Below are positions 1-64,000 of a stretch of DNA of 64,000 nt, piece by piece. The position numbers and the translations under genes are program-made. The notes beneath the pieces are model-generated. The model worked only from the letters and a program-made list of their open reading frames with translations, had not been told where the DNA came from and did not search any database. Within the stretch, counting starts at the first letter, position 1. Every line of letters begins with the position of its first letter. The stretch comes from Thermococcus sp. (GTDB lineage: Archaea > Methanobacteriota_B > Thermococci > Thermococcales > Thermococcaceae). The stretch is taken from assembly GCF_015521605.1 (NCBI RefSeq), contig NZ_WANV01000030.1, forward strand, positions 62,001-126,000. The letters run 5' to 3'.

Positions 1-345
1 ATAATACGGGACTCCAAGCCTCTCCGCAATGGCCTTGGTTACCAAATACTGGGACTCCCTAAAGAGGAAGTACCCGTTCAGATAATCCACCTGACTCTTG
101 GCCTTAAGCTCAAGGAGCGCCTGGAGCTTCCGCGAAGCGTAATCGTAAATCACCGAGTCCACGTCAAACGCTCCGAGTCGCCAGTAATCCACCTCCCGCT
201 GTGCACTCCTCAGAACGCTGGAGAATTTACTTCTCACTCTCGCCTCCAACACCTGGTTTTCCAGGTAGTCAAACGCCTTTTCAGGGTCGCATTCCTTATA
301 CATCGTCTTCCTGTTCCCACGCCTCGGCCACCGCTCCTTACTCAT
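1..345 (-). CDS. Possible PD-(D/E)XK-type nuclease, cut by the window edge
   Basis: Reverse-strand reading starts at an ATG at 345 that overlaps the stop of the upstream gene (ATGA) and stays open to the window edge, giving about 115 residues. The visible part is rich in charged residues and contains a D-x-D stretch followed by an LELK motif and then SQYL, an arrangement resembling the D...ExK...Q core of PD-(D/E)XK nucleases. That similarity is by eye only. It is the last gene visible in the minus-strand run of the element and may continue well to the left. Confidence 0.55.
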   Translation of the reverse strand, partial: MSKERWPRRGNRKTMYKECDPEKAFDYLENQVLEARVRSKFSSVLRSAQREVDYWRLGAFDVDSVIYDYASRKLQALLELKAKSQVDYLNGYFLFRESQYLVTKAIAERLGVPYY

Positions 346-581
346 GAAAACCACCTTCCCAAAATCTTGGCCACCTCATCTTCAAGAGAAAGAAACGAAA
401 GCCTCACAGGCACCGGATTGAGAATAAAAATCGAAGCGAACGGCCAGCCGTACTCACCCATTTCCTCTAAGGCCTTGGACTCCGCATGCTCAAGGTCAGG
501 CTCGAGGTAAATACCGAGAGCATCACCTTCAAGGTTCATGACTTCCCTCCTGTCCCTGCCAAAAATGACGTAGTAAATCAT
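342..581 (-). CDS. Small hypothetical protein of the integrated element
   Basis: A 79-residue acidic protein that I do not recognise. It begins MIYYVIFGRDRREV and has a central glutamate-rich helix. It is coupled to both neighbours by ATGA overlaps, so it is almost certainly translated as part of the minus-strand operon. No signal peptide or membrane segment is visible. Confidence 0.6.
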   Translation of the reverse strand: MIYYVIFGRDRREVMNLEGDALGIYLEPDLEHAESKALEEMGEYGWPFASIFILNPVPVRLSFLSLEDEVAKILGRWFS

Positions 582-790
582 CCCAGGATCACCCCTTCAG
601 GAAAGCTCTCCCTCACAAGCCTGAGCGCATCGGCCGGCACGTAGAGGACGAGCTTTATCTTCTCGCCTTCCAGTTCAATGTTGGCCACTTGAACAGGAAT
701 CAGGGTTCTTAATTCATCCACCTTCTCCAGAGCCTGGCTGAACTCCTTGAGCCTCTCAAGTTCAAAATAAGTGATTAATAGCGGCATCAT
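578..790 (-). CDS. Small hypothetical protein of the integrated element
   Basis: A 70-residue protein of unknown function with an alternating strand/helix pattern (ITYFELERLKEF, VANIELEGEKIKLVLYVP). The start overlaps the upstream stop as ATGATG, so either of two adjacent ATG codons could be used. Its stop overlaps the start of the next gene, pointing to coupled translation. Confidence 0.6.
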   Translation of the reverse strand: MMPLLITYFELERLKEFSQALEKVDELRTLIPVQVANIELEGEKIKLVLYVPADALRLVRESFPEGVILG

Positions 791-1086
791 TCATCACCTT
801 CAATCTTCTCATACCCAATAACTTCACCATCAGCATCCTTCTTCGGGATGAAGGCTCCGAGGAAAATCGCGTCATCGTCCGGGAAAACTACGGGTTGTCT
901 TTTCTTGCGGGAGACTCCGAGGTACATTGTGACTTCTTCAATGTCCTCAATGCAGTACCCGAGGTCTCTCATGATGAGCACCACCAGATCCCCGCCGGAT
1001 TTCACTCCCGCGAGTGCCTTGAACCTGAATGTCTTGCCGTCCTTGGTCCTGACTTCCCAGCCGTTCCAGTACCTGACGGGGAGCAT
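787..1086 (-). CDS. Small hypothetical protein of the integrated element
   Basis: A 99-residue protein of unknown function starting MLPVRYWNGWEV. The first half looks like a beta-sheet domain (WEVRTKDGKTFRFKA) and the middle has the motif GDLVVLIMRDLGYCIEDIEE. A GTG one codon upstream is an alternative start. The start overlaps the stop of the upstream gene (TGATG). Confidence 0.6.
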   Translation of the reverse strand: MLPVRYWNGWEVRTKDGKTFRFKALAGVKSGGDLVVLIMRDLGYCIEDIEEVTMYLGVSRKKRQPVVFPDDDAIFLGAFIPKKDADGEVIGYEKIEGDE

Positions 1087-1352
1087 CACGACTCTCCCCT
1101 TATGGCTGTATAATCGATCCCAGAAACCTGGAACTCAAGCTCAGGATAAGCCTCGTAAAACTCCTTCTCCTCCTTCATTTTCTCGAATATCTCTGGTGGA
1201 TTGCTCTTAATGAAAAGCTCGATGTGGCTGTCGCTCCAATCCCTGAGCCTCCTGGCGATTTCAGCCGGGTAACCCATCTTCCTGAGCCTCTGGTAAATCT
1301 CCCTGCGCTCCTCCTTAGTGCGCAGTTCCTTATACCAGATCGTAGGCATCAT
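1086..1352 (-). CDS. Small hypothetical protein, basic N-terminus
   Basis: An 88-residue protein of unknown function. The N-terminal 45 residues are basic and helical (RTKEERREIYQRLRKMGY, then a second helix ending RRLRDW), reminiscent of a small helical DNA- or protein-binding module. The C-terminal half is acidic. A GGGGTGATGA ribosome binding site precedes the ATG at 1352. Confidence 0.6.
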   Translation of the reverse strand: MMPTIWYKELRTKEERREIYQRLRKMGYPAEIARRLRDWSDSHIELFIKSNPPEIFEKMKEEKEFYEAYPELEFQVSGIDYTAIRGES

Positions 1353-1355
1353 TCA

Positions 1356-1661
1356 TCACCCCACCACTTTCATCAGGCCGTTGAGGGTGGCCTGTTTTAC
1401 TGGCCTGGGAAAATAGGCTCTCAACTCGTTCCTCAGCTCGTCCCCGTGAAGGACTTGGAGTAATGAGATCTCTGCGTTCTCGATGATGCCTTGCTGGTAG
1501 GCTAAGGCGAGTTCCATGACCCGTGCTCTTGCTCCTGGCTGGAGTTCTCCCTTCTCTGCTCTCATGGCGTTCCAGAGCCAGAATGTAACCACTGCGTCCT
1601 CAAAGGAATTGTCAAGGAGGAGGTACTCCTCATCGCCAACGCGAGCGTAGAACTTCTTCAT
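1356..1661 (-). CDS. Small hypothetical helical protein
   Basis: A 101-residue protein, largely alpha-helical by its heptad-like hydrophobic spacing, of unknown function. The start overlaps the stop of the upstream gene as ATGA. No membrane segment or known motif is visible. Confidence 0.6.
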   Translation of the reverse strand: MKKFYARVGDEEYLLLDNSFEDAVVTFWLWNAMRAEKGELQPGARARVMELALAYQQGIIENAEISLLQVLHGDELRNELRAYFPRPVKQATLNGLMKVVG

Positions 1662-1849
1662 GCTCTCACCCTCCCGTAAAACCTGCGGACTGAGAAGCTC
1701 GAAAAAGGAAAGCTCTGCTTCACCATGAAGCGCGCCATTTCCTCGGCCTCTTCCTGCGTCTTGGCAAAAATGACGAACTTCCTGCTGACACTCCCGGTAA
1801 TCGTGACGAGCCAGGGTTTGACTACCGGAGGACGGCCGCGCTTCCTCAT
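1658..1849 (-). CDS. Small basic hypothetical protein
   Basis: A 63-residue basic protein starting MRKRGRPPVVKPWLV. I chose the ATG at 1849 because it follows GAGGGTGAG, whereas the longer frame back to 1936 would overlap the preceding gene by about 70 bases. The RKRGRPP start resembles an AT-hook-like basic patch, and the rest has a strand-helix-strand pattern, so nucleic-acid binding is possible. Function unknown. Confidence 0.55.
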   Translation of the reverse strand: MRKRGRPPVVKPWLVTITGSVSRKFVIFAKTQEEAEEMARFMVKQSFPFSSFSVRRFYGRVRA

Positions 1850-1862
1850 GCTCTCACCCTCT

Positions 1863-2228
1863 TTACGGACACGGCTGCCTGAATTCCCCAGCGTCCTCAT
1901 CCCAGCACCCAGTTTCAGGCTCTCGCTCTCCCTCAACCCTCTCCAGAAGCTTCAAGCTCCCACGCCAGGCGTCAACCTTCCCGTCCCTGATGTAAATCCA
2001 GCCAAGCTGCTCAGCGCCGGGGAGGAGAGTAATGAGCTTCTCGAACTCCTCAAGGTTCTTAATGTCATATTCCCACGGGTGGCCGTCGGCCTCCTTAGTC
2101 CAGACCTCCAGGATCAGGCCATTCTCACCCTCACGATTCACGTCCACGCGGATCGTCGTGACGTTCTCAAGGTTGTGGACGTTCACAAAACCCCCCACAG
2201 AGTCCTCAACAATCAGCCAGGCGCTCAT
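1863..2228 (-). CDS. Small hypothetical acidic protein
   Basis: A 121-residue acidic protein starting MSAWLIVEDSVGGFV. The ATG at 2228 overlaps the stop of the upstream gene (ATGA), which fixes the start; a longer open frame upstream is ignored. The body alternates short strands and helices (TTIRVDVNREGENGLILEVW). No recognisable family. Confidence 0.58.
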   Translation of the reverse strand: MSAWLIVEDSVGGFVNVHNLENVTTIRVDVNREGENGLILEVWTKEADGHPWEYDIKNLEEFEKLITLLPGAEQLGWIYIRDGKVDAWRGSLKLLERVEGEREPETGCWDEDAGEFRQPCP

Positions 2229-2425
2229 GCTCCAACCCCCTTCAAGGCCTTCAGAACAAGCTTCACCTGATCCTTCTCCAGCCACCTGAACTCGTACCCC
2301 GTGTCAGTCTTCACCAGAGCGCGCTTCCTTGCCACGTTCACAGAAACCAACTCTCCCCGCTTTATTCCCAAGTCCGAGGCTGTAATCCCAGCCTCCTCCA
2401 GCACCCGAGCCTTCAACACCTGCAT
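2225..2425 (-). CDS. Small hypothetical protein
   Basis: A 66-residue basic protein starting MQVLKARVLEEAGI, chosen because GGGAGGGTTGAAA precedes this ATG; an ATG two codons upstream is possible. The middle reads like a small beta-barrel (GELVSVNVARKRALVKTD). Function unknown. Confidence 0.55.
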   Translation of the reverse strand: MQVLKARVLEEAGITASDLGIKRGELVSVNVARKRALVKTDTGYEFRWLEKDQVKLVLKALKGVGA

Positions 2426-2427
2426 TT

Positions 2428-2583
2428 TCAACCCTCCCTTTCGAGTTTCTCCAGGTAGTACTCCGGGGAGACAAGCCAGCCACCCCGGTCAAAAACGAAA
2501 TCCACTTCGCGGAGCTTCCTTCTCGCCGCTTCCACGTCCCGTTTCGCCAGCTCAAACAACTCAGACTCGGAGAGGAGACGCAT
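2428..2583 (-). CDS. 51-residue hypothetical protein
   Basis: A short open frame starting MRLLSESELFELAKRDVEAA and ending with a tyrosine-rich tail (WLVSPEYYLEKLEREG). It fills the space between two better-supported genes on the same strand, with its stop just before the next start, so it fits the operon. Function unknown. Confidence 0.5.
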   Translation of the reverse strand: MRLLSESELFELAKRDVEAARRKLREVDFVFDRGGWLVSPEYYLEKLEREG

Positions 2584-2588
2584 CGCTC

Positions 2589-3197
2589 TCACTCTCCCTC
2601 AAAACGAATAGACCGAATAATCACATCAACCTCCAAAACAACCCGAACCCGAGCACCATCACTCAGAACAAGACTAACTGAAGGCCTTTCCCCGTCCTCA
2701 GAAACTTCTTCCTCGCCGTCCCCTTCCTCGTCCTCTTCGTCTTCCCCGCCATCATCGTAGTGATTATTTCGGAATTGGGATTTTATCTTCCATTCTAATT
2801 CCTCAGCTTCTTCAATCACAGCATTGGCATATTCTTCATCTTCGAGGATACGTATAGCCTCGTCATAAATCTCTTCTCTGAGTTTGAATCCGCCATTGCA
2901 ATTTTCCACTAAATATGAGAGAAGATGTTGGTTGTATCCGTAAACGGTTCCCTCTGCATAGCCATATTTTTCGCGTAGGTAGTTCTCAAGTGCATTCCAA
3001 GTTGTAGGTTTGTTGCCATTGTAAACAAAGAATAGGACAGACCTTGCCGTCACGAGTGTTGAGGATTTAACGTAGCCAACTGTCCAGTGGCTGTTGAATC
3101 TTTTCTGGCGCAATACCTCTCTAAAAACCAAAGAGCGCAAGGCTTTCACTGTAGTCCCCCCAATGTCGGGGAAATCTATCCATTCTTTCCACTCCAT
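2589..3197 (-). CDS. Hypothetical protein with acidic tail, first gene of the element operon
   Basis: A 202-residue protein starting MEWKEWIDFPDIGG. The first 130 residues are helical with two segments that could be helix-turn-helix-like (TTVKALRSLVFREVLRQ and NALENYLREKY). The rest holds a strongly acidic stretch (DDGGEDEEDEEGDGEEE) followed by a short beta-rich tail. I chose the ATG at 3197 because GGTGAT precedes it; a longer frame to 3308 would run through the regulatory repeats upstream. It heads the minus-strand run and is divergent from the AbrB-like gene, a position typical of a replication or regulatory protein, but nothing proves this. Confidence 0.55.
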   Translation of the reverse strand: MEWKEWIDFPDIGGTTVKALRSLVFREVLRQKRFNSHWTVGYVKSSTLVTARSVLFFVYNGNKPTTWNALENYLREKYGYAEGTVYGYNQHLLSYLVENCNGGFKLREEIYDEAIRILEDEEYANAVIEEAEELEWKIKSQFRNNHYDDGGEDEEDEEGDGEEEVSEDGERPSVSLVLSDGARVRVVLEVDVIIRSIRFEGE

Positions 3198-3374
3198 TTT
3201 GGCATCACCACGTCGAACTATATCGAAAAAACGTCGTTTTTGATACATAAAAAGTTTGCCGTCAGTAATTCGACATAATTTATACGATTTAAGTCGTTTT
3301 TTCGACATAACTTACACAATGCTTATAAGAATGTCGTATTTAAGACAAAATAGAGAGATATAACGGTGATAAGC
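3198..3374. promoter_or_regulatory. Divergent promoter region with repeated operator-like sites
   Basis: The space between the minus-strand operon and the AbrB-like gene is AT-rich. TTCGACATAA occurs twice in the same orientation at 3269-3278 and 3301-3310, exactly 32 bases (about three helical turns) apart. Between them is a near-palindrome ACGATTTAAGTCGT, and a related GTCGTATTTAAGAC follows at about 3333. A TATA-like GCTTATAAG at about 3321 would serve the plus-strand gene. The arrangement suggests autoregulation by the adjacent DNA-binding protein. Confidence 0.5.
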
Positions 3375-3596
3375 ATGCCGAGGCCTAAAAAGATAGATTA
3401 TACAAAACTAAAGTTTGAGCCGTTGAATGTGGAACTAAAGCTTAGAATAGGAAAAGAGGGGAGGATTATAATCCCAGGTCCAATAAGAGACATGTATGGA
3501 CTCGACGAGGGAAAAGCAGTCCTGATTAAAATACTTGGAGTGGCTGAGATTACTAAAGATGCTTACAAGGACTCAAAATCCGCTAAGGGGAAGTGA
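3375..3596 (+). CDS. AbrB/SpoVT-family DNA-binding protein
   Basis: A 73-residue protein whose middle (LRIGKEGRIIIPGPIRDMYG followed by LDEGKAVLIKI) matches the swapped-hairpin AbrB/SpoVT fold: a beta-hairpin, the R-I-I-I-P turn, a short helix and a final strand. These are dimeric DNA-binding proteins used as regulators, antitoxins or plasmid partition factors. The start at 3375 is set by GGTGAT 5 bases upstream; a GTG at 3366 is the alternative. It sits between operator-like repeats upstream and a repeat array downstream, so it probably binds one or both. Confidence 0.75.
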   Translation: MPRPKKIDYTKLKFEPLNVELKLRIGKEGRIIIPGPIRDMYGLDEGKAVLIKILGVAEITKDAYKDSKSAKGK

Positions 3597-3634
3597 GTTT
3601 TAGGCCGGATGAGATTTGAGGTCGATTTTGTTTC

Positions 3635-4030
3635 TTTTTTGTAATACACATTTTTCTGTGGGTGGAGTGCATTGAGAATTGATTTAGTTTTGTATTACAT
3701 TGTTCAATTTTGTGTTATTTATATTATATTTTTAATTTTGTATTACCTAATACTAACTAACTATTGGCATGTTCCTTTCCTGGCTTGAATGGTGTAATAC
3801 AAAATATTCTCATGTGCTTGTTTTTGTACTGCAGAAAGCTAAGTTTGTAGTGTGGCCTCAATCGGGACCTCTCAACTGAGAACTAATTTTGTGTTACATT
3901 TTAGAATTTTGTATGTTCTATATTACAAAATTAAAATCATAATATGTTATTTGTTTGTTAGTTATTCGTTGACTTCAACTCTGATTTTGTATTACAAAAT
4001 CTCACTCTTGCGAATTTTGTAATACAAAAA
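3635..4030. repeat. AT-rich iteron-like array (TTTTGTATTACA), possible origin or partition site
   Basis: The gene-free stretch 3597-4131 contains about ten copies or close variants of TTTTGTATTACA in both orientations. Clear ones lie at about 3688-3700, 3736-3747, 3793-3804 (inverted), 3887-3899, 3985-4000 and 4015-4029; weaker ones are at 3635, 3708, 3905 and 3921. The last two are near-perfect palindromes with arms TTTTGTA and TACAAAA. Repeated palindromic sites in AT-rich DNA beside a small DNA-binding protein are typical of plasmid origins, centromere-like partition sites or a multi-copy operator. Confidence 0.65.
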
Positions 4031-4131
4031 AGGATCTGTTCTCACTGTCCCCTGCAAATCAATGTTTTCTCTCTTTGGCGGGGGTTGGGGTTGTACCAGT
4101 GGAGTGAGGCTTGGCTCCTCGCGTGGGGGTT

Positions 4132-4344
4132 TTATTGTTTTTTGTTTAGGTACATTGCGATGAGTGCGAGGAGGAGGAATATTGCGACGAGTGCCGCGAA
4201 GTCGCGTTCTTCTTCGGCGATTTTCTTCTCTTTTTCAAGGATTTCTATGAGTTCTTGAGCTTCTTCGGGGGTGAGTGTTCCTTTTTGGAGTTTTTCGGTT
4301 AGTTCTCTTCGTCTTTGGACTTCTTCGGGTGTTAGTTTGCTCAT
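4132..4344 (-). CDS. Small C-terminally anchored membrane protein
   Basis: A 70-residue protein with a charged helical N-terminal part, including two LTPEE segments that look like short helix caps, and one C-terminal membrane span (FAALVAIFLLLALIAMYL) followed by NKKQ. This predicts a tail-anchored protein with its helical part in the cytoplasm. It is coupled by ATGA overlap to the coiled-coil membrane protein upstream, so the two probably work together. Function unknown. Confidence 0.6.
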   Translation of the reverse strand: MSKLTPEEVQRRRELTEKLQKGTLTPEEAQELIEILEKEKKIAEEERDFAALVAIFLLLALIAMYLNKKQ

Positions 4345-4679
4345 TGTTCTCGGCCTCCTTGAATTTGTCTTTTCTCGAAGTCTGCAAGTTCTTTTTGGAT
4401 CAGGGTCACGAGTTGTTGGGGTAGGTCTTGAAGGTTTTGTTCTACTCTGGCGGTTCTTTCTTTTAGGTCTCTTATGTCTTGGTCTATGTCTTTGAGGTGT
4501 TGGTCTATGGTGTCAAAGCGCTTTTCGATGTTGTCGAAGCGTTTTTCAAAGTCGGTGTTTATTTTGTTTTCCGCTACTCCAATCCTGCTGTATATGTTCA
4601 TTAGGAGTTGGAGGAAGTGTATTGTGACTCCGACTGTTACGCCTGCCACTATGTACCCGACCCAGTACTCAAGGCTCAT
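4341..4679 (-). CDS. N-terminally anchored coiled-coil protein
   Basis: A 112-residue protein with one N-terminal membrane span (YIVAGVTVGVTIHFLQLLM) and a long coiled coil with a repeating pattern (FEKRFDNIEKRFDTIDQHL, then DIDQDIRDLKERTARVEQNL). The ATG at 4679 follows GGTGA and is preferred over one four codons upstream. The topology mirrors that of its downstream partner. Such short spanin- or stalk-like membrane proteins are common in archaeal viruses and plasmids; function unknown. Confidence 0.6.
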   Translation of the reverse strand: MSLEYWVGYIVAGVTVGVTIHFLQLLMNIYSRIGVAENKINTDFEKRFDNIEKRFDTIDQHLKDIDQDIRDLKERTARVEQNLQDLPQQLVTLIQKELADFEKRQIQGGREQ

Positions 4680-4863
4680 TAGGTTCACCAAGGTTGTTTA
4701 AGATGGACTTTCTAAAAAAGTTGTTTCTCGTAAGGCTTGACTCCTCGCGTGTGGGGTTTCTTTTTCTTCCGTTAGGTTTTTGGTGGATATCGGATAGTTC
4801 TGGTCTTTTATGGCCATTTTTGGCCAGTTAATTTTTTAGCTATTATATAGTATATACCTCTTG

Positions 4864-5451
4864 ATGAGTATGGAGCAGACTAAGGTTGTATCTAAAGATC
4901 TGGACAATTGGGGTGTTGCGTTCGGGACGTTGGGTAAGGTTATTCTGTACTTTCTGTGGAGCACGATCTTGACATTTATAGTCACGCTCCCAGCTTTAGG
5001 GGTTCTCTACCTCGTAGGTGTCCCTCGGGAGTTTTATGTCACGGCCTTCGTGGGTTATGTGGTGTTTAACTTCTCGGTGACTCTAAAGAAGCTCTGGGAG
5101 ATTAAGAAGGCTATTGAAGAGTCCGGAGCGTCGGTGAGGGTGTTGTTCTTAGTTGCGTTCTTAGTTCTAAATGTTATCTTCGTAGTTTACCCTGTTATTA
5201 GCTGGTTTGTGACTCGGTGGGTGGGTCTGGAGATTGCAGTGTGGATGCCGTTCTTCCTGATGTGGTGGGAGGTTAGTGTAATCTCTGGGAAGAATGAGGT
5301 CTTGAAGTATTTTACCGTTACTTGGCTCTTGGTGCTGGTGCTTAAGGCAGTTGATAAAGTGCTGAGGGTCTCTGCAAAGGCAGAGATGCGGACTGCGATG
5401 TCTCCAGTAGCAGTTATAATTACCATACTTGTTGCATTTATTAGGAAATGA
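4864..5451 (+). CDS. Multi-spanning membrane protein of the element
   Basis: A 195-residue hydrophobic protein with about five to six membrane spans, for example ILYFLWSTILTFIVTLPALG and LFLVAFLVLNVIFVVYPVIS. An AT-rich TATA-like stretch (TATTATATAGTATATA) lies just upstream with no ribosome binding site, so the message is probably leaderless. No transporter or enzyme motif is visible. It is oriented opposite to the flanking small membrane genes. Confidence 0.6.
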   Translation: MSMEQTKVVSKDLDNWGVAFGTLGKVILYFLWSTILTFIVTLPALGVLYLVGVPREFYVTAFVGYVVFNFSVTLKKLWEIKKAIEESGASVRVLFLVAFLVLNVIFVVYPVISWFVTRWVGLEIAVWMPFFLMWWEVSVISGKNEVLKYFTVTWLLVLVLKAVDKVLRVSAKAEMRTAMSPVAVIITILVAFIRK

Positions 5452-5707
5452 GGGGATTGCTTGGCGAGTACCAGCACCGGGATTTCCAGTATGACCCTAA
5501 AAATGTCAATAGGGACATTGTTTCCGCATATTTGTGGATACCAACTATTGTGACCACGCTATAGACAAAGACGGTGAGAAACAATCCCAACATGACTTCC
5601 ACAGTGTGCTTCTTAGCGTTCTTTTTGTTCATCTCTTTTTCATATTCCTGGGTTGCAGGATCAAAAGGATTATAATCTCTAAGTCTATCCTCTTGGTGAG
5701 GACTCAT
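5441..5707 (-). CDS. Small single-span membrane protein
   Basis: An 88-residue protein with a charged N-terminal part and one central membrane span (VEVMLGLFLTVFVYSVVTIV). Its 3' end overlaps that of the convergent membrane-protein gene by 11 bases. An internal ATG giving MNKKNAKKH is a possible shorter start. Function unknown. Confidence 0.5.
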   Translation of the reverse strand: MSPHQEDRLRDYNPFDPATQEYEKEMNKKNAKKHTVEVMLGLFLTVFVYSVVTIVGIHKYAETMSLLTFLGSYWKSRCWYSPSNPLIS

Positions 5708-5980
5708 GGCAGATTAACCCCCGAGTTTGTGTTTTCTTTAATTTCTTACATGGAGTTACCCTTTTAAGTTTAATGTGAGAAATGGTTGGATATTTCGTCA
5801 TCTGTCGTTCCAGGCGTCGCAGTCCTGGTCGAGATCTGGAAAGGACCAGAGCAAAAAGAAGACAGGAGAAGGCTTTTTTAGTGCACATAAAAGAGCATCA
5901 CGACAGGCGTCGATTGATGGCTGTTCAGTTCGGAAGGTTTTTAGGCCAAAAATTTATAAACATAATTGGGGGTTTTCGTC

Positions 5981-6388
5981 ATGGTAAAATCGTTTGGTGT
6001 GTCCGGACACTCCCAAGCGGGGGAGGAGGAGCAGGCCGGAGCGCGGAAGCGGAGGCGTCCGAGGCGCCTTTCACCGCGTCTGCACATCACGCTACCTCCG
6101 GAAGTGTACAGGAAGGCCAAGGAGCGCTGGGATAACGTGAGCCGAGTGGTCGCGAGCCTGCTTGAGGTGGCTTTGTCTGAGGATTTGACGGTTGAGGAGG
6201 TCGTGACGGCTGTAACGCTCCTTCGCAGGGGAGTGCTGGTCGTTGGGGAGCGCCGGGGTAGCCTAGCCTGGGAAGGCGCGGGACTCGAGATCCCGTGGGC
6301 GTCCGCCCACCAGGGTTCAAATCCCTGCCCCGGCGCCAAACTGCCGAGCCCGGGAGGGTCTCATTCCCTTCTTATTGAATCTTGGTAG
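5981..6388 (+). CDS. N-terminal fragment Int(N) of an SSV-type integrase
   Basis: The frame starts at ATG 5981, with a TATA box (TTTATAAA) at about 5951, so it is probably leaderless. Residues 30-65 (LHITLPPEVYRKAKERW, then SRVVASLLEVAL) resemble a ribbon-helix-helix module. The frame then reads through the whole tRNA-Ser gene, giving GLEIPWASAHQGSNPCPG, and stops in host DNA. This is how an SSV-type tyrosine recombinase is split when its gene carries the attachment site. The catalytic C-terminal half with the RHR-Y residues is missing and should lie at the other end of the element, so this fragment alone cannot excise it. Confidence 0.75.
   Translation: MVKSFGVSGHSQAGEEEQAGARKRRRPRRLSPRLHITLPPEVYRKAKERWDNVSRVVASLLEVALSEDLTVEEVVTAVTLLRRGVLVVGERRGSLAWEGAGLEIPWASAHQGSNPCPGAKLPSPGGSHSLLIESW
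6252..6338 (+). tRNA. tRNA-Ser (anticodon CGA)
   Basis: Acceptor stem GCCGGGG pairs with CCCCGGC, with discriminator G and an encoded CCA (6336-6338). The anticodon stem CGGGA/TCCCG holds loop CTCGAGA with CGA at 6286-6288. A long variable arm (GTGGGCGTCCGCCCAC) marks the class II serine tRNA. The T arm is AGGGTTCAAATCCCT. All stems pair well, so the gene should be functional despite serving as an integration site. Confidence 0.95.
6252..6338 (+). other. Attachment site (att) of the integrated element
   Basis: The integrase fragment and the tRNA share this DNA on the same strand with the element on the 5' side of the tRNA, so at least the 5' part of the tRNA must have been brought in by the element. 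The att core is therefore either the whole tRNA or a segment of it. The partner att copy is outside the window, so the exact crossover cannot be fixed. Confidence 0.65.
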
Positions 6389-6420
6389 CTCCTCTGGCAG
6401 GGATGGGAAAGAAAAGAGCT

Positions 6421-7311
<891 letters not shown>

Positions 7312-7407
7312 CTATCACCGGGATAAAAAGGCAGTATTTCCCCTTAAACCTTTCCACTCCGGGAAAAACCTTTTATTTAGTGCAGACCCTACCTCTACGG
7401 TGGGCCC

Positions 7408-8889
7408 ATGCTAGAGCTCAGGAAGTACATTAACATCTCGGACGACATCTTTGTGGTTAAGAATCTCATCGGGGCTATCCTTCAGGGTGTAGGGCTGGCG
7501 TACCTCTTTCCGGTGCTTATTGTGTGGTTCTACCCCGATGAAATAAGATACGTGATTTACTTCGCCCTCCCTGGCGTCTTCTCGATCCTCCTTGGAGCGT
7601 GGCTCGCGAGGCACATGGGAAAGGTGGAGGACGTAAACCTCCGGCAGGCCATGGTCTCTGCCGCCTTTACGTGGCTCTTCGCCTCGCTCATCAGCGTCAT
7701 ACCCTTCATTTACATAGCCAAGATGTCCTTCGTGGACTCGTACTTCGAGAGCATGAGCGCTTGGACCGGAACGGGCCTCACCATGATGAGCAACCTGGAG
7801 AGCTACCCCCATATAATCCTCTTCTGGCGCTCCTGGATGCAGTGGCTCGGTGGAATAGGCATCGTGCTCGTCGCGCTAACGGTCTTAATCCGTCCCGGCG
7901 TTGCCGCCGCGAGACTCTACCGCGCCGAGGCGAGGAGCGAGAGAATACTTCCCAACCTGGTCAACACATCGAAGGTAATCTTCCAGATATACCTGGTTCT
8001 GACCCTTGTTGGTGTGTACCTCTACTACATCAACGGTATGCCTTTATTTGACGCGGTCATACACTCCATGACCGGCCTTGGCACGGGTGGTATGAGCAGC
8101 CATGACCTGAGCATTGGCTATTTCAACAGTACCTCGATAGAGGCCGTCACGATATTCCTGATGATAATGGGTGCCGTAAACTTCACGGTTCACTACCGCC
8201 TCTTCAAGGACAGGCACCTCAAGCCCTTCTTCGAGGACGTTCAGGTCAAGTACATGTTCATCTTTCTGCTGCCGGCGATAGCGGTTATAGCCCTCAGCCT
8301 CACTCGGGTGGGGGACGCCATCGGCGATGCCCTGAGGCAGGCGGTATTCCACTCCGTTTCGGCCATAACCTGTACCGGATTTGGAATCGCCGACCTGAGC
8401 AAGTATCCGGAGCTGGGCAAGTTTATCCTCGGGATTCTAATGGTGATAGGTGGAGGCGCCGGAAGTACCGCGGGTGGTATAAAGCTCATCCGTGTCATAT
8501 TGATGTACGAGAGCCTGAAGTGGACCCTCCAGAGTGCCATCCTGCCCAAGGGTGCCGTTATCAAGAGGAAGGTTGGCAACTACATATTCAGCGAGGAGGA
8601 CATCCAGGAGGTCATGAGCTTCACCATGACGTACTTTGCGTTCCTGCTCATAGGCACCCTCTACACGATGCTCCGTCTCGGGACAAGCCTCACGGACTCG
8701 TTCTTTGAGGTCGCATCCGCCCAGGGCAACGTCGGGCTCAGCGTGGGCATAACCTCTCCGACCTTGCCCATCGATGTGAAGGTACTGCTAATACTCCACA
8801 TGTGGATAGGAAGGCTGGAGATATTCTCGACCCTCGTCTTCATAATAAGCGTGTTCTTCCTGGCCCCGAGGATGGTGAGCAGGAGATGA
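7408..8889 (+). CDS. trkH: TrkH-family potassium uptake protein
   Basis: A 493-residue integral membrane potassium transporter. Four pore-loop signatures are visible in order: WTGTGLTMM, MTGLGTGGMSS, ITCTGFGIAD and AQGNVGLSVG, corresponding to the four selectivity-filter repeats of the Trk/Ktr/HKT superfamily. It normally works with a cytoplasmic TrkA-type nucleotide-binding ring, which is not encoded nearby. A TATA-like CCTTTTATTTAG lies about 40 bases upstream. The stop overlaps the start of the ABC ATPase gene (ATGA). Confidence 0.93.
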   Translation: MLELRKYINISDDIFVVKNLIGAILQGVGLAYLFPVLIVWFYPDEIRYVIYFALPGVFSILLGAWLARHMGKVEDVNLRQAMVSAAFTWLFASLISVIPFIYIAKMSFVDSYFESMSAWTGTGLTMMSNLESYPHIILFWRSWMQWLGGIGIVLVALTVLIRPGVAAARLYRAEARSERILPNLVNTSKVIFQIYLVLTLVGVYLYYINGMPLFDAVIHSMTGLGTGGMSSHDLSIGYFNSTSIEAVTIFLMIMGAVNFTVHYRLFKDRHLKPFFEDVQVKYMFIFLLPAIAVIALSLTRVGDAIGDALRQAVFHSVSAITCTGFGIADLSKYPELGKFILGILMVIGGGAGSTAGGIKLIRVILMYESLKWTLQSAILPKGAVIKRKVGNYIFSEEDIQEVMSFTMTYFAFLLIGTLYTMLRLGTSLTDSFFEVASAQGNVGLSVGITSPTLPIDVKVLLILHMWIGRLEIFSTLVFIISVFFLAPRMVSRR

Positions 8890-9740
8890 AGGTTATCAGC
8901 GTGGAGAACCTCAGCTTCAAGTACCGGAGGGCCGGTGAATACTCACTGAGGGACGTCAGCTTTGACGTCAGAGAGGGAGAGCTTCTGGGGATAATCGGAC
9001 CGAGCGGAAGCGGAAAATCGACGCTCTGTCTGACCCTCAACGGCATAATTCCCCACTCGATAAAGGGAGAATTCTCGGGCGATGTGGTGGTGAGTGATCC
9101 CAGAACCGGCGAGGAATACAACACTAGGGAAACACCCGTCTCGAAGCTCTCCACGGTTGTTGGCCTTGTTCTCCAGAACCCGGAGAGCCAGCTCTTCAAC
9201 ATGACGGTCGAGGAGGAGATAGCCTTTGGCCTCGAAAACCTCGGATTCGAAAGGAACGAGATACTGAGGCGCCTCCGCTGGGCGCTGGAGGTAACCGGGC
9301 TGAGGGGTCTTGAGCGGGAATTTCCCCCCAACCTCAGCGGCGGTCAGCAGCAGAGGCTTGCCATAGCCGCTGTTCTGGCCATGGAGCCTGCGGTTCTGGT
9401 CCTTGATGAGCCAACGTCCCAGCTGGACCCCGTTGGGAGGAAGGAGGTTCTGGGGTTGATATCTCTCCTCCGGAAGGAGCACGGAATGACGGTGGTTCTA
9501 GTCGAGCACCACACGGACTACATACTCCGCTTTGCCGACAGGGTTCTCGTTATGGACAGGGGGGAGATAGTCCTTGAGGGCACTCCGCGGGAGCTTGCGG
9601 AGGAGGTCGAAACGTTGAAGAAGCTAGGGATAAAACTGCCTCCAAGCCTTGAAATCTCCCACGAGCTTAGGAAGCGGGGAGTTGTCAAAACCCCCGCCCT
9701 TACTGAGGAGGAGCTTCTCTCCGGGATAGGACATCTTTGA
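8886..9740 (+). CDS. ABC transporter ATP-binding protein, ECF (EcfA)-like
   Basis: A 284-residue ATPase with Walker A GPSGSGKST, Q-loop LQNPESQLFN, signature LSGGQQQR and Walker B VLVLDEPTSQLDP. The Q-loop sequence NPESQLF is characteristic of energy-coupling-factor ATPases for vitamin or metal uptake. The start at 8886 overlaps the trkH stop. No ECF transmembrane or substrate-binding component is adjacent here, so the substrate cannot be told. The last 41 bases overlap the convergent gene. Confidence 0.85.
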   Translation: MKVISVENLSFKYRRAGEYSLRDVSFDVREGELLGIIGPSGSGKSTLCLTLNGIIPHSIKGEFSGDVVVSDPRTGEEYNTRETPVSKLSTVVGLVLQNPESQLFNMTVEEEIAFGLENLGFERNEILRRLRWALEVTGLRGLEREFPPNLSGGQQQRLAIAAVLAMEPAVLVLDEPTSQLDPVGRKEVLGLISLLRKEHGMTVVLVEHHTDYILRFADRVLVMDRGEIVLEGTPRELAEEVETLKKLGIKLPPSLEISHELRKRGVVKTPALTEEELLSGIGHL

Positions 9741-10521
9741 GGCTGAGCGACTGGCCGAGGAGGGAGTGTTTGAGGTCGTAGAGCTTAAGCATGACTTCAA
9801 ACCTCGCCTCGGGGTCTTCTATACCTTCCGCGATTCTGAACGCCGCCTCCAGTATTTTGAGCGCCTCATCCCTGTTCCTCTCCCCCTCTATCTCGGCCAG
9901 GTAGTAGAGTGCCATCGCCCTGTGGAATGGGCTGGAAATGTGTTCGATTATGAGCCTGGCCTTTTCAACGTCCCCCGCGCGGTAGAACATTTCGGCCAGA
10001 TGAACCAGCACAACGTCCAGCTTCTCGGGTTCGCGAACCATCTTCATAGCGTAGCCGGCTTTTTTGAGGAGGCCGGAGTTTATGAGCTCCATCAGGATAT
10101 CTCTGATTATGTCGGCGCTGTTTCTGGCGAGGTTTATTGCGGTTCTCAGGGCTATGTCTCCGTTGAGCTCATCGTTGAGAAGATAGAACAGAACCGCCAA
10201 ATCCCCCAGGAGTAGCGCCCTGTAACGTGGATTGAGAAGGGAGTTGACAGTTGGTATGAGTTCCTTCACCCTCTCTTTCATCCGCTCCAGCTCGTCCAGT
10301 TCTCCCTTCTCCCTGGCCTCCTGAAGCCTCTCGCGTATTGACCGCAGGAGCATCCTGAGGGCAAGGAACAAGTTGGACTCGCTCCCAAGTTCGCCTGTGA
10401 GCTCAATGGCGTTGTCTATCTCACCCATCCTGAGAGCATTTTCAATATCCTCGAGCACCTCAAGCTCCGATTTCTTCTTCCTTTCGCTCAGGGACCTGAA
10501 GAACTCATCCAGCTTCCCCAT
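9700..10521 (-). CDS. TPR-like helical repeat protein
   Basis: A 273-residue soluble, almost fully alpha-helical protein. Repeated helix pairs such as LVHLAEMFYRAGDVEKARLI and ALYYLAEIEGERNRDEAL have the small/large residue spacing of tetratricopeptide repeats, mainly in the C-terminal half. The N-terminal part is a charged coiled-coil-like stretch. Such proteins are common scaffolds in Thermococcales; partner unknown. The start lies inside the 3' end of the upstream CYTH gene (17-base overlap), suggesting co-expression. Confidence 0.7.
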   Translation of the reverse strand: MGKLDEFFRSLSERKKKSELEVLEDIENALRMGEIDNAIELTGELGSESNLFLALRMLLRSIRERLQEAREKGELDELERMKERVKELIPTVNSLLNPRYRALLLGDLAVLFYLLNDELNGDIALRTAINLARNSADIIRDILMELINSGLLKKAGYAMKMVREPEKLDVVLVHLAEMFYRAGDVEKARLIIEHISSPFHRAMALYYLAEIEGERNRDEALKILEAAFRIAEGIEDPEARFEVMLKLYDLKHSLLGQSLSLKDVLSRREAPPQ

Positions 10522-11059
10522 GGTTCACCTCCCTTTGGAGCATCAGCTCCAGATACGAACGCCTCTCGAACCTTTTGACTCCCAGGGACTCCAGGATTTC
10601 CCGGAGTATCTTCACGGTCTCCTCAACCACCTCCTCTCCCTCGGCCAGCGCCTCAATCTCTATGAACTTTCCGAGGCCGTTAACTTCGTCGAGGTCTATT
10701 ATGATGCCCTTGTCAACGTAGTACTTTTCCCGGGTCTTTTCTATCGTGAGAACCTCCTCAAAGCCCAGGCTTTCCAGGATCTCAAGGTGTTTGTCCGGGT
10801 CGCTTATCGGGACTTCTATTTCCTTCCTGGTCTTTGAGTTCTCGTCTATTTTTGGTCCCTTATACGTTATGAAAGCCTCAAAATGTCCGTTGAAGCGCTT
10901 TATCCTTATCCTCAGCGCCTCGTCGGTTTCGGCGAAGTCCCGGCAGGGGTGGCGGAAGTACGTGTCCTCATGGTATTCGGTCCTTATCAGCTTAAATTTC
11001 TCCCGAACCCTTTCAAAGACCCCGTCGTCTGCGTACCCCTTAACCTCTATCTCTATCAT
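10505..11059 (-). CDS. CYTH-domain protein (class IV adenylate cyclase / triphosphate tunnel family)
   Basis: A 184-residue protein opening with MIEIEVKGY, the ExExK signature of the CYTH/triphosphate tunnel metalloenzyme fold, followed by the alternating charged strands of the tunnel (ALRIRIKRFNGHFEAFITYK and KTRKEIEVPI). Annotated relatives are called class IV adenylate cyclase or thiamine/inorganic triphosphatase; in archaea the true substrate is mostly unproven, so a phosphohydrolase acting on a triphosphate is equally likely. Confidence 0.85.
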   Translation of the reverse strand: MIEIEVKGYADDGVFERVREKFKLIRTEYHEDTYFRHPCRDFAETDEALRIRIKRFNGHFEAFITYKGPKIDENSKTRKEIEVPISDPDKHLEILESLGFEEVLTIEKTREKYYVDKGIIIDLDEVNGLGKFIEIEALAEGEEVVEETVKILREILESLGVKRFERRSYLELMLQREVNHGEAG

Positions 11060-11661
11060 GGTTCCGCCCCCAGGTTTTTCCTAAGCTTTTTCAGACAGGT
11101 GGGGCAGTAAAGGGCGTCTTTAATATCCGTTTCGATGATGGAGTTCGAGAAGTGCATTACGCACCTCTCGTTGGGACAGTGCTGGAGGCCAAAGACGTGG
11201 CCCAGCTCGTGCATTGCTTCCTTGATAGTCCGCTCCGTGTAGAGCCTCTCGTCCGGAGCATCCCCATAGAACTCAGGTCTCAGCCTGAACGTGGAGACGA
11301 CGGCCGTCCGGAGTCCCGCGTGGGCGATGCCGAAGATGAAGTTCATGCCCTCCTCATACAGGTCAAGCCGGGTTATCCCCAGCACCGCACGTGCTCTCCT
11401 CTTTTTGCCGATACCATGGAGCACCGGAAGGAACGTCCTCCCAATGTACTGGTGTCTCAGGGGATCATACGCCCCCAGGAATTCCTCTTCCGGAAGGACG
11501 TCTGCCCTCTCGACGGAAAAACCGAACCTGGAGTAGTATGAATCAACAAATCCTGCAACTGCCCTTATGATATATTTCTCAATGGTCCCGATGGGTACCA
11601 GGAGTATCGTTCGGGTGAGCGGTGGGAAGTCCTCTCCCAGTTCGGTGTTCACGCCCCACAT
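11056..11661 (-). CDS. amzA: Archaemetzincin, zinc metalloprotease
   Basis: A 201-residue predicted peptidase. HELGHVFGLQHC supplies the extended HExxHxxGxxH zinc motif, and CPNERCVM followed by the C-terminal CPTC forms the second, structural zinc site typical of archaemetzincins (family M54). The downstream methionine (VMHF) is the Met-turn. The start is taken at ATG 11661; a TTG one codon upstream is possible. Its stop overlaps the CYTH gene start (ATGA). The physiological substrate of the family is unknown. Confidence 0.92.
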   Translation of the reverse strand: MWGVNTELGEDFPPLTRTILLVPIGTIEKYIIRAVAGFVDSYYSRFGFSVERADVLPEEEFLGAYDPLRHQYIGRTFLPVLHGIGKKRRARAVLGITRLDLYEEGMNFIFGIAHAGLRTAVVSTFRLRPEFYGDAPDERLYTERTIKEAMHELGHVFGLQHCPNERCVMHFSNSIIETDIKDALYCPTCLKKLRKNLGAEP

Positions 11662-11739
11662 CAATATCTACTTCGCGGCAGAAGAAATAAACCTTTCCCG
11701 GGAAGAAAGGGAAGGAAAAATTTCAAGGACTGGGGCCGT

Positions 11740-12777
11740 TCACGGGGTTAGTTCCATCTCGCGGAGATCCTCAAGGAAGTGCTTGGCGAGTTTAATCGTC
11801 ATGTCGATGTCCCTGAGGTCTGCGGTCTCAACCTGGCTGTGCATGTAGCGTATGGGCACGCTGAGGACCGCGGTGGCGACACCCTCGCGGTTGATCTGCA
11901 TGATGTTGGCATCTGTGCCTGTTGGCCTTGGGGAGGCCTCGACCTGGAGTGGAATGTCGTACTTCTTGGCGACTTCATCTGCGAATGCCCTAACCTTCGG
12001 GTTGATGTTCGGCCCGACGTCCATGACCGGCCCGCCGCCGAGCTTTGGCACTATCTTGCCCTTGTCGCCGACCTGCTTGGCGAAGGTGACGTCCATTGCT
12101 ATACCTATTTCCGGGTTGATCGCGTAGGAGGCCACGCGGGCACCGCGGAGGCCTACCTCCTCCTGGACGGAGGCGACGAAGTATATGTCAGCCTCATGGT
12201 TCTCAACCGCCCTTGCGGTCTCTATCATGGTGTAGAGACAGACCCTGTCGTCGAGGTAGGGCGTCGCAATCCTGTTCTCGGTGAGCTGAACGAAGGCGGG
12301 GGCAAATTCGCCGACGGTTCCAACCCTGAAGCCCATCTCCTCCGCTTCCTCCCTGCTGTCCGCCCCGACGTCCACAACGATGGTGTCCCAGTCGGCCGCT
12401 TTCTTCCTGTCCTCCGGCTTCTGGAGGTGGGGTGGGATGTGGCCAACCACGCCAAAGCGCTCGCCCTTTTCGGTGAAGAACCTTATTCTCTGCGCCACAA
12501 GAGTCCTCGGGTCAACACCGCCGACGCGGACTATGTGGAGGTAACCCTCCTTGTCGATGTGGTTCACCATGACGCCTATCTTGTCCATGTGTGCCGCCAC
12601 CATAACCCTTGGCCCGGTGCCCTTTTTGTGGGCGATGACGTTGCCGAGCTTGTCAACGTAAATCTCGTCGACGTAGTCCATCAGGGCCTCGATAACGACA
12701 TCCCTTATTCCAAGGAACTCGTACCCGGAAACTCCAGGGGCCTCGACGACCTTCTTAAGCAGTTCTATGTCCACCAT
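11740..12777 (-). CDS. M42-family aminopeptidase (TET-like)
   Basis: A 345-residue cytoplasmic peptidase of the type that assembles into tetrahedral dodecamers and trims peptides from proteasome products. The cocatalytic metal site is complete: [20 protein letters not shown], catalytic pair [18 protein letters not shown] and the final RYMHSQVE. Thermococcales carry several M42 paralogues with different side-chain preference, and the sequence alone does not say which this is. Confidence 0.9.
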
Positions 12778-12856
12778 GGCTTTCGCCTCCTTTAGATTAC
12801 CATCTGAATGTGTTCGCCCGTGTTAATAAGGTTTGCGAAAGAAAAGACCGGGGAGG

Positions 12857-14383
12857 TCAGCCCAGGATGACCTGCAGGTAGGCCTCCTCCTCGGGCTCAA
12901 GGTGCTCTATCTCCCACACTATGAGTCCGTCTTTGATCTCTGCCCTTCCCTTGGTGGCTTTGACCTCTATTGCACTGACACCCTTCTCGAACCTGAATCC
13001 GTCCATGCCTCTGAGCTTTGGCGCTCTAACTTTGACGAAGTAGTACCTGTCCAGCATCTCCTCCTGGATTACCGGCCTGAAGAAGGCAGCGTATGAGGTT
13101 CCAGCTAACAGAACCCCTGCTATCAGCAGTATCGCCGCCAGCGGGCCGTAGTTCTTTGGGGGCTTAGCCGGGGTCGTCGTTGTGGTGGTTGGTGGAGTTG
13201 TGGTGGTCGTTGGGGTAGGCGTTGGCTTAGCCGGGGGGGTCGCCTTCACGCTGGTTTCTCCCCCCATGTATCTGCTGCTCTCCGCGCGGAGCATTATGGT
13301 TCCGTAGCCAGTTTTTTCCAGGTCTATCTCGGCGATACCGGATGAGTTCGTTGCAGAGTAGTCCTTTCCGAGGGGCCCTGAGGCGGTGACCGTTATATTC
13401 GGAACCGGCTTCCCGGTTGAATCCACAACCTTCACCAGGAGGGTCCCGTTTTCCTGAGTGGCGCTCAAAAAGAGCTTTCTGACCTCGACGAAGGTCGTCA
13501 CTATCCTTCCATCAAGATTCAGAACGACCTCGTAGGTTCCCGGCTTCTCCACAAGGTACGAGACCGTTCCACCGTCGTCTGTCTTGAAGGGTATCCCGTT
13601 TATCCTGACCGTGATGTCCGGCACTCCCTGGCCGTTCTCGTCGTAAACGTGGACGTATATTGCCCCGTCCTTGAAGTACGCATCGTACCTCAGGTTTCTC
13701 TGGTAGACCCTGAACGTTGCAGTCTTGCTCTTGAACCTTCCGCTGAAGTTGGCCCAGAAGTATACCGAGTAGTCACCGACCCTGGGGGTCGTTAGTTTTA
13801 GCTCCTTGACCCAGCTCTCCCCGGGTCTGAGGTATATGGTCGTGGCGAACGTTTCCAGAACGGTTCCATCGCGTGAGAGGGTGTACCCAAGTCTTCCTAT
13901 GATGACCCCGTTCGCCTGCGATGTTATCTTGAGCAGTGCTGTAACGTTGCTGCCGTAGGTGTACTCATCGTTGACGTCTATCCTCAGGGCGTAGTCCACG
14001 AGGGTCTTCACGCTGATCGTTACCTGCGCCTCCGAGTAGCTTGAGCCCGCTCTGGCCACGATGGTCAGGTTGTACCTTCCAGGGTCGAGGTTGAGCAGCT
14101 TGACCGATATCGTATCCTGGATTGTGCCATTCGGTTCAATGGGCTCCCTGATCACCTTGCTGCCGTAGAGGAAGCCCTCTGCAGGGCCAGTAACGTACAC
14201 GGTGACGTTTGATAAGGTCTGGTTTCCCAGATTTCTGAGCTGGAAGGGGATTATTATCGTATCGCCCGGAACTCCGGTGAAACTGCCGTTGAGAGGGACG
14301 ATTACGAGCGGTGACTGGGCGCTCACCCCCGGGAGAAAAATCGGAATCAGCAGGATTATCAGCAGTGTGGCCTTAAACTTCAC
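12857..14383 (-). CDS. Surface-anchored beta-sandwich protein with Thr/Pro stalk
   Basis: A 508-residue protein with an N-terminal signal peptide (LLIILLIPIFLPGVSAQ), several Ig/CARDB-like beta domains (VPGDTIIIPFQLRNLGNQTL), two repeats resembling carboxypeptidase-regulatory folds (DENGQGVPDITVRINGIPF and DSTGKPVPNITVTASG), a threonine/proline stalk near residues 400-425, then one membrane span (GPLAAILLIAGVLLAGTSYA) and a soluble domain of about 65 residues. Many N-x-S/T sites suggest N-glycosylation. The order suggests an extracellular protein with a short tail inside the cell. The start overlaps the hjc stop by 11 bases. Confidence 0.75.
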   Translation of the reverse strand: MKFKATLLIILLIPIFLPGVSAQSPLVIVPLNGSFTGVPGDTIIIPFQLRNLGNQTLSNVTVYVTGPAEGFLYGSKVIREPIEPNGTIQDTISVKLLNLDPGRYNLTIVARAGSSYSEAQVTISVKTLVDYALRIDVNDEYTYGSNVTALLKITSQANGVIIGRLGYTLSRDGTVLETFATTIYLRPGESWVKELKLTTPRVGDYSVYFWANFSGRFKSKTATFRVYQRNLRYDAYFKDGAIYVHVYDENGQGVPDITVRINGIPFKTDDGGTVSYLVEKPGTYEVVLNLDGRIVTTFVEVRKLFLSATQENGTLLVKVVDSTGKPVPNITVTASGPLGKDYSATNSSGIAEIDLEKTGYGTIMLRAESSRYMGGETSVKATPPAKPTPTPTTTTTPPTTTTTTPAKPPKNYGPLAAILLIAGVLLAGTSYAAFFRPVIQEEMLDRYYFVKVRAPKLRGMDGFRFEKGVSAIEVKATKGRAEIKDGLIVWEIEHLEPEEEAYLQVILG

Positions 14384-14774
14384 CCTTTACCACCCCTTCG
14401 AGGGACCTCTGCCTCCCGATAACTTCGTCGAAGGTGAGATAGTTCTTTGTTTGCAGGCTAACCTTATAGTTTTTGCCGCTTTTTTCAAGGGTCTCCGGGA
14501 GGAAGAAACGCCAGCCGTTGTTTATGAACTTGACCGCAACAACCGGCTTTGCGCCGAACTTTCCTGCAAAGGAGACGAGCTTCTCATAATCCTCGCTGCT
14601 GAAGTAGAGCTTTTCCTCCCGTGTACTTTTCACCTCTATGCAGAGATGGACTTTCCCGTTGCCGGCCACGATATCCACCTTCTTGCTTCCGGCGGAACGC
14701 ACCACCGCGAAACCGGCCTTTTCGAGCATCTTTATAAGCTCCCTCTCCGCGCTGGCACCCCTTCTGTACTTCAT
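14373..14774 (-). CDS. hjc: Archaeal Holliday junction resolvase Hjc
   Basis: A 133-residue nuclease that cuts four-way DNA junctions during recombination and fork repair. The motifs are in place: RRGASAERELIKML (N-terminal basic patch and first catalytic Glu), SKKVDIVAG (catalytic Asp) and LCIEVKST (E-x-K). Length and order match Hjc of Pyrococcus and Sulfolobus. It is divergent from the gamma carbonic anhydrase homologue. Confidence 0.93.
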   Translation of the reverse strand: MKYRRGASAERELIKMLEKAGFAVVRSAGSKKVDIVAGNGKVHLCIEVKSTREEKLYFSSEDYEKLVSFAGKFGAKPVVAVKFINNGWRFFLPETLEKSGKNYKVSLQTKNYLTFDEVIGRQRSLEGVVKGEV

Positions 14775-14845
14775 TGCACTCCCTCATCCTATATTGCCCG
14801 GTTAGGTTTATAAGCTATGTCGAGGAGTTAAGGCCGGTGATGGAC

Positions 14846-15370
14846 ATGGCGATTTACGAGTTGGCCGGAAAGACTCCTAAAATTCACGAGACCGCTTTCA
14901 TCGATGAGACTGCCTCGGTCATAGGCGATGTCGTTCTTGAGGCGAAGACGAGCGTCTGGCCGTCGGCGGTCCTGAGGGGAGATATAGAGCAGATTTACGT
15001 GGGCGAAGGCTCGAACATTCAGGATAACGTCAGCGTACATACCTCCCACGGACAGCCGACGATAATAGGCAAGTACGTCACCATAGGTCACAACGCAGTC
15101 GTTCACGGTGCTAAAATAGGGGACTACACCATCATCGGTATGGGGGCCGTCATACTCGATGGCGCGAAGATAGGCAAGCACGTCGTCATCGGCGCTGGAG
15201 CGCTCGTTCCTCCCGGCAAGGAGATACCGGACTACAGCCTGGTCGTCGGCGTTCCCGGCAAAGTCGTCAGGCAGCTCAGCGAGGAGGAAATCGAGTGGAC
15301 GAAGAAGAACGCCGAGATTTACATCGAGCTGGCCGAGATGCACCTCTCCGGCAGGAAAAAGATTGAGTGA
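14846..15370 (+). CDS. Gamma-class carbonic anhydrase-like left-handed beta-helix protein
   Basis: A 174-residue hexapeptide-repeat protein. The zinc ligands of gamma carbonic anhydrase are visible as three histidines in VHTSHGQP and TIGHNAVVHGAKIG. The catalytic acidic loop of Cam is absent, as in most YrdA/PaaY-type relatives, so activity is uncertain. I chose the ATG at 14846 because GGTGAT precedes it; ATG 14840 is an alternative. The stop overlaps the uppS start. Confidence 0.85.
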   Translation: MAIYELAGKTPKIHETAFIDETASVIGDVVLEAKTSVWPSAVLRGDIEQIYVGEGSNIQDNVSVHTSHGQPTIIGKYVTIGHNAVVHGAKIGDYTIIGMGAVILDGAKIGKHVVIGAGALVPPGKEIPDYSLVVGVPGKVVRQLSEEEIEWTKKNAEIYIELAEMHLSGRKKIE

Positions 15371-16170
15371 TGGGCATGATTTCCCGTCTTGTTTCCCACG
15401 TTCCCCACATTTTATTCAAGCCCGTTTACGATATCTACGAGGGCTACCTTCTGGACAGGGTTAAGTCCGGGAGGATTCCAAAGCACGTGGCCATAATAAT
15501 GGACGGGAACCGGAGATGGGCGCGGAAGCTGGAGAAGCCCCCATGGTACGGCCACCTCTTCGGTTCCCGGAAGCTTGAGGAGATACTCGAGTGGTGTCGT
15601 GAGCTGGGCATAAGAACGCTCACCGTTTACGCCTTCTCCACCGAGAACTTCAAGAGAACCCCCGAGGAGGTAAACGCCCTCATGAACCTATTCGAGGAGA
15701 AGTTCAGGGAGCTCCTTGAGGACGAGAGGGTTCACAAGTACGGAATTCGGGTAAACGTCCTTGGGAGAAAGGAACTCCTTCCCGAAAACGTCAGGGAAGC
15801 CGCCGAGGAAGCGGAGAAGGCCACGAGGAAGTATAGCAACTACACTCTCAACATAGCCCTCGCCTACGGGGGAAGGAGCGAGATAGCCGATGCCGTGCGG
15901 GACATCGTGAGGGACGCCCTGGCCGGTAGGATAAAGCCGGAGGATGTTGATGAGGAGCTCATAAAGGAGTACCTGTACTATCCGAACATGCCCGACCCGG
16001 ACATAGTCATAAGGACAGGTGGTGAGGAGAGGATAAGCAACTTCCTTCTGTATCAAATCGCCTACAGCGAGCTCTTCTTTGTTGACGTTTACTTCCCCGA
16101 GTTCAGGAAGATAGACTTCCTCAGGATTATTCGCGAGTACCAGAAGAGGCAGAGACGCTTCGGGAGGTAG
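15370..16170 (+). CDS. uppS: cis-Prenyltransferase (UppS family)
   Basis: A 266-residue enzyme that chains isopentenyl diphosphates with cis geometry to make the polyprenyl (dolichol-type) carrier for glycan assembly. Signature motifs are IIMDGNRRWARK (diphosphate-binding P-loop-like region), TVYAFSTENFKR, LAYGGRSEIADA and the C-terminal PDIVIRTGGEERISNFLLYQ. Coupled to the upstream gene by ATGA. In archaea the product carries oligosaccharides for N-glycosylation. Confidence 0.95.
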   Translation: MGMISRLVSHVPHILFKPVYDIYEGYLLDRVKSGRIPKHVAIIMDGNRRWARKLEKPPWYGHLFGSRKLEEILEWCRELGIRTLTVYAFSTENFKRTPEEVNALMNLFEEKFRELLEDERVHKYGIRVNVLGRKELLPENVREAAEEAEKATRKYSNYTLNIALAYGGRSEIADAVRDIVRDALAGRIKPEDVDEELIKEYLYYPNMPDPDIVIRTGGEERISNFLLYQIAYSELFFVDVYFPEFRKIDFLRIIREYQKRQRRFGR

Positions 16171-16270
16171 CGTTTCTCCATTGTGGCCCTCCTCATCCAG
16201 AAAGACCCTTTTTAAAATTTTCCGCTAAAGCTTATTAACATTGGGCACGATTTCCTCACGGTGGTGATTA

Positions 16271-16948
16271 ATGGCCTACGGTGAGCTGAGTCCGAGGATC
16301 AAGAAGGTCTATGCCCAGGTGAGATACCTAGACGATTATCACTGGGAGATAACCGGCGGGAGGATCATTGGGGTTCACAAGAAGAGCAACGTCAGGGTTA
16401 CCATCGAGGTGGCCGACAACAGGGAGCACGCTGAGAAACTGGCCGAAAACGGTGGTGGCGAGGGGATCAGGATAATTGCCATACCCGACAAGAGCGTCTT
16501 CTTTGTCCACAACGGGGTTTTCATACTCACCTACCGCTATCTCAAGGCAACGCTCGCGGACATAAACGACCACATAGTCTGGAGCGGGTTCAAGGTGATC
16601 GAGGACGGGGACGGCTTGATTCAGGAGGACTTCTACGAGTACCTCGGCGGGGCGTTCATAAACCACATCAAGAACAACATGCTCGCTGGTCAGGACTACG
16701 TATTCTGGCAGTTCTACAGGTGCAAGGAGTGCGGAAAGTACGTTGACGTCGAGAGCCTTGAGAGGCATCTTAAGGGGCACGGGATAAAGCACCACGAGCA
16801 GAGTGAAGAGCGCTACGAGGTCTTCGAGATAAACTTCAGGGACGGCAAAATCTACGACAAGTACGGTAAGGAGGTTCCCCTTAGGGAGTTCAGCGAGGAG
16901 GCGAAGGATTTCCTCGACGAGATAATGGCGGGTATGAAGGGAACATGA
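16271..16948 (+). CDS. TBP-interacting protein, TIP26-like
   Basis: A 225-residue (about 26 kDa) protein resembling the Thermococcales protein that binds the TATA-binding protein and inhibits its DNA binding. The N-terminal two-thirds is an alpha/beta domain of the type likened to restriction endonucleases; it is followed by a single zinc-finger-like motif ([19 protein letters not shown], then KGHGIKHH) and an acidic tail. A TATA-like CTTATTAAC lies about 40 bases upstream. Identification is from recall of length and motif, not a search. Confidence 0.7.
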
Positions 16949-16994
16949 GGTGCTTTACGATGCTCTTCCCCTCAACTTTATGGGGGGAAGGCGG

Positions 16995-17729
16995 ATGGAG
17001 ATGAACGTCATTGACCTCTTTCGGGAGGAATACCTTCCCGGTTCCACCGTCAGCATTATCTACGACGCCTATTCTTCCGCGTGGAAGATACCCTTCCTTC
17101 TTCTCAGGCATGCGGTTGAGAACGGTCATGTTGGGATAATCTCCAACTATGTGGGCCCCATCAGGTCGTTCATAAGGAAAGCGAGCACAGTTGGCTTTGA
17201 CATGGAAAAGGCCCTTAGGAATGGCGATGTGGTGGTTATAGACCTCTTTGGAACGAGATACGGGTCAAGGGAGTCCATCCCAAACGTCTTCTACCTGGAC
17301 AAAGTAGAGCCGGAGACCCTCAATCCAAAGATAGACCGCATATACAACATCTACCTGAGGGAACTCGTTCAGGACAGGCCGGTTTTTCGCTTGGTTTACA
17401 CTCTGGATGGTGTTTCGTTGCTTCTCGGGGAGGACAGTACTCTGAAGCTCCTCAACCAGACCCTCGCGTCCAGAACCCGCCAGCTTCCCGACTCAATACT
17501 GGTGCTGGCCCTCAACAGGGACGTCGTCTCGACCCGATTTGTGGCGTGGGTCTCGGGGATAAGCGACTACGTAATCCTTGCCAAGTCATGGCTGGAAGAA
17601 ACGGGGCTCAAGGAGGCACTGTATCTGATATCCGCGCCTTACGAGGACTTTGAGCCGGAGATGTACTCATTCCGCGTTACAAAGGGAAAGGGAATGGAAA
17701 AGCTGAGGGTAAGAAAAATCAGCCCCTGA
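16995..17729 (+). CDS. DUF257-like degenerate KaiC/RadA-fold protein
   Basis: A 244-residue soluble protein of a family I associate with Thermococcales only. The pattern of strands resembles RecA-fold ATPases ([42 protein letters not shown]) but no Walker A GxxxxGKT is present, so it is probably an inactive relative. The start at 16995 follows GGGGAAGGCGG. Its 3' end overlaps thrS (convergent) by 11 bases. Confidence 0.6.
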
Positions 17730-19596
17730 ACTTGGGCCTCTTTGACAGGAGAAGTGGAAGGGGCCTCGGCTTGTACGGGAATCCCTCGGTCTGGCTCCTT
17801 ATCTCCCTTATTAGGTCTTCGAGCTGCATCTCGACTTGCTTCCCGTCGCTCCTTCTTCTGACGGTTATCGTGTTCTGCTCCTTCTCGTTCCTGCCGACGA
17901 CGATGACGTACGGTATCCACTCCTTCTCCGCCTTCCTTATCTTCTTGTTGAGCCTGTCTCCGGTGTCGTCAACGTCGACACGAATCTTCGCACCCTCTAA
18001 CTTTCCTGCAACGTAGAGCGCGTAGTCGAGAACCTCGTCGCTGACCGGGATTACCCTTACCTGTATCGGACTGAGCCAGAGCGGGAACATTGGCTTTACG
18101 CCCTTGGCCTGCAGTTTGGCCTGCTTCTCAAGGACAGCGTACATGACGCGCTCAATTGCCCCGCTCGGAGAGCAGTGGAGTATGAGCGGGTATCTCTCCC
18201 TGCCTTCCTCGTCGTAGTAGGTTATTCCAAAGCGCTCGGCGTTCTCGACGTCGATCTGGACGGTGCTGAGCGCTGCCGCCTTGTCGAGGTTGTCCACAAA
18301 GTTGAACTCGAACTTGAGGATGAAGTAGAAGAACCTCTGCTTCCACATTTCTATGAGGACGGGCTTGCCTATAATCCTGGCCAGCTCAACCACGAAGTCC
18401 CTGTTCTCGTTCCAGAAGTCCTCCGTAAAGCGTATGGCAACCTCGTAGTCGTCCGGGGTAAGGCCAACGCCGCGGAGAACCTCCATGCTGAGCTTGTACT
18501 GCTTCTTGAACTCGTCCATGGCCTGCTTGAGGTCTTTAGCTACCGTGTGCATATCGGGCATCGTGAAGGCCCTGAGCCTCCTGAGACCTGAAAGTTCACC
18601 GCTCTTCTCTCTCCTGAAGGAGTAGCGGGTAAGCTCGTACATCCTGAGCGGTAAGTGCCTGTAGCTTATCGTGGCGTCCTTCTTGATGAGGAACTGGCCG
18701 AAGCACGCAGCAAAGCGGAGGAAGAACTTCTTGTCCCCGCTCTTGACGACGTACTGTCTGGCCGGGAAGCGGTTGAGGTATTTCTCAAGTGCCGGGTGCT
18801 CGAAGTCGTACATAATCGGGGTCTCGACTTCCATGGCACCGTACTCGACGACCTTCTCGGTGACGTACTGTTCGAGCAGTCCCTTGATGAGCCTGCCCTT
18901 CGGATAGTACCTGAGGTTTCCGGGGTCGCTTCCGGGCTCGTAGTCGACCAGCTCGTGGTCGAGCATTATCCTGACGTGAGGAGGCTCCCTGTCGGCTATC
19001 CTGCTCTTGCTTATCTCGTAGTTGGCGAACTTCCTGAGGTTCTCGTGCCCGGTGAAGTCGAACTTGTCGACCTCGATGAGCTCCCCCTCTGGAGTGAGTA
19101 TGTACCAGTAGCTTACAAGTTCCTCCTCCCTCTTTAGGGCCTCCGGAACTTCCTCTGCCTTTACCTCCCCAGTTGGAACTATCGTCCTGCTTAGCTCAGC
19201 GAGCGGGTGTCCCTTGCAGCTCAGCTTGAATGCCTTGTAGTAGCCGAAGGGGGCGCGCTTGACCTCGAAGCCCTCCTCCTTAAGATTCTCCTCGATCTTT
19301 CTGAGGACTTCAAGGGCCACGTCCGGCTTTGCCAGCTCGCTGCTGAGGTGCGCGAAGGGATATACAAAGACCCTGCTGACCTTGATCTGGCCGGCGACGT
19401 CTTTAATCTCGGTGAGAGCCTTTTCAACGACCTCTTCCGGGTTGGTTTCGTCGGCCTTCTCAACGCTTATGAATACAGCCAGAACCTCGTCGAGTCTGCC
19501 TTTCTTATCCTCACTTTTTATCGGCTCGGGATTCTTAAGGGCCTTGTCTTTCACCTCGTATTCCAAATAGTCGCTGTGTATCAGAAGCATTCTCAT
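17719..19596 (-). CDS. thrS: Threonyl-tRNA synthetase, archaeal type
   Basis: A 625-residue class II synthetase. Residues 1-145 form the archaea-specific editing domain ([15 protein letters not shown] start), which removes mischarged serine. The catalytic core carries motif 2 ([20 protein letters not shown]) and motif 3, and the C-terminal anticodon-binding domain begins near [15 protein letters not shown]. The start at 19596 follows GGTGGT. A shared TTTATAAA at about 19650 lies at the right distance to act as its TATA box. Confidence 0.96.
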
Positions 19597-19717
19597 CCTT
19601 AACCACCACCATAGGCTCAATAGGAATTACTAAAACTTTTCCCCCGTCCTTTATAAATTCTCCCCAGATGGCAAAGGCTTAAAAAATCCTCGCGGGAACT
19701 TCCATGGAGGTGGAAGA

Positions 19718-20305
19718 ATGGATGAAAAGAAAGGCGTGAAAAACGGCGACCTGGTTCTTCCGGGAGACTATCTCGGGGTTATCGAGGAGTACTTTCCCGG
19801 TGAGGGCGTTAAGGAGGATAACGGGGAACTCTATGCCATCAGGGCAGGTAGGGTGAAGATAGATCAGGACAGGATGGAAATCAGCGTTGAACCCGTGACC
19901 GACACACCGCCCCTTCCGCAGGTTGGAGACATAGTCATAGCCAAGGTCATAGAGGTCAAGCCCCAGGCGGCAATAGTCCAGCTCGTTAAAATAGAGGGGA
20001 GGAACGACAGGGAGATAGCCACATCAAAGCTCGCCGGAATCCACATCTCCCAGGTGAGGGAGGGCTACGTGGAGGGAATGTCCAACGAATTCAAGATCGG
20101 CGACATCTTAAGGGCCAGGGTTATAGCAAACGAGAAGAGCCCCATACAGCTCTCCACCAAGGGCCATGACCTGGGCGTTATCTATGCCCTCTGTTCCAGG
20201 TGCAGGGCACCTTTAGTCCGGCGCGGTGACAGGCTCATCTGCCCCCGTTGCGGTCACGTTGAGACGAGGAAGCTGTCTTCCTTCTACAGAAAACTGAAGG
20301 TGTAA
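19718..20305 (+). CDS. csl4: Exosome subunit Csl4
   Basis: A 195-residue RNA-binding cap subunit of the archaeal exosome. It has the N-terminal domain (VLPGDYLGVIEEYFPGEGV), a central S1 domain (PQVGDIVIAKVIEVKPQAAI) and a C-terminal zinc ribbon (ALCSRCRAPLVRRGDRLICP then RCG). It recruits substrates to the Rrp41/42 ring. First gene of a tight cluster with a DUF2067 gene and rpoL. Confidence 0.95.
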   Translation: MDEKKGVKNGDLVLPGDYLGVIEEYFPGEGVKEDNGELYAIRAGRVKIDQDRMEISVEPVTDTPPLPQVGDIVIAKVIEVKPQAAIVQLVKIEGRNDREIATSKLAGIHISQVREGYVEGMSNEFKIGDILRARVIANEKSPIQLSTKGHDLGVIYALCSRCRAPLVRRGDRLICPRCGHVETRKLSSFYRKLKV

Positions 20306-20307
20306 GC

Positions 20308-20940
20308 ATGGCGAGGGCGAAGAAGGTAATAACCATCCACGTCCGCGACGACAGGGAAAAGCAGGAGTTCCTCAGGGAGCTCCAGAGGCTTCGCCTTCCG
20401 GCGTTCATTTACGTCCATGCCAAGCTCAATGACCTCAAGATAAACGTCCAGGGAACGAAGGACGACATCAGGGAGGCGATCCGCAAGATAAGGGAGATAC
20501 ACAGCCGCGTCAGGGCAAAACTGTACCCAGACAGGCGCGGCCTCTACCGCTACACGATAGACGACCTCCTGAGGGAAGTCGGGGCGAGCGTCTCGACTCC
20601 AATCCTCGTAAAGACCCTGGAACTGCTCGGCGAAACAGTTGAACTGAAGGAAGGCGTGCTGATAACGTCCATGCCGTGGGAAGAGTTGGTTTCCCTGACC
20701 GGAACCCTGGGGGAGTACCTCTCGGACATCTCCCTCCAGACCACCAGACAGATAAGGGAGGTCATCCTACCCGTGGCGGTTCTCAAAAACCTCGACCCCA
20801 TGGAGGTCATAGACCTGCTCATTGAGCTCAACCTTGCCGAGTGGAAGGAGGATAAGTTTAAATACGAACTGGTGAAGAACAAGGAGCAGGCGCTGGAGAT
20901 ACTGCTCAAGCACTTAGAGGGTGAGGAAAATGAAGATTGA
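20308..20940 (+). CDS. DUF2067 protein in the csl4-rpoL cluster
   Basis: A 210-residue archaeal protein of unknown function. The N-terminal 75 residues look like a small alpha/beta RNA-binding domain ([40 protein letters not shown]); the rest is helical. It lies 2 bases after csl4 and overlaps rpoL by 11 bases, so it is co-expressed with RNA degradation and transcription genes, which makes an RNA-related role plausible. Confidence 0.8.
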
Positions 20941-21217
20941 GGTCATCAAGCGTGAGGAAAACGTCCTTGAGTTCTACCTTGAGGGGGAGGATCACACCTT
21001 CGCCAACCTGCTCAACGAGGTGCTCCACGAGAACAAGCACGTGACCTTCGCGGGCTACACCATCGAGCACCCGGTGCTCATGGCCAGGAAGCCGAAGTTC
21101 AGGATCGTCACCGACGGCAAGGTAACGCCGGAGAAGGCCCTTGAGGAGGCGGCCCAAAAGATATTCGACAGGGCCAGGGCGGTTCTGGATGCCTGGAAGG
21201 CCGCCATAAGTGAGTGA
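20930..21217 (+). CDS. rpoL: RNA polymerase subunit L (Rpo11)
   Basis: A 95-residue subunit that pairs with RpoD (Rpo3) to nucleate polymerase assembly, equivalent to the eukaryotic Rpb11. The fold signature is [20 protein letters not shown] followed by [10 protein letters not shown]. The ATG at 20930 follows GGTGAGGAAA; the three-codon longer frame is unlikely. Confidence 0.96.
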
Positions 21218-21314
21218 GCCCCTTCTCCCCTTTTCCGTTCCCCACCCAAACCCTTAAATGGCGAACTCTTCTAACTTCAAGTTGAAATCAAAGACCCCCT
21301 CAGGGGTGGAATAC

Positions 21315-22631
21315 TTGAAACGTTCGAGATACCTCCTGCTCTTAATCATCCTCTCCGGCCTGTCTCTGAGGCTTGCCCTTGCTCCGTATTCAGCCGGTAG
21401 CGACCTAGCCCAGTTCTACGGCTTCGCCGGAACCATGCTGGAAAAGAAGGCCTGTTTCTATGCCTATGCCGACGCAGCCGGCTTCTGGACTAAGGGCTGG
21501 CCCTACCCGTGGCCCTACGTCTACGGTCCGGTCATGGCATACCTGCTCGCCGCGGTCAGGTATCTCGTTGGGGGCTCGGTTAACGTCTTCTGGCGGGACG
21601 GGACTTACTACGTTTACATCGACCCTGCATGGGCGTTCTCAGTCAAACTGGTCTTCATCCTTGCAGATACGGCCGTGGCCCTTCTTCTGTATCTCCTAAT
21701 CCGGGAGAGAAGTCAAAAACTCGCCCTTCTCGGCACCGCCCTCTACTACCTCAATCCAATCACTATCCACGTCTCGGCAGTTTACGGAATGTTCGATGGT
21801 CTTGCGCTGGCTTTCTTTCTCCTTGGCCTTTACCTAACGCGCAGAGAGCGCCTCTCCTATGCCCTCTACGGATTTTCTCTGGCCGTCAAGCACACGCTGG
21901 TATTTCCCGCCATTCTCACCCTCTGGGATGCCCTCCTGAAGGGAAAGAAGGCAGTTCTACGCACTGCATTCCTTATCCTCGGCGGCGTCCTTCCCTTTAT
22001 CCCTCTGCTCGCCCTCTGCCCGTCGAGCCTGAAGGCGTTGCCGGATTTGCTCAGGGGGATGGGGGTTTCATACACTCTCCCCGTTTCCTACAGCATGAAC
22101 GGGGTTTCGAGCCTCATGACCTACCTTCACATGAGTGAGGGGAGGGATACGCTTTTCGTCCTCCAGCACTGGTACGTTCCGGCGGTCGTTCTCCTCTCAC
22201 TCGTGTTTATCAGGCACGCGTTTAAGGGAAACCTAGTTGCTTCCACGGCCCTTGCCTATTCCGTCTTCGTGGCCACCTACTGGCGCGTCAATCCACAGTA
22301 CCTCGCTCCACTGGTGGCATTTCTGATACTCCTCGCCGCCTTTGATAGGGGTATAGCGGGTATCGTCTCGCTGTTCACGGCGGTTTACGCCGGAATCTGG
22401 CCAATAATGCAGCCCTCGGCATTCTGGTTCCACGTTCACCTGGAGAACCCAAACTGGACGCTAGTCCACTTCGTTGACTCGCTTACGTTCAGGATATTCT
22501 CGGATGAGCCTTACGTTGCCTACAGCATCGGACTGACGCTCCTCCTTTACGCGGTGATACTGTCCGCCACGTTGCCCTATCTCAAAAACCTTAAAGCCTG
22601 GCTCTCGGAGAAGGGTTGGGTGAGAACTTGA
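21315..22631 (+). CDS. GT-C-like integral membrane glycosyltransferase
   Basis: A 438-residue protein with about ten membrane spans. The first luminal loop holds an acidic pair ([15 protein letters not shown]), in the place where GT-C enzymes such as dolichol-phosphate mannosyltransferases have their catalytic Asp, and a later [17 protein letters not shown] fits the same family. I prefer the TTG start at 21315, which follows CAGGGGTGG; the ATG at 21258 lies inside a TATA-like CTTAAATGG. Donor and acceptor unknown. Confidence 0.65.
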
Positions 22632-23014
22632 GGTACGGGAAGGACTTCACCGACAAGGGTCTGGCAAAGTTCGGGGACTCACTGGTAAACTTCGTCTTCT
22701 CCCTTGCCCTGAGTGAGTATCTGGGCAGGCCCACGGGCGAGAGGGTCCCCAATGCGTCGCTGAGCATAGCGCTTGAGCTGGCAGGACTGAGGCATGTTAT
22801 CCCGCCGAGGACTGACAAGCACGGAAAGGGCGACGTAGCTGAGGCCATATTCGCCTACGCCTGGCTGGAGGGCAAAATAACTGTGGAGGAAGCCGCCAAG
22901 ATTTTGAGAGGAAACTTCACGGAAGACGTCACGCACTTCTCGCGGAGGAAGGAGGCGATAGGGAAAGCTTTCGCGGAGGTTTTCAGGGTAATAAAGGAGA
23001 GGCTGGATCTGTGA
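22628..23014 (+). CDS. RNase III-family protein
   Basis: A 128-residue single-domain protein with a [20 protein letters not shown] start and a [14 protein letters not shown] motif that recalls the two acidic signatures of RNase III/Mini-III nucleases. It has no dsRNA-binding domain. The TTG start at 22628 follows GGGTGAG and overlaps the upstream stop. It is the last typical chromosomal gene before the low-GC island. Activity is unproven. Confidence 0.65.
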
Positions 23015-23042
23015 TGGAACGCCCGACTGGTAATTTACCCCG

Positions 23043-23519
23043 CTAATGACGTTTTTCTTTGAAGTCCCACGCCCTAAATATTGTTTTCGCTGGTTTGGCC
23101 TCCAGTTTTCGTCTCGTTGTTTCCAGGAGCAGTAATGTGGCTGTTGCAAATGCTATGTTCACAATGAACAGTTGTGGAGTTTCAAACGTGCTTAACGCCA
23201 GCAGTGGAATTGCGATTTCGAAAGTCCTGTACAAGATCCCGCTCCATCTTAGAATCTGGTCAAATTGGAGGAAAACCCTGTAGGCGACGTATGTAACTCC
23301 AACCCCTACCAGAAGAATGCCCGGTTGCTCCGGCGGGTAATACGCCACCATTGCAAACCCTGAGATTGTTAGGCTCAGGATTGGAGCTGTCGCCAGTAGG
23401 ATTTTCTTCCTCCGAGAATCACCGGCCATATACTTGGCGGCTATCAGTATGGCTACTAAAAAGAGAGTAAAAAACCAGAGGATTTCAAGCACCAGTACAC
23501 CCCAGTCTCCACCGTTCAT
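23043..23519 (-). CDS. Multi-spanning membrane protein, candidate immunity protein (module 7)
   Basis: A 158-residue hydrophobic protein with about four to five membrane spans (LEILWFFTLFLVAILIAAKY, AIPLLALSTF) and a basic C-terminus. The start at 23519 follows GGGGGT, which belongs to the end of a degraded cassette. It is the last member of the array and faces the convergent RNase III-family gene. The role as immunity protein is inferred from its place after a toxin-like remnant. Confidence 0.6.
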   Translation of the reverse strand: MNGGDWGVLVLEILWFFTLFLVAILIAAKYMAGDSRRKKILLATAPILSLTISGFAMVAYYPPEQPGILLVGVGVTYVAYRVFLQFDQILRWSGILYRTFEIAIPLLALSTFETPQLFIVNIAFATATLLLLETTRRKLEAKPAKTIFRAWDFKEKRH

Positions 23520-23523
23520 ACGT

Positions 23524-23703
23524 TCAACCCCCAATGATATTATTGTTAGGTGTCTCTTGATCCTCAAGCAGTATGTGGTAGTGTGATATCCATGCCAGTT
23601 CTTTGACTCCTTTAACCGTTACTGTCTCAAGTATTCCGATTATCCCGGATTTAGCATCCGTGTGCTTCTCTCTTGTTCGTGAGCATATTTTCTCATCTAT
23701 GTT
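23524..23703 (-). pseudogene. C-terminal cassette remnant (module 7)
   Basis: An open frame of about 58 codons without a start codon lies between two membrane-protein genes: it reads SGIIGILETVTVKGVKELAW and ends NNNIIGG. It begins out of frame inside the 3' end of the upstream membrane gene and ends just before the next one, exactly as the intact cassettes do. It has lost everything upstream, so it is probably a decayed toxin tip. Confidence 0.45.
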
Positions 23704-24229
23704 CCCTCTCTATTCTATTAGAGTTCTGCAAGGCTTTAATTTCGCTCTGCAACCATAATGTACATATTCCATAAACTATGGCAATTGGAGTTCTGTATAG
23801 TACTATCAACAGGGCCGTTGGAATGTAGAGGAATAACAGACAAGATGGTCTTAGGCTCTTGCATTCATCCTTGAGATAGTACCAGAGGAGGAACCAGGTT
23901 AAAATACAAAAAGCTCCGTATCCAGGATATTCAAAGAGCAACGTTGCCGAAAAAACAAGAAATGGGATGGAAGCCAGAGCACCACTGTTTTCAATATCCC
24001 TTCTGGTTATGCCGATAAGGTGTCTCCTGATAGAGATTATGGCAGTCGCTAGCCATAGCATGGCTGAGGCTATAAGTGGCAAAAGGGCTTCTATCGAGTT
24101 TAATTGTGTTGCGATATATCCAGTAACCAACAAGATAACGAGACAAACACTAGCCTTCCTTGAAAATGCGATAGCAAGTAATGCGAGGACAATTCCCAAA
24201 AAGATAGAGACAGCGAGAGAGATTTCCAT
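23693..24229 (-). CDS. Multi-spanning membrane protein, candidate immunity protein (module 6)
   Basis: A 178-residue protein with about five to six membrane spans (MEISLAVSIFLGIVLALLAI at the start). A GGAGATGACAA ribosome binding site lies inside the cassette frame upstream. It follows the C-terminal cassette of module 6 and is taken as its partner by position. Confidence 0.6.
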   Translation of the reverse strand: MEISLAVSIFLGIVLALLAIAFSRKASVCLVILLVTGYIATQLNSIEALLPLIASAMLWLATAIISIRRHLIGITRRDIENSGALASIPFLVFSATLLFEYPGYGAFCILTWFLLWYYLKDECKSLRPSCLLFLYIPTALLIVLYRTPIAIVYGICTLWLQSEIKALQNSNRIEREHR

Positions 24230-25308
24230 TTGTCATCTCCCCACAATTGCATTGTTGTCATTTTCTGGGTGAATCCATCAACACCCCATTCAAAGGTCCA
24301 CTGGATCTCTGAGGCAGCTTTTCCGAGCTTGGGAAGGTTTGTTATTATAAATACTGTCCAACCTATGGGATTACTGCCCTCAGCAACAAGTTGTGCTGTG
24401 GATATTATCTTCCCCGCGGTTGACCCATAGTCTATTGCTTTGTCTGTTCCACTTCTCGTGTCCTTGTAAATTACCGTTATTATGTCTGAAACTGGGTAAC
24501 TTGGTTCACTGAATCTCACTTCAATTAAGTACGAGTGTCCGCTTAGTTTATTAATGTATGTCCTGTAAATGGGCTTTCCAAAGTAGTAGTTCGCTAGCTC
24601 ATCATCTATGTTAATGGTTATTGTCAGGTCCTCCTGCATGTTGGTTGGAGTCAGGGTCACAGTTTGCTCGTTAACTGTAACGCTGCTTGGCCCGTTCGGC
24701 CACACTTTCTTGCCTCCAAAGTCAATCTCTTCCAAGTTCAACGTAATCGTGTCAGCACTCTTTAGCTCAAAGTAAACAGTACAAGTGGTTGAACCGTCCA
24801 ATGGAACAACCGTAGGCTTGCATTCCATGCTTGCCTTAACTGGCCCGTCCTGCTTGACGTTGATTTTTGCGCTTGCCAGTGTCTTGCCCCCAACCTTTAA
24901 GTACAGGGTAGTGGTCTGAGCAATATTGTTGAAGTCCGTCCATTCACTCATTGTTTTGCCTGCGTAGATTTTTAGTGCTCCATCTTGTATTACATAACCG
25001 CAACCACTGCACCCATAATCTGTGTCCTTCTTTGGCCACCATTTTACTCCCGAATCATCGACTAACTCAATGTTGAATGGTCCCTGTGCACAGTTCGGAT
25101 CCAAGTTGGTGACAGTGATGTGGACACTTACACTTTCTCCTGCTTCAATCCACTCTGGATAAACCTCCAAGTGGCCCTCCAGAGGAACACCACTTAAACA
25201 AGTTGAAGTTGGGGGAGTAGAGACCGTTATCTCCCCGCTCCTCGGCGCTTCCAGTTTTCCGTCCTCCCGGACTTCTATTCTATAGTCGTGCTCTCCTGTC
25301 AGGGAAAT
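24100..25308 (-). pseudogene. Orphan C-terminal cassette (module 6), truncated at its 5' end
   Basis: The frame opens right after a TGA at 25309-25311 and has no good start codon; the first candidate is a TTG at 25170. It begins in the middle of a CARDB-like strand with repeat A (GEHDYRIEVREDGKLEAPRS), continues with a second beta domain (PEWIEAGESVSVHITVTNL), a cysteine-bearing region (YGCSGCGY) and a hydrophobic C-terminal stretch (VAEGSNPIGWTVFIITNLPK). The frame overruns the next gene by 130 bases, so the original stop is probably lost. No signal peptide. A silent cassette is the best reading. Confidence 0.6.
25225..25296 (-). repeat. Junction repeat A, copy 1
   Basis: One of three near-identical stretches that encode EDGKLEA(S/P)RSGEIxV in orphan cassettes (others at 26358-26416 and 29829-29901). 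The core CCAGTTTTCCGTC is identical in copies 1 and 2 and has one change in copy 3. Copies 1 and 3 also share CTATTCTATAGTCGTGCTCT. Confidence 0.75.
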
Positions 25309-25340
25309 TCACGTTAAGATAAACTACTCTAGAGTTCCAG

Positions 25341-25625
25341 CTACAACTCGTGGTTTTTATCTCCCTTTCCGTTCTGCAGTCTTCTCTCCAGTTCTTCTGG
25401 GGTCAAGTATTCAATCTTGTCTGAGTTGCCAATAATGTAAGGTTCCTTTGGAAATTTTTTACAGTTCTCAAAGTGTTTGATGTCACATAGAATCCACACC
25501 AGGAGTAAAGGCCATGAGGGCAGGAGGGCTAAAACTGCGCTCCAAACTATAGATTCAGTCAAGAAAAAAAGAGGAAGGAACACAATAATATACGCGAGAA
25601 AGAACTTCTTAAGATACTTACTCAT
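25341..25625 (-). CDS. Small membrane protein, candidate immunity protein (module 5)
   Basis: A 94-residue protein with two to three membrane spans in its N-terminal half (FFLAYIIVFLPLFFL and WSAVLALLPSWPLLLVWILC) and a charged cytoplasmic-looking tail. The start overlaps the stop of the module 5 cassette (ATGA), so the pair is translationally coupled. Confidence 0.62.
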   Translation of the reverse strand: MSKYLKKFFLAYIIVFLPLFFLTESIVWSAVLALLPSWPLLLVWILCDIKHFENCKKFPKEPYIIGNSDKIEYLTPEELERRLQNGKGDKNHEL

Positions 25626-26527
25626 GAGACATCACCCCCGTAACTCTTGTCTTCAATCAGATACTGACCGAGCATACCGACGAAACTACCAGTGGAGCCA
25701 CCTAACACGGTCTGCCCCATTCCTGTTACTGCCATGTCTCCAAAAATTGCAGGGGCAAGACACGATGCTCCATACATAGAGACTAATGTAAATGTAGGAG
25801 TTATGATAACATACTGTGTCCATTTCTTCTTCACGTATCCGTCGTATTTGACTGTGATGACCTCTTTCTCACTTTGTGTTAGTGTTTCTGTTGGTATAAA
25901 GTCTATTGCCTTGTATATTCTTAAGCTGATCGTATGGTTCTTGGGCAAAAATTGGATCCTTGTCGTGTTGTAACACACTCTACGCTGGCATACTGTCCCA
26001 CCGCTTTCCTCGACACTATGGACAAAGCTCAATGCAGTTGCTGATGGTCCGTACATAATCTGAGCCAGCCCATCACTGAACTTAACCTCGTACTTTATCG
26101 TCAAGCTGGAATTTCCTGATAGAATCCTTGTATTAAGCCAAAAGGTCTCGATGTCATCAATCACAACTCTTGGGGCTATTTGGATTCTTGGACCGTTATT
26201 CTTTATATTTACAGTGCAGAAAACTTTGTCTTTGTCAAGTCTCCATTCATACAGTCCAACTTCTTTTGGCATACAGGAAAAGCCTGTAATTTCCAAGTTT
26301 GTATTGTTTATGCTAGACTCATCCTTCTGAAAATCTTCAATGGAATTAACCTCTATACTCCCGCTCCTCGACGCTTCCAGTTTTCCGTCCTCCCAGACTT
26401 CTACTCGCCACTGGTGATAACCAGCTTTAGCACTTTCGGATCCTTGGATCTTCATTATAAGTAGAGAAGATGCAAAGGAGGGAGAGAACCCAGCAAGGAG
26501 ACTTTTCGCGAAGCTCACCTCTATCAC
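25622..26527 (-). CDS. Orphan C-terminal cassette (module 5)
   Basis: A 301-codon frame opened by a GTG, with an ATG at residue 25 as alternative. It carries repeat A (WEDGKLEASRSGSIEV) near residues 45-60, then beta-rich domains (VFCTVNIKNNGPRIQIAPRV), a CQRRVC pair that could form a disulphide, and a C-terminal glycine-rich hydrophobic segment (SCLAPAIFGDMAVTGMGQTV). No signal peptide. The N-terminal 35 residues do not look like the rest and are probably a shifted or decayed remainder of the preceding domain, so expression on its own is doubtful. Confidence 0.6.
   Translation of the reverse strand: MIEVSFAKSLLAGFSPSFASSLLIMKIQGSESAKAGYHQWRVEVWEDGKLEASRSGSIEVNSIEDFQKDESSINNTNLEITGFSCMPKEVGLYEWRLDKDKVFCTVNIKNNGPRIQIAPRVVIDDIETFWLNTRILSGNSSLTIKYEVKFSDGLAQIMYGPSATALSFVHSVEESGGTVCQRRVCYNTTRIQFLPKNHTISLRIYKAIDFIPTETLTQSEKEVITVKYDGYVKKKWTQYVIITPTFTLVSMYGASCLAPAIFGDMAVTGMGQTVLGGSTGSFVGMLGQYLIEDKSYGGDVS
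26358..26416 (-). repeat. Junction repeat A, copy 2
   Basis: Second copy of the cassette junction repeat. CCGCTCCTCG, CGCTTCCAGTTTTCCGTC and CTCCCAGACTTCTA are shared with copy 1 apart from single-base changes. Similarity stops soon after the motif, where the cassette sequences diverge. Confidence 0.72.
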
Positions 26528-26557
26528 CTCTGCAGTAGTCTCTTACTTTGTTTTTCT

Positions 26558-27079
26558 TCATTGCGATCCTTCTGCTTGCTTTGATCCGCGGATAGGTGTC
26601 CTCGCCTCCTCAAACATTAGGTAACCGCCGAATATCAGCATTACTGAGGCAATTGCCTCAATCCAATTGGAGGTGGAAACACCTTCTATGAGTGGATTTA
26701 AGGAAAAGAATCCTAAGAGAAGGATTCCGAAGTATTTAAGCCTTAAATCCGCGTCCGGGACTACGGACCATCTGCTGAGGCCGTAACGCATCAGTAGCAC
26801 AAAGCCAAAGAGGGCAAGTAGAATTATTAGGAGGAGAATTGCCCCAAGAGGCACCATAACGAAAGCACTGATAAATATTAGGATTAAATTTGCCAGGAGA
26901 ACAAGGTGGATTAACTTTGGGAATCGCTCTTTCTTGTGTAGTGCTCTCCATAGTATGGCTGTCCAAACATACACCACTGAAAGGCTTACACTGGCAAGCG
27001 TGATAGCTACGTCCATGCCTGCAGAGATGTATAGAAGGAAAAGAGATGCAAAATAAATAACGACACCTATCCACTTCAT
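26558..27079 (-). CDS. Multi-spanning membrane protein, candidate orphan immunity protein (module 4)
   Basis: A 173-residue protein with about five membrane spans (VVIYFASLFLLYISAG, LVLLANLILIFISAFVMVPL, GAILLLIILLALFGFVLLMR). A GGGGGGAT ribosome binding site precedes ATG 27079. The cassette that should precede it is reduced to a few codons after junction repeat B, so this looks like an immunity gene kept after its toxin was lost. Confidence 0.6.
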   Translation of the reverse strand: MKWIGVVIYFASLFLLYISAGMDVAITLASVSLSVVYVWTAILWRALHKKERFPKLIHLVLLANLILIFISAFVMVPLGAILLLIILLALFGFVLLMRYGLSRWSVVPDADLRLKYFGILLLGFFSLNPLIEGVSTSNWIEAIASVMLIFGGYLMFEEARTPIRGSKQAEGSQ

Positions 27080-27165
27080 GTGAATCCCCCCATTATGGCC
27101 TTCCTAGGACACCGTGCCATATAAGTCCGAACACTTGGAGGTCTCATTTCACTCCAGTAACTTCT
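27080..27165 (-). pseudogene. Cassette remnant after repeat B (module 4)
   Basis: Between two membrane-protein genes the reading WSEMRPPSVRTYMARCPRKA can be followed to a TGA that overlaps the next ATG. WSEMR is the conserved end of junction repeat B; almost nothing of a cassette follows. A one-base deletion in this repeat copy (GGAGAAGTTACTGG against GGAGAAGAACACTGG) puts it out of frame. It looks like a cassette deleted down to its junction. Confidence 0.45.
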
Positions 27166-27199
27166 CCTGCTTCGTTTGGTTCTCTGTCGTGATGTTGAC
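27143..27199 (-). repeat. Junction repeat B, copy 1 (decayed)
   Basis: Decayed copy of the stretch that encodes NYDGKPNGAGEEHWSEVR in the intact cassette. The 3' end of the upstream membrane gene reads through it as HHDREPNEAGE. It differs from the other copies by several substitutions and a one-base deletion. Confidence 0.65.
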
Positions 27200-27695
27200 A
27201 TAGTATAATCCATAATAGGGTGGTTATCACCCCTAAAATCGCTAGTGGGTAATTCCTAATAATCACTATTAAGGTCCAAAGTCCCAATAGTGTGATCGTT
27301 ATAGCTACTCTTCCAGGCTTTTGACGTAAGGAGATCACTCCCAGTCCGTCCAGTAGAGTTATAGAGGCCACCTTGAGAATAGTGGTAAAGTCTTTGATGT
27401 CCCCTTTGATCACCATGTAACCTACTCCAATAAACCAAACGAGAAGTACAATAATGTACCCACTTGGAGATTTTTTGCTTTTCTTGTTTTGGATTCTAAT
27501 CAGAGAATAAGGTATCGCAAATGAGAGAATTCCAAATCCTAAACCTGTAAGAGGAACCTCAAAGGCCTTGCTAAGTGTTAGTACTTCCAGAGACAGTAGT
27601 GAAAAAGCAAAAGAAAGCTGGAGTACTCTTTTCCAGTCGGGATATGCCATGAGTCCTAAAATCGGAATGAGAAAGATAAGGGGAATGACGTCCAT
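27144..27695 (-). CDS. Multi-spanning membrane protein, candidate immunity protein (module 3)
   Basis: A 183-residue protein with about six membrane spans (VIPLIFLIPILGLMAYP, GYIIVLLVWFIGVGYMVIKG, IILGVITTLLWIILCQ-like end). ATG 27695 follows GGGGTGATTGAGA and is preferred over a TTG two codons upstream. The last 15 residues are encoded by junction repeat B, so the gene's 3' end has been shaped by recombination with the next module. Confidence 0.6.
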   Translation of the reverse strand: MDVIPLIFLIPILGLMAYPDWKRVLQLSFAFSLLSLEVLTLSKAFEVPLTGLGFGILSFAIPYSLIRIQNKKSKKSPSGYIIVLLVWFIGVGYMVIKGDIKDFTTILKVASITLLDGLGVISLRQKPGRVAITITLLGLWTLIVIIRNYPLAILGVITTLLWIILCQHHDREPNEAGEVTGVK

Positions 27696-27701
27696 TCTCA
27701 A

Positions 27702-28076
27702 TCACCCCGTAATGTAGTCAAGGTAACCAAATACTCTCCGTGAATACTCGACTGCGTTCCTTGTCCACACTATTGCCTTGTTTGATCCCTTCAGGAATAT
27801 CAGTGTAATAGCAATATCCACTGTGACTACTTTGTTGTTTTGAGTTATTTTGCCACCACCATAGCCCTTGAACTCAACTGTGCCCTCAGAGGTCTTTAAG
27901 GTATATGGTAGCTGTAGAGAATACGTGCTCCCCCAGAGCCCCAGCTCTAATACTAAAAGGGGAACCTCTGCACTCGAAGTAAATTTTATGACAATTTTAG
28001 TGAAATACAAATCATTACATTCAAATCCCACCTGCTCTAACTCTACTCCCCTCATTGGCTTTACTTCCATCCTCAT
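27702..28076 (-). CDS. Orphan C-terminal cassette (module 3)
   Basis: A 124-codon frame from ATG 28076; the same frame stays open about 60 bases further upstream through junction repeat B (NYDGKPNGNREEHWSEMR). The body, LEQVGFECNDLYFTKIVIKF and so on, aligns with the residues after repeat B in the module 2 cassette (LKQVTSECDPIYFKYN), and then diverges, ending with AVEYSRRVFGYLDYITG. No signal peptide and no upstream domains remain. A toxin tip without its secretion head. Confidence 0.6.
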   Translation of the reverse strand: MRMEVKPMRGVELEQVGFECNDLYFTKIVIKFTSSAEVPLLVLELGLWGSTYSLQLPYTLKTSEGTVEFKGYGGGKITQNNKVVTVDIAITLIFLKGSNKAIVWTRNAVEYSRRVFGYLDYITG

Positions 28077-28130
28077 CTCGCTCCAGTGTTCTTCTCTGTT
28101 TCCGTTAGGTTTGCCGTCGTAATTGTCTGG
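28072..28130 (-). repeat. Junction repeat B, copy 2
   Basis: Encodes NYDGKPNGNREEHWSEMR in the cassette frame. The upstream membrane gene reads the same DNA in another frame (IQTITTANLTETEKNTGAR). Shares GAAGAACACTGGAGCGAG with copy 3. Confidence 0.75.
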
Positions 28131-28849
28131 ATAACATTTTCATCCTGATTACTACCAACTTCGTGCATCAGTATAAGTAGTGTTAAGAGAAATGTCCATG
28201 CAATAGAACCGACAATCGGTAGCAAAAGGCCTGTCCAAGGATCCACTATACTCGGAACTAATGGAATGTACAAGAATATATAAACCCACGGTGTGAGTTT
28301 GATTATTTTCTTCTTAGTGACATCATTTTGTGAGCTAGCTAATCTGTAAATGACTACAAATACTATTACTTCACAGATAATGAGGAAAATCCTATACACA
28401 GATGCCTCTGAGATGACGAACAGTTTGTAATTAATCCCCACAAGGCTTACAATGACTATTATCGTAAGAAGCAAAGGGGCAACTTTACCTATATTGAAAA
28501 CCCTTTCCAAGAGCAAGATCCAGCGTACGTTCCTTAAATCCAAATACATGAAAAACCAGAATGCCGGCAAACCGACAAAAATAAGTATCCTAACAGGAAG
28601 TGATACTTTTATGCTTGCGCCCATCAAAAAACCTAGCCAATAAAAGAAGAACCCTGCAAACTTGGGATCATCCCCAATGTATACTAAGAAAAACAAGATT
28701 AGAATTATAGGCATTGTCATCAATCCTAAAACTTTGGTTGAATGAACACCCTCATGATGCAAGAGAGCTGCAATTCCTAATTGTGAGAGAATAAATAAAA
28801 AGAGAGACTTCCATATCCCCTTGAAGGACACCCTTTCCGACATCCTCAT
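28073..28849 (-). CDS. Multi-spanning membrane protein, candidate immunity protein (module 2)
   Basis: A 258-residue protein with seven to eight membrane spans (FLFILSQLGIAALLHHEG, MTMPIILILFFLVYIGDD, PLLLTIIVIVSLVGINYKLF). ATG 28849 overlaps the stop of the module 2 cassette (ATGA). The last 20 residues are read out of frame through junction repeat B, so the native C-terminus was probably replaced when module 3 was joined. Confidence 0.62.
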   Translation of the reverse strand: MRMSERVSFKGIWKSLFLFILSQLGIAALLHHEGVHSTKVLGLMTMPIILILFFLVYIGDDPKFAGFFFYWLGFLMGASIKVSLPVRILIFVGLPAFWFFMYLDLRNVRWILLLERVFNIGKVAPLLLTIIVIVSLVGINYKLFVISEASVYRIFLIICEVIVFVVIYRLASSQNDVTKKKIIKLTPWVYIFLYIPLVPSIVDPWTGLLLPIVGSIAWTFLLTLLILMHEVGSNQDENVIQTITTANLTETEKNTGAR

Positions 28850-30054
28850 CCCCTCCACCATGTTATAGCGTACTCTTTCATCCAGTTGGCAAGCCAGTTG
28901 GCTTCTGGTGGAAGCTTATTTAGGATATCCTGAATAAACTTAATGTTGGCGATAGGTGCGGATCTTTTCCCGAGTTTGTATGTTAAGAGTGCATCGGCAG
29001 CAATGTCTGCAACTACTGCCATGTGGTCTACTTCTACATAGACCCTGCTCTGGAGAGTAAAGCGCTGAATCCCGAGTTTATCAAAGGGCACGTCGTGAAT
29101 TATTTTTACTGGAATCCTCGCTCCATAAATCCCTTCTACTTGAATATCATTCCATGCGTCTTCCCAATAGGGAAATATGTCCCCAATAACAAAGATATCA
29201 GGTTTTGATATCTTGAAGTGTGCGATAGACGTTATGGTGGAATAACCTCCGGTCGGTATTGTTTTGGGATCAATGTAACTGACTACTGGTGAAAAGCTTC
29301 CTGCTGGAAATTGCAGATACTTGTTTAATATTGAAACATCAATATCCGAAACGATATCCCCTGTCACTTTTAAGTCGTAGCTGTATCCATTGTAAATTGT
29401 TAATCGACAAGTGAGAGTCGCCTCATAGTTTCCCATATTGTACTTGAAGTATATTGGATCACACTCCGACGTTACTTGCTTAAGTTGATCACCAGTTTTC
29501 ACTGTCACCCTCACCTCGCTCCAGTGTTCTTCTCCTGCTCCGTTTGGTTTTCCATCATAATTGTCAAGGAAAAGTTTGATAGTATGATTGCCGATTCCTA
29601 TAAGGGGATGCGAGAACACTAGTAGTGAGTCCCCGTTAGCATTTACGGGGATCTCCGCCGTAATGTTCTTAATCCTCTCCCCGTCAACTTCAATGAATCC
29701 TCTAACTTGAATTGGGGATCTGTCATAATTCCACGCTTTCACTTGCAAATACACCTCGCCGCCACCTTCAAGCTCATGAGGATATACAGTCAAAACAACG
29801 TTGAATAAGTCGCTGGGGACCCCACTCACGGTTATCTCCCCGCTCCTCGATGCTTCCAGTTTTCCGTCTTCCCAGGCTTCTATTCTATAGTCGTGCTCTC
29901 CGGCCTGAGCAGTCCACGTTAAAGTGACGCTCCCCGTGCTCCCACCACCGATCGTGAGGCTTTTGCTTGACTTTTCTTGGCCATCAATGAAAAGCTTTAC
30001 TGTTACTGTCCTAGACCTTGATACTGGATTTTTCACGCTCACATCAAAGCTCAC
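28846..30054 (-). CDS. Orphan C-terminal cassette with two CARDB-like domains (module 2)
   Basis: The longest orphan cassette, 402 codons from a GTG at 30054; the frame is open only eight codons further, to a TAA. It starts in the middle of a CARDB-like domain (SVSFDVSVKNP), then has repeat A (AWEDGKLEASRSGEITV), a second CARDB-like domain (LTVYPHELEGGGEVYLQV), repeat B (NYDGKPNGAGEEHWSEVR) and a variable C-terminal region of about 200 residues ending ANWMKEYAITWWRG. There is no signal peptide, so it cannot be secreted as it stands. Because it holds both repeat A and repeat B, it shows their order in an intact protein. Confidence 0.65.
   Translation of the reverse strand: MSFDVSVKNPVSRSRTVTVKLFIDGQEKSSKSLTIGGGSTGSVTLTWTAQAGEHDYRIEAWEDGKLEASRSGEITVSGVPSDLFNVVLTVYPHELEGGGEVYLQVKAWNYDRSPIQVRGFIEVDGERIKNITAEIPVNANGDSLLVFSHPLIGIGNHTIKLFLDNYDGKPNGAGEEHWSEVRVTVKTGDQLKQVTSECDPIYFKYNMGNYEATLTCRLTIYNGYSYDLKVTGDIVSDIDVSILNKYLQFPAGSFSPVVSYIDPKTIPTGGYSTITSIAHFKISKPDIFVIGDIFPYWEDAWNDIQVEGIYGARIPVKIIHDVPFDKLGIQRFTLQSRVYVEVDHMAVVADIAADALLTYKLGKRSAPIANIKFIQDILNKLPPEANWLANWMKEYAITWWRG
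29512..29572 (-). repeat. Junction repeat B, copy 3
   Basis: Encodes NYDGKPNGAGEEHWSEVR inside the module 2 cassette, the intact context for the repeat. Confidence 0.75.
29829..29901 (-). repeat. Junction repeat A, copy 3
   Basis: Encodes GEHDYRIEAWEDGKLEASRS inside the module 2 cassette, the intact context for the repeat, where it forms the last strands of a CARDB-like domain. Confidence 0.75.
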
Positions 30055-30120
30055 GCTGTCCCCATGGGTTGGATTGCTTTATACCCATCCAATGTTGTTG
30101 CTTGACGGTTGATTCTTGAA

Positions 30121-30342
30121 TTATGATTTGGATTGTGTTTCGTGTTTTAACTTTAATGATTGAATTCGCCCGGCTATGCTTAACTTTAGTTCGCCAACAT
30201 CATCAAAGAGTGCCCAGGCAAATAACCAGGGTATTATAAACACTAAAATTAACGCAATGAGCCCTCCATAAATTTCCGTCTCCATGAGGATGGGAAAGTT
30301 CATTGCTACTATACTGGCCAGTATAACACGGTAAACTTTCAT
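30121..30342 (-). CDS. Small membrane protein, C-terminal half of a split immunity-like protein (module 1b)
   Basis: A 73-residue protein with two membrane spans (VILASIVAMNFPILM and GGLIALILVFIIPWLFAWAL). It aligns by eye with the second half of the 190-residue membrane protein at 31054-31623 (MLVFVLSFLSILIIPVVLE and GGVLLWFIILLAPLGVMWSM). The start overlaps the stop of its first-half partner (ATGA). Confidence 0.6.
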   Translation of the reverse strand: MKVYRVILASIVAMNFPILMETEIYGGLIALILVFIIPWLFAWALFDDVGELKLSIAGRIQSLKLKHETQSKS

Positions 30343-30611
30343 AATTTTCCCTCCAGCATGTTAATTTCTTCTTCGAGATTAGTTAGGTTTGTTTTTTCAG
30401 AGTGAGCTAGGGCTCCGTATATTAAAAGCGGCACTAGAAGGAGTATGGAATATCCCAAAGATACAATAGAGACAGCAATTGCTGATATGCTGTAAAGTAT
30501 CATGGAGATCAGTTCTCCAGCACTGGGGCGTACCTTGAGCACAATACTTATTGTTAAAATCATATATGCTAGTACCACAATTGAATTCCATATTGGGATG
30601 TAGCTAATCAT
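30339..30611 (-). CDS. Small membrane protein, N-terminal half of a split immunity-like protein (module 1b)
   Basis: A 90-residue protein with three membrane spans (MISYIPIWNSIVVLAYMILT at the start). It aligns by eye with the first half of the protein at 31054-31623, including the LEEEI / LERPRI end. Here the protein is encoded as two ATGA-coupled genes, there as one. Confidence 0.6.
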   Translation of the reverse strand: MISYIPIWNSIVVLAYMILTISIVLKVRPSAGELISMILYSISAIAVSIVSLGYSILLLVPLLIYGALAHSEKTNLTNLEEEINMLEGKL

Positions 30612-30756
30612 CTGTTCCCCTCCTAACGTGGTTTTCGAGATTTAATAGTCTGCGATTGATTTTTCTGAGTTCTCTAAGGAGCCTACGGCGGAAGAAGTAC
30701 ATTAGAAATAAATAAAAGACCCAAGGAAGCACCATCAGTAGATATGCCTCGGGCAT
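30604..30756 (-). CDS. 50-residue single-span protein (module 1b)
   Basis: Starts MPEAYLLMVLPWVFYLFLMY and continues with a strongly basic helix (FFRRRLLRELRKINRRLLNL). It follows the module 1b cassette with a GGAGGGTGA ribosome binding site and overlaps the next start. It is a paralogue of the 50-residue protein at 31620-31772: same length, same place and the shared PWxFYxxL core. Confidence 0.58.
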   Translation of the reverse strand: MPEAYLLMVLPWVFYLFLMYFFRRRLLRELRKINRRLLNLENHVRRGTDD

Positions 30757-30761
30757 GTCAT

Positions 30762-31127
30762 TCACCCTCCTGGAAGGAACAGAGGCTTTAGTAAGTACTC
30801 AGCTACTCCTTTAGCTCTCTCCTTTGTTGATTCCCTTGCTCCAATAGTTTCAGCGAGATTATACACCCATATACTTCCTCCTACAAGTTTCCCATATATT
30901 CCAAAAGTGGCTTCTAATGCAACTTTTCCCTTTTCTGTGGTTGTGAGCATCGTTCCTGTTGATGATTCTATGGTGGCTATCTCAGAAAAAGTGGCTAACC
31001 CCGATAATAATGCTGGGGAGAATGCCATTGCAGTACCCTTCATGATGCCGTCACTAGCATCTTCGTTCCAGTATTTGCTTCCTGTGTATCTTGTCACTAT
31101 TATCCCCTCCAGGCTCTTGCATCTCAT
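30762..31127 (-). CDS. Orphan C-terminal cassette (module 1b)
   Basis: A 121-codon frame that starts inside the 3' end of the upstream membrane gene. Residues 5-37 repeat the junction of the full-length protein (SLEGIIVTRYTGSKYWN, GIMKGTAMAFSP), after which the two diverge completely except for the ending FLPGG. The variable part holds hydrophobic, glycine-rich segments that could insert into a membrane. No signal peptide. It is a second C-terminal tip for the 994-residue protein. Confidence 0.68.
   Translation of the reverse strand: MRCKSLEGIIVTRYTGSKYWNEDASDGIMKGTAMAFSPALLSGLATFSEIATIESSTGTMLTTTEKGKVALEATFGIYGKLVGGSIWVYNLAETIGARESTKERAKGVAEYLLKPLFLPGG
31013..31112 (-). repeat. Junction repeat C, copy 1
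   Basis: Encodes SLEGII-x-x-RYTGSKYWN...GIMKGTAMAFSP in the orphan cassette. By eye about four in five bases match copy 2 at 32009-32107, and similarity ends at both edges. Confidence 0.75.
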
Positions 31128-31623
31128 GATTTTGGTCGATACTCTTTGAGATATGTTCTAGTTCTAACTCAAATTCATCAATTTCTGCTAGCATACTCCA
31201 CATTACTCCAAGCGGGGCTAATAATATGATAAACCACAACAAAACGCCACCAAATGGAGCAATTTCCAGTACAACTGGGATAATTAGTATACTCAGAAAG
31301 CTAAGAACAAACACAAGCATCCTGTATCTCTTCGTATTTCCTGTATTTCGAGATACTCTCATGTCGTCCCTGTAGTTTATTCTTGGTCTCTCAAGGTGTT
31401 TGATTATATTTTGAGTTATCTGGAGGAATATTGAGTAATATACTAATGGTATGAGTAAGGAAAAAGAGTACCACTTTGAAATCTTCGAAGTAATTACTGC
31501 TGAAATGGTGTAACCGGCCAACAAGAGAGAGAGGATTCTGCTGGGATTCTTTTTTATTAACATTACCCCTAACGAGGTGTAGAGTACAACAATTGCGGCT
31601 GTTAAAATATTGATCGTTATCAT
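31054..31623 (-). CDS. Multi-spanning membrane protein, candidate immunity protein (module 1)
   Basis: A 189-residue protein starting MITINILTAAIVVLYTSLGV with about six membrane spans in two groups of three. ATG 31623 overlaps the stop of the 50-residue gene; the longer frame upstream belongs to that gene's DNA. The last 25 residues (MQEPGGDNSDKIHRKQ) are out-of-frame reading through junction repeat C. It is the fused form of the pair at 30121-30611. Confidence 0.62.
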   Translation of the reverse strand: MITINILTAAIVVLYTSLGVMLIKKNPSRILSLLLAGYTISAVITSKISKWYSFSLLIPLVYYSIFLQITQNIIKHLERPRINYRDDMRVSRNTGNTKRYRMLVFVLSFLSILIIPVVLEIAPFGGVLLWFIILLAPLGVMWSMLAEIDEFELELEHISKSIDQNHEMQEPGGDNSDKIHRKQILERRC

Positions 31624-31772
31624 TTTATAACCTCCTCTGAAGTTTTTAGGGGTTCTTGTAGAGCTTCCTTCATGTCTTTTAGCTTTTTGTACGTGGCTAT
31701 GCGTAAATGGAGTATAATCAAAAAATAAAAAAACCACGGGGCGAGTAGTATGACATATTCTTTACTGTCCAT
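31620..31772 (-). CDS. 50-residue single-span protein (module 1)
   Basis: Starts MDSKEYVILLAPWFFYFLII and continues with a charged helix. It begins within the stop codon of the 994-residue protein (TAATG) and ends overlapping the next start (ATGA), so the three are coupled. Paralogue of the 50-residue gene at 30604-30756. Together with the larger membrane protein it may make a two-part immunity complex. Confidence 0.6.
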   Translation of the reverse strand: MDSKEYVILLAPWFFYFLIILHLRIATYKKLKDMKEALQEPLKTSEEVIK

Positions 31773-34756
31773 TACAGACCCCCCGGAAGAAGCACGTTTT
31801 CAATAAATCTCTTAATGACGTTTTTAATTCCCTCTTTGATATTTTCTGAAGTTTCTATTATGTCCACTGCCTTAAAAGTAGTGATGTAGCCTCCCACAAA
31901 TGTAGTATAGTGACCTAACCCGTCTTTAGCGAGTATTGTAGCGCCCTCAGTAATACTTTTCGAACTCCATGCTGCCGGAAACGCATAGATAATCTCTATT
32001 AACAATGGAGAGAATGCCATTGCAGTTCCTTTCATGATTCCTCTGTTAGCGTCATAGTTCCAGTACTTACTTCCCGTGTACCTCGCCATTATTATCCCCT
32101 CCAGACTCATGTACTGATCAGATCCCAATCTAACTGTAACCCTCAAGTAATGTGGTGTATCTGCTCTCTTTAAAGTGTAGTGGCAAGTTCCGTCTTCACA
32201 CGACCATACATTGATTCTGGGTGTTAAATCCCGCACGTCACTGAGCTCAAGAGCTTCAGCCATTTTTTCATCAAGTGGAACAACAACTTCTGCTATTTTG
32301 CCACTGAATTTTGCTGGGATGACATCATTGATGAGATCAGCGCTGATTACCTTCGAGGTATCTTCGTCATTATCAAGCGTCTTGCTCGTTATTGAATAGG
32401 GCACATCAGATGACAAGGTATTCTTTTTGACTATAATGTCGCATACTCCTGTCTCCCCAAGTAACACCGGATCGCTAGGACACTCAAGACTGAGGGTTAG
32501 GTCGGTGGGAGTGCTTACTTCAATAGTTTTTGAATATAGGGGTAAGCCATTGACCTTTAGTGTTATTCTGTATGTGCCTGCATTACTAAATGTATGAGTC
32601 GTATAGTCTTCAAGATGGCTGTCTGGACTTACAACCACTCCGTAATAAGTTTTTTTGAGTATCTTCTGACCATTATCAATTTCAAGTGTTACAGTCGGAT
32701 TGGATAATTGTCCTTTAGAAGTCGTTATTACGTAGCGGAATGTCACAGCATCCCCCGCGTACACTATTGAAGGAGAGAAACTAAATGCGCCGTTTATAGA
32801 CCTTTCTTCGTCTTGGTCTGAACTCACCGTAACGCTCGTTTGGGCGCCCTTTGACTTTCCGTTCCAGTAGATTGAGGCGTGGGTAACGTAAGTGCTGGTG
32901 TCACTGTACGTCACATTCTGCTCCAGCAGGACTTTCTCCCCGTTATTGGGGACATCAACAGTTCCGGAGTACGTTCTGGAATTCGTTGGAGAGTATGGAA
33001 TCGTAATTGAATACTCTAGATTGTCCAAGGAGGCATTGTTTTCATTCCTCACGACAACCTTGTAAGTCACGCCCTCGCCCTCCATAATGCTGGTTCTTGA
33101 AGCTTCAACTGTCAGATAGACCCTGTTCCAATCCACTGGTGAGGTCAAATCAACCGTGGCGGAGTACTCTTCTCGTATCGTTCTTTCATCGCAACTTGGA
33201 GAGGCTGAGAGCGGTTCTAAACCCCCTCCAGAGAGAGGGACTGCCCCGCAGGAGGGAGTGTAGGTAACCTCAACTTTCCCACTCACGTGGAGCTCTCCGT
33301 CCATGGTGTGGGTTACTGAAAACCTCCCACTTTCCCAGGTGTAGGTTTCTCCAGAATTCAGGAACGAGACGCTCCCGCTGTCGGAACCACTGCCCGTGTA
33401 ATCGTCAACGTTGATCCTGATGTTGTTTATCGCGTTGTTTTCCGCACTCATCTTAACTTCAATGTGGTACTCTACTCTGCCCGGAACGTTACTGTCGATC
33501 ACGACTTTAATGTCGTTAATTTTCAGGACTCCCTCGGTGTTCTCTGGAATGAGCGCTAGCAGTGTAACTCCCTCTGGCTGGGTTCCTGTTGTTGGGATCG
33601 AGCTATCTGCAGGGGTACTGAGGGGTTCTTTCGAGGATAGCATTGATGGTAAGATTATCGGGTTCTTGATCGGTAGAGGTTTTGACTCGATGGGTGTTGT
33701 ATCGGTGTTGCTCTCGATAACCGCAACCCCAAGTGCTTCCTTTAACTCTGCGACCTTCTGATTGAGGATCCAATCCAATTCGGCGTTGGTATTGCCGTAG
33801 CTTCTTGCATTTATGAGTGTGTAAATGTCTTCAACAAGCTCATAGGCCTCCAGTGCGCTTGGCCAGTAATAAATGGTTGTTGTCGTGGTAACTTGTGTGG
33901 GGGTTGTTGAACGTGAGATTGTCTTGAACATCAAGCCGCCATTCTTAACGGGAGTTATGTTCTCGACCTTTCCCTGCAATGTAACGAGTCCTGTTTCTTG
34001 GTGGAGCATTAGGGTGGTGGTGCCGGCTTGACCGGTTATGAGCTTGTACGTTGCTTCCCTTAGATTATTGATGGCAAGCTTCATTTTCTGGTAATCCTTC
34101 TGGTAGTATCCCATGTAGAAAAATACCCATGGATCCGCCAGAACAGGGTTTATCTGTTTTCCAGGATCGTTGGTTGTGGGAACTTCCATTGGCTGGATCC
34201 ATTTCCATTTCTTCAGCGCCCAAGCTTCGTAGTGGTTGTATTTAAACGCTACATCCATGAAGGCCATGGAGAAGTCTTCAAGAAAGGCCGTCATGTTGAA
34301 GTCCTCGTTAATCCCGTCCGCGTTTTTGATAATGTAATCTTCCAGGGCTTGAATCTGCTCATCAGTCCAGCCTTGAGCCTTCAAAGCCTCAACCGTCTCA
34401 TGGGGAAGGCCGTTCCGGCTGATGTTCTGAGCAATTTCTCTAAGCTCCTCGGCGGTGTAGTACGTCTTAACTCCGGAAGCCTTCAGTTCTTCCAGAGCCT
34501 GCCAGATTGAGGCTGAAATGTTGGCCGCGTTATCTGCACCCAGACGGGAGTTTTGAATCAACTCTTGGGCCAGCGTAGTGTTTCCGGTGGTGTTGAACTG
34601 AACCACGAGTTCGGCTTCTTTGTTGAGAATCTCCCAGAATTTCTCGTACGGGTCGCTCTGGCTTTCAACGGTGGTGGCGTAGGCTGTGCTTCCAGCTGCC
34701 GTCACTATCGACCCCAGCATGAGAATTATCATCAACACTCCTACTGCCTTCCTCAT
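31772..34756 (-). CDS. Large secreted protein, head of the candidate polymorphic toxin locus
   Basis: A 994-residue protein with a clear signal peptide (GVLMIILMLGSIVTAAGSTA). Residues about 30-290 are alpha-helical (DPYEKFWEILNKEAELVVQF); a Ser/Pro/Thr linker follows near 350-395, then several Ig/CARDB-like beta domains, for example VEASRTSIMEGEGVTYKVVV and SFSPSIVYAGDAVTFRYVIT. The last 111 residues (from 884, SLEGIIMARYTGSKYWN) begin with junction repeat C and end in a hydrophobic tip closing LLPGGL. It is the only protein of the island with a signal peptide and it stands first, behind a promoter with GGTGA at the start. There is no C-terminal anchor. Alternative reading: an S-layer-associated or adhesin protein. 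Confidence 0.75.
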   Translation of the reverse strand: MRKAVGVLMIILMLGSIVTAAGSTAYATTVESQSDPYEKFWEILNKEAELVVQFNTTGNTTLAQELIQNSRLGADNAANISASIWQALEELKASGVKTYYTAEELREIAQNISRNGLPHETVEALKAQGWTDEQIQALEDYIIKNADGINEDFNMTAFLEDFSMAFMDVAFKYNHYEAWALKKWKWIQPMEVPTTNDPGKQINPVLADPWVFFYMGYYQKDYQKMKLAINNLREATYKLITGQAGTTTLMLHQETGLVTLQGKVENITPVKNGGLMFKTISRSTTPTQVTTTTTIYYWPSALEAYELVEDIYTLINARSYGNTNAELDWILNQKVAELKEALGVAVIESNTDTTPIESKPLPIKNPIILPSMLSSKEPLSTPADSSIPTTGTQPEGVTLLALIPENTEGVLKINDIKVVIDSNVPGRVEYHIEVKMSAENNAINNIRINVDDYTGSGSDSGSVSFLNSGETYTWESGRFSVTHTMDGELHVSGKVEVTYTPSCGAVPLSGGGLEPLSASPSCDERTIREEYSATVDLTSPVDWNRVYLTVEASRTSIMEGEGVTYKVVVRNENNASLDNLEYSITIPYSPTNSRTYSGTVDVPNNGEKVLLEQNVTYSDTSTYVTHASIYWNGKSKGAQTSVTVSSDQDEERSINGAFSFSPSIVYAGDAVTFRYVITTSKGQLSNPTVTLEIDNGQKILKKTYYGVVVSPDSHLEDYTTHTFSNAGTYRITLKVNGLPLYSKTIEVSTPTDLTLSLECPSDPVLLGETGVCDIIVKKNTLSSDVPYSITSKTLDNDEDTSKVISADLINDVIPAKFSGKIAEVVVPLDEKMAEALELSDVRDLTPRINVWSCEDGTCHYTLKRADTPHYLRVTVRLGSDQYMSLEGIIMARYTGSKYWNYDANRGIMKGTAMAFSPLLIEIIYAFPAAWSSKSITEGATILAKDGLGHYTTFVGGYITTFKAVDIIETSENIKEGIKNVIKRFIENVLLPGGL
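32009..32107 (-). repeat. Junction repeat C, copy 2
   Basis: Marks residues 884-917 of the full-length protein. It is the point where the full-length and orphan C-terminal tips start to differ. Confidence 0.75.
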
Positions 34757-34853
34757 CAGGATTTCACCGCAGTACTAACCAAAGTTAGAACTTAAAAGAT
34801 TTTTCTATCCAGATTTTGCTCACTACTATAAAGAGTATGCAAAAAATGGGAAA

Positions 34854-35660
34854 TCACAGGCTCGTCAGTAACTCTATCAGTCCCTGCTTTGTCGGGACCT
34901 TTGCGAACTTTTCTGGGTCCTTGACCTTGAGGAGGAGTGGAACGTCTCCAAAGAGCTTGAGAACCTTTCCAAAGGGTATGCCGCCCTCCCCAGGCAGGAG
35001 ATGAAGGTCGCCAACACCGTAGGCGAGGGCATCCTCCGGTTCGACCTGTGGGAAGAGCTTTCCGAAGTTGTCGTGTATCATGAGTATTACCGTCTTCTCC
35101 GTCCCGAGCTTGACGTCTTCAAGCAGTTTGTCCGCATCCCCCTGGGCGCTGAGGAAGGCGTGGGCCACATCGAGGGCGAAGCCGACGTTCTCCCTCTCGA
35201 CGTTGTCAACCACGTAGAGCGTGTCCTTGACGCTGAAAGTGTTTTCGAGGGCTATCTTTATGTTAAATGGGGCCACCATGTCGGCGAGCTGCTGGATGGC
35301 CTCTATCTCAAGGTCGAGCCTCCCTGTCCTCCCGCTCTGCATCACGATGACCTTTGCGCCGAGTTTTATGGCAACGTCTGCGATTGCCCTTGCAACGCGA
35401 AAGTGCCTGGTGTAATAGATGTGGTCGCGAAGGTTCACCGATGTTGGCATTCTGATTATGTACTCGATGCCGACGCCGCGGAGCGTTGTTTCGATGTTCC
35501 GGAGCTTCTTCTCTATCACCGTCCCGTTCATTATGAGCCCGAGGGTGTGCGGGAATATCGAAACGAAATCGTAGTTCTTTATTTTGACGTCGGCCAGAAC
35601 GGATGCGAGGGTTTTGTCCTTGGTGACGAAGTGCGGGTAAATCGTTACGCCTATCTCCAT
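34854..35660 (-). CDS. TIM-barrel sugar phosphate isomerase/epimerase family protein
   Basis: A 268-residue protein of the xylose isomerase-like / endonuclease IV-like TIM barrel superfamily. Typical strand ends are visible: KVIVMQSGRT, IALENTFSVKDT (metal-ligand Glu), NVGFALDVAHAF (Asp and His) and ILMIHDNFGKL (His, Asp). These acidic and histidine positions usually bind a divalent metal. The start at 35660 follows GGTGG. Substrate unknown; it is the first core gene beyond the island. Confidence 0.8.
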   Translation of the reverse strand: MEIGVTIYPHFVTKDKTLASVLADVKIKNYDFVSIFPHTLGLIMNGTVIEKKLRNIETTLRGVGIEYIIRMPTSVNLRDHIYYTRHFRVARAIADVAIKLGAKVIVMQSGRTGRLDLEIEAIQQLADMVAPFNIKIALENTFSVKDTLYVVDNVERENVGFALDVAHAFLSAQGDADKLLEDVKLGTEKTVILMIHDNFGKLFPQVEPEDALAYGVGDLHLLPGEGGIPFGKVLKLFGDVPLLLKVKDPEKFAKVPTKQGLIELLTSL

Positions 35661-35754
35661 GCTACCACCTACACAAGAGTTGAGCACTGGATATAAAAGC
35701 TTACCGAGGGGCAGGGTTTAAAAGTTTGGGCGGGAGATATAGGTGGGTGAGTGA

Positions 35755-36762
35755 ATGAGAGAAAACATTTGGAAGTACATCGCTGCAGTTCTCATACTTC
35801 TTCTTGCGGCATCGAGCGTGGCAGTCGTTCTGCTCTACATGCAGAACTCCGAGCTGAGGGGTTATAAGCCCGAAAACGTGACTACAACGGTGATAGTCCA
35901 GGGGCCCTCCAACGTGAGCTGCAATTCAACGGCCTACCAGCTTCAGATAGACGAGCTCCAGAGACAGATTGATTTTCTAAAGGCCCAGCTCAGACAGCAG
36001 AATCTGCCCGAGGGCAACGCCACTATAGCCATAGTCCCCATTTTCGGCCTCATAGACGACTACACCGCACTCAGCGTGATCCCCACCCTGAGGGAAATAG
36101 CCAAGAACGACTCCATAGCGGGTGTTGTCCTCTGGATAGAGAGCCCCGGGGGCTACGTTGGACCGGTGAGGGAGATATACTCCACGGTCCGGAAGCTCAA
36201 CCTTGTAAAGCCGGTAGTTGCCTACACGGGGGGAATAGCCGCCTCGGGGGGCTACTACATAGCCGTTGGAGCTGAGAAGATAATAGCGGATCCACTCGCC
36301 GAGGTCGGGAGCATCGGCGTCATCTACGTCCACTACAACCTCCAGCAGAACTACGAGTCGAACGGAATAAAGGTCGAGGTCTTCAAGACGGGCCCATACA
36401 AGGATATGGGCGCCGAATGGCGCGGCCTCACCGATGAGGAGAAGGTCATGATAACCGAGATGGTCGATACGTACTTCCAGGGCTTCCTTCAGGCCGTGAG
36501 CAGTGGCAGGGGCATGAGCATCAATGAGACGAAGGAATACGCCACGGGGAGAACGTGGTTCGCCATGAACGTTACCGGGAGCCTGGTTGACGAGACCGGT
36601 GACCTGGACTACGCGGTGGGCGTGCTTGAGAATATCCTTAATGTCACCAACCCGAGGATAGTCATCTACAAAGGCTCTACCCCCTCTGATTTCGGCATAT
36701 TCGGGAGCACTGCCCTGCTCCTCGACCCGAGGTACGTTAGCGCGTACATAAAAACGGGGTGA
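35755..36762 (+). CDS. sppA: Signal peptide peptidase SppA
   Basis: A 335-residue membrane-bound serine protease that degrades cleaved signal peptides. One N-terminal membrane span (YIAAVLILLLAASSVAVVLL) is followed by a coiled-coil stretch and the catalytic domain. The Ser-Lys dyad is S164 in GGIAASGGYY and K216 in KTGPYKDMG; the 52-residue spacing is the same as in the characterised archaeal enzyme. A divergent TATA region separates it from the previous gene. Confidence 0.95.
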   Translation: MRENIWKYIAAVLILLLAASSVAVVLLYMQNSELRGYKPENVTTTVIVQGPSNVSCNSTAYQLQIDELQRQIDFLKAQLRQQNLPEGNATIAIVPIFGLIDDYTALSVIPTLREIAKNDSIAGVVLWIESPGGYVGPVREIYSTVRKLNLVKPVVAYTGGIAASGGYYIAVGAEKIIADPLAEVGSIGVIYVHYNLQQNYESNGIKVEVFKTGPYKDMGAEWRGLTDEEKVMITEMVDTYFQGFLQAVSSGRGMSINETKEYATGRTWFAMNVTGSLVDETGDLDYAVGVLENILNVTNPRIVIYKGSTPSDFGIFGSTALLLDPRYVSAYIKTG

Positions 36763-36767
36763 GGGTG

Positions 36768-37250
36768 ATGCTCTGCGAGGAGAAGCTTGAGGTGTTTGAG
36801 AACGGGTTTGAGGATGGGAAGTTTAACCTCAGGGTTGAGTTCTACGGGAATGATGCCAGGAGGCTTCTCCTTGCAGTGATCAGGGAGCTCTACCTCCCAG
36901 ACTATGGCGAGGACTACGTTTATCCCTTCGAGTGCGCCAAGGAGTTCTGGGGAATCTACATGGATGGGAGCGAAGTTGTCACAGAAGAGTTCAGGCCCAA
37001 TCCGATAAAGTTCCTCAACCAGAGCGTCCTCAACAGGCTGGAGAAGGCATTGGAGGAGACCGGTGCACCCGAGGAAGTCAGGGCTGGCATAGACTTCGAG
37101 AAGGCGGAGATACACAGGCTTAAGAAAGGTTTATTAGCACTAGGAAAGAACTTCGTCCTTGACGAGGGCGCCAAGACCCTCATAGTCTTCAACAAGCCTT
37201 CCGCGAGGGAGCTCATACTCAGGTACCTGGGGATGCTGGATGGAGCTTGA
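36768..37250 (+). CDS. Conserved hypothetical protein in the sppA operon
   Basis: A 160-residue soluble protein starting MLCEEKLEVFENGFEDGKFN. It has mixed alpha/beta character with no recognisable active site. It begins a few bases after sppA and overlaps the AI-2E-family gene by 11 bases, so the three are co-transcribed. I do not recognise a function. Confidence 0.7.
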   Translation: MLCEEKLEVFENGFEDGKFNLRVEFYGNDARRLLLAVIRELYLPDYGEDYVYPFECAKEFWGIYMDGSEVVTEEFRPNPIKFLNQSVLNRLEKALEETGAPEEVRAGIDFEKAEIHRLKKGLLALGKNFVLDEGAKTLIVFNKPSARELILRYLGMLDGA

Positions 37251-38235
37251 GGCGGGAATCTGGATCGCAGTTTCGCTCATAGTTCTTTACCTCGTATGGG
37301 AGACGGTTAGTCCCATCCTTTCTCCCATCATCCTTGCGGTGACGCTCGCCTACATCCTCTATCCCCTCCACGAGAGGCTGGCAAAGAAAACGGGCAACAG
37401 GGCCTCGGCCTTCATCATGACCGCGATCCTTACCGTGATAACCTTCCTCTTCATAATCGGCTTTGCCCTCTGGATAAATGACGTCAAGAGCTCGCTCGCG
37501 TACTACATCAACGCCTTCTTCGAGTGGCTTCTCACATGGAACCTTCCCAGTGCAGTCTATGAGCTCCTCCAGAAACTCGCCGAAGATATCCCGAAGCGCT
37601 TTGAAGAGTACGTTCTCGGCTACACCTATTCCCTGCCCAAGCTCTCCCTCCAGGCGATAGTCATGGTCTTTGCCTTCTACGGCATGCTCATAAACGCCAG
37701 GACCATAAGACAGGAGGTGTACTCACTCCTCCCCCCGGAGAACAGGGAGCTGGCAATAAAACTCCTTGAGAAGGCTGGAGAGACACTTCACGGCCTCCTC
37801 CGTGGCTGGCTGGCCATCAGCATCCTCAAGGGCGTCTTTACCGCCGGTGGTTTCATTATCTTCGGGCTGGCCAAACCAGGAGGGGCGATAGCCGCTGGGA
37901 TTTTCACCGTTATCTTTGAGCTCCTTCCAGTTTTTGGGGGCTGGGTTGTCTGGCTTGCCGGGGCGGTTTACATGCTCAACAGCGGAAACGTTGTCGGTGC
38001 CTTCGTTTTTGCCCTCTACGGAATCGTCTTTATCTCGCCCCTCCCCGATGTGCTCCTGAGGCCCAGGCTGGGGACGAGGGAGAAGGGCGTTAATGCCCTC
38101 ATTTCGCTCGTTGGAATCTTCGGTGGCTACCTCGCCTTTGGATTCGTGGGTATCATAATCGGGCCCGTGGCGCTTTCTCTGCTGGCCACGCTCGTCGAAG
38201 AATGGAAGGAGGTCAAGGGGAGAAGCGCCGGATGA
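37240..38235 (+). CDS. AI-2E / PerM-family membrane transporter
   Basis: A 331-residue protein with about eight membrane spans of the AI-2E exporter (PerM/YdiK) family. The signature GLLRGWLAISILKGVFTAGG and the C-terminal FISPLPDVLLRPRLG are typical. Members are linked to sodium/proton exchange or small-molecule export; the substrate here cannot be told. The 3' end overlaps the convergent dihydropteroate synthase gene by 23 bases. Confidence 0.85.
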   Translation: MELEAGIWIAVSLIVLYLVWETVSPILSPIILAVTLAYILYPLHERLAKKTGNRASAFIMTAILTVITFLFIIGFALWINDVKSSLAYYINAFFEWLLTWNLPSAVYELLQKLAEDIPKRFEEYVLGYTYSLPKLSLQAIVMVFAFYGMLINARTIRQEVYSLLPPENRELAIKLLEKAGETLHGLLRGWLAISILKGVFTAGGFIIFGLAKPGGAIAAGIFTVIFELLPVFGGWVVWLAGAVYMLNSGNVVGAFVFALYGIVFISPLPDVLLRPRLGTREKGVNALISLVGIFGGYLAFGFVGIIIGPVALSLLATLVEEWKEVKGRSAG

Positions 38236-39031
38236 AGCCGGCGACCTTGACCGCGTCTAGGGTTTCCTTGACATCGTGTGTCCTGACGATGTGCGTTCCC
38301 TTTAGGACAGCTATCGCCGTTGCGGATAAGCTTCCGGGCAGTCTCTCCGCGGGGTCTTTTCTTCCAGTTATCGCCCCGATGAAGGATTTCCTCGATATTC
38401 CGACGAGGATGGGCTTTCCGAAGATTTTGAGCACATCGAGGTTGGCTATGACCTTTGAGTCCCACTCGTACCAGGGCGGCCACTCAGGGCGGAGGAAGCC
38501 TATGGCAGGGTCAACCGCCACATCCTCAACCCCGTGCTTTTCGGCTATCACGAGGCTCTCCTGCAGGAAGTCTATGACCGTGTGAACCGGGTCGCTGAGG
38601 TTCCTCACCTCGCCGTGGGCGCAGACCACCGTCGGAGCGCTATATTCAGCCGCGATCTCTGCCATCCCCGGGTCCCCCTTCAGGCCGGTAACGTCGTTTA
38701 TAATGTCGGCGCCGACTTTAAGAGCCTCCTCAGCCACCCTCGCGCTGGTGGTGTCTATGCTTATGGGCACATCGACGTGTTCACGGATGGTCTCAATCGC
38801 CCAGACCGCCCTTCTGATCTCCTCCTCGATTGGAATCTGGGTCTCAAGATACGGGGCGGTCGATTTGGCGCCGATGTCGATGAAGGAAGCTCCCTCCTCC
38901 ACCATCTTCACGGCGGTCTCAATCAGTTTGTCCTCGTCGTTCCTGACGCTTCCCTTGTAGAAGCTCTCCGGCGAAACGTTGATGACTCCCATTATCCTCG
39001 GCTCACTTAGGTCAACTCCGGCGAACTTCAT
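38213..39031 (-). CDS. folP: Dihydropteroate synthase family enzyme
   Basis: A 272-residue TIM-barrel pterin-binding enzyme. Motifs: IMGVINVSPESFYKG, FIDIGAKSTAP, ISIDTTSARVAEEAL, DIINDVTGLKG, VDPAIGF and ILVGISRKSFIG. It couples a pterin diphosphate to an aromatic amine. Its divergent neighbour is RFAP synthase, which makes the aminobenzene-ribose arm of methanopterin, so here it probably acts in methanopterin-type cofactor synthesis. The start at 39031 follows GGTGA. Confidence 0.88.
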   Translation of the reverse strand: MKFAGVDLSEPRIMGVINVSPESFYKGSVRNDEDKLIETAVKMVEEGASFIDIGAKSTAPYLETQIPIEEEIRRAVWAIETIREHVDVPISIDTTSARVAEEALKVGADIINDVTGLKGDPGMAEIAAEYSAPTVVCAHGEVRNLSDPVHTVIDFLQESLVIAEKHGVEDVAVDPAIGFLRPEWPPWYEWDSKVIANLDVLKIFGKPILVGISRKSFIGAITGRKDPAERLPGSLSATAIAVLKGTHIVRTHDVKETLDAVKVAGFIRRFSP

Positions 39032-39091
39032 GGTCTTCACCGCCTAAAAATAGCCGCTGAGTATAAAAGGACTTTTGCCCCTACAGTTCTG

Positions 39092-40069
39092 GTGGTGTCC
39101 GTGATAATCCGCACTCCGAGGAGGCTTCATCTGGGTCTCATTGATCCCTCAGCCACCTTTGGAAGGCGTTTTGGGAGCCTCGGCGTTGCCCTGGATGGCG
39201 GCTACGAGGTCAAAATCGTTGAAGGCGAGACAATGGAGATAATCGCCGAGGGTGAGGACAGAAAAACCATCGAGTTCGCCATAAAGAGGATGAACTCCAC
39301 CTACGAGACCGGGATCAACTACATCGTCGAGGTTAGAAAGGCCATTCCCCGACACGTCGGCCTCGGCTCCACAACCCAGCTCAGTCTGGCGGTCGCGAAG
39401 GGAGTAGCGAGGCTCAAAAACCTGAACGCCTCGGTTGAGGAGCTGGCAAGGGTTCTCGGTAGGGGGAAGAACGGAGGCGCCGGAATCTACTCCTTCGCCT
39501 ACGGCGGTTTCGTTATAGACGGCGGCGTCAAGGATGATATTCCTCCGCTGATATTCCGTGCGGACTTTCCGGAGGAGTGGGCTTTTCTGCTGGTTATTCC
39601 GGAGCTGAAACCGGGCCTTGACGAGGAGGAGGAAAAGCCCGTGATGGCGGAGGTCGTTGGAAGGGCGGACGTTGCTATGGAGATAAGCCACAGAATTCTG
39701 CTCGGCCTCCTGCCTGCCCTGAAGGAGAGGGACATAAGAACCTTCGGGGAGCACCTCTCCGCGATACAGAGGCTCGTGGGAAAGCACTTCGAGCCGTACC
39801 AGGGCGGCGAGTTCAGGGAGGATGTGACGCTTATACTCGACTTTCTGGCAGAGAAGACCTACGGCCACGGCCAGAGCTCTTGGGGGCCAACAGTCTACGG
39901 GCTGATATTCAAGCGGGACTTCCAGAGGCTCAGCGGCGAGACCCACGACTACCTGCGGGAGCACGGGATAAGGGCGAGGGTCGAGCTCGGTCTTCCGAAC
40001 AACACAGGGGTGGAGGTAATAGGTGAGAGCGCCTTCCTTGAGAGGCTGATAAAATCAGTGGGTGGTTAG
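39092..40069 (+). CDS. Beta-ribofuranosylaminobenzene 5'-phosphate synthase
   Basis: A 325-residue GHMP-superfamily protein that condenses p-aminobenzoate (or p-hydroxybenzoate) with phosphoribosyl diphosphate, releasing CO2, the first committed step to the methanopterin side arm. Visible motifs are RTPRRLHLGLIDPS (N-terminal strand), PRHVGLGSTTQLSL (GHMP nucleotide/phosphate loop) and the C-terminal SWGPTVYGL. The start is a GTG at 39092. It overlaps the AGOG gene by 8 bases. Confidence 0.9.
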   Translation: MVSVIIRTPRRLHLGLIDPSATFGRRFGSLGVALDGGYEVKIVEGETMEIIAEGEDRKTIEFAIKRMNSTYETGINYIVEVRKAIPRHVGLGSTTQLSLAVAKGVARLKNLNASVEELARVLGRGKNGGAGIYSFAYGGFVIDGGVKDDIPPLIFRADFPEEWAFLLVIPELKPGLDEEEEKPVMAEVVGRADVAMEISHRILLGLLPALKERDIRTFGEHLSAIQRLVGKHFEPYQGGEFREDVTLILDFLAEKTYGHGQSSWGPTVYGLIFKRDFQRLSGETHDYLREHGIRARVELGLPNNTGVEVIGESAFLERLIKSVGG

Positions 40070-40862
40070 GTTGACTCTGGATAGGTTCATCAGGGTAAAA
40101 TACAAGGTCAACGAGGAAAAGGTTGAGGTTCTCAGGGGTATTCTAAGCGGACTTGGCATCGACTGCGCCAGAACCATAGAGGAAAGGGTTGACCTCCAGT
40201 TCGATGCACTCCAAAACCTCCACGGCAGTCTGAGAGACGATGAGCTGTTCATCAAGCTGGTCATAGCGAACTCCCTCGTGAGCTATCAGCTGACGGCAAA
40301 GGGCGAACGGTGGTGGTGGGAGTTCTCAAGGTACTTTTCGGAAAATCCGCCCGGGGAGAGCATCTCGGAAGCATACTCCCGCTTTCTGCCGAACTCCAGA
40401 ACCAACAGGAGGCTTGTTGCGGGGAAGGTTAAAAGACTGGAAAGGGTAGAGCCTTTCCTCGGCTCACTATCGCTCGACCGCCTGAGGAAATACTACTTTA
40501 GCGGCATGGAGCGCCTGCGCGATGAGCTTGCGAAGACCTTCGGCTCGAAGAGAAGCGCCAAGACGGTAGTGTTCGCCGTCAAGATGTTCGGCTACGCGGG
40601 CAGGATAGCCTTCCGCGAATTCGTGCCGTATCCAATGGCCATCGAGATACCCGACGACGTGAGGATAAACGCCTACACCAAGAGGTTCACGAACGAGCCG
40701 CCGGTGGTCTTCTGGAACAGAATTGCGGGAGAAACCGGGATTCCGCCTCTCCATATAGATTCCATGCTCTGGCCCGTTCTCGGGGGGGATGAGGAAGTTC
40801 TCAGGCGGTTGAAGAAACACTGTCCAGAATGGGAGGATGTTTTGAAGCTGGCCTCCCTTTGA
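40062..40862 (+). CDS. Archaeal 8-oxoguanine DNA glycosylase AGOG
   Basis: A 266-residue repair enzyme that removes 8-oxoguanine and cuts the DNA backbone. The all-helical HhH-GPD-like fold is seen with the AGOG-specific segments ERWWWEFSRYFS and RSAKTVVFAVKMFGYA (active-site Lys region) and EIPDDVRINAYTKR (catalytic Asp). The length fits the family. GTG start at 40062; a TTG at 40071 after GGTTAGG is an alternative. Confidence 0.88.
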   Translation: MVRLTLDRFIRVKYKVNEEKVEVLRGILSGLGIDCARTIEERVDLQFDALQNLHGSLRDDELFIKLVIANSLVSYQLTAKGERWWWEFSRYFSENPPGESISEAYSRFLPNSRTNRRLVAGKVKRLERVEPFLGSLSLDRLRKYYFSGMERLRDELAKTFGSKRSAKTVVFAVKMFGYAGRIAFREFVPYPMAIEIPDDVRINAYTKRFTNEPPVVFWNRIAGETGIPPLHIDSMLWPVLGGDEEVLRRLKKHCPEWEDVLKLASL

Positions 40863-41051
40863 GCCCGTTCGACCCCAAAAGGCTTAAATATCTTGACGCC
40901 AACAATACCTCGAAGTTCGATGCATCGGGATGAAAGGTATGTTTGGGACTCTTATAACTGCCAATGGGGCTTTGCTTGGCAACGGCGTGGATGCCACAGA
41001 ACTCCAACTCGATGGACAAAATTTTTATACTCCTTATGTTAGTTGTAGTTC

Positions 41052-41067
41052 GAGTGAGGGTTCACTC
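41052..41067 (+). promoter_or_regulatory. Inverted repeat at the start of the ABC exporter transcript
   Basis: GAGTGA-GGGT-TCACTC forms a perfect 6-base inverted repeat just downstream of a TATA-like ATTTTTATAC (about 41019-41028). It lies close to the expected transcription start, where a repressor operator or a leader hairpin would act. The rest of the gap 40863-41087 has an earlier TATA-like CTTAAATAT and a palindrome CGATGCATCG at 40918-40927 and no convincing gene. Confidence 0.4.
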
Positions 41068-41087
41068 CAACATCGCAATAAGGGGGT

Positions 41088-41963
41088 ATGCCTATGCTTT
41101 GGGGATTTCAGCTTGAGTTTAAGCAGAGCCTTCGAACTAAGAAGCTCTGGCTGATACTGGGGATTATGATACTCCTCTACATCCCGGTCTTCTACATCAT
41201 GAAGGGCTCTGGGATGGAGGAGTTCACCGTTGAGGGTGCAATGACGTTCCTGATACAGTTTGTTACAGGGATGGCCGGGTTCTTCATAGGAATCCTTGCC
41301 CTCCTGATGGGCGCCACTGCGATAAACAGCGAGATAGAGAAGGGAACGCTGCGCGTTGCCATGAGCAAGCCGATAAAGCGCCTCAGCTACATCGGCGGCA
41401 AGTTCCTTGCACACTCGGCCGTTCTGCTCATGGCGCTCCTGATCTCGACCCTCGTCGGTGTGCTGGGCGTGGTCTACCTCGGAGCACCCCTAAGCGGTCA
41501 GCTCGTCGTCGACGTTCTGTTGCTCAACATGCTGCTCCTTCTGGCGATGATTCAGCTCGTTGCTCTGGGCTACATCATCTCCACGGTCATTAAGTCCTCC
41601 AGCTCAGCGCTTGGAGCGGCCCTGGTGCTGGCCTTCGTGATGTTCCTCATAATGCCGAACATCGTGAGTTACCTGGTCATCAGGGACACCATGAACAACC
41701 CCAACCAGGATATGCTACAGCTCCAGAAGGAGTACACCACGAAGTATCTGTTCTATGTTCCGACGTCGCAGGTGAGTATTATAACGAGGGACGTGGGAAC
41801 CCTGACGGGAACTTCCGGGGGCTTCTCCAACGTTACTGCAGAGTACCGCGGTATGGCGTACGCGATCAGGAACAACCTAACTAACTTCGGGATACTCGTT
41901 GGACTCACGCTGGTGTATCTGGGAATCGGCTTCTATCGCTTCCTCCGCATGGATCTGAGGTGA
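41088..41963 (+). CDS. ABC-2 type exporter permease
   Basis: A 291-residue membrane protein with six predicted spans and a large loop between the fifth and sixth spans, the layout of single-partner ABC-2 exporters. The cytoplasmic segment NSEIEKGTLRVAMSKPIKRL is the typical EKGT signature after span 2. It is coupled to the ATPase gene downstream; the exported substrate is unknown. Confidence 0.85.
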   Translation: MPMLWGFQLEFKQSLRTKKLWLILGIMILLYIPVFYIMKGSGMEEFTVEGAMTFLIQFVTGMAGFFIGILALLMGATAINSEIEKGTLRVAMSKPIKRLSYIGGKFLAHSAVLLMALLISTLVGVLGVVYLGAPLSGQLVVDVLLLNMLLLLAMIQLVALGYIISTVIKSSSSALGAALVLAFVMFLIMPNIVSYLVIRDTMNNPNQDMLQLQKEYTTKYLFYVPTSQVSIITRDVGTLTGTSGGFSNVTAEYRGMAYAIRNNLTNFGILVGLTLVYLGIGFYRFLRMDLR

Positions 41964-41968
41964 TGGCG

Positions 41969-42886
41969 ATGATAAGAATCGAAAATCTCGTTAAGGTTTA
42001 CAAGGATGTGCGCGCCCTCGACGGCCTGAACCTTGAGGTCAAGCCCGGCCAGGTGTACGGCTTCCTCGGGCCGAACGGGGCAGGAAAGAGCACCACCATA
42101 CTCAGTACACTGGGCCTGATATTCCCCCAGGAGGGGCGGATTCAGCTCTTTGACCTTGAGGTCTTTGCCGACGGCAAGTTCAACGAGGGAAACCTCGTCG
42201 AGGCCAAAAAACGCATAGGCTACATGCCCGAGCACGCTACCCTCTGGGAGTTCCTCACACCCCTCCAGACCCTTGAGATAATCGCCGACTCCTTCGGTAT
42301 TCCCAAGGCCGAGCGGGAGAAGCGCGTTAGGGAGCTCCTCGAACTCGTTAACCTCTGGGACGACAGGGACAGAAAGGTCGGTAAGTTTTCGAAGGGAATG
42401 AGGCAGCGTCTCCTCCTTGCCCAGGCCCTCATCAACGACCCCGAGCTTCTTATCCTGGACGAGCCGATGACGGGTCTCGATCCGACGGGAATAGCGGAGT
42501 TCAAGAACATCATCAGGGAACAGAAGAAGGCCGGAAAAACAGTTTTCTTCTCAAGTCACATACTGGCCCACGTCGAGGAGATATGCGATACCGTTGGTGT
42601 CATAGTCAAGGGCAAGCTCCGCGTGGAAGACAACCTCGACAACATCAAGAGGGAGTTCCTCAGGAAGGCCGGATACACCATAGTCCTCGAAACAAACGTC
42701 CCCGTTGACTTCACCGGAGTCGGGTGGAAGGTCACACCGCTCGGTGAGAAAAAGTACCGCATAGTAGCACAGGAGGACATCAGGGAGCAGGTTCATGACT
42801 TTGTCGCTGCTCAGGGGGCCAAGGTGCTCACAATGCAGATAAAGGCTCCGAGCCTTGAGGAAATCTTCCTCAAGATGGTGGAGTGA
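41969..42886 (+). CDS. ABC transporter ATP-binding protein
   Basis: A 305-residue ATPase with Walker A GPNGAGKST, signature FSKGMRQRLLLAQ, Walker B LLILDEPMTGLDP and switch His in FFSSHILAHVEEI, plus a C-terminal extension typical of exporters of the drug/antibiotic (CcmA) type. It works with the permease immediately upstream. The start at 41969 follows GGTGATGGCG; ATG-equivalents at 41960-41963 overlap the permease stop. Confidence 0.9.
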   Translation: MIRIENLVKVYKDVRALDGLNLEVKPGQVYGFLGPNGAGKSTTILSTLGLIFPQEGRIQLFDLEVFADGKFNEGNLVEAKKRIGYMPEHATLWEFLTPLQTLEIIADSFGIPKAEREKRVRELLELVNLWDDRDRKVGKFSKGMRQRLLLAQALINDPELLILDEPMTGLDPTGIAEFKNIIREQKKAGKTVFFSSHILAHVEEICDTVGVIVKGKLRVEDNLDNIKREFLRKAGYTIVLETNVPVDFTGVGWKVTPLGEKKYRIVAQEDIREQVHDFVAAQGAKVLTMQIKAPSLEEIFLKMVE

Positions 42887-42956
42887 ATTCTTTTCCTGTT
42901 TTCTCCACACATTATTCAGAATTCGAACCAAAATCTTTTTAGGCTGTTCGACAAAA

Positions 42957-42972
42957 TTTAGGATTACCTAAA
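42957..42972. promoter_or_regulatory. TTTAGGATTACCTAAA inverted repeat, metal-regulator-like operator
   Basis: A perfect 6-base inverted repeat (TTTAGG/CCTAAA, 4-base spacer) lies 11 bases before the start of the next gene and downstream of an AT-rich TATA-like stretch. Its form recalls operators of DtxR-family metal regulators (TTAGG...CCTAA). The match to that family is from memory of the consensus only. Confidence 0.4.
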
Positions 42973-42982
42973 GGTGAGTCCC

Positions 42983-43570
42983 ATGCTCCTTCCCATGCAC
43001 ATTTTCGTTGCCTACATTATAGGCGCTTGGAGAGGCTGGAACAAAAGGCTCCTGGCTGTATTTGTTGTGGCGAACTCCGCCCCCGACTACAGCTTCATCC
43101 AGATGCTGCTAGCCACGGGGGACTTCACGAGGACCTTCTTCAACCATGGGTGGATTTCGTTCCTCTACGTCCTCCCGTTTGGTCCCCTGGGGATCATCGG
43201 AAACGGGCTTCATCTGCTGGCCGATACGTTCACAGGGGGCATCCCCTTCTTTCAAAACGGCGTCTGGTACGGTCTCCCAAGACTCGGCTGGCACCTCTGG
43301 GGGAAGTTCATTCTCGTCCCTTGGGAGATACCCATAGCCATTGCGGGCATCTACGCCGCGTACAGGCTTGGAACTGGAAAGGTTGCCTACACACTCTCCG
43401 CGTTCTTCCTGGGCTATATCGTCTTTGCCCTGATGACGCCGCTCTATCTCCTGAACCCCTTCCTCTCCACGGCGGCCAGTTTTCTGACGCTGTGGTATCT
43501 GATAGAGAGGGTCGAACTCCTCGACAGGCTTGGGCTCAGGCTGGGGGAAGCGGTGGGGGTAAAGGGATAA
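42983..43570 (+). CDS. Membrane protein, DUF457/YdjM-like
   Basis: A 195-residue protein with about five membrane spans. The motifs LLPMHIFVAYIIGAW, ANSAPDYSF and GLHLLADTFTG give conserved His and Asp residues in the pattern of the LexA-binding inner membrane / metal-dependent hydrolase group. ATG 42983 follows GGTGA. Function unproven; possible metal-responsive operator upstream. Confidence 0.7.
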   Translation: MLLPMHIFVAYIIGAWRGWNKRLLAVFVVANSAPDYSFIQMLLATGDFTRTFFNHGWISFLYVLPFGPLGIIGNGLHLLADTFTGGIPFFQNGVWYGLPRLGWHLWGKFILVPWEIPIAIAGIYAAYRLGTGKVAYTLSAFFLGYIVFALMTPLYLLNPFLSTAASFLTLWYLIERVELLDRLGLRLGEAVGVKG

Positions 43571-43573
43571 AAA

Positions 43574-44839
43574 TCAAACTTCCGCCCTTTCGAACTCCTC
43601 TTTCCTTTCCAGCGGCTTGGTCGCGTCAATTCCCCACTTGGCAGTTAGGCTCTTCTCGGCCGAGGGGTCAAGGGAACTGCCCCGGGCGTTGGGGATAATC
43701 ACCAGGTCTCTGTCCGCCTGGAAGCGCGTCGCTATCGCCCATTCAACGTCCCTGTCGTCATAGATGTTGATATCTTCGTCAACGACGATCACGTGCTTCA
43801 GACTGGGATGGCCAGCGAATGCCGCCAGGATGGCGTTCTTCCCATCCCCGTCGTGCTGTTTGGTTATGCTGACAACGGCGTGGAGCCACATCGCACCGCC
43901 TTCGGTAAGCCTTACGCCGTGAACCCTGGGTACGACCCTCTTAACGCTCGCGTAAATCTGCGGCTCCTTGGGAAGTCCCATCAGCATGTAGTGCTCGTAG
44001 CCGCCGGGAAGGAGGGCGTGAAAAACGGGTTCGTCAACGTGATGCATGCGTTCAAAGACCACCACCGGCTGTTTTCTCACGTAGTCGTAGGTTCCGGTTA
44101 TGTCAACGAAGGGCCCTTCATCTGTGAGTTCCGGGAGTATCTTGGCTTCGAAGACGAACTCCGTCTCAACTGGGACGGGGATTCCACCGAGGTCGAAAAC
44201 ATCGAGGGGCTTTCCAAAGGCCATTCTGCTCATTTTGGACGCTATTTCAAGCTCGCTCGTTCCGTAGGCAACACTCGTCGCACCGGCGATTAGGAGGTGT
44301 ATTGGATTCCCGACGACTATCCTGACGTCCAGCTCCTCGCCTCTCTCCGCCTTCTCCTTCCACATGGCGTACAGGTGCCTCGGAACGAGCCTTATGGCGG
44401 CTCTTTTATCATCAATGACCATCATCCTGTGGAAGGACATGTTGACAAAGCCTTCCTCGTCCTTGGCTATGACCATGGCGGAGGTAAAGTACTGTCCCCC
44501 GTCGCGGGGATAGTATTTTGGAATCGGGAGCTCACGGAGAGAAAAGTCTGCAGTTGAGTTTGCCGTGAACGGTGCACTCTCGACAGTCCTGACGGGTTCG
44601 GGGTTTTCCATGGCATTCGCTATAAAGTGCAGGAGTTTCTCCCTTTCAGTCCCAAGGTAGCCCGCTATCCTTTCCCTGGTGCTCCAGATGTTCCCCGCAA
44701 CCATCCAGCCGTCCACGTTTCTGAAGAGAACCGGCCTATCGCGGTACTTCACGAGATACCGGGTTATCTCAAGCTCCTTGCTCACGGGTTCCTCCACGAT
44801 TACGGTATCCTCAAAACGCTCGATGATTTCCCTCAGCAT
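43574..44839 (-). CDS. UbiD-family decarboxylase, probably of the archaeal mevalonate pathway
   Basis: A 421-residue protein with UbiD hallmarks: [20 protein letters not shown], the [20 protein letters not shown] region, and the [19 protein letters not shown] segment with the acidic residues that position the prenylated flavin and metal. Archaeal members of this length are the anhydromevalonate-phosphate decarboxylases of the modified mevalonate pathway, which would feed isopentenyl phosphate to lipid synthesis. The substrate is inferred from lineage, not from the sequence. Confidence 0.85.
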
Positions 44840-44906
44840 TTCACCACCTTAGAGGGGTGTTCCAAAAGGTCTATAAAGCCTTTTTCCAAACTCCCGGTGA
44901 TTGGTC

Positions 44907-46307
44907 ATGCCTATGGTAGTCCTTCGAATTCCGGATGGTTCGGCACTGGTGAAAGTTGAGAAGGCTGATCCTCAGGTTTACTTTAGGATATATGAGTTGC
45001 TGAGCTACAAGAAGGACTTTGGGAAGTGGGAGAAGCCCGAGAGCCTCTACGACCCCTATGAGAGGACGTTTCCCGTGGGTGTTCTTCCAAGGGTCAAGAA
45101 GTTCCTCAATTCTAAGGGCTATCGGGTGAGGGTCAGGGACGAACGGCAGGTCAGGGGTGTAAAGCTCAACTCCACGTGGAACGAGAACTATGTTATGCGC
45201 AGGTATCAGCAGAGAGCGATAAAAAAAGCCCTGAAAGAGAAGATGGGGGTTCTCTCCCTTCCGGTAGGAAGCGGAAAGACCGTGGTTGGCCTGCGTATCA
45301 TCCACGAGCTTGACCTCTCTGCGCTGATAGTGGTTCACACCAAGGAGCTCCTCTATCAGTGGGCGGAGAAGGTGGAGGAAGTTCTGGGTGTCGAGCCGGG
45401 CATAGTTGGGGACAACAAGTGGGATGAGAGGGCAGTGACCGTTGCCATGATACAGACCCTCCTTTCAAGGGGAGCGGATAAGCTCCAGAACGAGTATGCG
45501 ATAGTGATGTTTGATGAGTGCCACAGGACTTCCGCCGCCGAGAAGTTCTACAGACTGGGTCTCAGCCTTCCCCAGGTCTATCGCTTCGGACTCTCGGCGA
45601 CACCGTGGAGGCGCGTTCGCGGTGAGGAGATAAAGATAGAGGCGGTTGTCGGCCCGACCATATTCGAGGTCAAGGCTGAAGACCTGATAAAGGAGAAGTT
45701 CCTCGCGAGACCCCGTTTTGAGATAATAACCTACGAGTCAAAGATGCCCTCGTTCAGCGAGCGCTACAAGGAGCTTTACGAGGACATGATAATGAACAAC
45801 GACGAAAGGAACATGGCGATAGTGCAAAAAGCCGTCGAACTGGCCAGAAAAGGCCACCGCGTTCTCATAGACGTCAAACGTATAGAGCACGGCAAAATCC
45901 TGAAGGAGATGCTCGAAAAGGAGGGAATAAAAGCCGAGTTCCTAAGCTCTCAGAGCCCCGACAGATGGGGCATCCTGGAGGACTTTAAGGAAGGGCACAT
46001 ACCGGTTCTCGTCTCCACGCTCCTTAAGGAGGGCGTTGACATACCCGAGATATCCGCGATAATCCTGGCTGGGGGAGGAAAGAGTGATATAATGACAATC
46101 CAGACCATAGGCCGTGCCCTGAGGCCAAAGAAGGGGATGAAGGCCGTTATTGTTGATGTTCAGGACGATGACCCCCTGCTCTTCACACACTTCATCGAGA
46201 GACAGAAGGCCCTCAAGCAGTATTACGGCAGGTACTACGATAGGGAAATGGCTTCAAAGCTCGAGGAGAACGTCTCCAAAAAGGGCCGCCCTCGTAAGCG
46301 CTTGTGA
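44907..46307 (+). CDS. XPB-like superfamily 2 DNA helicase
   Basis: A 466-residue helicase with motif I LPVGSGKTVVG, motif II VMFDECHRT, motif III GLSATPWRR, motif V LVSTLLKEGVDIPE and motif VI QTIGRALRPKKG. The N-terminal damage-recognition-like domain and the RED-like region place it with archaeal XPB proteins involved in DNA repair. The ATG at 44907 follows GGTGATTG. The last 54 bases overlap the convergent truA gene. Confidence 0.85.
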   Translation: MPMVVLRIPDGSALVKVEKADPQVYFRIYELLSYKKDFGKWEKPESLYDPYERTFPVGVLPRVKKFLNSKGYRVRVRDERQVRGVKLNSTWNENYVMRRYQQRAIKKALKEKMGVLSLPVGSGKTVVGLRIIHELDLSALIVVHTKELLYQWAEKVEEVLGVEPGIVGDNKWDERAVTVAMIQTLLSRGADKLQNEYAIVMFDECHRTSAAEKFYRLGLSLPQVYRFGLSATPWRRVRGEEIKIEAVVGPTIFEVKAEDLIKEKFLARPRFEIITYESKMPSFSERYKELYEDMIMNNDERNMAIVQKAVELARKGHRVLIDVKRIEHGKILKEMLEKEGIKAEFLSSQSPDRWGILEDFKEGHIPVLVSTLLKEGVDIPEISAIILAGGGKSDIMTIQTIGRALRPKKGMKAVIVDVQDDDPLLFTHFIERQKALKQYYGRYYDREMASKLEENVSKKGRPRKRL

Positions 46308-47057
46308 GTAGCGCTCGAACAGGTCCCTCTTCGCCCTGCCAACGCCCCTCACATCGCCCTGAAACTCCACGTCGTCGTACGCTATGTGCCAGAGTATCAG
46401 GCCTTCCGGGGCGGCTGGAGGCACTTTTTTCTTATAATCACCGGCGAGCATCCTTTCAACCTCTTCCGGTTCCATAAGGCCGAGACCGCAGAATCTGATG
46501 GCGCTCACTATCCTCCTTGCCATTTCCCAGAGGAAGCTCTTCCCCTCGATTTCAATGACGTAGTAGCCGTGTCTCTTTCTCACCTCAACTCGGGTCAGCT
46601 CCCTCACGGGGTCTTTCCCCGGTTCCAGCCTTGCAAATGCCGAAAAGTCGTGCCTTCCAACGAAGAGGGAGGCGCATTTCCTCATAGGCCCCTCCTCAAA
46701 GCCCTCATCAACCAGGTAGTACCTGTAGATCTTTGACCTTGCCCAGAAGCGTGGGTGAAAATCCCGGGGCACCTCTGCAACGCCGAGAACCCACACATCC
46801 TTTAGGTGGTGGTTGAGAACCTCCCCCCTCACCAGGTCGGGCCGGCTCTCGACGTCAAAGGCAACGACGTTGAAGAAAGCGGAGACACCCCTGTCCGTTC
46901 TGGAAGCACCCTTGAAGTTTGAGCTCTCGGCGTCCCTTATTATCCCGAGCCTTGAGAGAACCCTGAGGAGCTCCCCCTCGACGGTTCTCACGTTCGGCTG
47001 TCTCTGGAAGCCGTAAAATGCCGTACCGTCGTACGCTATCCTGAGGACCACCCGCAT
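46254..47057 (-). CDS. truA: tRNA pseudouridine synthase A
   Basis: A 267-residue enzyme making pseudouridine at positions 38-40 of tRNAs. Motifs: RIAYDGTAFYGFQRQ at the start, catalytic Asp in GASRTDRGVSAFFNV, and GKSFLWEMARRIVSAI near the C-terminus. The start is ATG 47057 (MRVVLRIAYDG), not the longer frame. The C-terminal 18 codons lie inside the convergent helicase gene. Confidence 0.94.
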   Translation of the reverse strand: MRVVLRIAYDGTAFYGFQRQPNVRTVEGELLRVLSRLGIIRDAESSNFKGASRTDRGVSAFFNVVAFDVESRPDLVRGEVLNHHLKDVWVLGVAEVPRDFHPRFWARSKIYRYYLVDEGFEEGPMRKCASLFVGRHDFSAFARLEPGKDPVRELTRVEVRKRHGYYVIEIEGKSFLWEMARRIVSAIRFCGLGLMEPEEVERMLAGDYKKKVPPAAPEGLILWHIAYDDVEFQGDVRGVGRAKRDLFERYSQALTRAALFGDVLLEL

Positions 47058-47207
47058 GGTTGTTGAATCCGGTGGAGGGTATAAATGCCTTTTCCCGACG
47101 GAACGACAGGTTATTTTACAAATGCAAACCAACGTTTTGAACATGATTCAATGAACTTCTGGAAAAATTGATAAACAACGCTTTCTAGGCATATGTGGGG
47201 TGATATT

Positions 47208-47303
47208 ATGGCAGAGATAGTTGACCTTGAGGTGCTCACAAACGTCACGAACTTTGAAATAATGTGTACTCTGCTTAAGAAGAGCCTGGAAAAAAGGGAT
47301 TAA
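47208..47303 (+). CDS. 31-residue small protein
   Basis: A very short frame, MAEIVDLEVLTNVTNFEIMC followed by a basic helix ending SLEKRD, with a strong GGGGTGATATT ribosome binding site and a TATA-like AAATTGATAAAC about 30-40 bases upstream. It stands alone in a 240-base gap and its stop overlaps that of pheT (convergent). The good initiation signals argue for a real small protein; function unknown. Confidence 0.5.
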   Translation: MAEIVDLEVLTNVTNFEIMCTLLKKSLEKRD

Positions 47304-49021
47304 AGGTAGGGTTCTCTGTAGAGCGGCCTCAAAAACAGTTCAAAGGCCGCCATAGGCATTTCTATTCCCCAGTTTTCCAGGACTGCCGGGTGGATTTCCC
47401 CAATGACTCCGACAACCCTGCCTCCGACGACTATTTTTCCGGCCCTGCCGGGAATGAAACTCGGGTGTTCGGCCTCTTCCAGCCTGTACTCAAAGCCGAG
47501 GTGGCGCATGACGCTTTCCAGTATCTCTTTGGCCTCCGTAAAGGTCACACGCGGGTGAGCAAGGGCGACGGCCAGCTTGCTCTCACTCACTGTCTTCGTT
47601 TCCCTGCTCTCGTCGATCAGGGTAACCTTTCCGACCTCAAAAATTCTCTGCGGGTACTCCTCGTGGGTATTCTGGCTCAGGAAGTCAAGCAGGCTGGGGA
47701 TGAGCCAGACCCTCAGGGCGGACCACTTGGGGCTTATCGGGTTCTCTATCTCAACGAGCTCTCCAGGCGGATGTGTGAAGTAGTCACCGCATTCCTCCTG
47801 CTCCCCGCAGGGGATGTTCATCTTTGAATACTGCGCCTCCCTGTTGGTAAGGTTGAAGGTCATAACCTCTTGCAGGCCGAATCCTACCATCAGCTCCCTG
47901 ACGGCGTCTTCGAACTCGACGAACTTGTCCCCCCTGCCCTGCACAGCCAGCTCTGGCTCCTCCGGCTCGATCTCGTTGTAGCCGTAAGCGATGAGGACAT
48001 CCTCAAGGACGTCCCTTGCGTGCATTATGTCATTGCGGAAGGCCGGATAGAGGAGCTTTGCCTTTCCGTCGGTGAGTTCGACCTGATACATCATGCGCTC
48101 CAGGAGGTTCTTGATGTCCTCGTCGTCCAGCTCCAGGCCGGTGAGCCTTTTGATGTAGTCCAGCTCGACCTCGAAGGATTTTGGAGTCAAGTCGGGTGTT
48201 TCAATCTCAAAGTCCTTGTAAACAACCTTGACGCTCTTAATCTTCCCCCCGCGCTCCGCCAGGGCGGTAACCACCACGTTCAGGGCAAGGGTTATCTTCT
48301 CCAAATCCCAGCCGGTAACGTCAACGAATACGTTCTTCGTCTCGGTGGTCACCCTGCCGGTTATCTCGGAGTTTATAACCGGGGGCATTGAGAGAACCTT
48401 GCCCTCGCTGTCAACGAGGAGCGGGTAGTAGGGCCTGTCCTTGATGAGGTGTCCGTACTCCTTTCCCTTCTCGTGTTTTTCAAGGATCTCCTCCAGCGTC
48501 AGCTCCTCATCGAAGCCCAGCGGGACGAACTTTTCGGTCTTCTCTGCTGCGCGGTAGTATATCGGCGGCTTCACCCTGTCGAAGTCAAAGATGCCAATCG
48601 CGACTTCCCTTCTCCGCCTCCCAAATGTCAGCGCCACCTTCTCCTGAAGGTTGATCATCTGTTTGAGTGCTTTCTCATCAAGGTTCAGTCCCTCGACTAT
48701 TGCGTAAACACCATACGGGCGGATCTCCTTCAGTTTTTCGTCAACATAGACCGTGACGTCGCTCTTTTCAACTTCATATTTCGGCAGGCCCTTCTCCAGG
48801 CCGAGAGCAAACCTAATCTGCCTCGCTATGCCCTCGGCGCTCCAGAGGTCGGGCCTGTTGGTGTCCTTCGAGTCCGCCTTGAAGTAGATTTCACCGTCCT
48901 CCTCCCAGACGTCGTCCAGCTCGCATTTAGCGTAGAGGAAAAGGTCCTCCCACTCCTCAACGGTGAAGGTCCTTCCAACCAGCCTCTCGAGGTCAGCCTT
49001 GGAAACGTCGAACTTTGGCAT
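47300..49021 (-). CDS. pheT: Phenylalanyl-tRNA synthetase beta subunit
   Basis: A 573-residue subunit of the heterotetrameric PheRS, archaeal type without the bacterial N-terminal tRNA-binding extension. B3/B4 editing domain (PPVINSEITGRVTTETKNVF), B5 domain (VELDYIKRLTGLELDDED) and the class II-like core are visible. The start at 49021 follows GGTGATGGAA. It begins 10 bases after the pheS stop. Confidence 0.96.
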   Translation of the reverse strand: MPKFDVSKADLERLVGRTFTVEEWEDLFLYAKCELDDVWEEDGEIYFKADSKDTNRPDLWSAEGIARQIRFALGLEKGLPKYEVEKSDVTVYVDEKLKEIRPYGVYAIVEGLNLDEKALKQMINLQEKVALTFGRRRREVAIGIFDFDRVKPPIYYRAAEKTEKFVPLGFDEELTLEEILEKHEKGKEYGHLIKDRPYYPLLVDSEGKVLSMPPVINSEITGRVTTETKNVFVDVTGWDLEKITLALNVVVTALAERGGKIKSVKVVYKDFEIETPDLTPKSFEVELDYIKRLTGLELDDEDIKNLLERMMYQVELTDGKAKLLYPAFRNDIMHARDVLEDVLIAYGYNEIEPEEPELAVQGRGDKFVEFEDAVRELMVGFGLQEVMTFNLTNREAQYSKMNIPCGEQEECGDYFTHPPGELVEIENPISPKWSALRVWLIPSLLDFLSQNTHEEYPQRIFEVGKVTLIDESRETKTVSESKLAVALAHPRVTFTEAKEILESVMRHLGFEYRLEEAEHPSFIPGRAGKIVVGGRVVGVIGEIHPAVLENWGIEMPMAAFELFLRPLYREPYL

Positions 49022-49031
49022 TTCCATCACC

Positions 49032-50537
49032 TCACCAGACGAGCCTCGCCTCCCTCAGCCAGCGCAGGTCGTAGCTGAAAAGGTAGCGGATGTCGTCTAT
49101 TCCGAGCTTGAACATAGCAAGTCTGTCGATTCCTATTCCCCACGCTATTACCGGGACGTCAACTCCAAGGGCCTTTGTCATCTCCTCGCGGAAGATTCCG
49201 GCTCCACCGAACTCCACCCATCCGAGTTCTGGATGATACGCGCTCATCTGGACGCTCGGCTCCGTGAATGGATAGTAGTCGGGCAGGAACTTGACTTTTT
49301 TGGCCCCGGCTATCTCAACGGCGAAGCGCTTTAGTATTCCAAGGAGGTGCTTGAAGGTTAAATCCTCTCCAACGACGAAGCCGTCGATCTGGTTGAACTC
49401 TATGAGGTGAGTCCTGTCCAGAACGTCGGGACGGAAGACGCGCTGAATGGTGAAGTACTTGCCCGGTATCTCGACGCCCCTCGCGAGCTGCCTTGCATCC
49501 AGTGCTGTTCCGTGGGCGCGCGGCATCAGCAGCATTGCCCTCTCCGGGGACCAGACGTAGCCCCAGCCTCTGGAACCGGTGTTCCCGCCGTGCTCGTGGG
49601 AGGCTCTTACCCTTCCGACCAGGTCTTCTCCGGGCAGGTGGCCGCTCTTCGGGTATTTGAGCTGATACGTGTCCGTCCAGTCCCTTGCCGGGTGGTTCTG
49701 GGGCTGGAAGAGCGCGTCGAAGTTCCAGAACTGGGTCTCTATGAGACTGTCAACCGTCATCTCAATGAAGCCCATCTCGATGAGCCTTCTCCTCAGCTTG
49801 TCGAGGAATGCCCTGTACGGTTGCTTCTTGCCGGGGTACAGTTTCCTGACGGGGGCATGGATGTTGAAGCGTTTGAACTCAACTTCCCTCCACTTGCCGG
49901 ACTTTATCAGCTCCGGGGTGAGGGTAGAGACCTCCTCCTTCAGCTCGATGCCCCTCTTTACGAGTTCCTCCCCCGCGGCGGTGATCTCCACGAACCTCTC
50001 GGTCGCGGTGTCTTCCTCGGCTATCCTTCTTCTCTTGAGTTCCTTGGCAGGAACCAGTTTCTCAATCTCGTCCAGGGGGACGACCTTCTTCTCGGCAAGG
50101 AGTTTGAGTGCCATGTCAATCGGTCTCTCGCCCGCATTCATCCCCTTCTCGGTGATCTCAAGAACGAGCTTTCCGTCTTCCTTCCTCACGGACGCCCAGT
50201 TTTCCTTTCTCAAAAGGCCGACTATTGGTTTGAGCTCATCTTCACTGAGGACGCTCCTGAGGTCGTCCAAGGTTGCCCTCCCCTTCTCCCTCAAAACCGC
50301 AAGAGCCCGCCACTCCGGAAGGCCGATCTGAGCGTACTTTTTTCCGGTTTCGGTCAGCTTCGCTATCCTTTCGCTCTTTTCCTGAAGTCTCGCCAGTCCC
50401 TTGCTCTGAAGTCCAAGGACAGAACGCATAACAGCTACCTGATCAAGGCCGGTTCTCTCGACGAGCTCTTCGAATTTGACCTTCTTAACCTCGTTGAGCT
50501 TTATGAGAGTGAGTTTTTCCTGATAGCTTAGCTCCAT
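49032..50537 (-). CDS. pheS: Phenylalanyl-tRNA synthetase alpha subunit
   Basis: A 501-residue catalytic subunit. The N-terminal 200 residues contain winged-helix domains ([20 protein letters not shown]), as in archaeal/eukaryotic PheRS. Catalytic motifs include QTQFWNFD-like [20 protein letters not shown], motif 2 ([19 protein letters not shown]) and motif 3 ([17 protein letters not shown]). It heads the pheST operon. Confidence 0.96.
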
Positions 50538-50608
50538 AGGGCCACCTCCTTGGGTTGAGTTTGAGAAGAGTTACTTAAAAATTGCGGTGAAAGAAATGGG
50601 GAAATAAA

Positions 50609-51661
50609 TCAGCCCTTGTGCGGGAAGAAGACGACCTTTCCGGTCTTGCCTGCCCTCATCAGCTCGAAGGCTTCCTCGAAGTCATCAAAGCCCCTGTACT
50701 TGTGGGTGATTATCGGGTCAAGGTTGAGCTTGCCGCTCTGGATCAGGCTTGAGACCGTGTACCAGGTCTCCCAGAGGTGCCTGCCCGTTATGCCGTGAAC
50801 CTCAAGGGCCTTGAATATCACGAGGTTGTTCATGTCAAAGGTGACATCGCGTGGGAAGAGGCCGAGCAGGGAGACTCTCCCTCCGGGGGTGGTGGCCTGG
50901 AGGCCCTGTTCAAGTGCCTTTGGCGCCCCGCTGAACTCAAGGAAGACTTCCACACCAGCCCCATCGGTCACGTCCATCACGAACTTGACAGGGTCCTCCT
51001 CAAAGGGGTTGACGACGTAGTCCGCTCCGACTTTTTTGGCCAGCTTCCTCCTGAACTCGCTCGGTTCGCTCACGATAACAGGGTATGCCCCCGCCGCCTT
51101 GGCGACCGCTATTCCGAGCAATCCGAGTGGCCCGGCGCCCGTTATGAGGGTACTCATCCCGGCTATCGGGCCGGCCAAAACCGTATCAACCGCATTGCCA
51201 AGGGGCTCTTGGAGGGTGGCGTATTCGGGCTTCATGCCCTTCGGATTCTTCCAGGCGTTCTGGGCGGGCACTATTGCATATTCGGCAAAGACACCGTCCA
51301 TATCGACCCCAAATATCTTGGTGTTCTGGCAGACGTGATACCGGTTGTGCCTGCAGGCGTAGCACTTGCCGCAGACGATGTGGGTTTCAGCGCTTATGTA
51401 ATCGCCGACCTCAAGGGTGTCAACACCCGGGCCAACCTCAATTACCTCACCGGCGACCTCATGCCCCATGATCTGGGGAGTCCTGATCCTGCTCTGGGCC
51501 CACTCGTTCCACTCGTAGATGTGAAGGTCAGTCCCGCAGATACTCGTTGCAAGAACCTTGATGAGAACCTCCCCGGGCCCGGGCTTTGGAACGTCAACTT
51601 CAACGAGCTCAGCACCGTAAGCGGGCTTGGTTTTTACAATAGCGGGCATCTTCTCGGCCAT
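50609..51661 (-). CDS. tdh: L-threonine 3-dehydrogenase
   Basis: A 350-residue zinc-dependent medium-chain dehydrogenase that oxidises threonine to 2-amino-3-oxobutyrate with NAD. The catalytic zinc site ([23 protein letters not shown]), structural zinc cysteines ([16 protein letters not shown]) and Rossmann motif ([20 protein letters not shown]) are all present, and the sequence is close to the Pyrococcus enzyme as I recall it. ATG 51661 ([10 protein letters not shown]) is preferred over longer frames. Confidence 0.95.
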
Positions 51662-51812
51662 GGCAATCATCTCCTTAACCTTACAATGAAAATCTGAATG
51701 GGGGACGATATAAACCTTTTGCGGCCGTAGGTGCGGTAAGGGGTGTTTCCCATGCCCATCGGAAACCTTATATCCTCTTTTGAGTATTTCCACTTGATAA
51801 GGGGGTTTAACG

Positions 51813-52556
51813 ATGGCGCTGATAGTGGTGACAGGGAGGGGCGGCGCTGGAAAGACCACGATGACCGCAAACCTCAGTACGTACCTCGCGATGAGGGAAT
51901 ACCGTGTTCTGGCGATTGACGGTGACCTTTACCTCCCTAATCTGGGCTTTCACTTTGCCCTCGATACTGTAAAGTACACCCTCCACTCCCTTCTGAGAAA
52001 CCCCGATATCGACCCCGAGTGGGCAATATACAAGCATCCCCAGACCGGAGTCCATGTCATGCCCGGGAGCACCCAGCTCCAGGATGTCCTCGGGATATCA
52101 CCCAAAAGGCTCGTTGACATACTGGAGAGGGTCAAATACAAGTTTGGCGTAGTTTTTGTGGATTCCCCGACGGGCATACCCTTTGACACCCTTCCAACAT
52201 TTGAGGTTGCCAACTACCAGCTGATTGTCGTTGAAATTGAGCGCTCGCCGATATATTCCTTCGAGACCATGGTAAAAAACGAGATTGAAAAGCTGAAGGT
52301 TCTGGGTGAGAGGTACAACCTCAACATCGGCGTCATACTGAACAAGGTGAGGGAATCCGCCGATGTCGTTGAGAAAATAGTGAATGCGGTGGAAAGCGAC
52401 CTTGATGTCCCTGTCATTGGATGGGTTCCCTTCGATTATAACGTCCCCGAGTCCATAAACGAGGGCGTTCCCATAATCAAATACCTCCCCGAAAGCGATG
52501 CGGCGATAGCCCTTCGCGAAACGGGGGAAATACTTGAGGAATGGATATTCAGCTGA
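51813..52556 (+). CDS. MinD/ParA-family ATPase
   Basis: A 247-residue deviant-Walker ATPase. Walker A is [17 protein letters not shown], with the early signature Lys position replaced by Arg (R in GRGG), followed by [16 protein letters not shown] and [15 protein letters not shown] (Walker B). It lacks the C-terminal amphipathic helix of bona fide MinD. It is followed within 17 bases by hmgA, so the two may be co-expressed. Cell role unknown. Confidence 0.8.
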
Positions 52557-52573
52557 TTTCTGGGGGTGTTGCT

Positions 52574-53800
52574 ATGAACGTGGAAGAGCTTGTGGATAAG
52601 GTAGCCAGTGGAGAGATAAAGCTCCACCAGGTTGAAAAATACACAGACGGCGATAAAAAACTAGCCACCGAAATAAGGAGAAGGGCGCTCGAAAAGAAGC
52701 TCGGCGTCAGCCTTGAGAACATAGGGTACTACTCGATAGACCCTGAGAAGGTTATAGGCAAGAACATCGAGAACATGATAGGCGTCGTCCAGATACCGAT
52801 GGGCATTGCGGGGCCGCTCAGGATTAACGGCGAGTATGCAAAGGGCGAATTCTACATTCCGCTCGCCACAACGGAGGGAGCGCTCGTTGCAAGCGTCAAC
52901 CGCGGCTGTTCGGCGCTCACCGCCGCGGGAGGCGTCAAGACGACCATAATAGGTGACAAGATGACCCGTGCGCCTCTCCTCAAGTGCCCCGACGCAAGAA
53001 GGGCCAGAGAGGTTGCCGAGTGGGTTAAGGCCAACATCGACTACCTCCAGGAGAAAGCCGTTAGCAAGGTCACCAGACACGGGAAGCTGCGCGACGTTAA
53101 GCCCTACATCGTTGGCAACAACCTCTACCTCCGCTTCGAGTTCGAGACCGGCGATGCGATGGGCATGAACATGGTGACGATATCGAGTGAGGAGATAATG
53201 AAGGTCATCGAGGAGGAGTTCCCTGACGTGAAGTATCTCGCCCTCTCAGGCAACCTCTGCGTCGACAAGAAGCCCAACGCTATGAACTTCATCAACGGCC
53301 GCGGAAAGACGGTTATAGCAGAGGCCACTATCCCGAGGGAGATAGTTGAGAAGAAGCTTAAGACCACGCCGGAGCTCATAGCCGAAGTCAACTACAGGAA
53401 GAACCTCGTCGGCTCGGCTCAGGCCGGGAGCTACGGCTTCAACGCCCACTTTGCCAACATAGTCGGGGCGATATTCCTCGCCACCGGCCAGGACGAGGCG
53501 CAGATCACCGAGGGCTCCCACGGAATAACCCTGGCTGAGGTAACCCCCGAGGGAGACCTCTACATAAGCGTCACCATGCCGAGCCTTGAAATAGGGACGG
53601 TTGGCGGGGGGACGCGCGTTCCGACCCAGAGGGAGGCGCTGAGCATCATGGGTGTCGCCGGCGGAGGAGACCCACCAGGGACGAATGCCAAGAAGTTCGC
53701 CGAGATAATAGCCGGTGCGGTTCTCGCCGGAGAACTCTCCCTTCTGGCGGCAATAGCGGCGAAGCATCTCGCAAAGGCTCACGCCGAGCTAGGGCGCTGA
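52574..53800 (+). CDS. hmgA: 3-Hydroxy-3-methylglutaryl-CoA reductase
   Basis: A 408-residue class I HMG-CoA reductase making mevalonate for archaeal lipids. Catalytic motifs: LATTEGALVASVNRGCSA (Glu), FINGRGKTVIAEA (Lys), GDAMGMNMV (Asp region) and KHLAKAHAELG (His), plus cofactor loop GTVGGGTRVPTQREAL. ATG 52574 follows GGGGGTG. Confidence 0.96.
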   Translation: MNVEELVDKVASGEIKLHQVEKYTDGDKKLATEIRRRALEKKLGVSLENIGYYSIDPEKVIGKNIENMIGVVQIPMGIAGPLRINGEYAKGEFYIPLATTEGALVASVNRGCSALTAAGGVKTTIIGDKMTRAPLLKCPDARRAREVAEWVKANIDYLQEKAVSKVTRHGKLRDVKPYIVGNNLYLRFEFETGDAMGMNMVTISSEEIMKVIEEEFPDVKYLALSGNLCVDKKPNAMNFINGRGKTVIAEATIPREIVEKKLKTTPELIAEVNYRKNLVGSAQAGSYGFNAHFANIVGAIFLATGQDEAQITEGSHGITLAEVTPEGDLYISVTMPSLEIGTVGGGTRVPTQREALSIMGVAGGGDPPGTNAKKFAEIIAGAVLAGELSLLAAIAAKHLAKAHAELGR

Positions 53801-53815
53801 ATTTAGTTTTCCCCA

Positions 53816-54469
53816 TTAAACGCTTCTCTCCTTCGGCCCTTTTATTTTGACTATTAGAATCTTCTCCTCGCGATTCCTGGTGGAAACAACTTCCACGCCC
53901 TTAAAGTAGAGCAGAGAGAACGGGTAGTCGAGTATCAGGAACAGAAGGGCAGTCAGAACGAGCATGACGATGAGCTGAGCCCAGTAGCTTTCGAGATCTA
54001 TCACTGTTGATATGATGATGCTCCCTAAGAAGCTGGTTAGGAAGTTCAGCGTGGAGCGGTGTTTGTGTCTCGCCCCACCGGCCCTTCCCCCGTGTATGAC
54101 CTTTAGGAGTGCGGCTAACCCCTCCTTTTTCCGCACCCTGAAGGTCAGGGTGAACTCCAGTCCAGGAATGTCCCTGAGGTCTATCGGGAGGTTTGACTCA
54201 ATCAGGTAGAACGCACGGCTCAGTTCGTCCTTCAGCTCCAGTACTCCCAAAAATTTACCTCTTTCATAAAAAGCTTCTGCTACTGCAGTCAGAGTATACT
54301 GGTCTGGGTCGATAAGAATGGTGTATTGGAGTCCCAGGGAGTTGAGACGTCTCTCAGTCCACTTTATGCATTCGGAAAGAACGCCGCATCTAACCTGCAT
54401 ATACGTGAGGGACTTTATCTGTGCTTTCCATACCCGGAACACCGACCTGAATCTCGCCGCGATGTCCAT
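53816..54469 (-). CDS. Hypothetical membrane protein
   Basis: A 217-residue protein with a soluble alpha/beta N-terminal part of about 135 residues, a basic stretch (GGRAGGARHKHRS), two adjacent membrane spans (FLTSFLGSIIISTVI and QLIVMLVLTALLFLILDYPF) and a short tail. I do not recognise it. It faces hmgA convergently. Confidence 0.65.
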   Translation of the reverse strand: MDIAARFRSVFRVWKAQIKSLTYMQVRCGVLSECIKWTERRLNSLGLQYTILIDPDQYTLTAVAEAFYERGKFLGVLELKDELSRAFYLIESNLPIDLRDIPGLEFTLTFRVRKKEGLAALLKVIHGGRAGGARHKHRSTLNFLTSFLGSIIISTVIDLESYWAQLIVMLVLTALLFLILDYPFSLLYFKGVEVVSTRNREEKILIVKIKGPKERSV

Positions 54470-54681
54470 CGCACTGAATACTCTTCAGGGTTTAAAACGT
54501 TCACCCCTGTTAAACCGCTTTGTGGAATGGGAAGCCGTATTATAATGTGCCTTCTTTGTAACTCCTTCTGGATTTTTAATCCCATATTGCTCATTTTTGT
54601 TGATATTTTTGCTAATTTCCTGACATGGGGTCAAGAAAAGTTAATTTAGGAGATTCTCTAACACATGTTGGGGAGTTTCCA

Positions 54682-55365
54682 ATGATCCCGGTTGAAATGG
54701 ACGGGCACACCTGCAAATCGATTGTTGTAAGCTCGACTTCGAAGCTGTTTGAACTGCTGTTCGAGGACGTGGTTATTCAGTCCCCCACGTACAAGAGCTT
54801 TCTCATCGATAGTGGCCTCTACATCGTTGATTCCCACGGGACAAGGCTTCTGCGGATGGAGTGTCCGGAAGGAAAAAGGGTCCTTCTCGACGAGCTCTAC
54901 TATCTGGACATAACGCCGGAAACCGTCATCGAGACGTATCTGATGGCCCTCTTCAACCTTCTTGAGCTGGTTAAGATCCGCGAAAAACTGTTCCCGGAGT
55001 ATTACGTGCTCGATAAGGTTGTGCAGCCCACGAAGATCGAGATTAAAGACCACCCCGCAGGGTTCAGAAAGGGTACCTTCACGCTTATCGACGAGATAAT
55101 CGCCAGAAACTACCGTACGGTTAAACTGGGGGCTCCTCGAAAGCTTGCCAGGGTACGTTATGACCCCCTGGACGCTTTTGGTGCCCGAGTACTTGCCAAT
55201 ACTATTCTGCTGTTCGATAAGAAGGATCTTCGCGAGCTGGCGTTTCTCCACTTCAAAGACCACATGACAGCAAGAACGCTTTTCGCCCACTCGACGGACT
55301 CATACCTCAACAGTGCATTTTTTGGCTATCTAAAATTCAAAGTTCGCAAGTTCCTGGGCGTTTAA
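54682..55365 (+). CDS. Conserved hypothetical protein
   Basis: A 227-residue soluble protein starting MIPVEMDGHTCKSIVVSSTS. The ATG at 54682 has GGGGAG six bases upstream; an ATG at 54625 would add 19 residues without a ribosome binding site. The sequence is rich in Leu/Glu helices (ETYLMALFNLLELVKIREKL) with no recognisable active site. The gap 54470-54681 is AT-rich with no other gene visible. Confidence 0.65.
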   Translation: MIPVEMDGHTCKSIVVSSTSKLFELLFEDVVIQSPTYKSFLIDSGLYIVDSHGTRLLRMECPEGKRVLLDELYYLDITPETVIETYLMALFNLLELVKIREKLFPEYYVLDKVVQPTKIEIKDHPAGFRKGTFTLIDEIIARNYRTVKLGAPRKLARVRYDPLDAFGARVLANTILLFDKKDLRELAFLHFKDHMTARTLFAHSTDSYLNSAFFGYLKFKVRKFLGV

Positions 55366-55382
55366 TGAAAAGAAGAAGGGCC

Positions 55383-57266
55383 TCAGGAGGTGGCCTCCTG
55401 AATCTTTTTCCTCACGAGCGAGCTGACGAGCTTTCCGTCCGCCCTTCCGCGGAGCTTCGCCATCACCCTGCCCATGATCATGCCCATCGCACCCATCCCC
55501 TTGGCCTTGATGACCTCAATGTTCGCCTGAATGACCTCGTCGATTATCCTCTCAACCTCTTCCTCGCTGAGGAGCGTCAGACCCTTCTCTTCAGCGACTT
55601 GCTTTGCGGTCTTCTCGGGGCTCTTCGCCAGCTCCTTGAATATGTCCTCGAAGGCCTCCTTGGCGATCTTTCCGCTCAGATAGAGGTCAAAGGCCTCCCT
55701 GATGTGCTCGTCCCTGATGTTCTCTATAGGTACCTCCTTCTTGAGGCCCTTGAGAACCACCACGAGTATTGAAGCGGCTAAAGACGGTTTGACGCCTTTC
55801 TGTATGAGCTCCTCAAAGAGCTCGTCACGCTCGTCGTTGACGAGGGTTTCCGCAAGGCTCCTGTCTATCCTGTACTCCCTCACGTAGCGTTCAACGCGCT
55901 CCTGCGGGAGCTCGGGCAGATTCGCCAGTATCTCCTCCTTCATCTCGTCCGTTATCAGTATCGGGGGTATGTCCGTCTCGGGGTACATCCTCGCCTTTCC
56001 GGGTAATGGGCGCATGTACTGGGTGTTTCCGTCCGGCAGGGCTCTCCTGGTCTCTTCGGGAACGCCCTCTATGGCTTCCCTTGCCCGCTGAAGTACCTCG
56101 CGGAGGGCGTTTTTTGCGGTCTCCTCCTCGGCGGCAACGAGAACGAAGGCGTCGTCTTCTCCCAGGCCGAGCCTCTCGACGATTCTCCTGACCTCCTCTT
56201 CGGTAATTCCATAGTTCGGAAGTTCGTCGATGTGGAATATGCCCTTCACGTACTTCTTGGCCCTGTCTGCCATTTCCGTGCCGAGCCTCCTTCCAGGCTG
56301 TATCTCCCTTCCGATCAGGCCGCGGAACTTGGGGAGCTTTATCGCCAGAACCTTTCCGCCCCTCTCTATGGTTCTCGCTATTATCTTCGATCCTGTGTTT
56401 TCGAATATGTCCGTGACGTCGTGGAACTCTTCCGTTATGTCCTCCGGAGTGACCCCTCTCCTTTTGAGCTCGTCCCTGATCTCGATCAGGTTGAGCTGTC
56501 TCTCGATCTCGCGCTCGATTATGACCGGAATCATGTCCAGCTCCTGCACGCCCTTGATTTCAACCCTTGCACCACCCTTGATGGAGACGTTCAGGTCCTG
56601 CCTGATGGTTCCAAGGCCGCGCTTGACCTTCCTCGTTGCCCTCAGCGCATCGCCTATGTACTTGGCGACGACCTTCGCCTGTTCCGGGTGGTGTATGTCC
56701 GGCGTCGTTGCTATCTCAACGAGCGGGATTCCAAGGCGGTCGAGACGGTACACCACCTCTTTACCCCGCCTCTCGACGATACGGCACGCGTCCTCCTCCA
56801 GGCAGATCGTTGGAATGCCGACGCTTCCCCATGGCGTATCAACTCTTCCGTTCATGGCTATTATCGCCGTTCTCTGGAAGCCGGAGACGTTTGAGCCATC
56901 GATGACTATCTTGCGCATGAAGTGAACCTCGTCAACGGGGGTGGCGTTGAGGAGGTAGCTTATCTGGAGTGAGACCTTCAGCGCCTCTTCGTCCGGCATG
57001 TGGGGAGGTTCTTCGTCCATATAAACGAGATCCGTAAGCTCGTAGTTGCCCTCGTAGATGTACGTCCTCCCCTTCTTGAATTCCTCAAGCGCTGCCGGGT
57101 CAACCTCACCGAGCTCACTTATGGTCGGCCTGAGTCTGCGCTGGAAGGTGAAGTCAACCTCGTCTCTGAACTCACTCGGGACGGGTGAAAACAGCTTTTT
57201 TGTATCCAGCTGTCTGTGGATTTCAAGGCCAACCTTGAGACCGAGCTTCTCGTAATCGTACGCCAT
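55383..57266 (-). CDS. gatE: Glutamyl-tRNA(Gln) amidotransferase subunit E
   Basis: A 627-residue archaea-specific subunit that binds Glu-tRNA(Gln) and catalyses its activation and transamidation. The cradle domain begins [20 protein letters not shown], followed by a DSxGxP-like core ([20 protein letters not shown]), an AspRS-like insert and the C-terminal YqeY-like tail ([18 protein letters not shown]). It overlaps gatD by several bases or abuts it, forming the gatDE operon. Confidence 0.95.
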
Positions 57267-57271
57267 CATCA

Positions 57272-58591
57272 TCACCTCAGGAAAGTGTCAAACCTGGTGT
57301 AGGGCGTTATCTCGCCGGCATAGTTGGTCAGCATCATTTCGCGGACTTCCTTCGGGTCGTCAGTGTGACCGAGAACCCACATGAGCTTGACGTACGCTGT
57401 CTCAGGGAGCATGTCCTCGCATGGTATGACGCCTGCCTTAAGGAGCCTCCTGCCGGTGGAGTAGACGTTGAGGTTCACCCTGCCGTAGAGGCACTGGCTG
57501 GTCATGCAGACGGTAAGGCCATCCTCTGTGGCGCGGTTTATCGAGTCTATGAGGTACGTTGGGACGTGACCCAGTCCGGTACCCTCGATGACGATTCCCT
57601 TGTAGCCCTTGTCGACGAAGAAGTCTATGACCTCCGGCTGAATTCCCGGAAACGCTTTGACGAGGGCTACGCGCTCCTCCATCTCGTCGTCCACCCAGAC
57701 CTCGCTCTCGGTTCTCCTCCTGTAGTCGTTCCTGAGGAATTCGATTTTACCTCCCGGCCATACCTTCGCGAGGGGAATATCGTTTATGCTCCGGAAGGCA
57801 TCACGCCTGCTCGTATGCATCTTTCTGGCCTTGGTTCCACGGTGGGCCAGGCAGTAGGTGTCACCGGTCTCGCCATGCATGACGATAGCGACCTCTCCGA
57901 AGTCGGCAGTGGCCATCCTCACCGAGCATATCAGGTTCATGGCAGCATCGCTGCTCGGCCTGTCGGAACTCCTCTGGGAGCCGACTAGAATAACCGGCTT
58001 GCCCAGGTCGCGGAGCATGAAGCTGAGCGCCGAGGCGGTGTAGGCCATCGTGTCAGTCCCGTGGGCGATGACTACGCCGTCTTCACCGTTGTTCAGCATT
58101 CCGGCGACCTCGTGGGCTATCTTGACCCAGTACTCCGGGCGCATGTCCTCGCTCATTATGTTGAAGAGTAGCTTTGGCGTTATGTTTGCTATGTCAAATA
58201 TCTCCGGGACGGCTTTGGCGAGCTCCTCAGCTGTGAAGGCCGCATGGACGGCACCGGTCTTGTAGTCAATCCTGCTTGCTATAGTTCCACCCGTTCCTAT
58301 TATTGCAACGCTGGGGAGTCCTGGCCTCTTGGGGAAGACCTCCTCGAACTGGAGCTCTTCCTTAGGGGCAGCCTTCTCAATGATTTCAACCGACACTATC
58401 TGGTCAACGAGTATTCCGATGTTGTACCCATTGTCGAGCTTCAGCGTGAGGGTTTCGCCGCTGGAGAGCTCGTAGGGGTTCATGACGATACCCTCATAGA
58501 CACTCGTGTTTCCGTTCTCCTTTTCGATTATCCGGACGTAATCCCCGACTTCTAGATTCTTATCCTTAATAAACCTCTCAACTTTGCGCAT
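57272..58591 (-). CDS. gatD: Glutamyl-tRNA(Gln) amidotransferase subunit D
   Basis: A 439-residue glutaminase subunit that supplies ammonia to GatE. An N-terminal SH3-like domain ([20 protein letters not shown]) precedes the L-asparaginase fold with catalytic motifs [32 protein letters not shown] and [12 protein letters not shown] 58591 ([10 protein letters not shown]) is chosen over the longer frame. Confidence 0.95.
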
Positions 58592-58696
58592 AGCTCTCCC
58601 TCCGGGGAATAGTGCGTTCAATCCAATATAAACCTTCGGGCTGGACAAGTGACAAAATTCGGCCGGGATTATCAAGGAATCCCGTCGTAATGACAA

Positions 58697-58990
58697 CTAC
58701 TTGGCCTCAATCTTAAACCTTGGCTCCTCTATCCATTCCGACTTGCACCTTGGACAGCGGGAGGGAAGGTGGATTTCAGGCCTGAAAACGAATCCGCACT
58801 TCCTGCACTGGGCGGGTTTTATGAGGAGCACCTTTCCCTCACGCTTTAGGGTTCTCTGGATGGCCTTCAGATCCTCGACTATGACCTTCTTCGCCCCCCT
58901 GCCCCTCAGTTCGAGGGCTAACGCAAGTTCTCCCGGCGAGTAATCCCTCTCCTCCAAAAGCTTTATTATGCGCTGCCTACGAGTCATCAT
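58697..58990 (-). CDS. Small HTH and zinc-ribbon regulator
   Basis: A 97-residue protein with an N-terminal winged-helix-like part (RRQRIIKLLEERDYSPGELA) and a C-terminal zinc ribbon (CRKCGFVFRPEIHLPSRCPR then CKSEW), as in predicted archaeal transcription regulators. A TATA box read on this strand (CTTTATATCC, about 59014) lies about 25 bases before the start, so the message is probably leaderless. ATG 58987 is the alternative. It is divergent from pus10. Confidence 0.8.
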   Translation of the reverse strand: MMTRRQRIIKLLEERDYSPGELALALELRGRGAKKVIVEDLKAIQRTLKREGKVLLIKPAQCRKCGFVFRPEIHLPSRCPRCKSEWIEEPRFKIEAK

Positions 58991-59035
58991 CGCGAGAAGC
59001 TTTGAATGGTGGGATATAAAGCTTAGGGTGGGAGC

Positions 59036-60196
59036 ATGATAATCGAGAACACCGAAATGGTTCTTAAGTCCCGCGGACTCTGCAATCACTGCCTGGGCAG
59101 GCTCTTTGCAAAGCTCGGCAGAGGGACGAACGAGGAGCGCGGAAGGGCTATACGGTTTGTCCTCAACATGGAGCGCTCCAGGCGAGGTCTGCCTCCGATT
59201 CAAGAGCCGGAAAAGTGTGAGCTGTGTGCCAACGTATTTGAGAGAATCCCCGAGCTTGTCGGGAGTATGAAAAAGGCCGCTTCCGGCATCGAGTTCGAGA
59301 CGTTCCTCGTAGGTTCTCGCTTTCCGAAGGAAGTACGTGAGATGGAAGAGGACATCTGGCGGGAATTTGGAATTGAGACCGCCGAGCCGATAAACCGTGA
59401 GTTCAACCGCGAGCTTGGAAAGGCCTTCGGGAGGGCAACGGGAAAGGAGACCTCCGGCAGTCCCGACGTGGTTTTCATCGTTGAACCGTATTCCGGTGAA
59501 ATTGAGCTCCAGATAAACCCTCTCTACGTTTACGGCCGCTACCGGAAGCTCTTGCGTGGCATTCCGCAGACGCCGTTGCCTGAATTCGAGGACAGCGTCG
59601 CCTCAATAATCTGCCGTGCGTTTTCGAGGGCATCCGGAGGAAAGTGCGTTTTCAAGGGTGCCGGGAGGGAAGATGTTGACGTCCGGATGCTCGGAAACGG
59701 GCGACCTTTCATAGTTGAAATCAAACGTCCCAGGCGCAGGGGCCTTGATCTGGACGCAATAGCGAGGGAGATAAACGCAAGCGGAAAGGTCGAGGTTCTG
59801 AATCTTCGCTTCGTTTCTCCAAAAGAGGCCGAGGAAGTCCTCACCCGGAATCACCGCAAAGAGTACCTCGCCCTCGTTCGTGTTGATGAGGGGGTGACCC
59901 CGGAGGAGGCTGAACTTGTTGCAGAAAAGCTCAGAGGCATTGAGATCCATCAGCGGACTCCATGGCGTGTGAGAAAGGCCAGGGCCGACAGGGTCAGGAT
60001 CAGGAGGGTTCACGAGGCCGAGGCAAGGTGGCTGGATGGGAATCACTTTGAGCTCCAGCTCGTCACGGACGGGGGTCTGTACATCAAGGAGCTTATATCC
60101 GGGGACAGGGGGCGCACAAAGCCTTCGGTGAGCGATCTACTCGGAAAATCGGCATGGTGTGAAAGGCTGGACGTGCTGAACATTCTCGATGACTGA
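59036..60196 (+). CDS. pus10: tRNA pseudouridine synthase Pus10
   Basis: A 386-residue archaeal/eukaryotic enzyme modifying the T-loop (position 55, and 54 in archaea) of tRNA. The N-terminal THUMP-type accessory domain has a zinc site (LCNHCLGRLFAKLG with KCELCANVF), and the catalytic Asp is in GREDVDVRMLGNGRPF. The C-terminal PSVSDLLGKSAWCERLDVLN closes the core. Confidence 0.94.
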   Translation: MIIENTEMVLKSRGLCNHCLGRLFAKLGRGTNEERGRAIRFVLNMERSRRGLPPIQEPEKCELCANVFERIPELVGSMKKAASGIEFETFLVGSRFPKEVREMEEDIWREFGIETAEPINREFNRELGKAFGRATGKETSGSPDVVFIVEPYSGEIELQINPLYVYGRYRKLLRGIPQTPLPEFEDSVASIICRAFSRASGGKCVFKGAGREDVDVRMLGNGRPFIVEIKRPRRRGLDLDAIAREINASGKVEVLNLRFVSPKEAEEVLTRNHRKEYLALVRVDEGVTPEEAELVAEKLRGIEIHQRTPWRVRKARADRVRIRRVHEAEARWLDGNHFELQLVTDGGLYIKELISGDRGRTKPSVSDLLGKSAWCERLDVLNILDD

Positions 60197-60202
60197 AAAC
60201 TT

Positions 60203-60333
60203 TATAAACGGTTCTCGCCGATTGGATAGCGAAGCCATAACAGGCTTAGTTGATATGCCGAAAAGGTTTGAAAAGCTGGATACGCCTCTGCGTCCGTTGC
60301 GCGATGGATAAAAAAATCTGTGAGGTGATAGGA
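60203..60333 (+). promoter_or_regulatory. Promoter and long structured leader of rpl21e
   Basis: A TATA box (CTTTATAAACG) at about 60203 predicts a start near 60230, leaving about 100 bases of leader before the L21e ATG. The leader has a hairpin AAGCC-ATAACA-GGCTT and a smaller ACGC-CTCT-GCGT, and a complete short frame ([21 protein letters not shown] at 60255). Long leaders are unusual in this otherwise compact genome, so this may regulate the ribosomal protein operon. Confidence 0.45.
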
Positions 60334-60630
60334 ATGGTCAAAAAGGCCCACAGCTTTAGGAGGAAGACCCGCGGTAAGCTCAGCAAGAGCCCCAGGAGAA
60401 GGGGGCTTCCGCCTCTCACCAGGTTCCTTCAGGAGTTCGAGACCGGGCAGAAGGTCCACATAGTTATCGAGCCGAGCTACCACAGGGGAATGCCCGACCC
60501 GAGGTTCCACGGAAGAACCGGAACCGTTGTCGGCAAGCGCGGCGATGCCTACGTCGTCCAGATTAAGGACGGCGGAAAGGTTAAGACCTTCTTCATCCAC
60601 CCGGTTCACCTCAGGGCCCAGAAGGGATGA
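60334..60630 (+). CDS. rpl21e: Ribosomal protein L21e
   Basis: A 98-residue large-subunit protein with the typical [20 protein letters not shown] start, [20 protein letters not shown], and [13 protein letters not shown] end. The ATG at 60334 follows GAGGTGATAGGA. First gene of the rpl21e-rpoF-DUF655-rsmA cluster. Confidence 0.96.
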
Positions 60631-60632
60631 GC

Positions 60633-60995
60633 ATGATTGGGAGAAAAAAGCTGGAGGAGCGGTACCTTACGGTAGCCGAGACCAAGGAGCTCCTCGAAAG
60701 GCGCAAGGCGGAGGGTATGGAGGAGAACCCTGAGGAGCCGATGTTCTACGAGGCCAGGGTTAGCCTCGAGCATGCCGAGCGCTTTGCCAAGCTTAAACCA
60801 GAGCAGGCGATTGAGCTGAAGGAAAAGCTTATGGGGCTCTTCGACTGGATCGACGAAAGGCTCGCCGCGAAGCTCGTTGATCTGATGCCCGAGGACTACT
60901 TTGATATACGCATAATCTTCAGCAAGGAGGATTACATGCCCACCAAAGAGGAGGCCGGGGAGATAATAAGGCTCCTCGACGACTACAGGGAGTGA
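60633..60995 (+). CDS. rpoF: RNA polymerase subunit F (Rpo4)
   Basis: A 120-residue subunit equivalent to eukaryotic Rpb4; it pairs with RpoE to form the polymerase stalk. Starts MIGRKKLEERYLTVAETKEL; the C-terminal HRDC-like part includes LVDLMPEDYFDIRIIFSKED. An ATG at 60627 overlapping the L21e stop is an alternative start. Confidence 0.94.
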   Translation: MIGRKKLEERYLTVAETKELLERRKAEGMEENPEEPMFYEARVSLEHAERFAKLKPEQAIELKEKLMGLFDWIDERLAAKLVDLMPEDYFDIRIIFSKEDYMPTKEEAGEIIRLLDDYRE

Positions 60996-61063
60996 CCTCT
61001 TCTTTTCCTTTTCCTAGACAAAGTATAAAAACTCCGGGGGGTATAATTTCTGGGGGAGAGACT

Positions 61064-62502
<1,439 letters not shown>

Positions 62503-63045
62503 TCACTCCGACGGTTCCTCGCCAAACAGGGTGGTGTACACGTTCTTCAGCTTCTGGTAGTGGCCGTTTTCAATGTTGGCGAGCCATATTAATGTTGCCT
62601 TGGTGTTCTCGTCCTCCGTTTTCTCGGCTAAATAGCGGTAGACGTCGTGTGCCAGGCGCTCAGTTCCCATGAGGTATTCAAGGATGTCCTTAAGGTCTCC
62701 GTGATAAACCATGTCCCTGAGCTTTTCTTTTGACATCTGTACCTCGAGTGCCGGGAGAGTAATTCTTGGGGGCTTTTCGTTGGGAAATATCTCCTTGAAC
62801 ATCCTGAGCAGTGCCTCTGCGTGGCCAAGGCTCTCCTTGTAAAGCTGGAAGAACAGCTTGGACACCATCTCATCCCAATTGACTTCCTTGCTGAGCTGGT
62901 GGAGCCTGTAATACATCTCCGCTTCCTTTACTTCTGAATCCATCCAGTATGCGAGCATCTCCTTATGGCTGAGTTTGGATATCGCTTCCAGTATCTTCCG
63001 GAACTTTGCCTTCTCCTCCTCGGTTCTGTAATGAGGGCTCTTCAT
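62503..63045 (-). CDS. Ferritin-like diiron protein
   Basis: A 180-residue four-helix-bundle protein. Metal-ligand candidates appear as EVKEAEMYYRLHQL, ESLGHAEALLRMF, GTERLAHDVYRYLAEKTEDE and ANIENGHYQKLK, the E-(6-7)-ExxH pattern repeated twice as in rubrerythrin/ferritin-like proteins. No rubredoxin domain. Probably oxidative stress or iron handling. Confidence 0.75.
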   Translation of the reverse strand: MKSPHYRTEEEKAKFRKILEAISKLSHKEMLAYWMDSEVKEAEMYYRLHQLSKEVNWDEMVSKLFFQLYKESLGHAEALLRMFKEIFPNEKPPRITLPALEVQMSKEKLRDMVYHGDLKDILEYLMGTERLAHDVYRYLAEKTEDENTKATLIWLANIENGHYQKLKNVYTTLFGEEPSE

Positions 63046-63132
63046 CACGATCCCCTGCTGATATTACGACTTGGGAGCGTTTATACCTTTCGCCGGCGAT
63101 TGTTTTTTAAGAGAGTTTGAGAAGTCCAGACC

Positions 63133-64000
63133 ATGATAATAGCTATCATCGATGGCTACACCGACGAGCCCGCTGGACTGGGTGTTCCCCCTTATCTGGG
63201 CATATACCCCCGCTATGCGTACGGTGCCATTAAAAAGGCCAGGCATGACGCCCGGGTGTTTTACCTCACCATAGATGACCTCAGGGCAACGTTCGAGGGG
63301 GATAGAGGAATAGCTACCAAGAACAAAACTCCAAACTTTCCGGAGACAAGAAGGATACTCGAAAAGGCCGATGTTTTGGTATACATAGGGGGGCTCCACA
63401 CTCCGGGCAAATACCTGTCTGCAGTGCCCTCACAGGTTGAGGAAGTTGCAAGGTTCCTCAGGCCGTTTGGGGGGATTAAAGTACTCGGCGGGCCTGCGTT
63501 CATGGGATCAGCACACAGCGGCGGTACAAAGATCAGTTCCCGCGAACTGATGCTGGCCAGTGCGGTTTTCGACCACATAGTCTACGGTGACTTGGAGGCG
63601 TTTCTCCACGACTTCATTAAGAATCCCGGCGAGGCAGACCCCTTCCGTTTCAGAACTTATTGTGAACTGCGGGACTACGCTCTTCTCGGTGCCGAAGTCG
63701 TTAGGCAGTTTCCGGATTATCCCGATTTCGTTATAGTTGAGATTGAGACCCAGCGTGGATGCCCAAAGGCCATGGGAATAGGTGGGTGTTCCTTCTGCAC
63801 TGAACCCGTGAGGTACAGCTCGATAGAGGATAGGCCCATCGAAGACATCGTGGACGAGGTCAAGACCCTTTACCGGCTCGGCGTTAGGCACTTCCGTGTT
63901 GGGAGGCAGAGCTGCATATTCTCCTACATGGCAAAACCGAACGGCCGCGTTCCGGTTCCCAATCCCGACGCAATTGAAAGGCTCTTTAGAGGAATCCGTT
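63133..64000 (+). CDS. Radical SAM protein with B12-binding-like N-terminus, cut by the window edge
   Basis: The first 289 residues are present. The N-terminal part resembles a B12-binding-like Rossmann domain (VLVYIGGLHTPGKYLSAV, IKVLGGPAFMGSA). The cluster motif is ETQRGCPKAMGIGGCSFC, that is CX8CX2C rather than the usual CX3CX2C, with the third Cys preceded by an aromatic as expected. An EPVRYSSIEDRPIEDIVDEV segment follows. Archaeal members are uncharacterised radical enzymes. The product is unknown. Confidence 0.8.
   Translation, partial: MIIAIIDGYTDEPAGLGVPPYLGIYPRYAYGAIKKARHDARVFYLTIDDLRATFEGDRGIATKNKTPNFPETRRILEKADVLVYIGGLHTPGKYLSAVPSQVEEVARFLRPFGGIKVLGGPAFMGSAHSGGTKISSRELMLASAVFDHIVYGDLEAFLHDFIKNPGEADPFRFRTYCELRDYALLGAEVVRQFPDYPDFVIVEIETQRGCPKAMGIGGCSFCTEPVRYSSIEDRPIEDIVDEVKTLYRLGVRHFRVGRQSCIFSYMAKPNGRVPVPNPDAIERLFRGIR

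What the first reader, a model, noticed from the sequence alone, without database searches (positions are those of the whole stretch)
23043..34756. Candidate archaeal polymorphic toxin-immunity locus with orphan C-terminal cassettes
One full-length secreted protein (994 residues) is followed on the same strand by six further modules, each made of a leaderless C-terminal fragment (or its remnant) and one or more small multi-spanning membrane proteins. Modules share short junction sequences and then diverge in the C-terminal tip. Only the head has a signal peptide. In bacteria this layout (Rhs, CdiA) means a toxin with interchangeable tips and matching immunity genes. The tips here end in hydrophobic glycine-rich segments and the partners are all membrane proteins, which would fit membrane-targeting toxins. 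Archaeal polymorphic toxins have been predicted in general by comparative genomics; whether this family has been described I cannot check.
Basis: partly seen in the sequence, partly recalled or inferred. Interest (0 to 1): 0.92.

Follow-up and report, generated by a model that had tools for sequence, protein, structure and literature searches.

The report
Archaeal toxin-and-immunity cassette locus (VARTIG)
A heat-loving archaeon carries a secreted protein with swappable tips, each of which travels with its own small membrane protein; the family was named VARTIG in 2021 with its function unknown, and the patterns found here fit a weapon-and-immunity system that may attack membranes.

Summary
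A 994-aa secreted Ig-domain protein (31772-34756, minus strand) is followed by seven cassettes of a tip and membrane genes; two tips are remnants and one is frameshifted. The locus belongs to VARTIG, described in 2021 (PMC8416519), whose authors gave a polymorphic-toxin role as one of three hypotheses. The kind is known; the function is not.

I tested that hypothesis on 60 fetched regions of the same family. Similar tips are followed by similar membrane genes in 173 of 596 cross-genome pairs, against 18 of 8631 for dissimilar tips. The pairing tracks a ~50-residue core. Shared DNA blocks carry tip plus partner between species and between head and orphan positions. Intact partners without an intact tip are common (135 of 290 places), the reverse rarer (at most 23 of 178). 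This fits retained immunity genes better than adhesion alone. Against it: detectable tips and partners are broken at about equal rates (51 of 228, 86 of 376).

No toxin domain was recognised and the tip models were poor. Tips are the hydrophobic end of the protein; a membrane-depolarising (ionophore-like) action is inferred, not shown.

The parts
31772..34756 (-). Head gene, 994 aa: signal peptide, conserved helical N-domain (res. ~36-241), GN motif (res. 321-322), Ig/CARDB-like domains (res. ~410-748), variable C-terminal part
31997..32111 (-). Conserved junction before the tip (ARYTGSKYWN..GIMKGTAMAFSP), shared with M1 at 31005-31119
31775..31999 (-). Head tip (res. ~920-994), variable, ends LLPGGL
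31620..31772 (-). Head partner 1, small membrane protein, 50 aa, start overlaps the head stop
31054..31623 (-). Head partner 2+3, one ORF of 189 aa from the ATG at 31623; compare the two separate genes in M1
30762..31127 (-). M1 orphan tip, 121 aa
30121..30765 (-). M1 partners: three small membrane proteins (53, 90, 73 aa: 30604-30765, 30339-30611, 30121-30342); the same tip plus triplet recurs in L060 and L064
28846..30054 (-). M2 orphan, 402 aa, Ig plus tip
28073..28861 (-). M2 partner, 262 aa, 6 hydrophobic segments
27702..28076 (-). M3 orphan tip, 124 aa; same tip family as the head of L076 (78% over 97 aa)
27144..27701 (-). M3 partner, 185 aa, 6 hydrophobic segments
27093..27134 (-). M4 tip remnant: last 13 codons (VFGLIWHGVLGRP) and stop
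26558..27079 (-). M4 partner, 173 aa, open
25622..26527 (-). M5 orphan, 301 aa
25341..25625 (-). M5 partner, 94 aa, 2 hydrophobic segments
24100..25170 (-). M6 orphan, frameshifted shortly before the conserved C-terminal D-N-N motif
23693..24229 (-). M6 partner, 178 aa, open
23524..23688 (-). M7 tip remnant ending NNNIIGG and stop
23043..23567 (-). M7 partner (start more likely at 23519, 158 aa), open
25223..25317 (.). Junction repeat D1 (others at 26349-26443 and 29828-29922)
22616..23014 (+). Flank: RNase III-like gene (PF11469)
34854..35687 (-). Flank: AP_endonuc_2 TIM-barrel gene (PF01261); in 57 of 70 genomes with the two flank genes side by side they lie less than 130 bases apart (empty site)

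Best explanation
This is a VARTIG locus that works as a polymorphic toxin-immunity system. SHOWN by sequence: one secreted Ig-domain carrier with an exchangeable C-terminal tip; tips are tied to their own downstream membrane gene(s); tip plus partner occur as one DNA block shared between species and between the head position and downstream 'orphan' positions; partner genes are often found without a tip. INFERRED: older cassettes stay behind downstream, where the tip may be lost and the partner kept; the carrier is displayed on or released from the cell surface; the ~50-residue hydrophobic, often glycine-rich core of the tip inserts into the membrane of a neighbouring Thermococcales cell and disturbs it (ionophore- or pore-like); the cognate membrane protein binds that core in the producer's own membrane and blocks it; orphan partners protect against relatives that still carry those tips.
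For: Tip and partner co-vary across genomes: 173 of 596 tip-similar pairs share a similar partner, 18 of 8631 others do; 2000 shuffles of partners gave a mean of 12.45 and a maximum of 25. Head-size proteins (480 aa or more) only: 21 of 73 against 0 of 865. Between genera: 69 of 236 against 4 of 3364. 17 of 24 tip clusters with two or more members have one single partner cluster (counted). The signal rises towards the C-terminus: similar residues -300..-200 predict the partner in 45 of 760 pairs, the last 60 in 133 of 254. Core identity >=0.6 gives a similar partner in 68 of 75 pairs, a similar tail with a dissimilar core in 2 of 43. DNA blocks: 34 of 49 blocks over a tip end also span >=90% of the next membrane gene; 7 of 9 head-to-orphan blocks do. 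Asymmetry: intact partner without intact tip 135 of 290, intact tip without intact partner at most 23 of 178; broken tip with intact partner 28, the reverse 9. 141 of 152 membrane genes without a tip in front are homologous to a first partner of a tip elsewhere. In the window three tips are broken and the partner ORFs are open; dN/dS of those three partners to relatives is 0.17-0.50. Tips are the hydrophobic end: 35 of 44 head tips reach a 19-residue mean of 1.2, 2 of 44 Ig stretches do. Tip stop to partner start is <=10 nt in 106 of 138 units.
Against: No toxicity was tested and no known toxin domain found; the 2021 authors named this lack as the main caveat. Detectable tip ends and partners are broken at about the same raw rate (51 of 228 and 86 of 376 places; the two criteria differ), so the asymmetry rests mainly on partners that stand alone (107 of 290) and on the 28-to-9 contrast. 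Tips are not less constrained than partners (dN/dS 0.15-0.22 against 0.17-0.58), and these values cover time when a tip may still have been present. The tip models are too poor to show a membrane-active fold (pLDDT about 25 and 40). 111 of 235 pairs with similar last 60 residues have dissimilar first partners; over all head pairs the rank correlation of tip and partner similarity is only 0.20 (0.07 for body and partner); deep tip similarity is not mirrored by partners: 17 tip-cluster pairs but 1 partner-cluster pair of 435 reach hhalign probability 80. Partners are larger (median 168.5 aa, 4 segments) than CDI ionophore immunity proteins. Units were defined by a membrane gene next to the tip, so 'all partners are membrane proteins' is partly circular; apart from that, 44 of 54 head-size ORFs (at least two of them probably not VARTIG heads) and 101 of 153 orphans are directly followed by one. 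Nothing is known of delivery.
Confidence: 0.62

Rival explanations
1. Self/non-self recognition or adhesion: the variable tip is a displayed ligand and the membrane gene its cognate anchor or receptor, so they co-vary because they bind each other (third hypothesis of PMC8416519).
For: Ig/CARDB fold of the carrier, adhesion proteins in the fold lists (one Ig-type fold fills such lists), tight tip-partner pairing, equal raw breakage of tips and partners.
Against: An anchor without its ligand should be of little use, yet 107 of 290 intact partners have no tip match in front and 28 a broken one. Hydrophobic tips are unusual for a displayed ligand.
Confidence: 0.22
2. Silent-cassette reservoir for antigenic variation of a surface protein (for example to escape viruses); the partners help to export or seat each variant.
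For: Orphan cassettes mostly lack leaders and share DNA blocks with head positions of other species.
Against: Many partner genes have no tip in front (152 of 297; 109 follow another membrane gene, some of which may be second partners of one cassette). No switching within a genome was looked for here.
Confidence: 0.09
3. Complement-like innate immunity: the Ig protein binds foreign molecules (second hypothesis of PMC8416519).
For: Ig domains align with complement C3/C4 and alpha-2-macroglobulin chains.
Against: A shared fold shows no function; the 2021 paper states that VARTIG proteins have no thioester domain; cognate membrane partners and tipless partners are not explained.
Confidence: 0.05

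Closest known systems
VARTIG modules (arCOG07710 heads, arCOG14200 and other orphans), Makarova et al. 2021, PMC8416519
   Same: Thermococcales, secreted Ig-domain head first in a co-directed gene array, hypervariable C-terminus, smaller proteins that match the head's C-terminal region, membrane proteins, an RNase III homologue beside the locus; subfamily-specific membrane neighbours were noted there too.
   Different: Nothing that removes it from the kind. The window head lacks the D[ND]NxxxG[GD] end, which only part of the members have (the M7 remnant has a form of it). Added here: numbers for the pairing, cassette boundaries, the core, partners without tips, the empty site.
CDI ionophore toxins (CdiA-CT of E. 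coli EC93 type) with membrane CdiI, PMC11630599
   Same: Surface effector with polymorphic tips, very hydrophobic immunity proteins predicted in the membrane, very diverse cognate pairs (about 30% identity inside a group), putative glycine zipper.
   Different: Bacterial two-partner secretion, other carrier, CdiI of 72-100 residues with two helices; sequence relation not tested here.
Cdz contact-dependent bacteriocin of Caulobacter, PMC5380434
   Same: Surface-held glycine-zipper killing proteins, small transmembrane immunity protein CdzI.
   Different: Type I secretion; no swappable tips or orphan cassettes in what I read (abstract and headings).
Rhs/CdiA-type polymorphic toxins with orphan tip-immunity cassettes (recalled, and as summarised in PMC8416519)
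   Same: Head plus downstream leaderless tip-immunity cassettes.
   Different: No Rhs, CdiA or known toxin domain among the Pfam, NCBIfam or PADLOC matches.

Membership tests
VARTIG | Large secreted Ig-domain head at the 5' end of a co-directed array | tested here: met
   signal peptide by eye, beta domains at 410-748, CARDB of PF1109 (3idu_B) at Z 11.6, rmsd 2.8, 103 aligned
VARTIG | Conserved N-terminal region with GN motif and a conserved serine | tested here: met
   22 chosen heads: G321 invariant, N322 nearly so, S70, S81 and S163 invariant. Which serine the paper means was not checked
VARTIG | Hypervariable C-terminal region by exchange between species | tested here: met
VARTIG | Smaller downstream proteins homologous to the head's C-terminal region, and membrane proteins | tested here: met
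VARTIG | Two conserved cysteines in the distal Ig domain | tested here: inconclusive
   Head has C759, C772, C853, C858; C853 nearly invariant; identity with the paper's pair not checked
VARTIG | D[ND]NxxxG[GD] C-terminal motif (reported for part of the members, so not a defining mark of all) | tested here: not met
   Window head ends LLPGGL. 45 of 138 tips in the family have a loose form; the M7 remnant ends NNNIIGG
VARTIG | Restricted to Thermococcales | tested here: met
   Within what was searched: 115 genomes of the phylum (long matches in the window's family only; three genomes of two other families of the class match weakly, E 7e-15 to 3e-11, not inspected); genome contigs (18 loci, all titled Thermococcus, Thermococcaceae or Thermococci); viral contigs (none)
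VARTIG | RNase III homologue next to the locus (in several cases) | tested here: met
   22616-23014, PF11469 E 7.7e-56; 10 of 70 genomes hold an island at this site (hand tally)
Polymorphic toxin system | Exchangeable C-terminal tip co-varying with an adjacent cognate gene | tested here: met
Polymorphic toxin system | Orphan tip-partner cassettes and tipless partner genes | tested here: met
Polymorphic toxin system | Tip is toxic | not testable with these tools
   needs expression
Polymorphic toxin system | Partner neutralises its own tip only | not testable with these tools
   needs expression
Polymorphic toxin system | Recognised toxin domain | tested here: not met
   Ten window proteins against Pfam, NCBIfam, PADLOC, PHROGs. 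Not required for a new toxin family, but it keeps the claim at 'works like'
CDI ionophore family | Five-helix ionophore domain and two-helix CdiI | tested here: inconclusive
   Tip model of an L099 orphan shows three helices at low confidence; partners have a median of 4 hydrophobic segments, range 2-8

The most novel reading that the evidence does not exclude
VARTIG is an archaeal polymorphic toxin system whose tips are mostly membrane-active (ionophores or pores): some 50 tip families and about as many integral-membrane immunity families in the units seen here, mostly without detectable relation to each other, carried on one Ig-domain scaffold and traded among hyperthermophiles as tip-plus-partner cassettes. 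That would also explain why no nuclease domain has been found in it.
Probability: 0.47. Interest if true: 0.85.

Novelty: new member of a known kind. Interest (0 to 1): 0.58.

Why it matters
The function of VARTIG was left open in 2021 with three hypotheses. The tests here help to separate them: partner genes share DNA blocks with their tips, match a ~50-residue core, and often stand without a tip. That names short, expressible pairs for a direct test of what would be an archaeal contact or secreted weapon, in a group (Thermococcus, Pyrococcus) that has genetic tools (recalled). It also points to a class of hydrophobic, very diverse toxins that domain searches would miss.

Tried and rejected
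Rfam found nothing in 20000-38000. Known families: Pfam, NCBIfam, PADLOC and PHROGs gave no match above a curated cut-off for the ten locus proteins, only weak ones, some Ig-like (CARDB E 0.0022 for M2, below its cut-off; two PHROGs of unknown function for M2 at E 0.04). Search of solved-structure sequences with the head profile gave eight weak hits (E 0.007 to 0.57), mostly Ig-like domains, with the orphan profile A4 none. AlphaFold of the head: N-domain and Ig domains usable, tip not. AlphaFold of an orphan of L099 with six sequences: mean pLDDT 48.6, so its fold search is not used beyond saying that it lists Ig proteins. Search in viral contigs: none.

A test for deep homology among partner families: 1 of 435 cluster pairs. 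That is against one immunity superfamily and against strict co-divergence. Nine pairs with core identity >=0.55 but a different next gene were looked at: six share a homologous membrane gene among the next three genes (one of them only weakly, in a 45-aa ORF), three do not.

Rows dropped and limits: the loci L051, L075, L080, L084 and L093 (cut by contig ends), and the same five (6000 nt or less); L091 was used only as its reverse strand. Partners under 80 aa were not queries, so some of the 14 'tips without partner' do have small partners (for instance L060 and L064), and 23 of 178 is an upper bound (178 is the sum of the rows; the direct count of intact tips is 177). Two M1 partner places of the window count as not intact because they were matched to the fused head partner; they are open ORFs. 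The unit list (138) holds one artefact, the window's frameshifted M6; it is removed (137). 'Head' in these counts means 480 aa or more and includes C-terminal pieces of split heads and at least one large orphan (L055_4487, 485 aa). 'Intact' means an uninterrupted ORF over most of the match, nothing more. Gene calls are a simple longest-ORF procedure. The shuffles do not keep relatedness; (between genera, one unit per genome) is the control for that. dN/dS is Nei-Gojobori on single pairs. Block ends are spread: 10 of 29 lie within 60 nt of the partner stop.

The paper's supplements were not available, so I could not see whether this genome is among its 42. No follow-up paper on VARTIG turned up in the library in the searches (listings only; PMC10112665 is an editorial, listing only).


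Full report
WHAT IS THERE. On the minus strand, 34756 down to 23043, a 994-aa ORF with a signal peptide is followed by a co-directed series of ORFs. Seven downstream cassettes can be told apart by homology. Five have a long tip ORF (M1, M2, M3, M5, and M6, which is frameshifted just before its conserved end); two have only the tip's last codons (M4: 13; M7: about 45-54). Every cassette has one or more open membrane genes. The stretch has a G+C content of 0.39-0.49 where most of the window has 0.52-0.58. Junction DNA is repeated near the cassette starts.

WHAT IT IS. A literature search found the family at once: VARTIG (Makarova, Wolf, Karamycheva, Koonin 2021, PMC8416519; I read the main text without most of the reference list). 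That paper describes 31 islands in 22 of 42 Thermococcales genomes, the head and the smaller C-terminal relatives, the membrane genes, recombination between species, an RNase III homologue next to the locus, and three hypotheses: polymorphic toxin, complement-like immunity, self/non-self recognition. [quoted passage not shown] The window locus meets most tested marks of VARTIG (see Membership tests; the C-terminal motif, which only part of the members have, is not on this head). In the held genomes of the family 51 of 94 have a head match.

THE SITE. The island lies between an RNase III-like gene (22616-23014, +, PF11469) and a TIM-barrel gene (34854-35687, -, PF01261). Of 70 genomes in which both genes lie side by side on one contig, 57 have fewer than 130 bases between them, 3 have 0.76-1.02 kb, and 10 have 3.5-11.8 kb (hand tally); those 10 all have a head match at that place. 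In the other 24 of 94 the genes lie apart, on different contigs, or one is missing. Other islands lie elsewhere: in L098 a CarS gene stands before the head, and in L104 a ThiF gene after the island, so there is at least a second site.

PAIRING OF TIP AND PARTNER. From 60 fetched regions and the window I called ORFs and took every tip (head-size or orphan) directly followed by a membrane gene: 138 units, 44 of them head-size, in 51 loci. Over pairs from different genomes, similar tips (last 150 residues, >=45 bits) have similar partners (>=32 bits) in 173 of 596 cases, dissimilar tips in 18 of 8631; shuffling partners 2000 times gave a mean of 12.45 and a maximum of 25. For head-size proteins alone: 21 of 73 against 0 of 865; over these pairs the rank correlation with partner similarity is 0.20 for the tip and 0.07 for the body. 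Between genera: 69 of 236 against 4 of 3364; head-size between genera 6 of 29 against 0 of 314; with one random unit per genome, summed over 300 draws, 5350 of 18974 against 514 of 239326. Clustering by the last 60 residues gives 50 tip clusters and 49 partner clusters; of the 24 tip clusters with two or more members, 17 have one partner cluster only (counted by hand). The strength depends on where one looks: similar residues -300..-200 predict the partner in 45 of 760 pairs, -150..-90 in 153 of 538, the last 60 in 133 of 254. Inside the tip the core (-70..-22) carries the information: identity >=0.6 gives 68 of 75, while a similar tail (>=0.4) with a dissimilar core (<0.3) gives 2 of 43. Nine pairs with similar cores and different next genes were examined; six share a homologous membrane gene within the next three genes.

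CASSETTES AS DNA BLOCKS. Blocks of at least 300 nt and 80% identity between different genomes that run over a tip end number 49; 34 also span at least 90% of the next membrane gene, 8 less than 10%. Of 29 that link two units, 17 are orphan-orphan, 9 head-orphan and 3 head-head; 7 of the 9 head-orphan blocks carry at least 90% of the partner. An orphan of G044 and the head of G062 share 1794 nt at 94.8%; an orphan of G039 and the head of G090, of another genus, 1163 nt at 89.9%. Blocks begin at a median of 706 nt before the tip stop, that is inside the preceding Ig region, and end at a median of 6 nt after the partner stop, but with a wide spread (quartiles -200 and +111; 10 of 29 within 60 nt). 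The 2021 paper said that there were too few close genomes to place recombination sites. The window's M2, M3 and M5 have such blocks with L049, L055, L068 and L061. M3's tip belongs to the family of the head tip of L076.

PARTNERS WITHOUT TIPS. Of 297 membrane genes counted in the islands, 145 directly follow a head or tip and 152 do not; 141 of those 152 resemble a first partner of a tip elsewhere. Searching the DNA with tips and partners: 290 places hold an intact partner, of which 155 have an intact tip in front, 28 a broken one and 107 none; intact tips include 9 with a broken partner and 14 without a partner match. So 135 of 290 against at most 23 of 178 (Fisher p 1.4e-14; places are not independent, so the p-value is only a guide). 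On the other side, the raw share of broken places is the same: 51 of 228 tip ends and 86 of 376 partner places (60 of these without any tip), with criteria that differ. So the case rests on partners that stand alone and on the 28-to-9 contrast, not on faster decay of whatever is still detectable. In the window, M4, M6 and M7 have broken tips and open partners; dN/dS of these partners to relatives is 0.17-0.50, other partners 0.17-0.58, tips 0.15-0.22; the values do not isolate the time after tip loss. Genes that protect are expected to persist alone; an anchor, exporter or receptor of the tip much less so.

WHAT THE TIP MAY DO. The tip is the hydrophobic end of the head: a 19-residue mean of 1.2 or more is reached in 35 of 44 head tips (1.6 or more in 12), 70 of 94 orphan tips, 2 of 44 Ig stretches and 4 of 44 N-domain stretches; glycine-zipper-like spacings exceed shuffles (1.89 against 1.15 per head tip), though the N-domain stretch does so as well (1.16 against 0.60). 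Partners have a median of 168.5 residues and 4 hydrophobic segments. Hydrophobic toxin and membrane immunity protein are the pattern of CDI ionophores (PMC11630599; abstract and passages read) and of Cdz (PMC5380434; abstract and headings read). The CDI authors note that ionophore pairs are far more diverse than nuclease families. A membrane-acting tip would answer the main caveat of 2021, the missing nuclease domains. It stays an inference: the structure models of the tips are poor, and no solved relative was found with the one orphan profile searched.

FURTHER RESULTS AGAINST. Deep similarity between tip clusters is not followed by partner clusters (17 against 1 of 435 cluster pairs), which I read as shared Ig and tail sequence around different cores, but it could also mean that the partner does not always bind the tip. 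About half of the pairs with similar last 60 residues have dissimilar first partners (111 of 235). I found no toxicity data.

VERDICT.

Noticed in passing
G000:C36:128815-130661 (L054): The same genome has a second VARTIG locus with a broken head (matches to residues 2-87 and 272-696 in separate ORFs) and a further tip-membrane pair; it ends at a 235-aa gene of the size of the ThiF gene of L104 (not scanned).
   Followed up: partly
window 2589-6340: A second G+C-poor stretch (0.36-0.44 in 3-6 kb) next to a tRNA-Ser gene (6252-6338) with a coiled-coil-like ORF and a small membrane ORF; possibly an integrated element remnant.
   Followed up: no
window 31054-31623: The head's second and third partners are one ORF here but two genes in M1, L060 and L064; its end overlaps the start of the M1 tip in another frame.
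   Followed up: partly
L055 (G071), about 3968-4560: A relative with a head at the same site but a different last part of the tip has homologues of the window head's partners downstream (53% and 43%): perhaps partners kept after a tip change.
   Followed up: partly
L082 and L086 (G042, G033): Runs of seven membrane genes in a row without a tip between them, which look like banks of orphan immunity genes.
   Followed up: no
window 34034-34651 (head residues 36-241): A strongly conserved helical N-terminal domain, modelled with pLDDT of about 82 but barely tested in the fold search because Ig domains filled the list.
   Followed up: no

What the first reader, a model, noticed from the sequence alone, without database searches (positions are those of the whole stretch)
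31013..32107. Junction repeat C marks where interchangeable toxin tips are joined
The DNA for SLEGII..RYTGSKYWN..GIMKGTAMAFSP occurs in the full-length protein (32009-32107) and at the start of the first orphan cassette (31013-31112). Beyond it the tips differ, apart from a shared LPGG end. This is the role played by VENN-type junctions in bacterial CdiA. Recombination between the copies would delete the current tip and its immunity genes and install the orphan tip.
Basis: seen in the sequence. Interest (0 to 1): 0.75.

Follow-up and report, generated by a model that had tools for sequence, protein, structure and literature searches.

The report
Swap point for archaeal surface-protein tips
In a hyperthermophilic archaeon, a short repeated stretch of a large secreted-protein gene marks the exact place where relatives attach different ends, each end travelling with its own small membrane proteins; this looks like a toxin-and-immunity swapping system, but nobody has yet shown that the ends are toxic.

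Summary
The repeat is real: window 31005-31119 and 31997-32111 match at 78% over 115 nt, in frame. The large protein (31772-34756, minus strand) fits VARTIG, a hypervariable Ig-domain module known only from Thermococcales. The motif (J, core RYTGSKYWNxDAxxGI) occurs 14 times in 9 of 115 genomes of the phylum and is followed by at least six different tips. DNA identity switches at J from both sides: copies with different tips match upstream and diverge 32-87 nt past the reference point in J; copies with the same tip but unrelated upstream DNA begin matching 5-28 nt before it. Every J-tip (13 of 13) is followed at once by membrane-protein genes, constant within a tip class. These gene sets persist without their tip, but no tip lacks its set. 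A sister species differs from the window exactly at both J copies; a second junction in the same loci shows an array form and a deletion form. Not shown: toxicity, the window's orphan tip fused to a head in any held genome, or recombination between the window's own copies (longest exact match 17 nt). The system is known; the resolved junction and tip-partner rules appear new.

The parts
31772..34756 (-). Large secreted Ig-domain head protein (994 aa, VARTIG type) with J and tip T1 at its C-terminus
   Evidence: ORF; relatives in 51 of 94 family genomes, most aligning only over residues 1 to ~700; Ig domains in the model, TEP1/complement fold matches
31997..32111 (-). J copy 1 (in the full-length gene); core 32036-32092
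   Evidence: 115-nt direct repeat, 78%; switch point of DNA identity
31775..32035 (-). Tip T1 (87 aa, ends LPGGL)
   Evidence: only the window has intact T1; ~30-aa remnant in G013
31620..31772 (-). T1 partner gene 1, 50 aa, one TM (MDSKEYVILLAPWFFYF...), start overlaps the stop of T1
   Evidence: homolog in G071 and G013
31054..31623 (-). T1 partner gene 2, 189 aa, four TM; 3' end overlaps J copy 2 in another frame
   Evidence: 62-63% homologs in G071 and G013, there without an intact T1; related to the T2 partners a and b
31005..31119 (-). J copy 2 (start of the orphan cassette); core 31044-31100
30762..31127 (-). Orphan tip T2 starting at J (121 aa; ATG at 31127, or a GTG inside J after GGAGGGG)
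   Evidence: T2 found only as orphan in 3 of 94 genomes
30604..30756 (-). T2 partner gene z, 50 aa, one TM (MPEAYLLMVLPWVFYLF...)
   Evidence: homolog in G001 without T2
30339..30611 (-). T2 partner gene a, 90 aa, TM protein
   Evidence: with T2 in 3 of 3 genomes, without T2 in G001 and G002
30121..30342 (-). T2 partner gene b, 73 aa, TM protein
28846..30054 (-). Second Ig/CARDB gene, joined to its own tip X at junction JB
29498..29577 (-). Second junction type JB (DNYDGKPNGAGEEHWSE); further copy at 28060-28127
   Evidence: the window is the deletion form of the G071 array at this junction

Best explanation
J is the tip-attachment junction of a VARTIG locus. The head (signal peptide, conserved region, Ig domains) carries a short hydrophobic C-terminal tip of 57-93 aa. 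J codes for the last strand of the final Ig domain and the first residues of the tip, so a crossover anywhere in its ~60-110 nt keeps frame and fold. A tip moves together with the small membrane-protein genes right behind it, by homologous recombination through J's conserved coding sequence, mostly with DNA from other strains or species. A displaced tip decays or stays as an orphan starting at J, while its membrane genes are kept. SHOWN: J is the switch point on both sides; several tips follow it; tip and partner genes travel together; partners outlive tips. INFERRED: the recombination mechanism; that the partners are immunity proteins; that the tips are antagonistic and probably membrane-active (hydrophobic, no recognised enzyme domain, only membrane-protein partners); that the window's orphan is a store of a spare tip plus immunity.
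For: 14 J copies in 9 genomes with at least six tip classes. Identity switches at J from both sides: right ends +32 to +87 nt in 17 different-tip pairs, left ends -5 to -28 nt in 8 same-tip pairs. Tip-partner linkage: T3 and imm3 in exactly the same 5 of 94 genomes, adjacent; T2 3/3, T4 2/2, and 13/13 J-tips followed at once by membrane genes. T1 and T2 are related and so are their partner sets. Partner sets without tip in G071, G013, G001, G002; T1 remnant before intact partners in G013. Sister species G071 differs from the window exactly at both J copies. The last Ig strand ends inside J in the model. J is conserved as protein: third codon positions 59% against 84%.
Against: No toxin domain or activity. 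T2 never seen fused to a complete head. The window's two J copies are only 78% alike with a 17-nt longest run, short of the 40-bp flanks known to work in P. furiosus COM1 (PMC5099854). Small sample; pairs are not independent. No strain-level data; the order of events is mostly unknown.
Confidence: 0.72

Rival explanations
1. The tips are recognition or adhesion ends (self/non-self or binding specificity), and the membrane genes behind them are anchors or display partners, not immunity proteins. J is still the swap point.
For: No toxin domain found; Ig head resembles TEP1/complement folds; PMC8416519 proposes recognition and complement-like roles.
Against: Partner sets persist without their tip in four genomes while no J-tip lacks its set; anchors without their tip would have no use. 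Orphan tip-plus-partner cassettes are typical of toxin systems (PMC3150448, PMC3482391).
Confidence: 0.22
2. J is simply a conserved protein segment of the last Ig strand; tips diverged in place and partner genes co-evolved, with no recombination at J.
For: J is conserved at the protein level, not as an exact DNA site.
Against: Upstream DNA 85-91% identical between genera followed by unrelated tips, and the reverse, cannot come from in-place divergence; cassette presence and absence at J between window and G071.
Confidence: 0.03
3. J is a target site of a site-specific recombinase that loads cassettes.
For: Breakpoints cluster in ~100 nt; several cassettes start at the same place.
Against: Third codon positions in J are free to change (59% identity) and no 15-30 nt invariant DNA site exists; VARTIG loci have no identifiable integrase (PMC8416519).
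Confidence: 0.04
4. The repeat in the full-length gene is kept because it contains an internal ribosome-binding site and start codon, so the tip is also made as a free small protein.
For: Both window copies hold GGAGGGG-ATAATA followed by ATG or GTG; several orphans start with ATG at J.
Against: Head-linked or Ig-linked copies in G002, G071 and G017 lack both the ribosome-binding site and the start codon there.
Confidence: 0.05

Closest known systems
VARTIG, variable Thermococcales Ig module, arCOG07710 (Makarova et al. 2021, PMC8416519)
   Same: Large secreted Ig-domain protein first in a co-directed array, hypervariable C-terminus, smaller homologs of the C-terminus and many small membrane proteins downstream; found only in Thermococcales; TEP1-like Ig region.
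   Different: The paper could not locate recombination sites (spread over about 600 nt) and names no junction motif. Here one junction is resolved to about 100 nt, tips and their membrane gene sets are shown to move together, and retained partners and a tip remnant are found. T1 lacks the DNNxxxGG end described there.
CDI systems, CdiA with VENN junction and orphan cdiA-CT/cdiI modules (Poole et al. 2011, PMC3150448)
   Same: A conserved motif marks where identity is lost; orphan cassettes begin at the motif; tip and partner adjacent; retained partner genes; deletion that fuses an orphan to the main gene.
   Different: No CdiB, no hemagglutinin repeats, no VENN; the motif sequence and the whole head are unrelated; archaeal; partners are sets of 1-3 membrane proteins; several orphans have a start codon at the junction, whereas CdiA orphans generally lack translation initiation signals.
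Polymorphic toxin systems in general (Zhang et al. 2012, PMC3482391), including two-helix pore-forming tips such as Tox-WTIP
   Same: Constant 5' gene body, exchangeable 3' cassettes with adjacent partner genes, standalone cassettes downstream.
   Different: No recognised toxin or processing domain; tips are short and hydrophobic. Toxicity and immunity untested.

Membership tests
VARTIG (arCOG07710 module) | Large Ig-domain protein at the 5' end of an array of small, mostly membrane-protein genes | tested here: met
VARTIG (arCOG07710 module) | C-terminal region hypervariable while the rest is conserved | tested here: met
   Most relatives align over residues 1 to ~700 only; tips switch at J
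VARTIG (arCOG07710 module) | Restricted to Thermococcales | tested here: met
   J profile in 115 genomes of the phylum: all 14 significant copies in one family
VARTIG (arCOG07710 module) | Direct match to the arCOG07710 profile | not testable with these tools
   No arCOG library on hand; assignment rests on anatomy
VARTIG (arCOG07710 module) | C-terminal DNNxxxGG motif (in 31 of the described proteins, not all) | tested here: not met
   T1 ends LPGGL and T2 LPGG; a G071 gene of the same locus type ends DNNDVVGG. The motif is not universal in the family, so not disqualifying
Polymorphic toxin system | Exchangeable C-terminal tips on a constant head, with standalone tip cassettes | tested here: met
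   T3 and T4 fused and orphan
Polymorphic toxin system | Cognate partner gene directly downstream of each tip | tested here: met
Polymorphic toxin system | Recognisable toxin domain in the tip | tested here: not met
   No Pfam, NCBIfam or PADLOC family in the tips
Polymorphic toxin system | Tip is toxic and partner neutralises it | not testable with these tools
   Needs an experiment
CDI (CdiA) | Hemagglutinin repeats and VENN motif in the large protein | tested here: not met
   Pfam and NCBIfam scans of the head; J is RYTGSKYW
CDI (CdiA) | CdiB outer-membrane transporter next to cdiA | not tested
   Upstream neighbour is a TIM-barrel protein; a CdiB search of the genome was not made. The archaeal envelope makes CdiB unexpected (own knowledge)

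The most novel reading that the evidence does not exclude
VARTIG is an archaeal polymorphic toxin system with an undescribed kind of weapon: an Ig-domain stalk carrying short membrane-active, bacteriocin-like tips neutralised by cognate sets of membrane proteins, with tips reloaded through several stacked coding junctions (JA, JB and J) by DNA exchange between species.
Probability: 0.42. Interest if true: 0.82.

Novelty: new variant of a known kind. Interest (0 to 1): 0.62.

Why it matters
The authors of VARTIG left two questions open: where the recombination happens, and whether the module is a toxin system, a complement-like system or a recognition system. Here one junction is resolved to about 100 nt, tips and membrane genes are seen to move as units, and membrane genes outlive their tips, as immunity genes would. 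This names small tip and partner gene pairs that can be tested directly for toxicity and protection, in archaea where such conflict systems have been predicted but not characterised.

Tried and rejected
Search of genome contigs with the whole protein: nothing; with the J alignment: one locus, on a contig of the same length as that of G093 (MAG Thermococcus sp. JdFR-02). IMG/VR viral contigs: no relatives. AlphaFold of tip T3: pLDDT 40, unusable. Sequence search of the Ig-tip profile in the PDB: nothing real. Weak library hits of the membrane partners (Ninjurin, SLATT, KwaA) lie far below curated cut-offs or at E = 0.001-0.02 and were not used. Internal start as a general role of J: rejected, absent in several copies. 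Site-specific recombinase site: disfavoured by codon-position conservation. In-place divergence: contradicted. Strain-level data were not available, as the collections hold one genome per species. The window's two J copies were not joined into a product sequence.

Full report
OBSERVATION. Window 31005-31119 and 31997-32111 are 78% identical over 115 nt, same orientation, start-to-start distance 992 nt, and both read the same peptide in frame. A profile built from all copies of the motif (J) finds only these two in the host genome. Two details change. First, the tips beyond the repeat are diverged relatives (35-36% identity over the full tip, E = 5e-7 to 1e-6), not only alike at LPGG. Second, each of the two tips is followed by a ~50-aa single-TM ORF missed by normal cut-offs, then by larger membrane proteins.

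CONTEXT. The window comes from a Thermococcus-like archaeon. The 994-aa protein has relatives in 51 of 94 genomes of its family; most align only over residues 1 to ~700. A model of residues 560-994 gives Ig-type beta domains whose best fold matches include TEP1 and complement proteins (overall TM-scores are low, about 0.2), the relatives named for VARTIG (PMC8416519). I therefore file the locus as VARTIG by its anatomy. No arCOG profile was at hand to test membership directly.

J ACROSS GENOMES. There are 14 significant J copies in 9 genomes, all in the family. The core is ARYTGSKYWNxDAxxGI, with Y, G, S, Y, W, D, A and I invariant. Tip classes after J: T1 (window, full-length); T2 (orphan in window, G017, G013); T3 (full-length in G001, on Ig linkers in G002, G092, G093, orphan in G054); T4 (on the head gene in G071, orphan in G054); T5 (G054); T6 (G092); and one case where J leads into a CARDB-type Ig domain (G071).

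THE SWITCH IS AT J FROM BOTH SIDES. Example with different tips: G002 (T3) and G071 (T4) are 90, 89 and 85% identical in three successive windows upstream, 88% in the core, then 50, 38, 35 and 27%. Example with the same tip: the T2 orphans of G017 and G013 are 22, 33 and 33% upstream, 91% in the core, then 93-100%. By ungapped extension from the reference codon in J, 17 different-tip pairs end at +32 to +87 nt and 8 same-tip pairs begin at -5 to -28 nt. These pairs share members and are not independent, but they include five tip classes and four genera. In the structural model the last Ig strand ends inside J and confidence collapses after it, so J sits at the domain boundary.

SISTER-SPECIES COMPARISON. 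The window and G071 carry the locus at the same chromosomal site (flanks 82-84% identical in DNA). Head homology runs to the end of J and stops. The window has T1; G071 has T4 plus three small membrane genes. Homology resumes just before the T1 partner genes, which G071 keeps without T1. The next difference, the T2 cassette present only in the window, starts at the second J. In G013 the T1 partner genes sit behind a ~30-aa remnant of T1 without J or start. So a tip can be displaced and decay while its partner genes stay.

A SECOND JUNCTION. The next Ig gene (28846-30054) has another junction, JB (DNYDGKPNGxGEEHWSE). G071 has head-JB-tipY-partnerY-JB-tipX; the window has head-JB-tipX. The window matches the first G071 copy upstream and the second downstream, and the two G071 copies share about 38 identical nt. 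This array/deletion-form pair is the kind of event that Poole et al. describe for CdiA in Yersinia pestis (PMC3150448). Its direction is not known. For J itself, G054 has Ig-J-T5, J-T4 and J-T3 in a row, while G092 and G093 have related Ig linkers joined at J to T3, but these are different genera.

TIP AND PARTNER. All 13 J-tips are followed within -26 to +34 nt by membrane-protein genes. T3 and imm3 occur in exactly the same 5 of 94 genomes and are adjacent in all; ignoring relatedness, exact coincidence of two sets of five has a chance of one in 54,891,018 (own arithmetic). T2 goes with its set in 3 of 3 genomes and T4 in 2 of 2. T1 and T2 are related, and so are their partner sets, fused in one and split in the other. 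Partner sets without an intact tip: T1 set in G071 and G013, T2 set in G001 and G002. Tips without partners: none. This asymmetry is expected for immunity genes and not for anchors, though the sample is small.

MECHANISM. Most likely, tips with their partner genes are exchanged by homologous recombination in J's coding sequence. J is conserved as protein, not as a DNA site (third codon positions 59% against 84%). P. furiosus COM1 takes up DNA and recombines with flanks as short as 40 bp (PMC5099854). Some J pairs reach 36-47 identical nt, but the window's own pair reaches 17. Copies in one genome are no more alike than copies in different genomes. So exchange with incoming DNA is better supported than frequent switching between the window's own copies, in line with PMC8416519.

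FUNCTION. Tips are 57-93 aa, have a hydrophobic stretch directly after J, no cysteine and at most one histidine, and match no toxin family. With only membrane proteins as partners, membrane action is the simplest guess for a toxin, but it is a guess. Adhesion or recognition remains possible.

VERDICT. The words toxin and immunity are well motivated but untested. The system is known (no later study of it turned up in the paper library beyond an editorial mention); the precise junction, the partner sets with their small ORFs, and the tip-remnant and retained-partner evidence appear new.

Noticed in passing
29839-29911 and 26360-26432: A further junction-like repeat (JA, peptide AGxHxxRxEVWEDGKLEASRSG, 79% over 73 nt) joins the Ig gene 28846-30054 and the start of the orphan-like gene 25622-26527.
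   Followed up: partly
29498-29565 and 28060-28127: Junction JB (DNYDGKPNGxxEEHWSE) occurs in the gene 28846-30054 and again at the start of the small gene 27702-28076; in L067 one cassette carries JB, an Ig domain and J in series, so junctions are stacked.
   Followed up: partly
31054-31127: The last ~25 codons of the T1 partner gene overlap J copy 2 in another reading frame, so an exchange at this J would also change the end of that protein.
   Followed up: partly
L068 (host contig C36:118000-136000): The host genome has a second VARTIG-type locus with a split head gene (76 aa plus 685 aa) and no J.
   Followed up: no
L062:9162-9530: The T3 partner has a weak PADLOC match (E = 0.001) to KwaA, a membrane protein of the Kiwa defence system; possibly chance between membrane proteins.
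   Followed up: no
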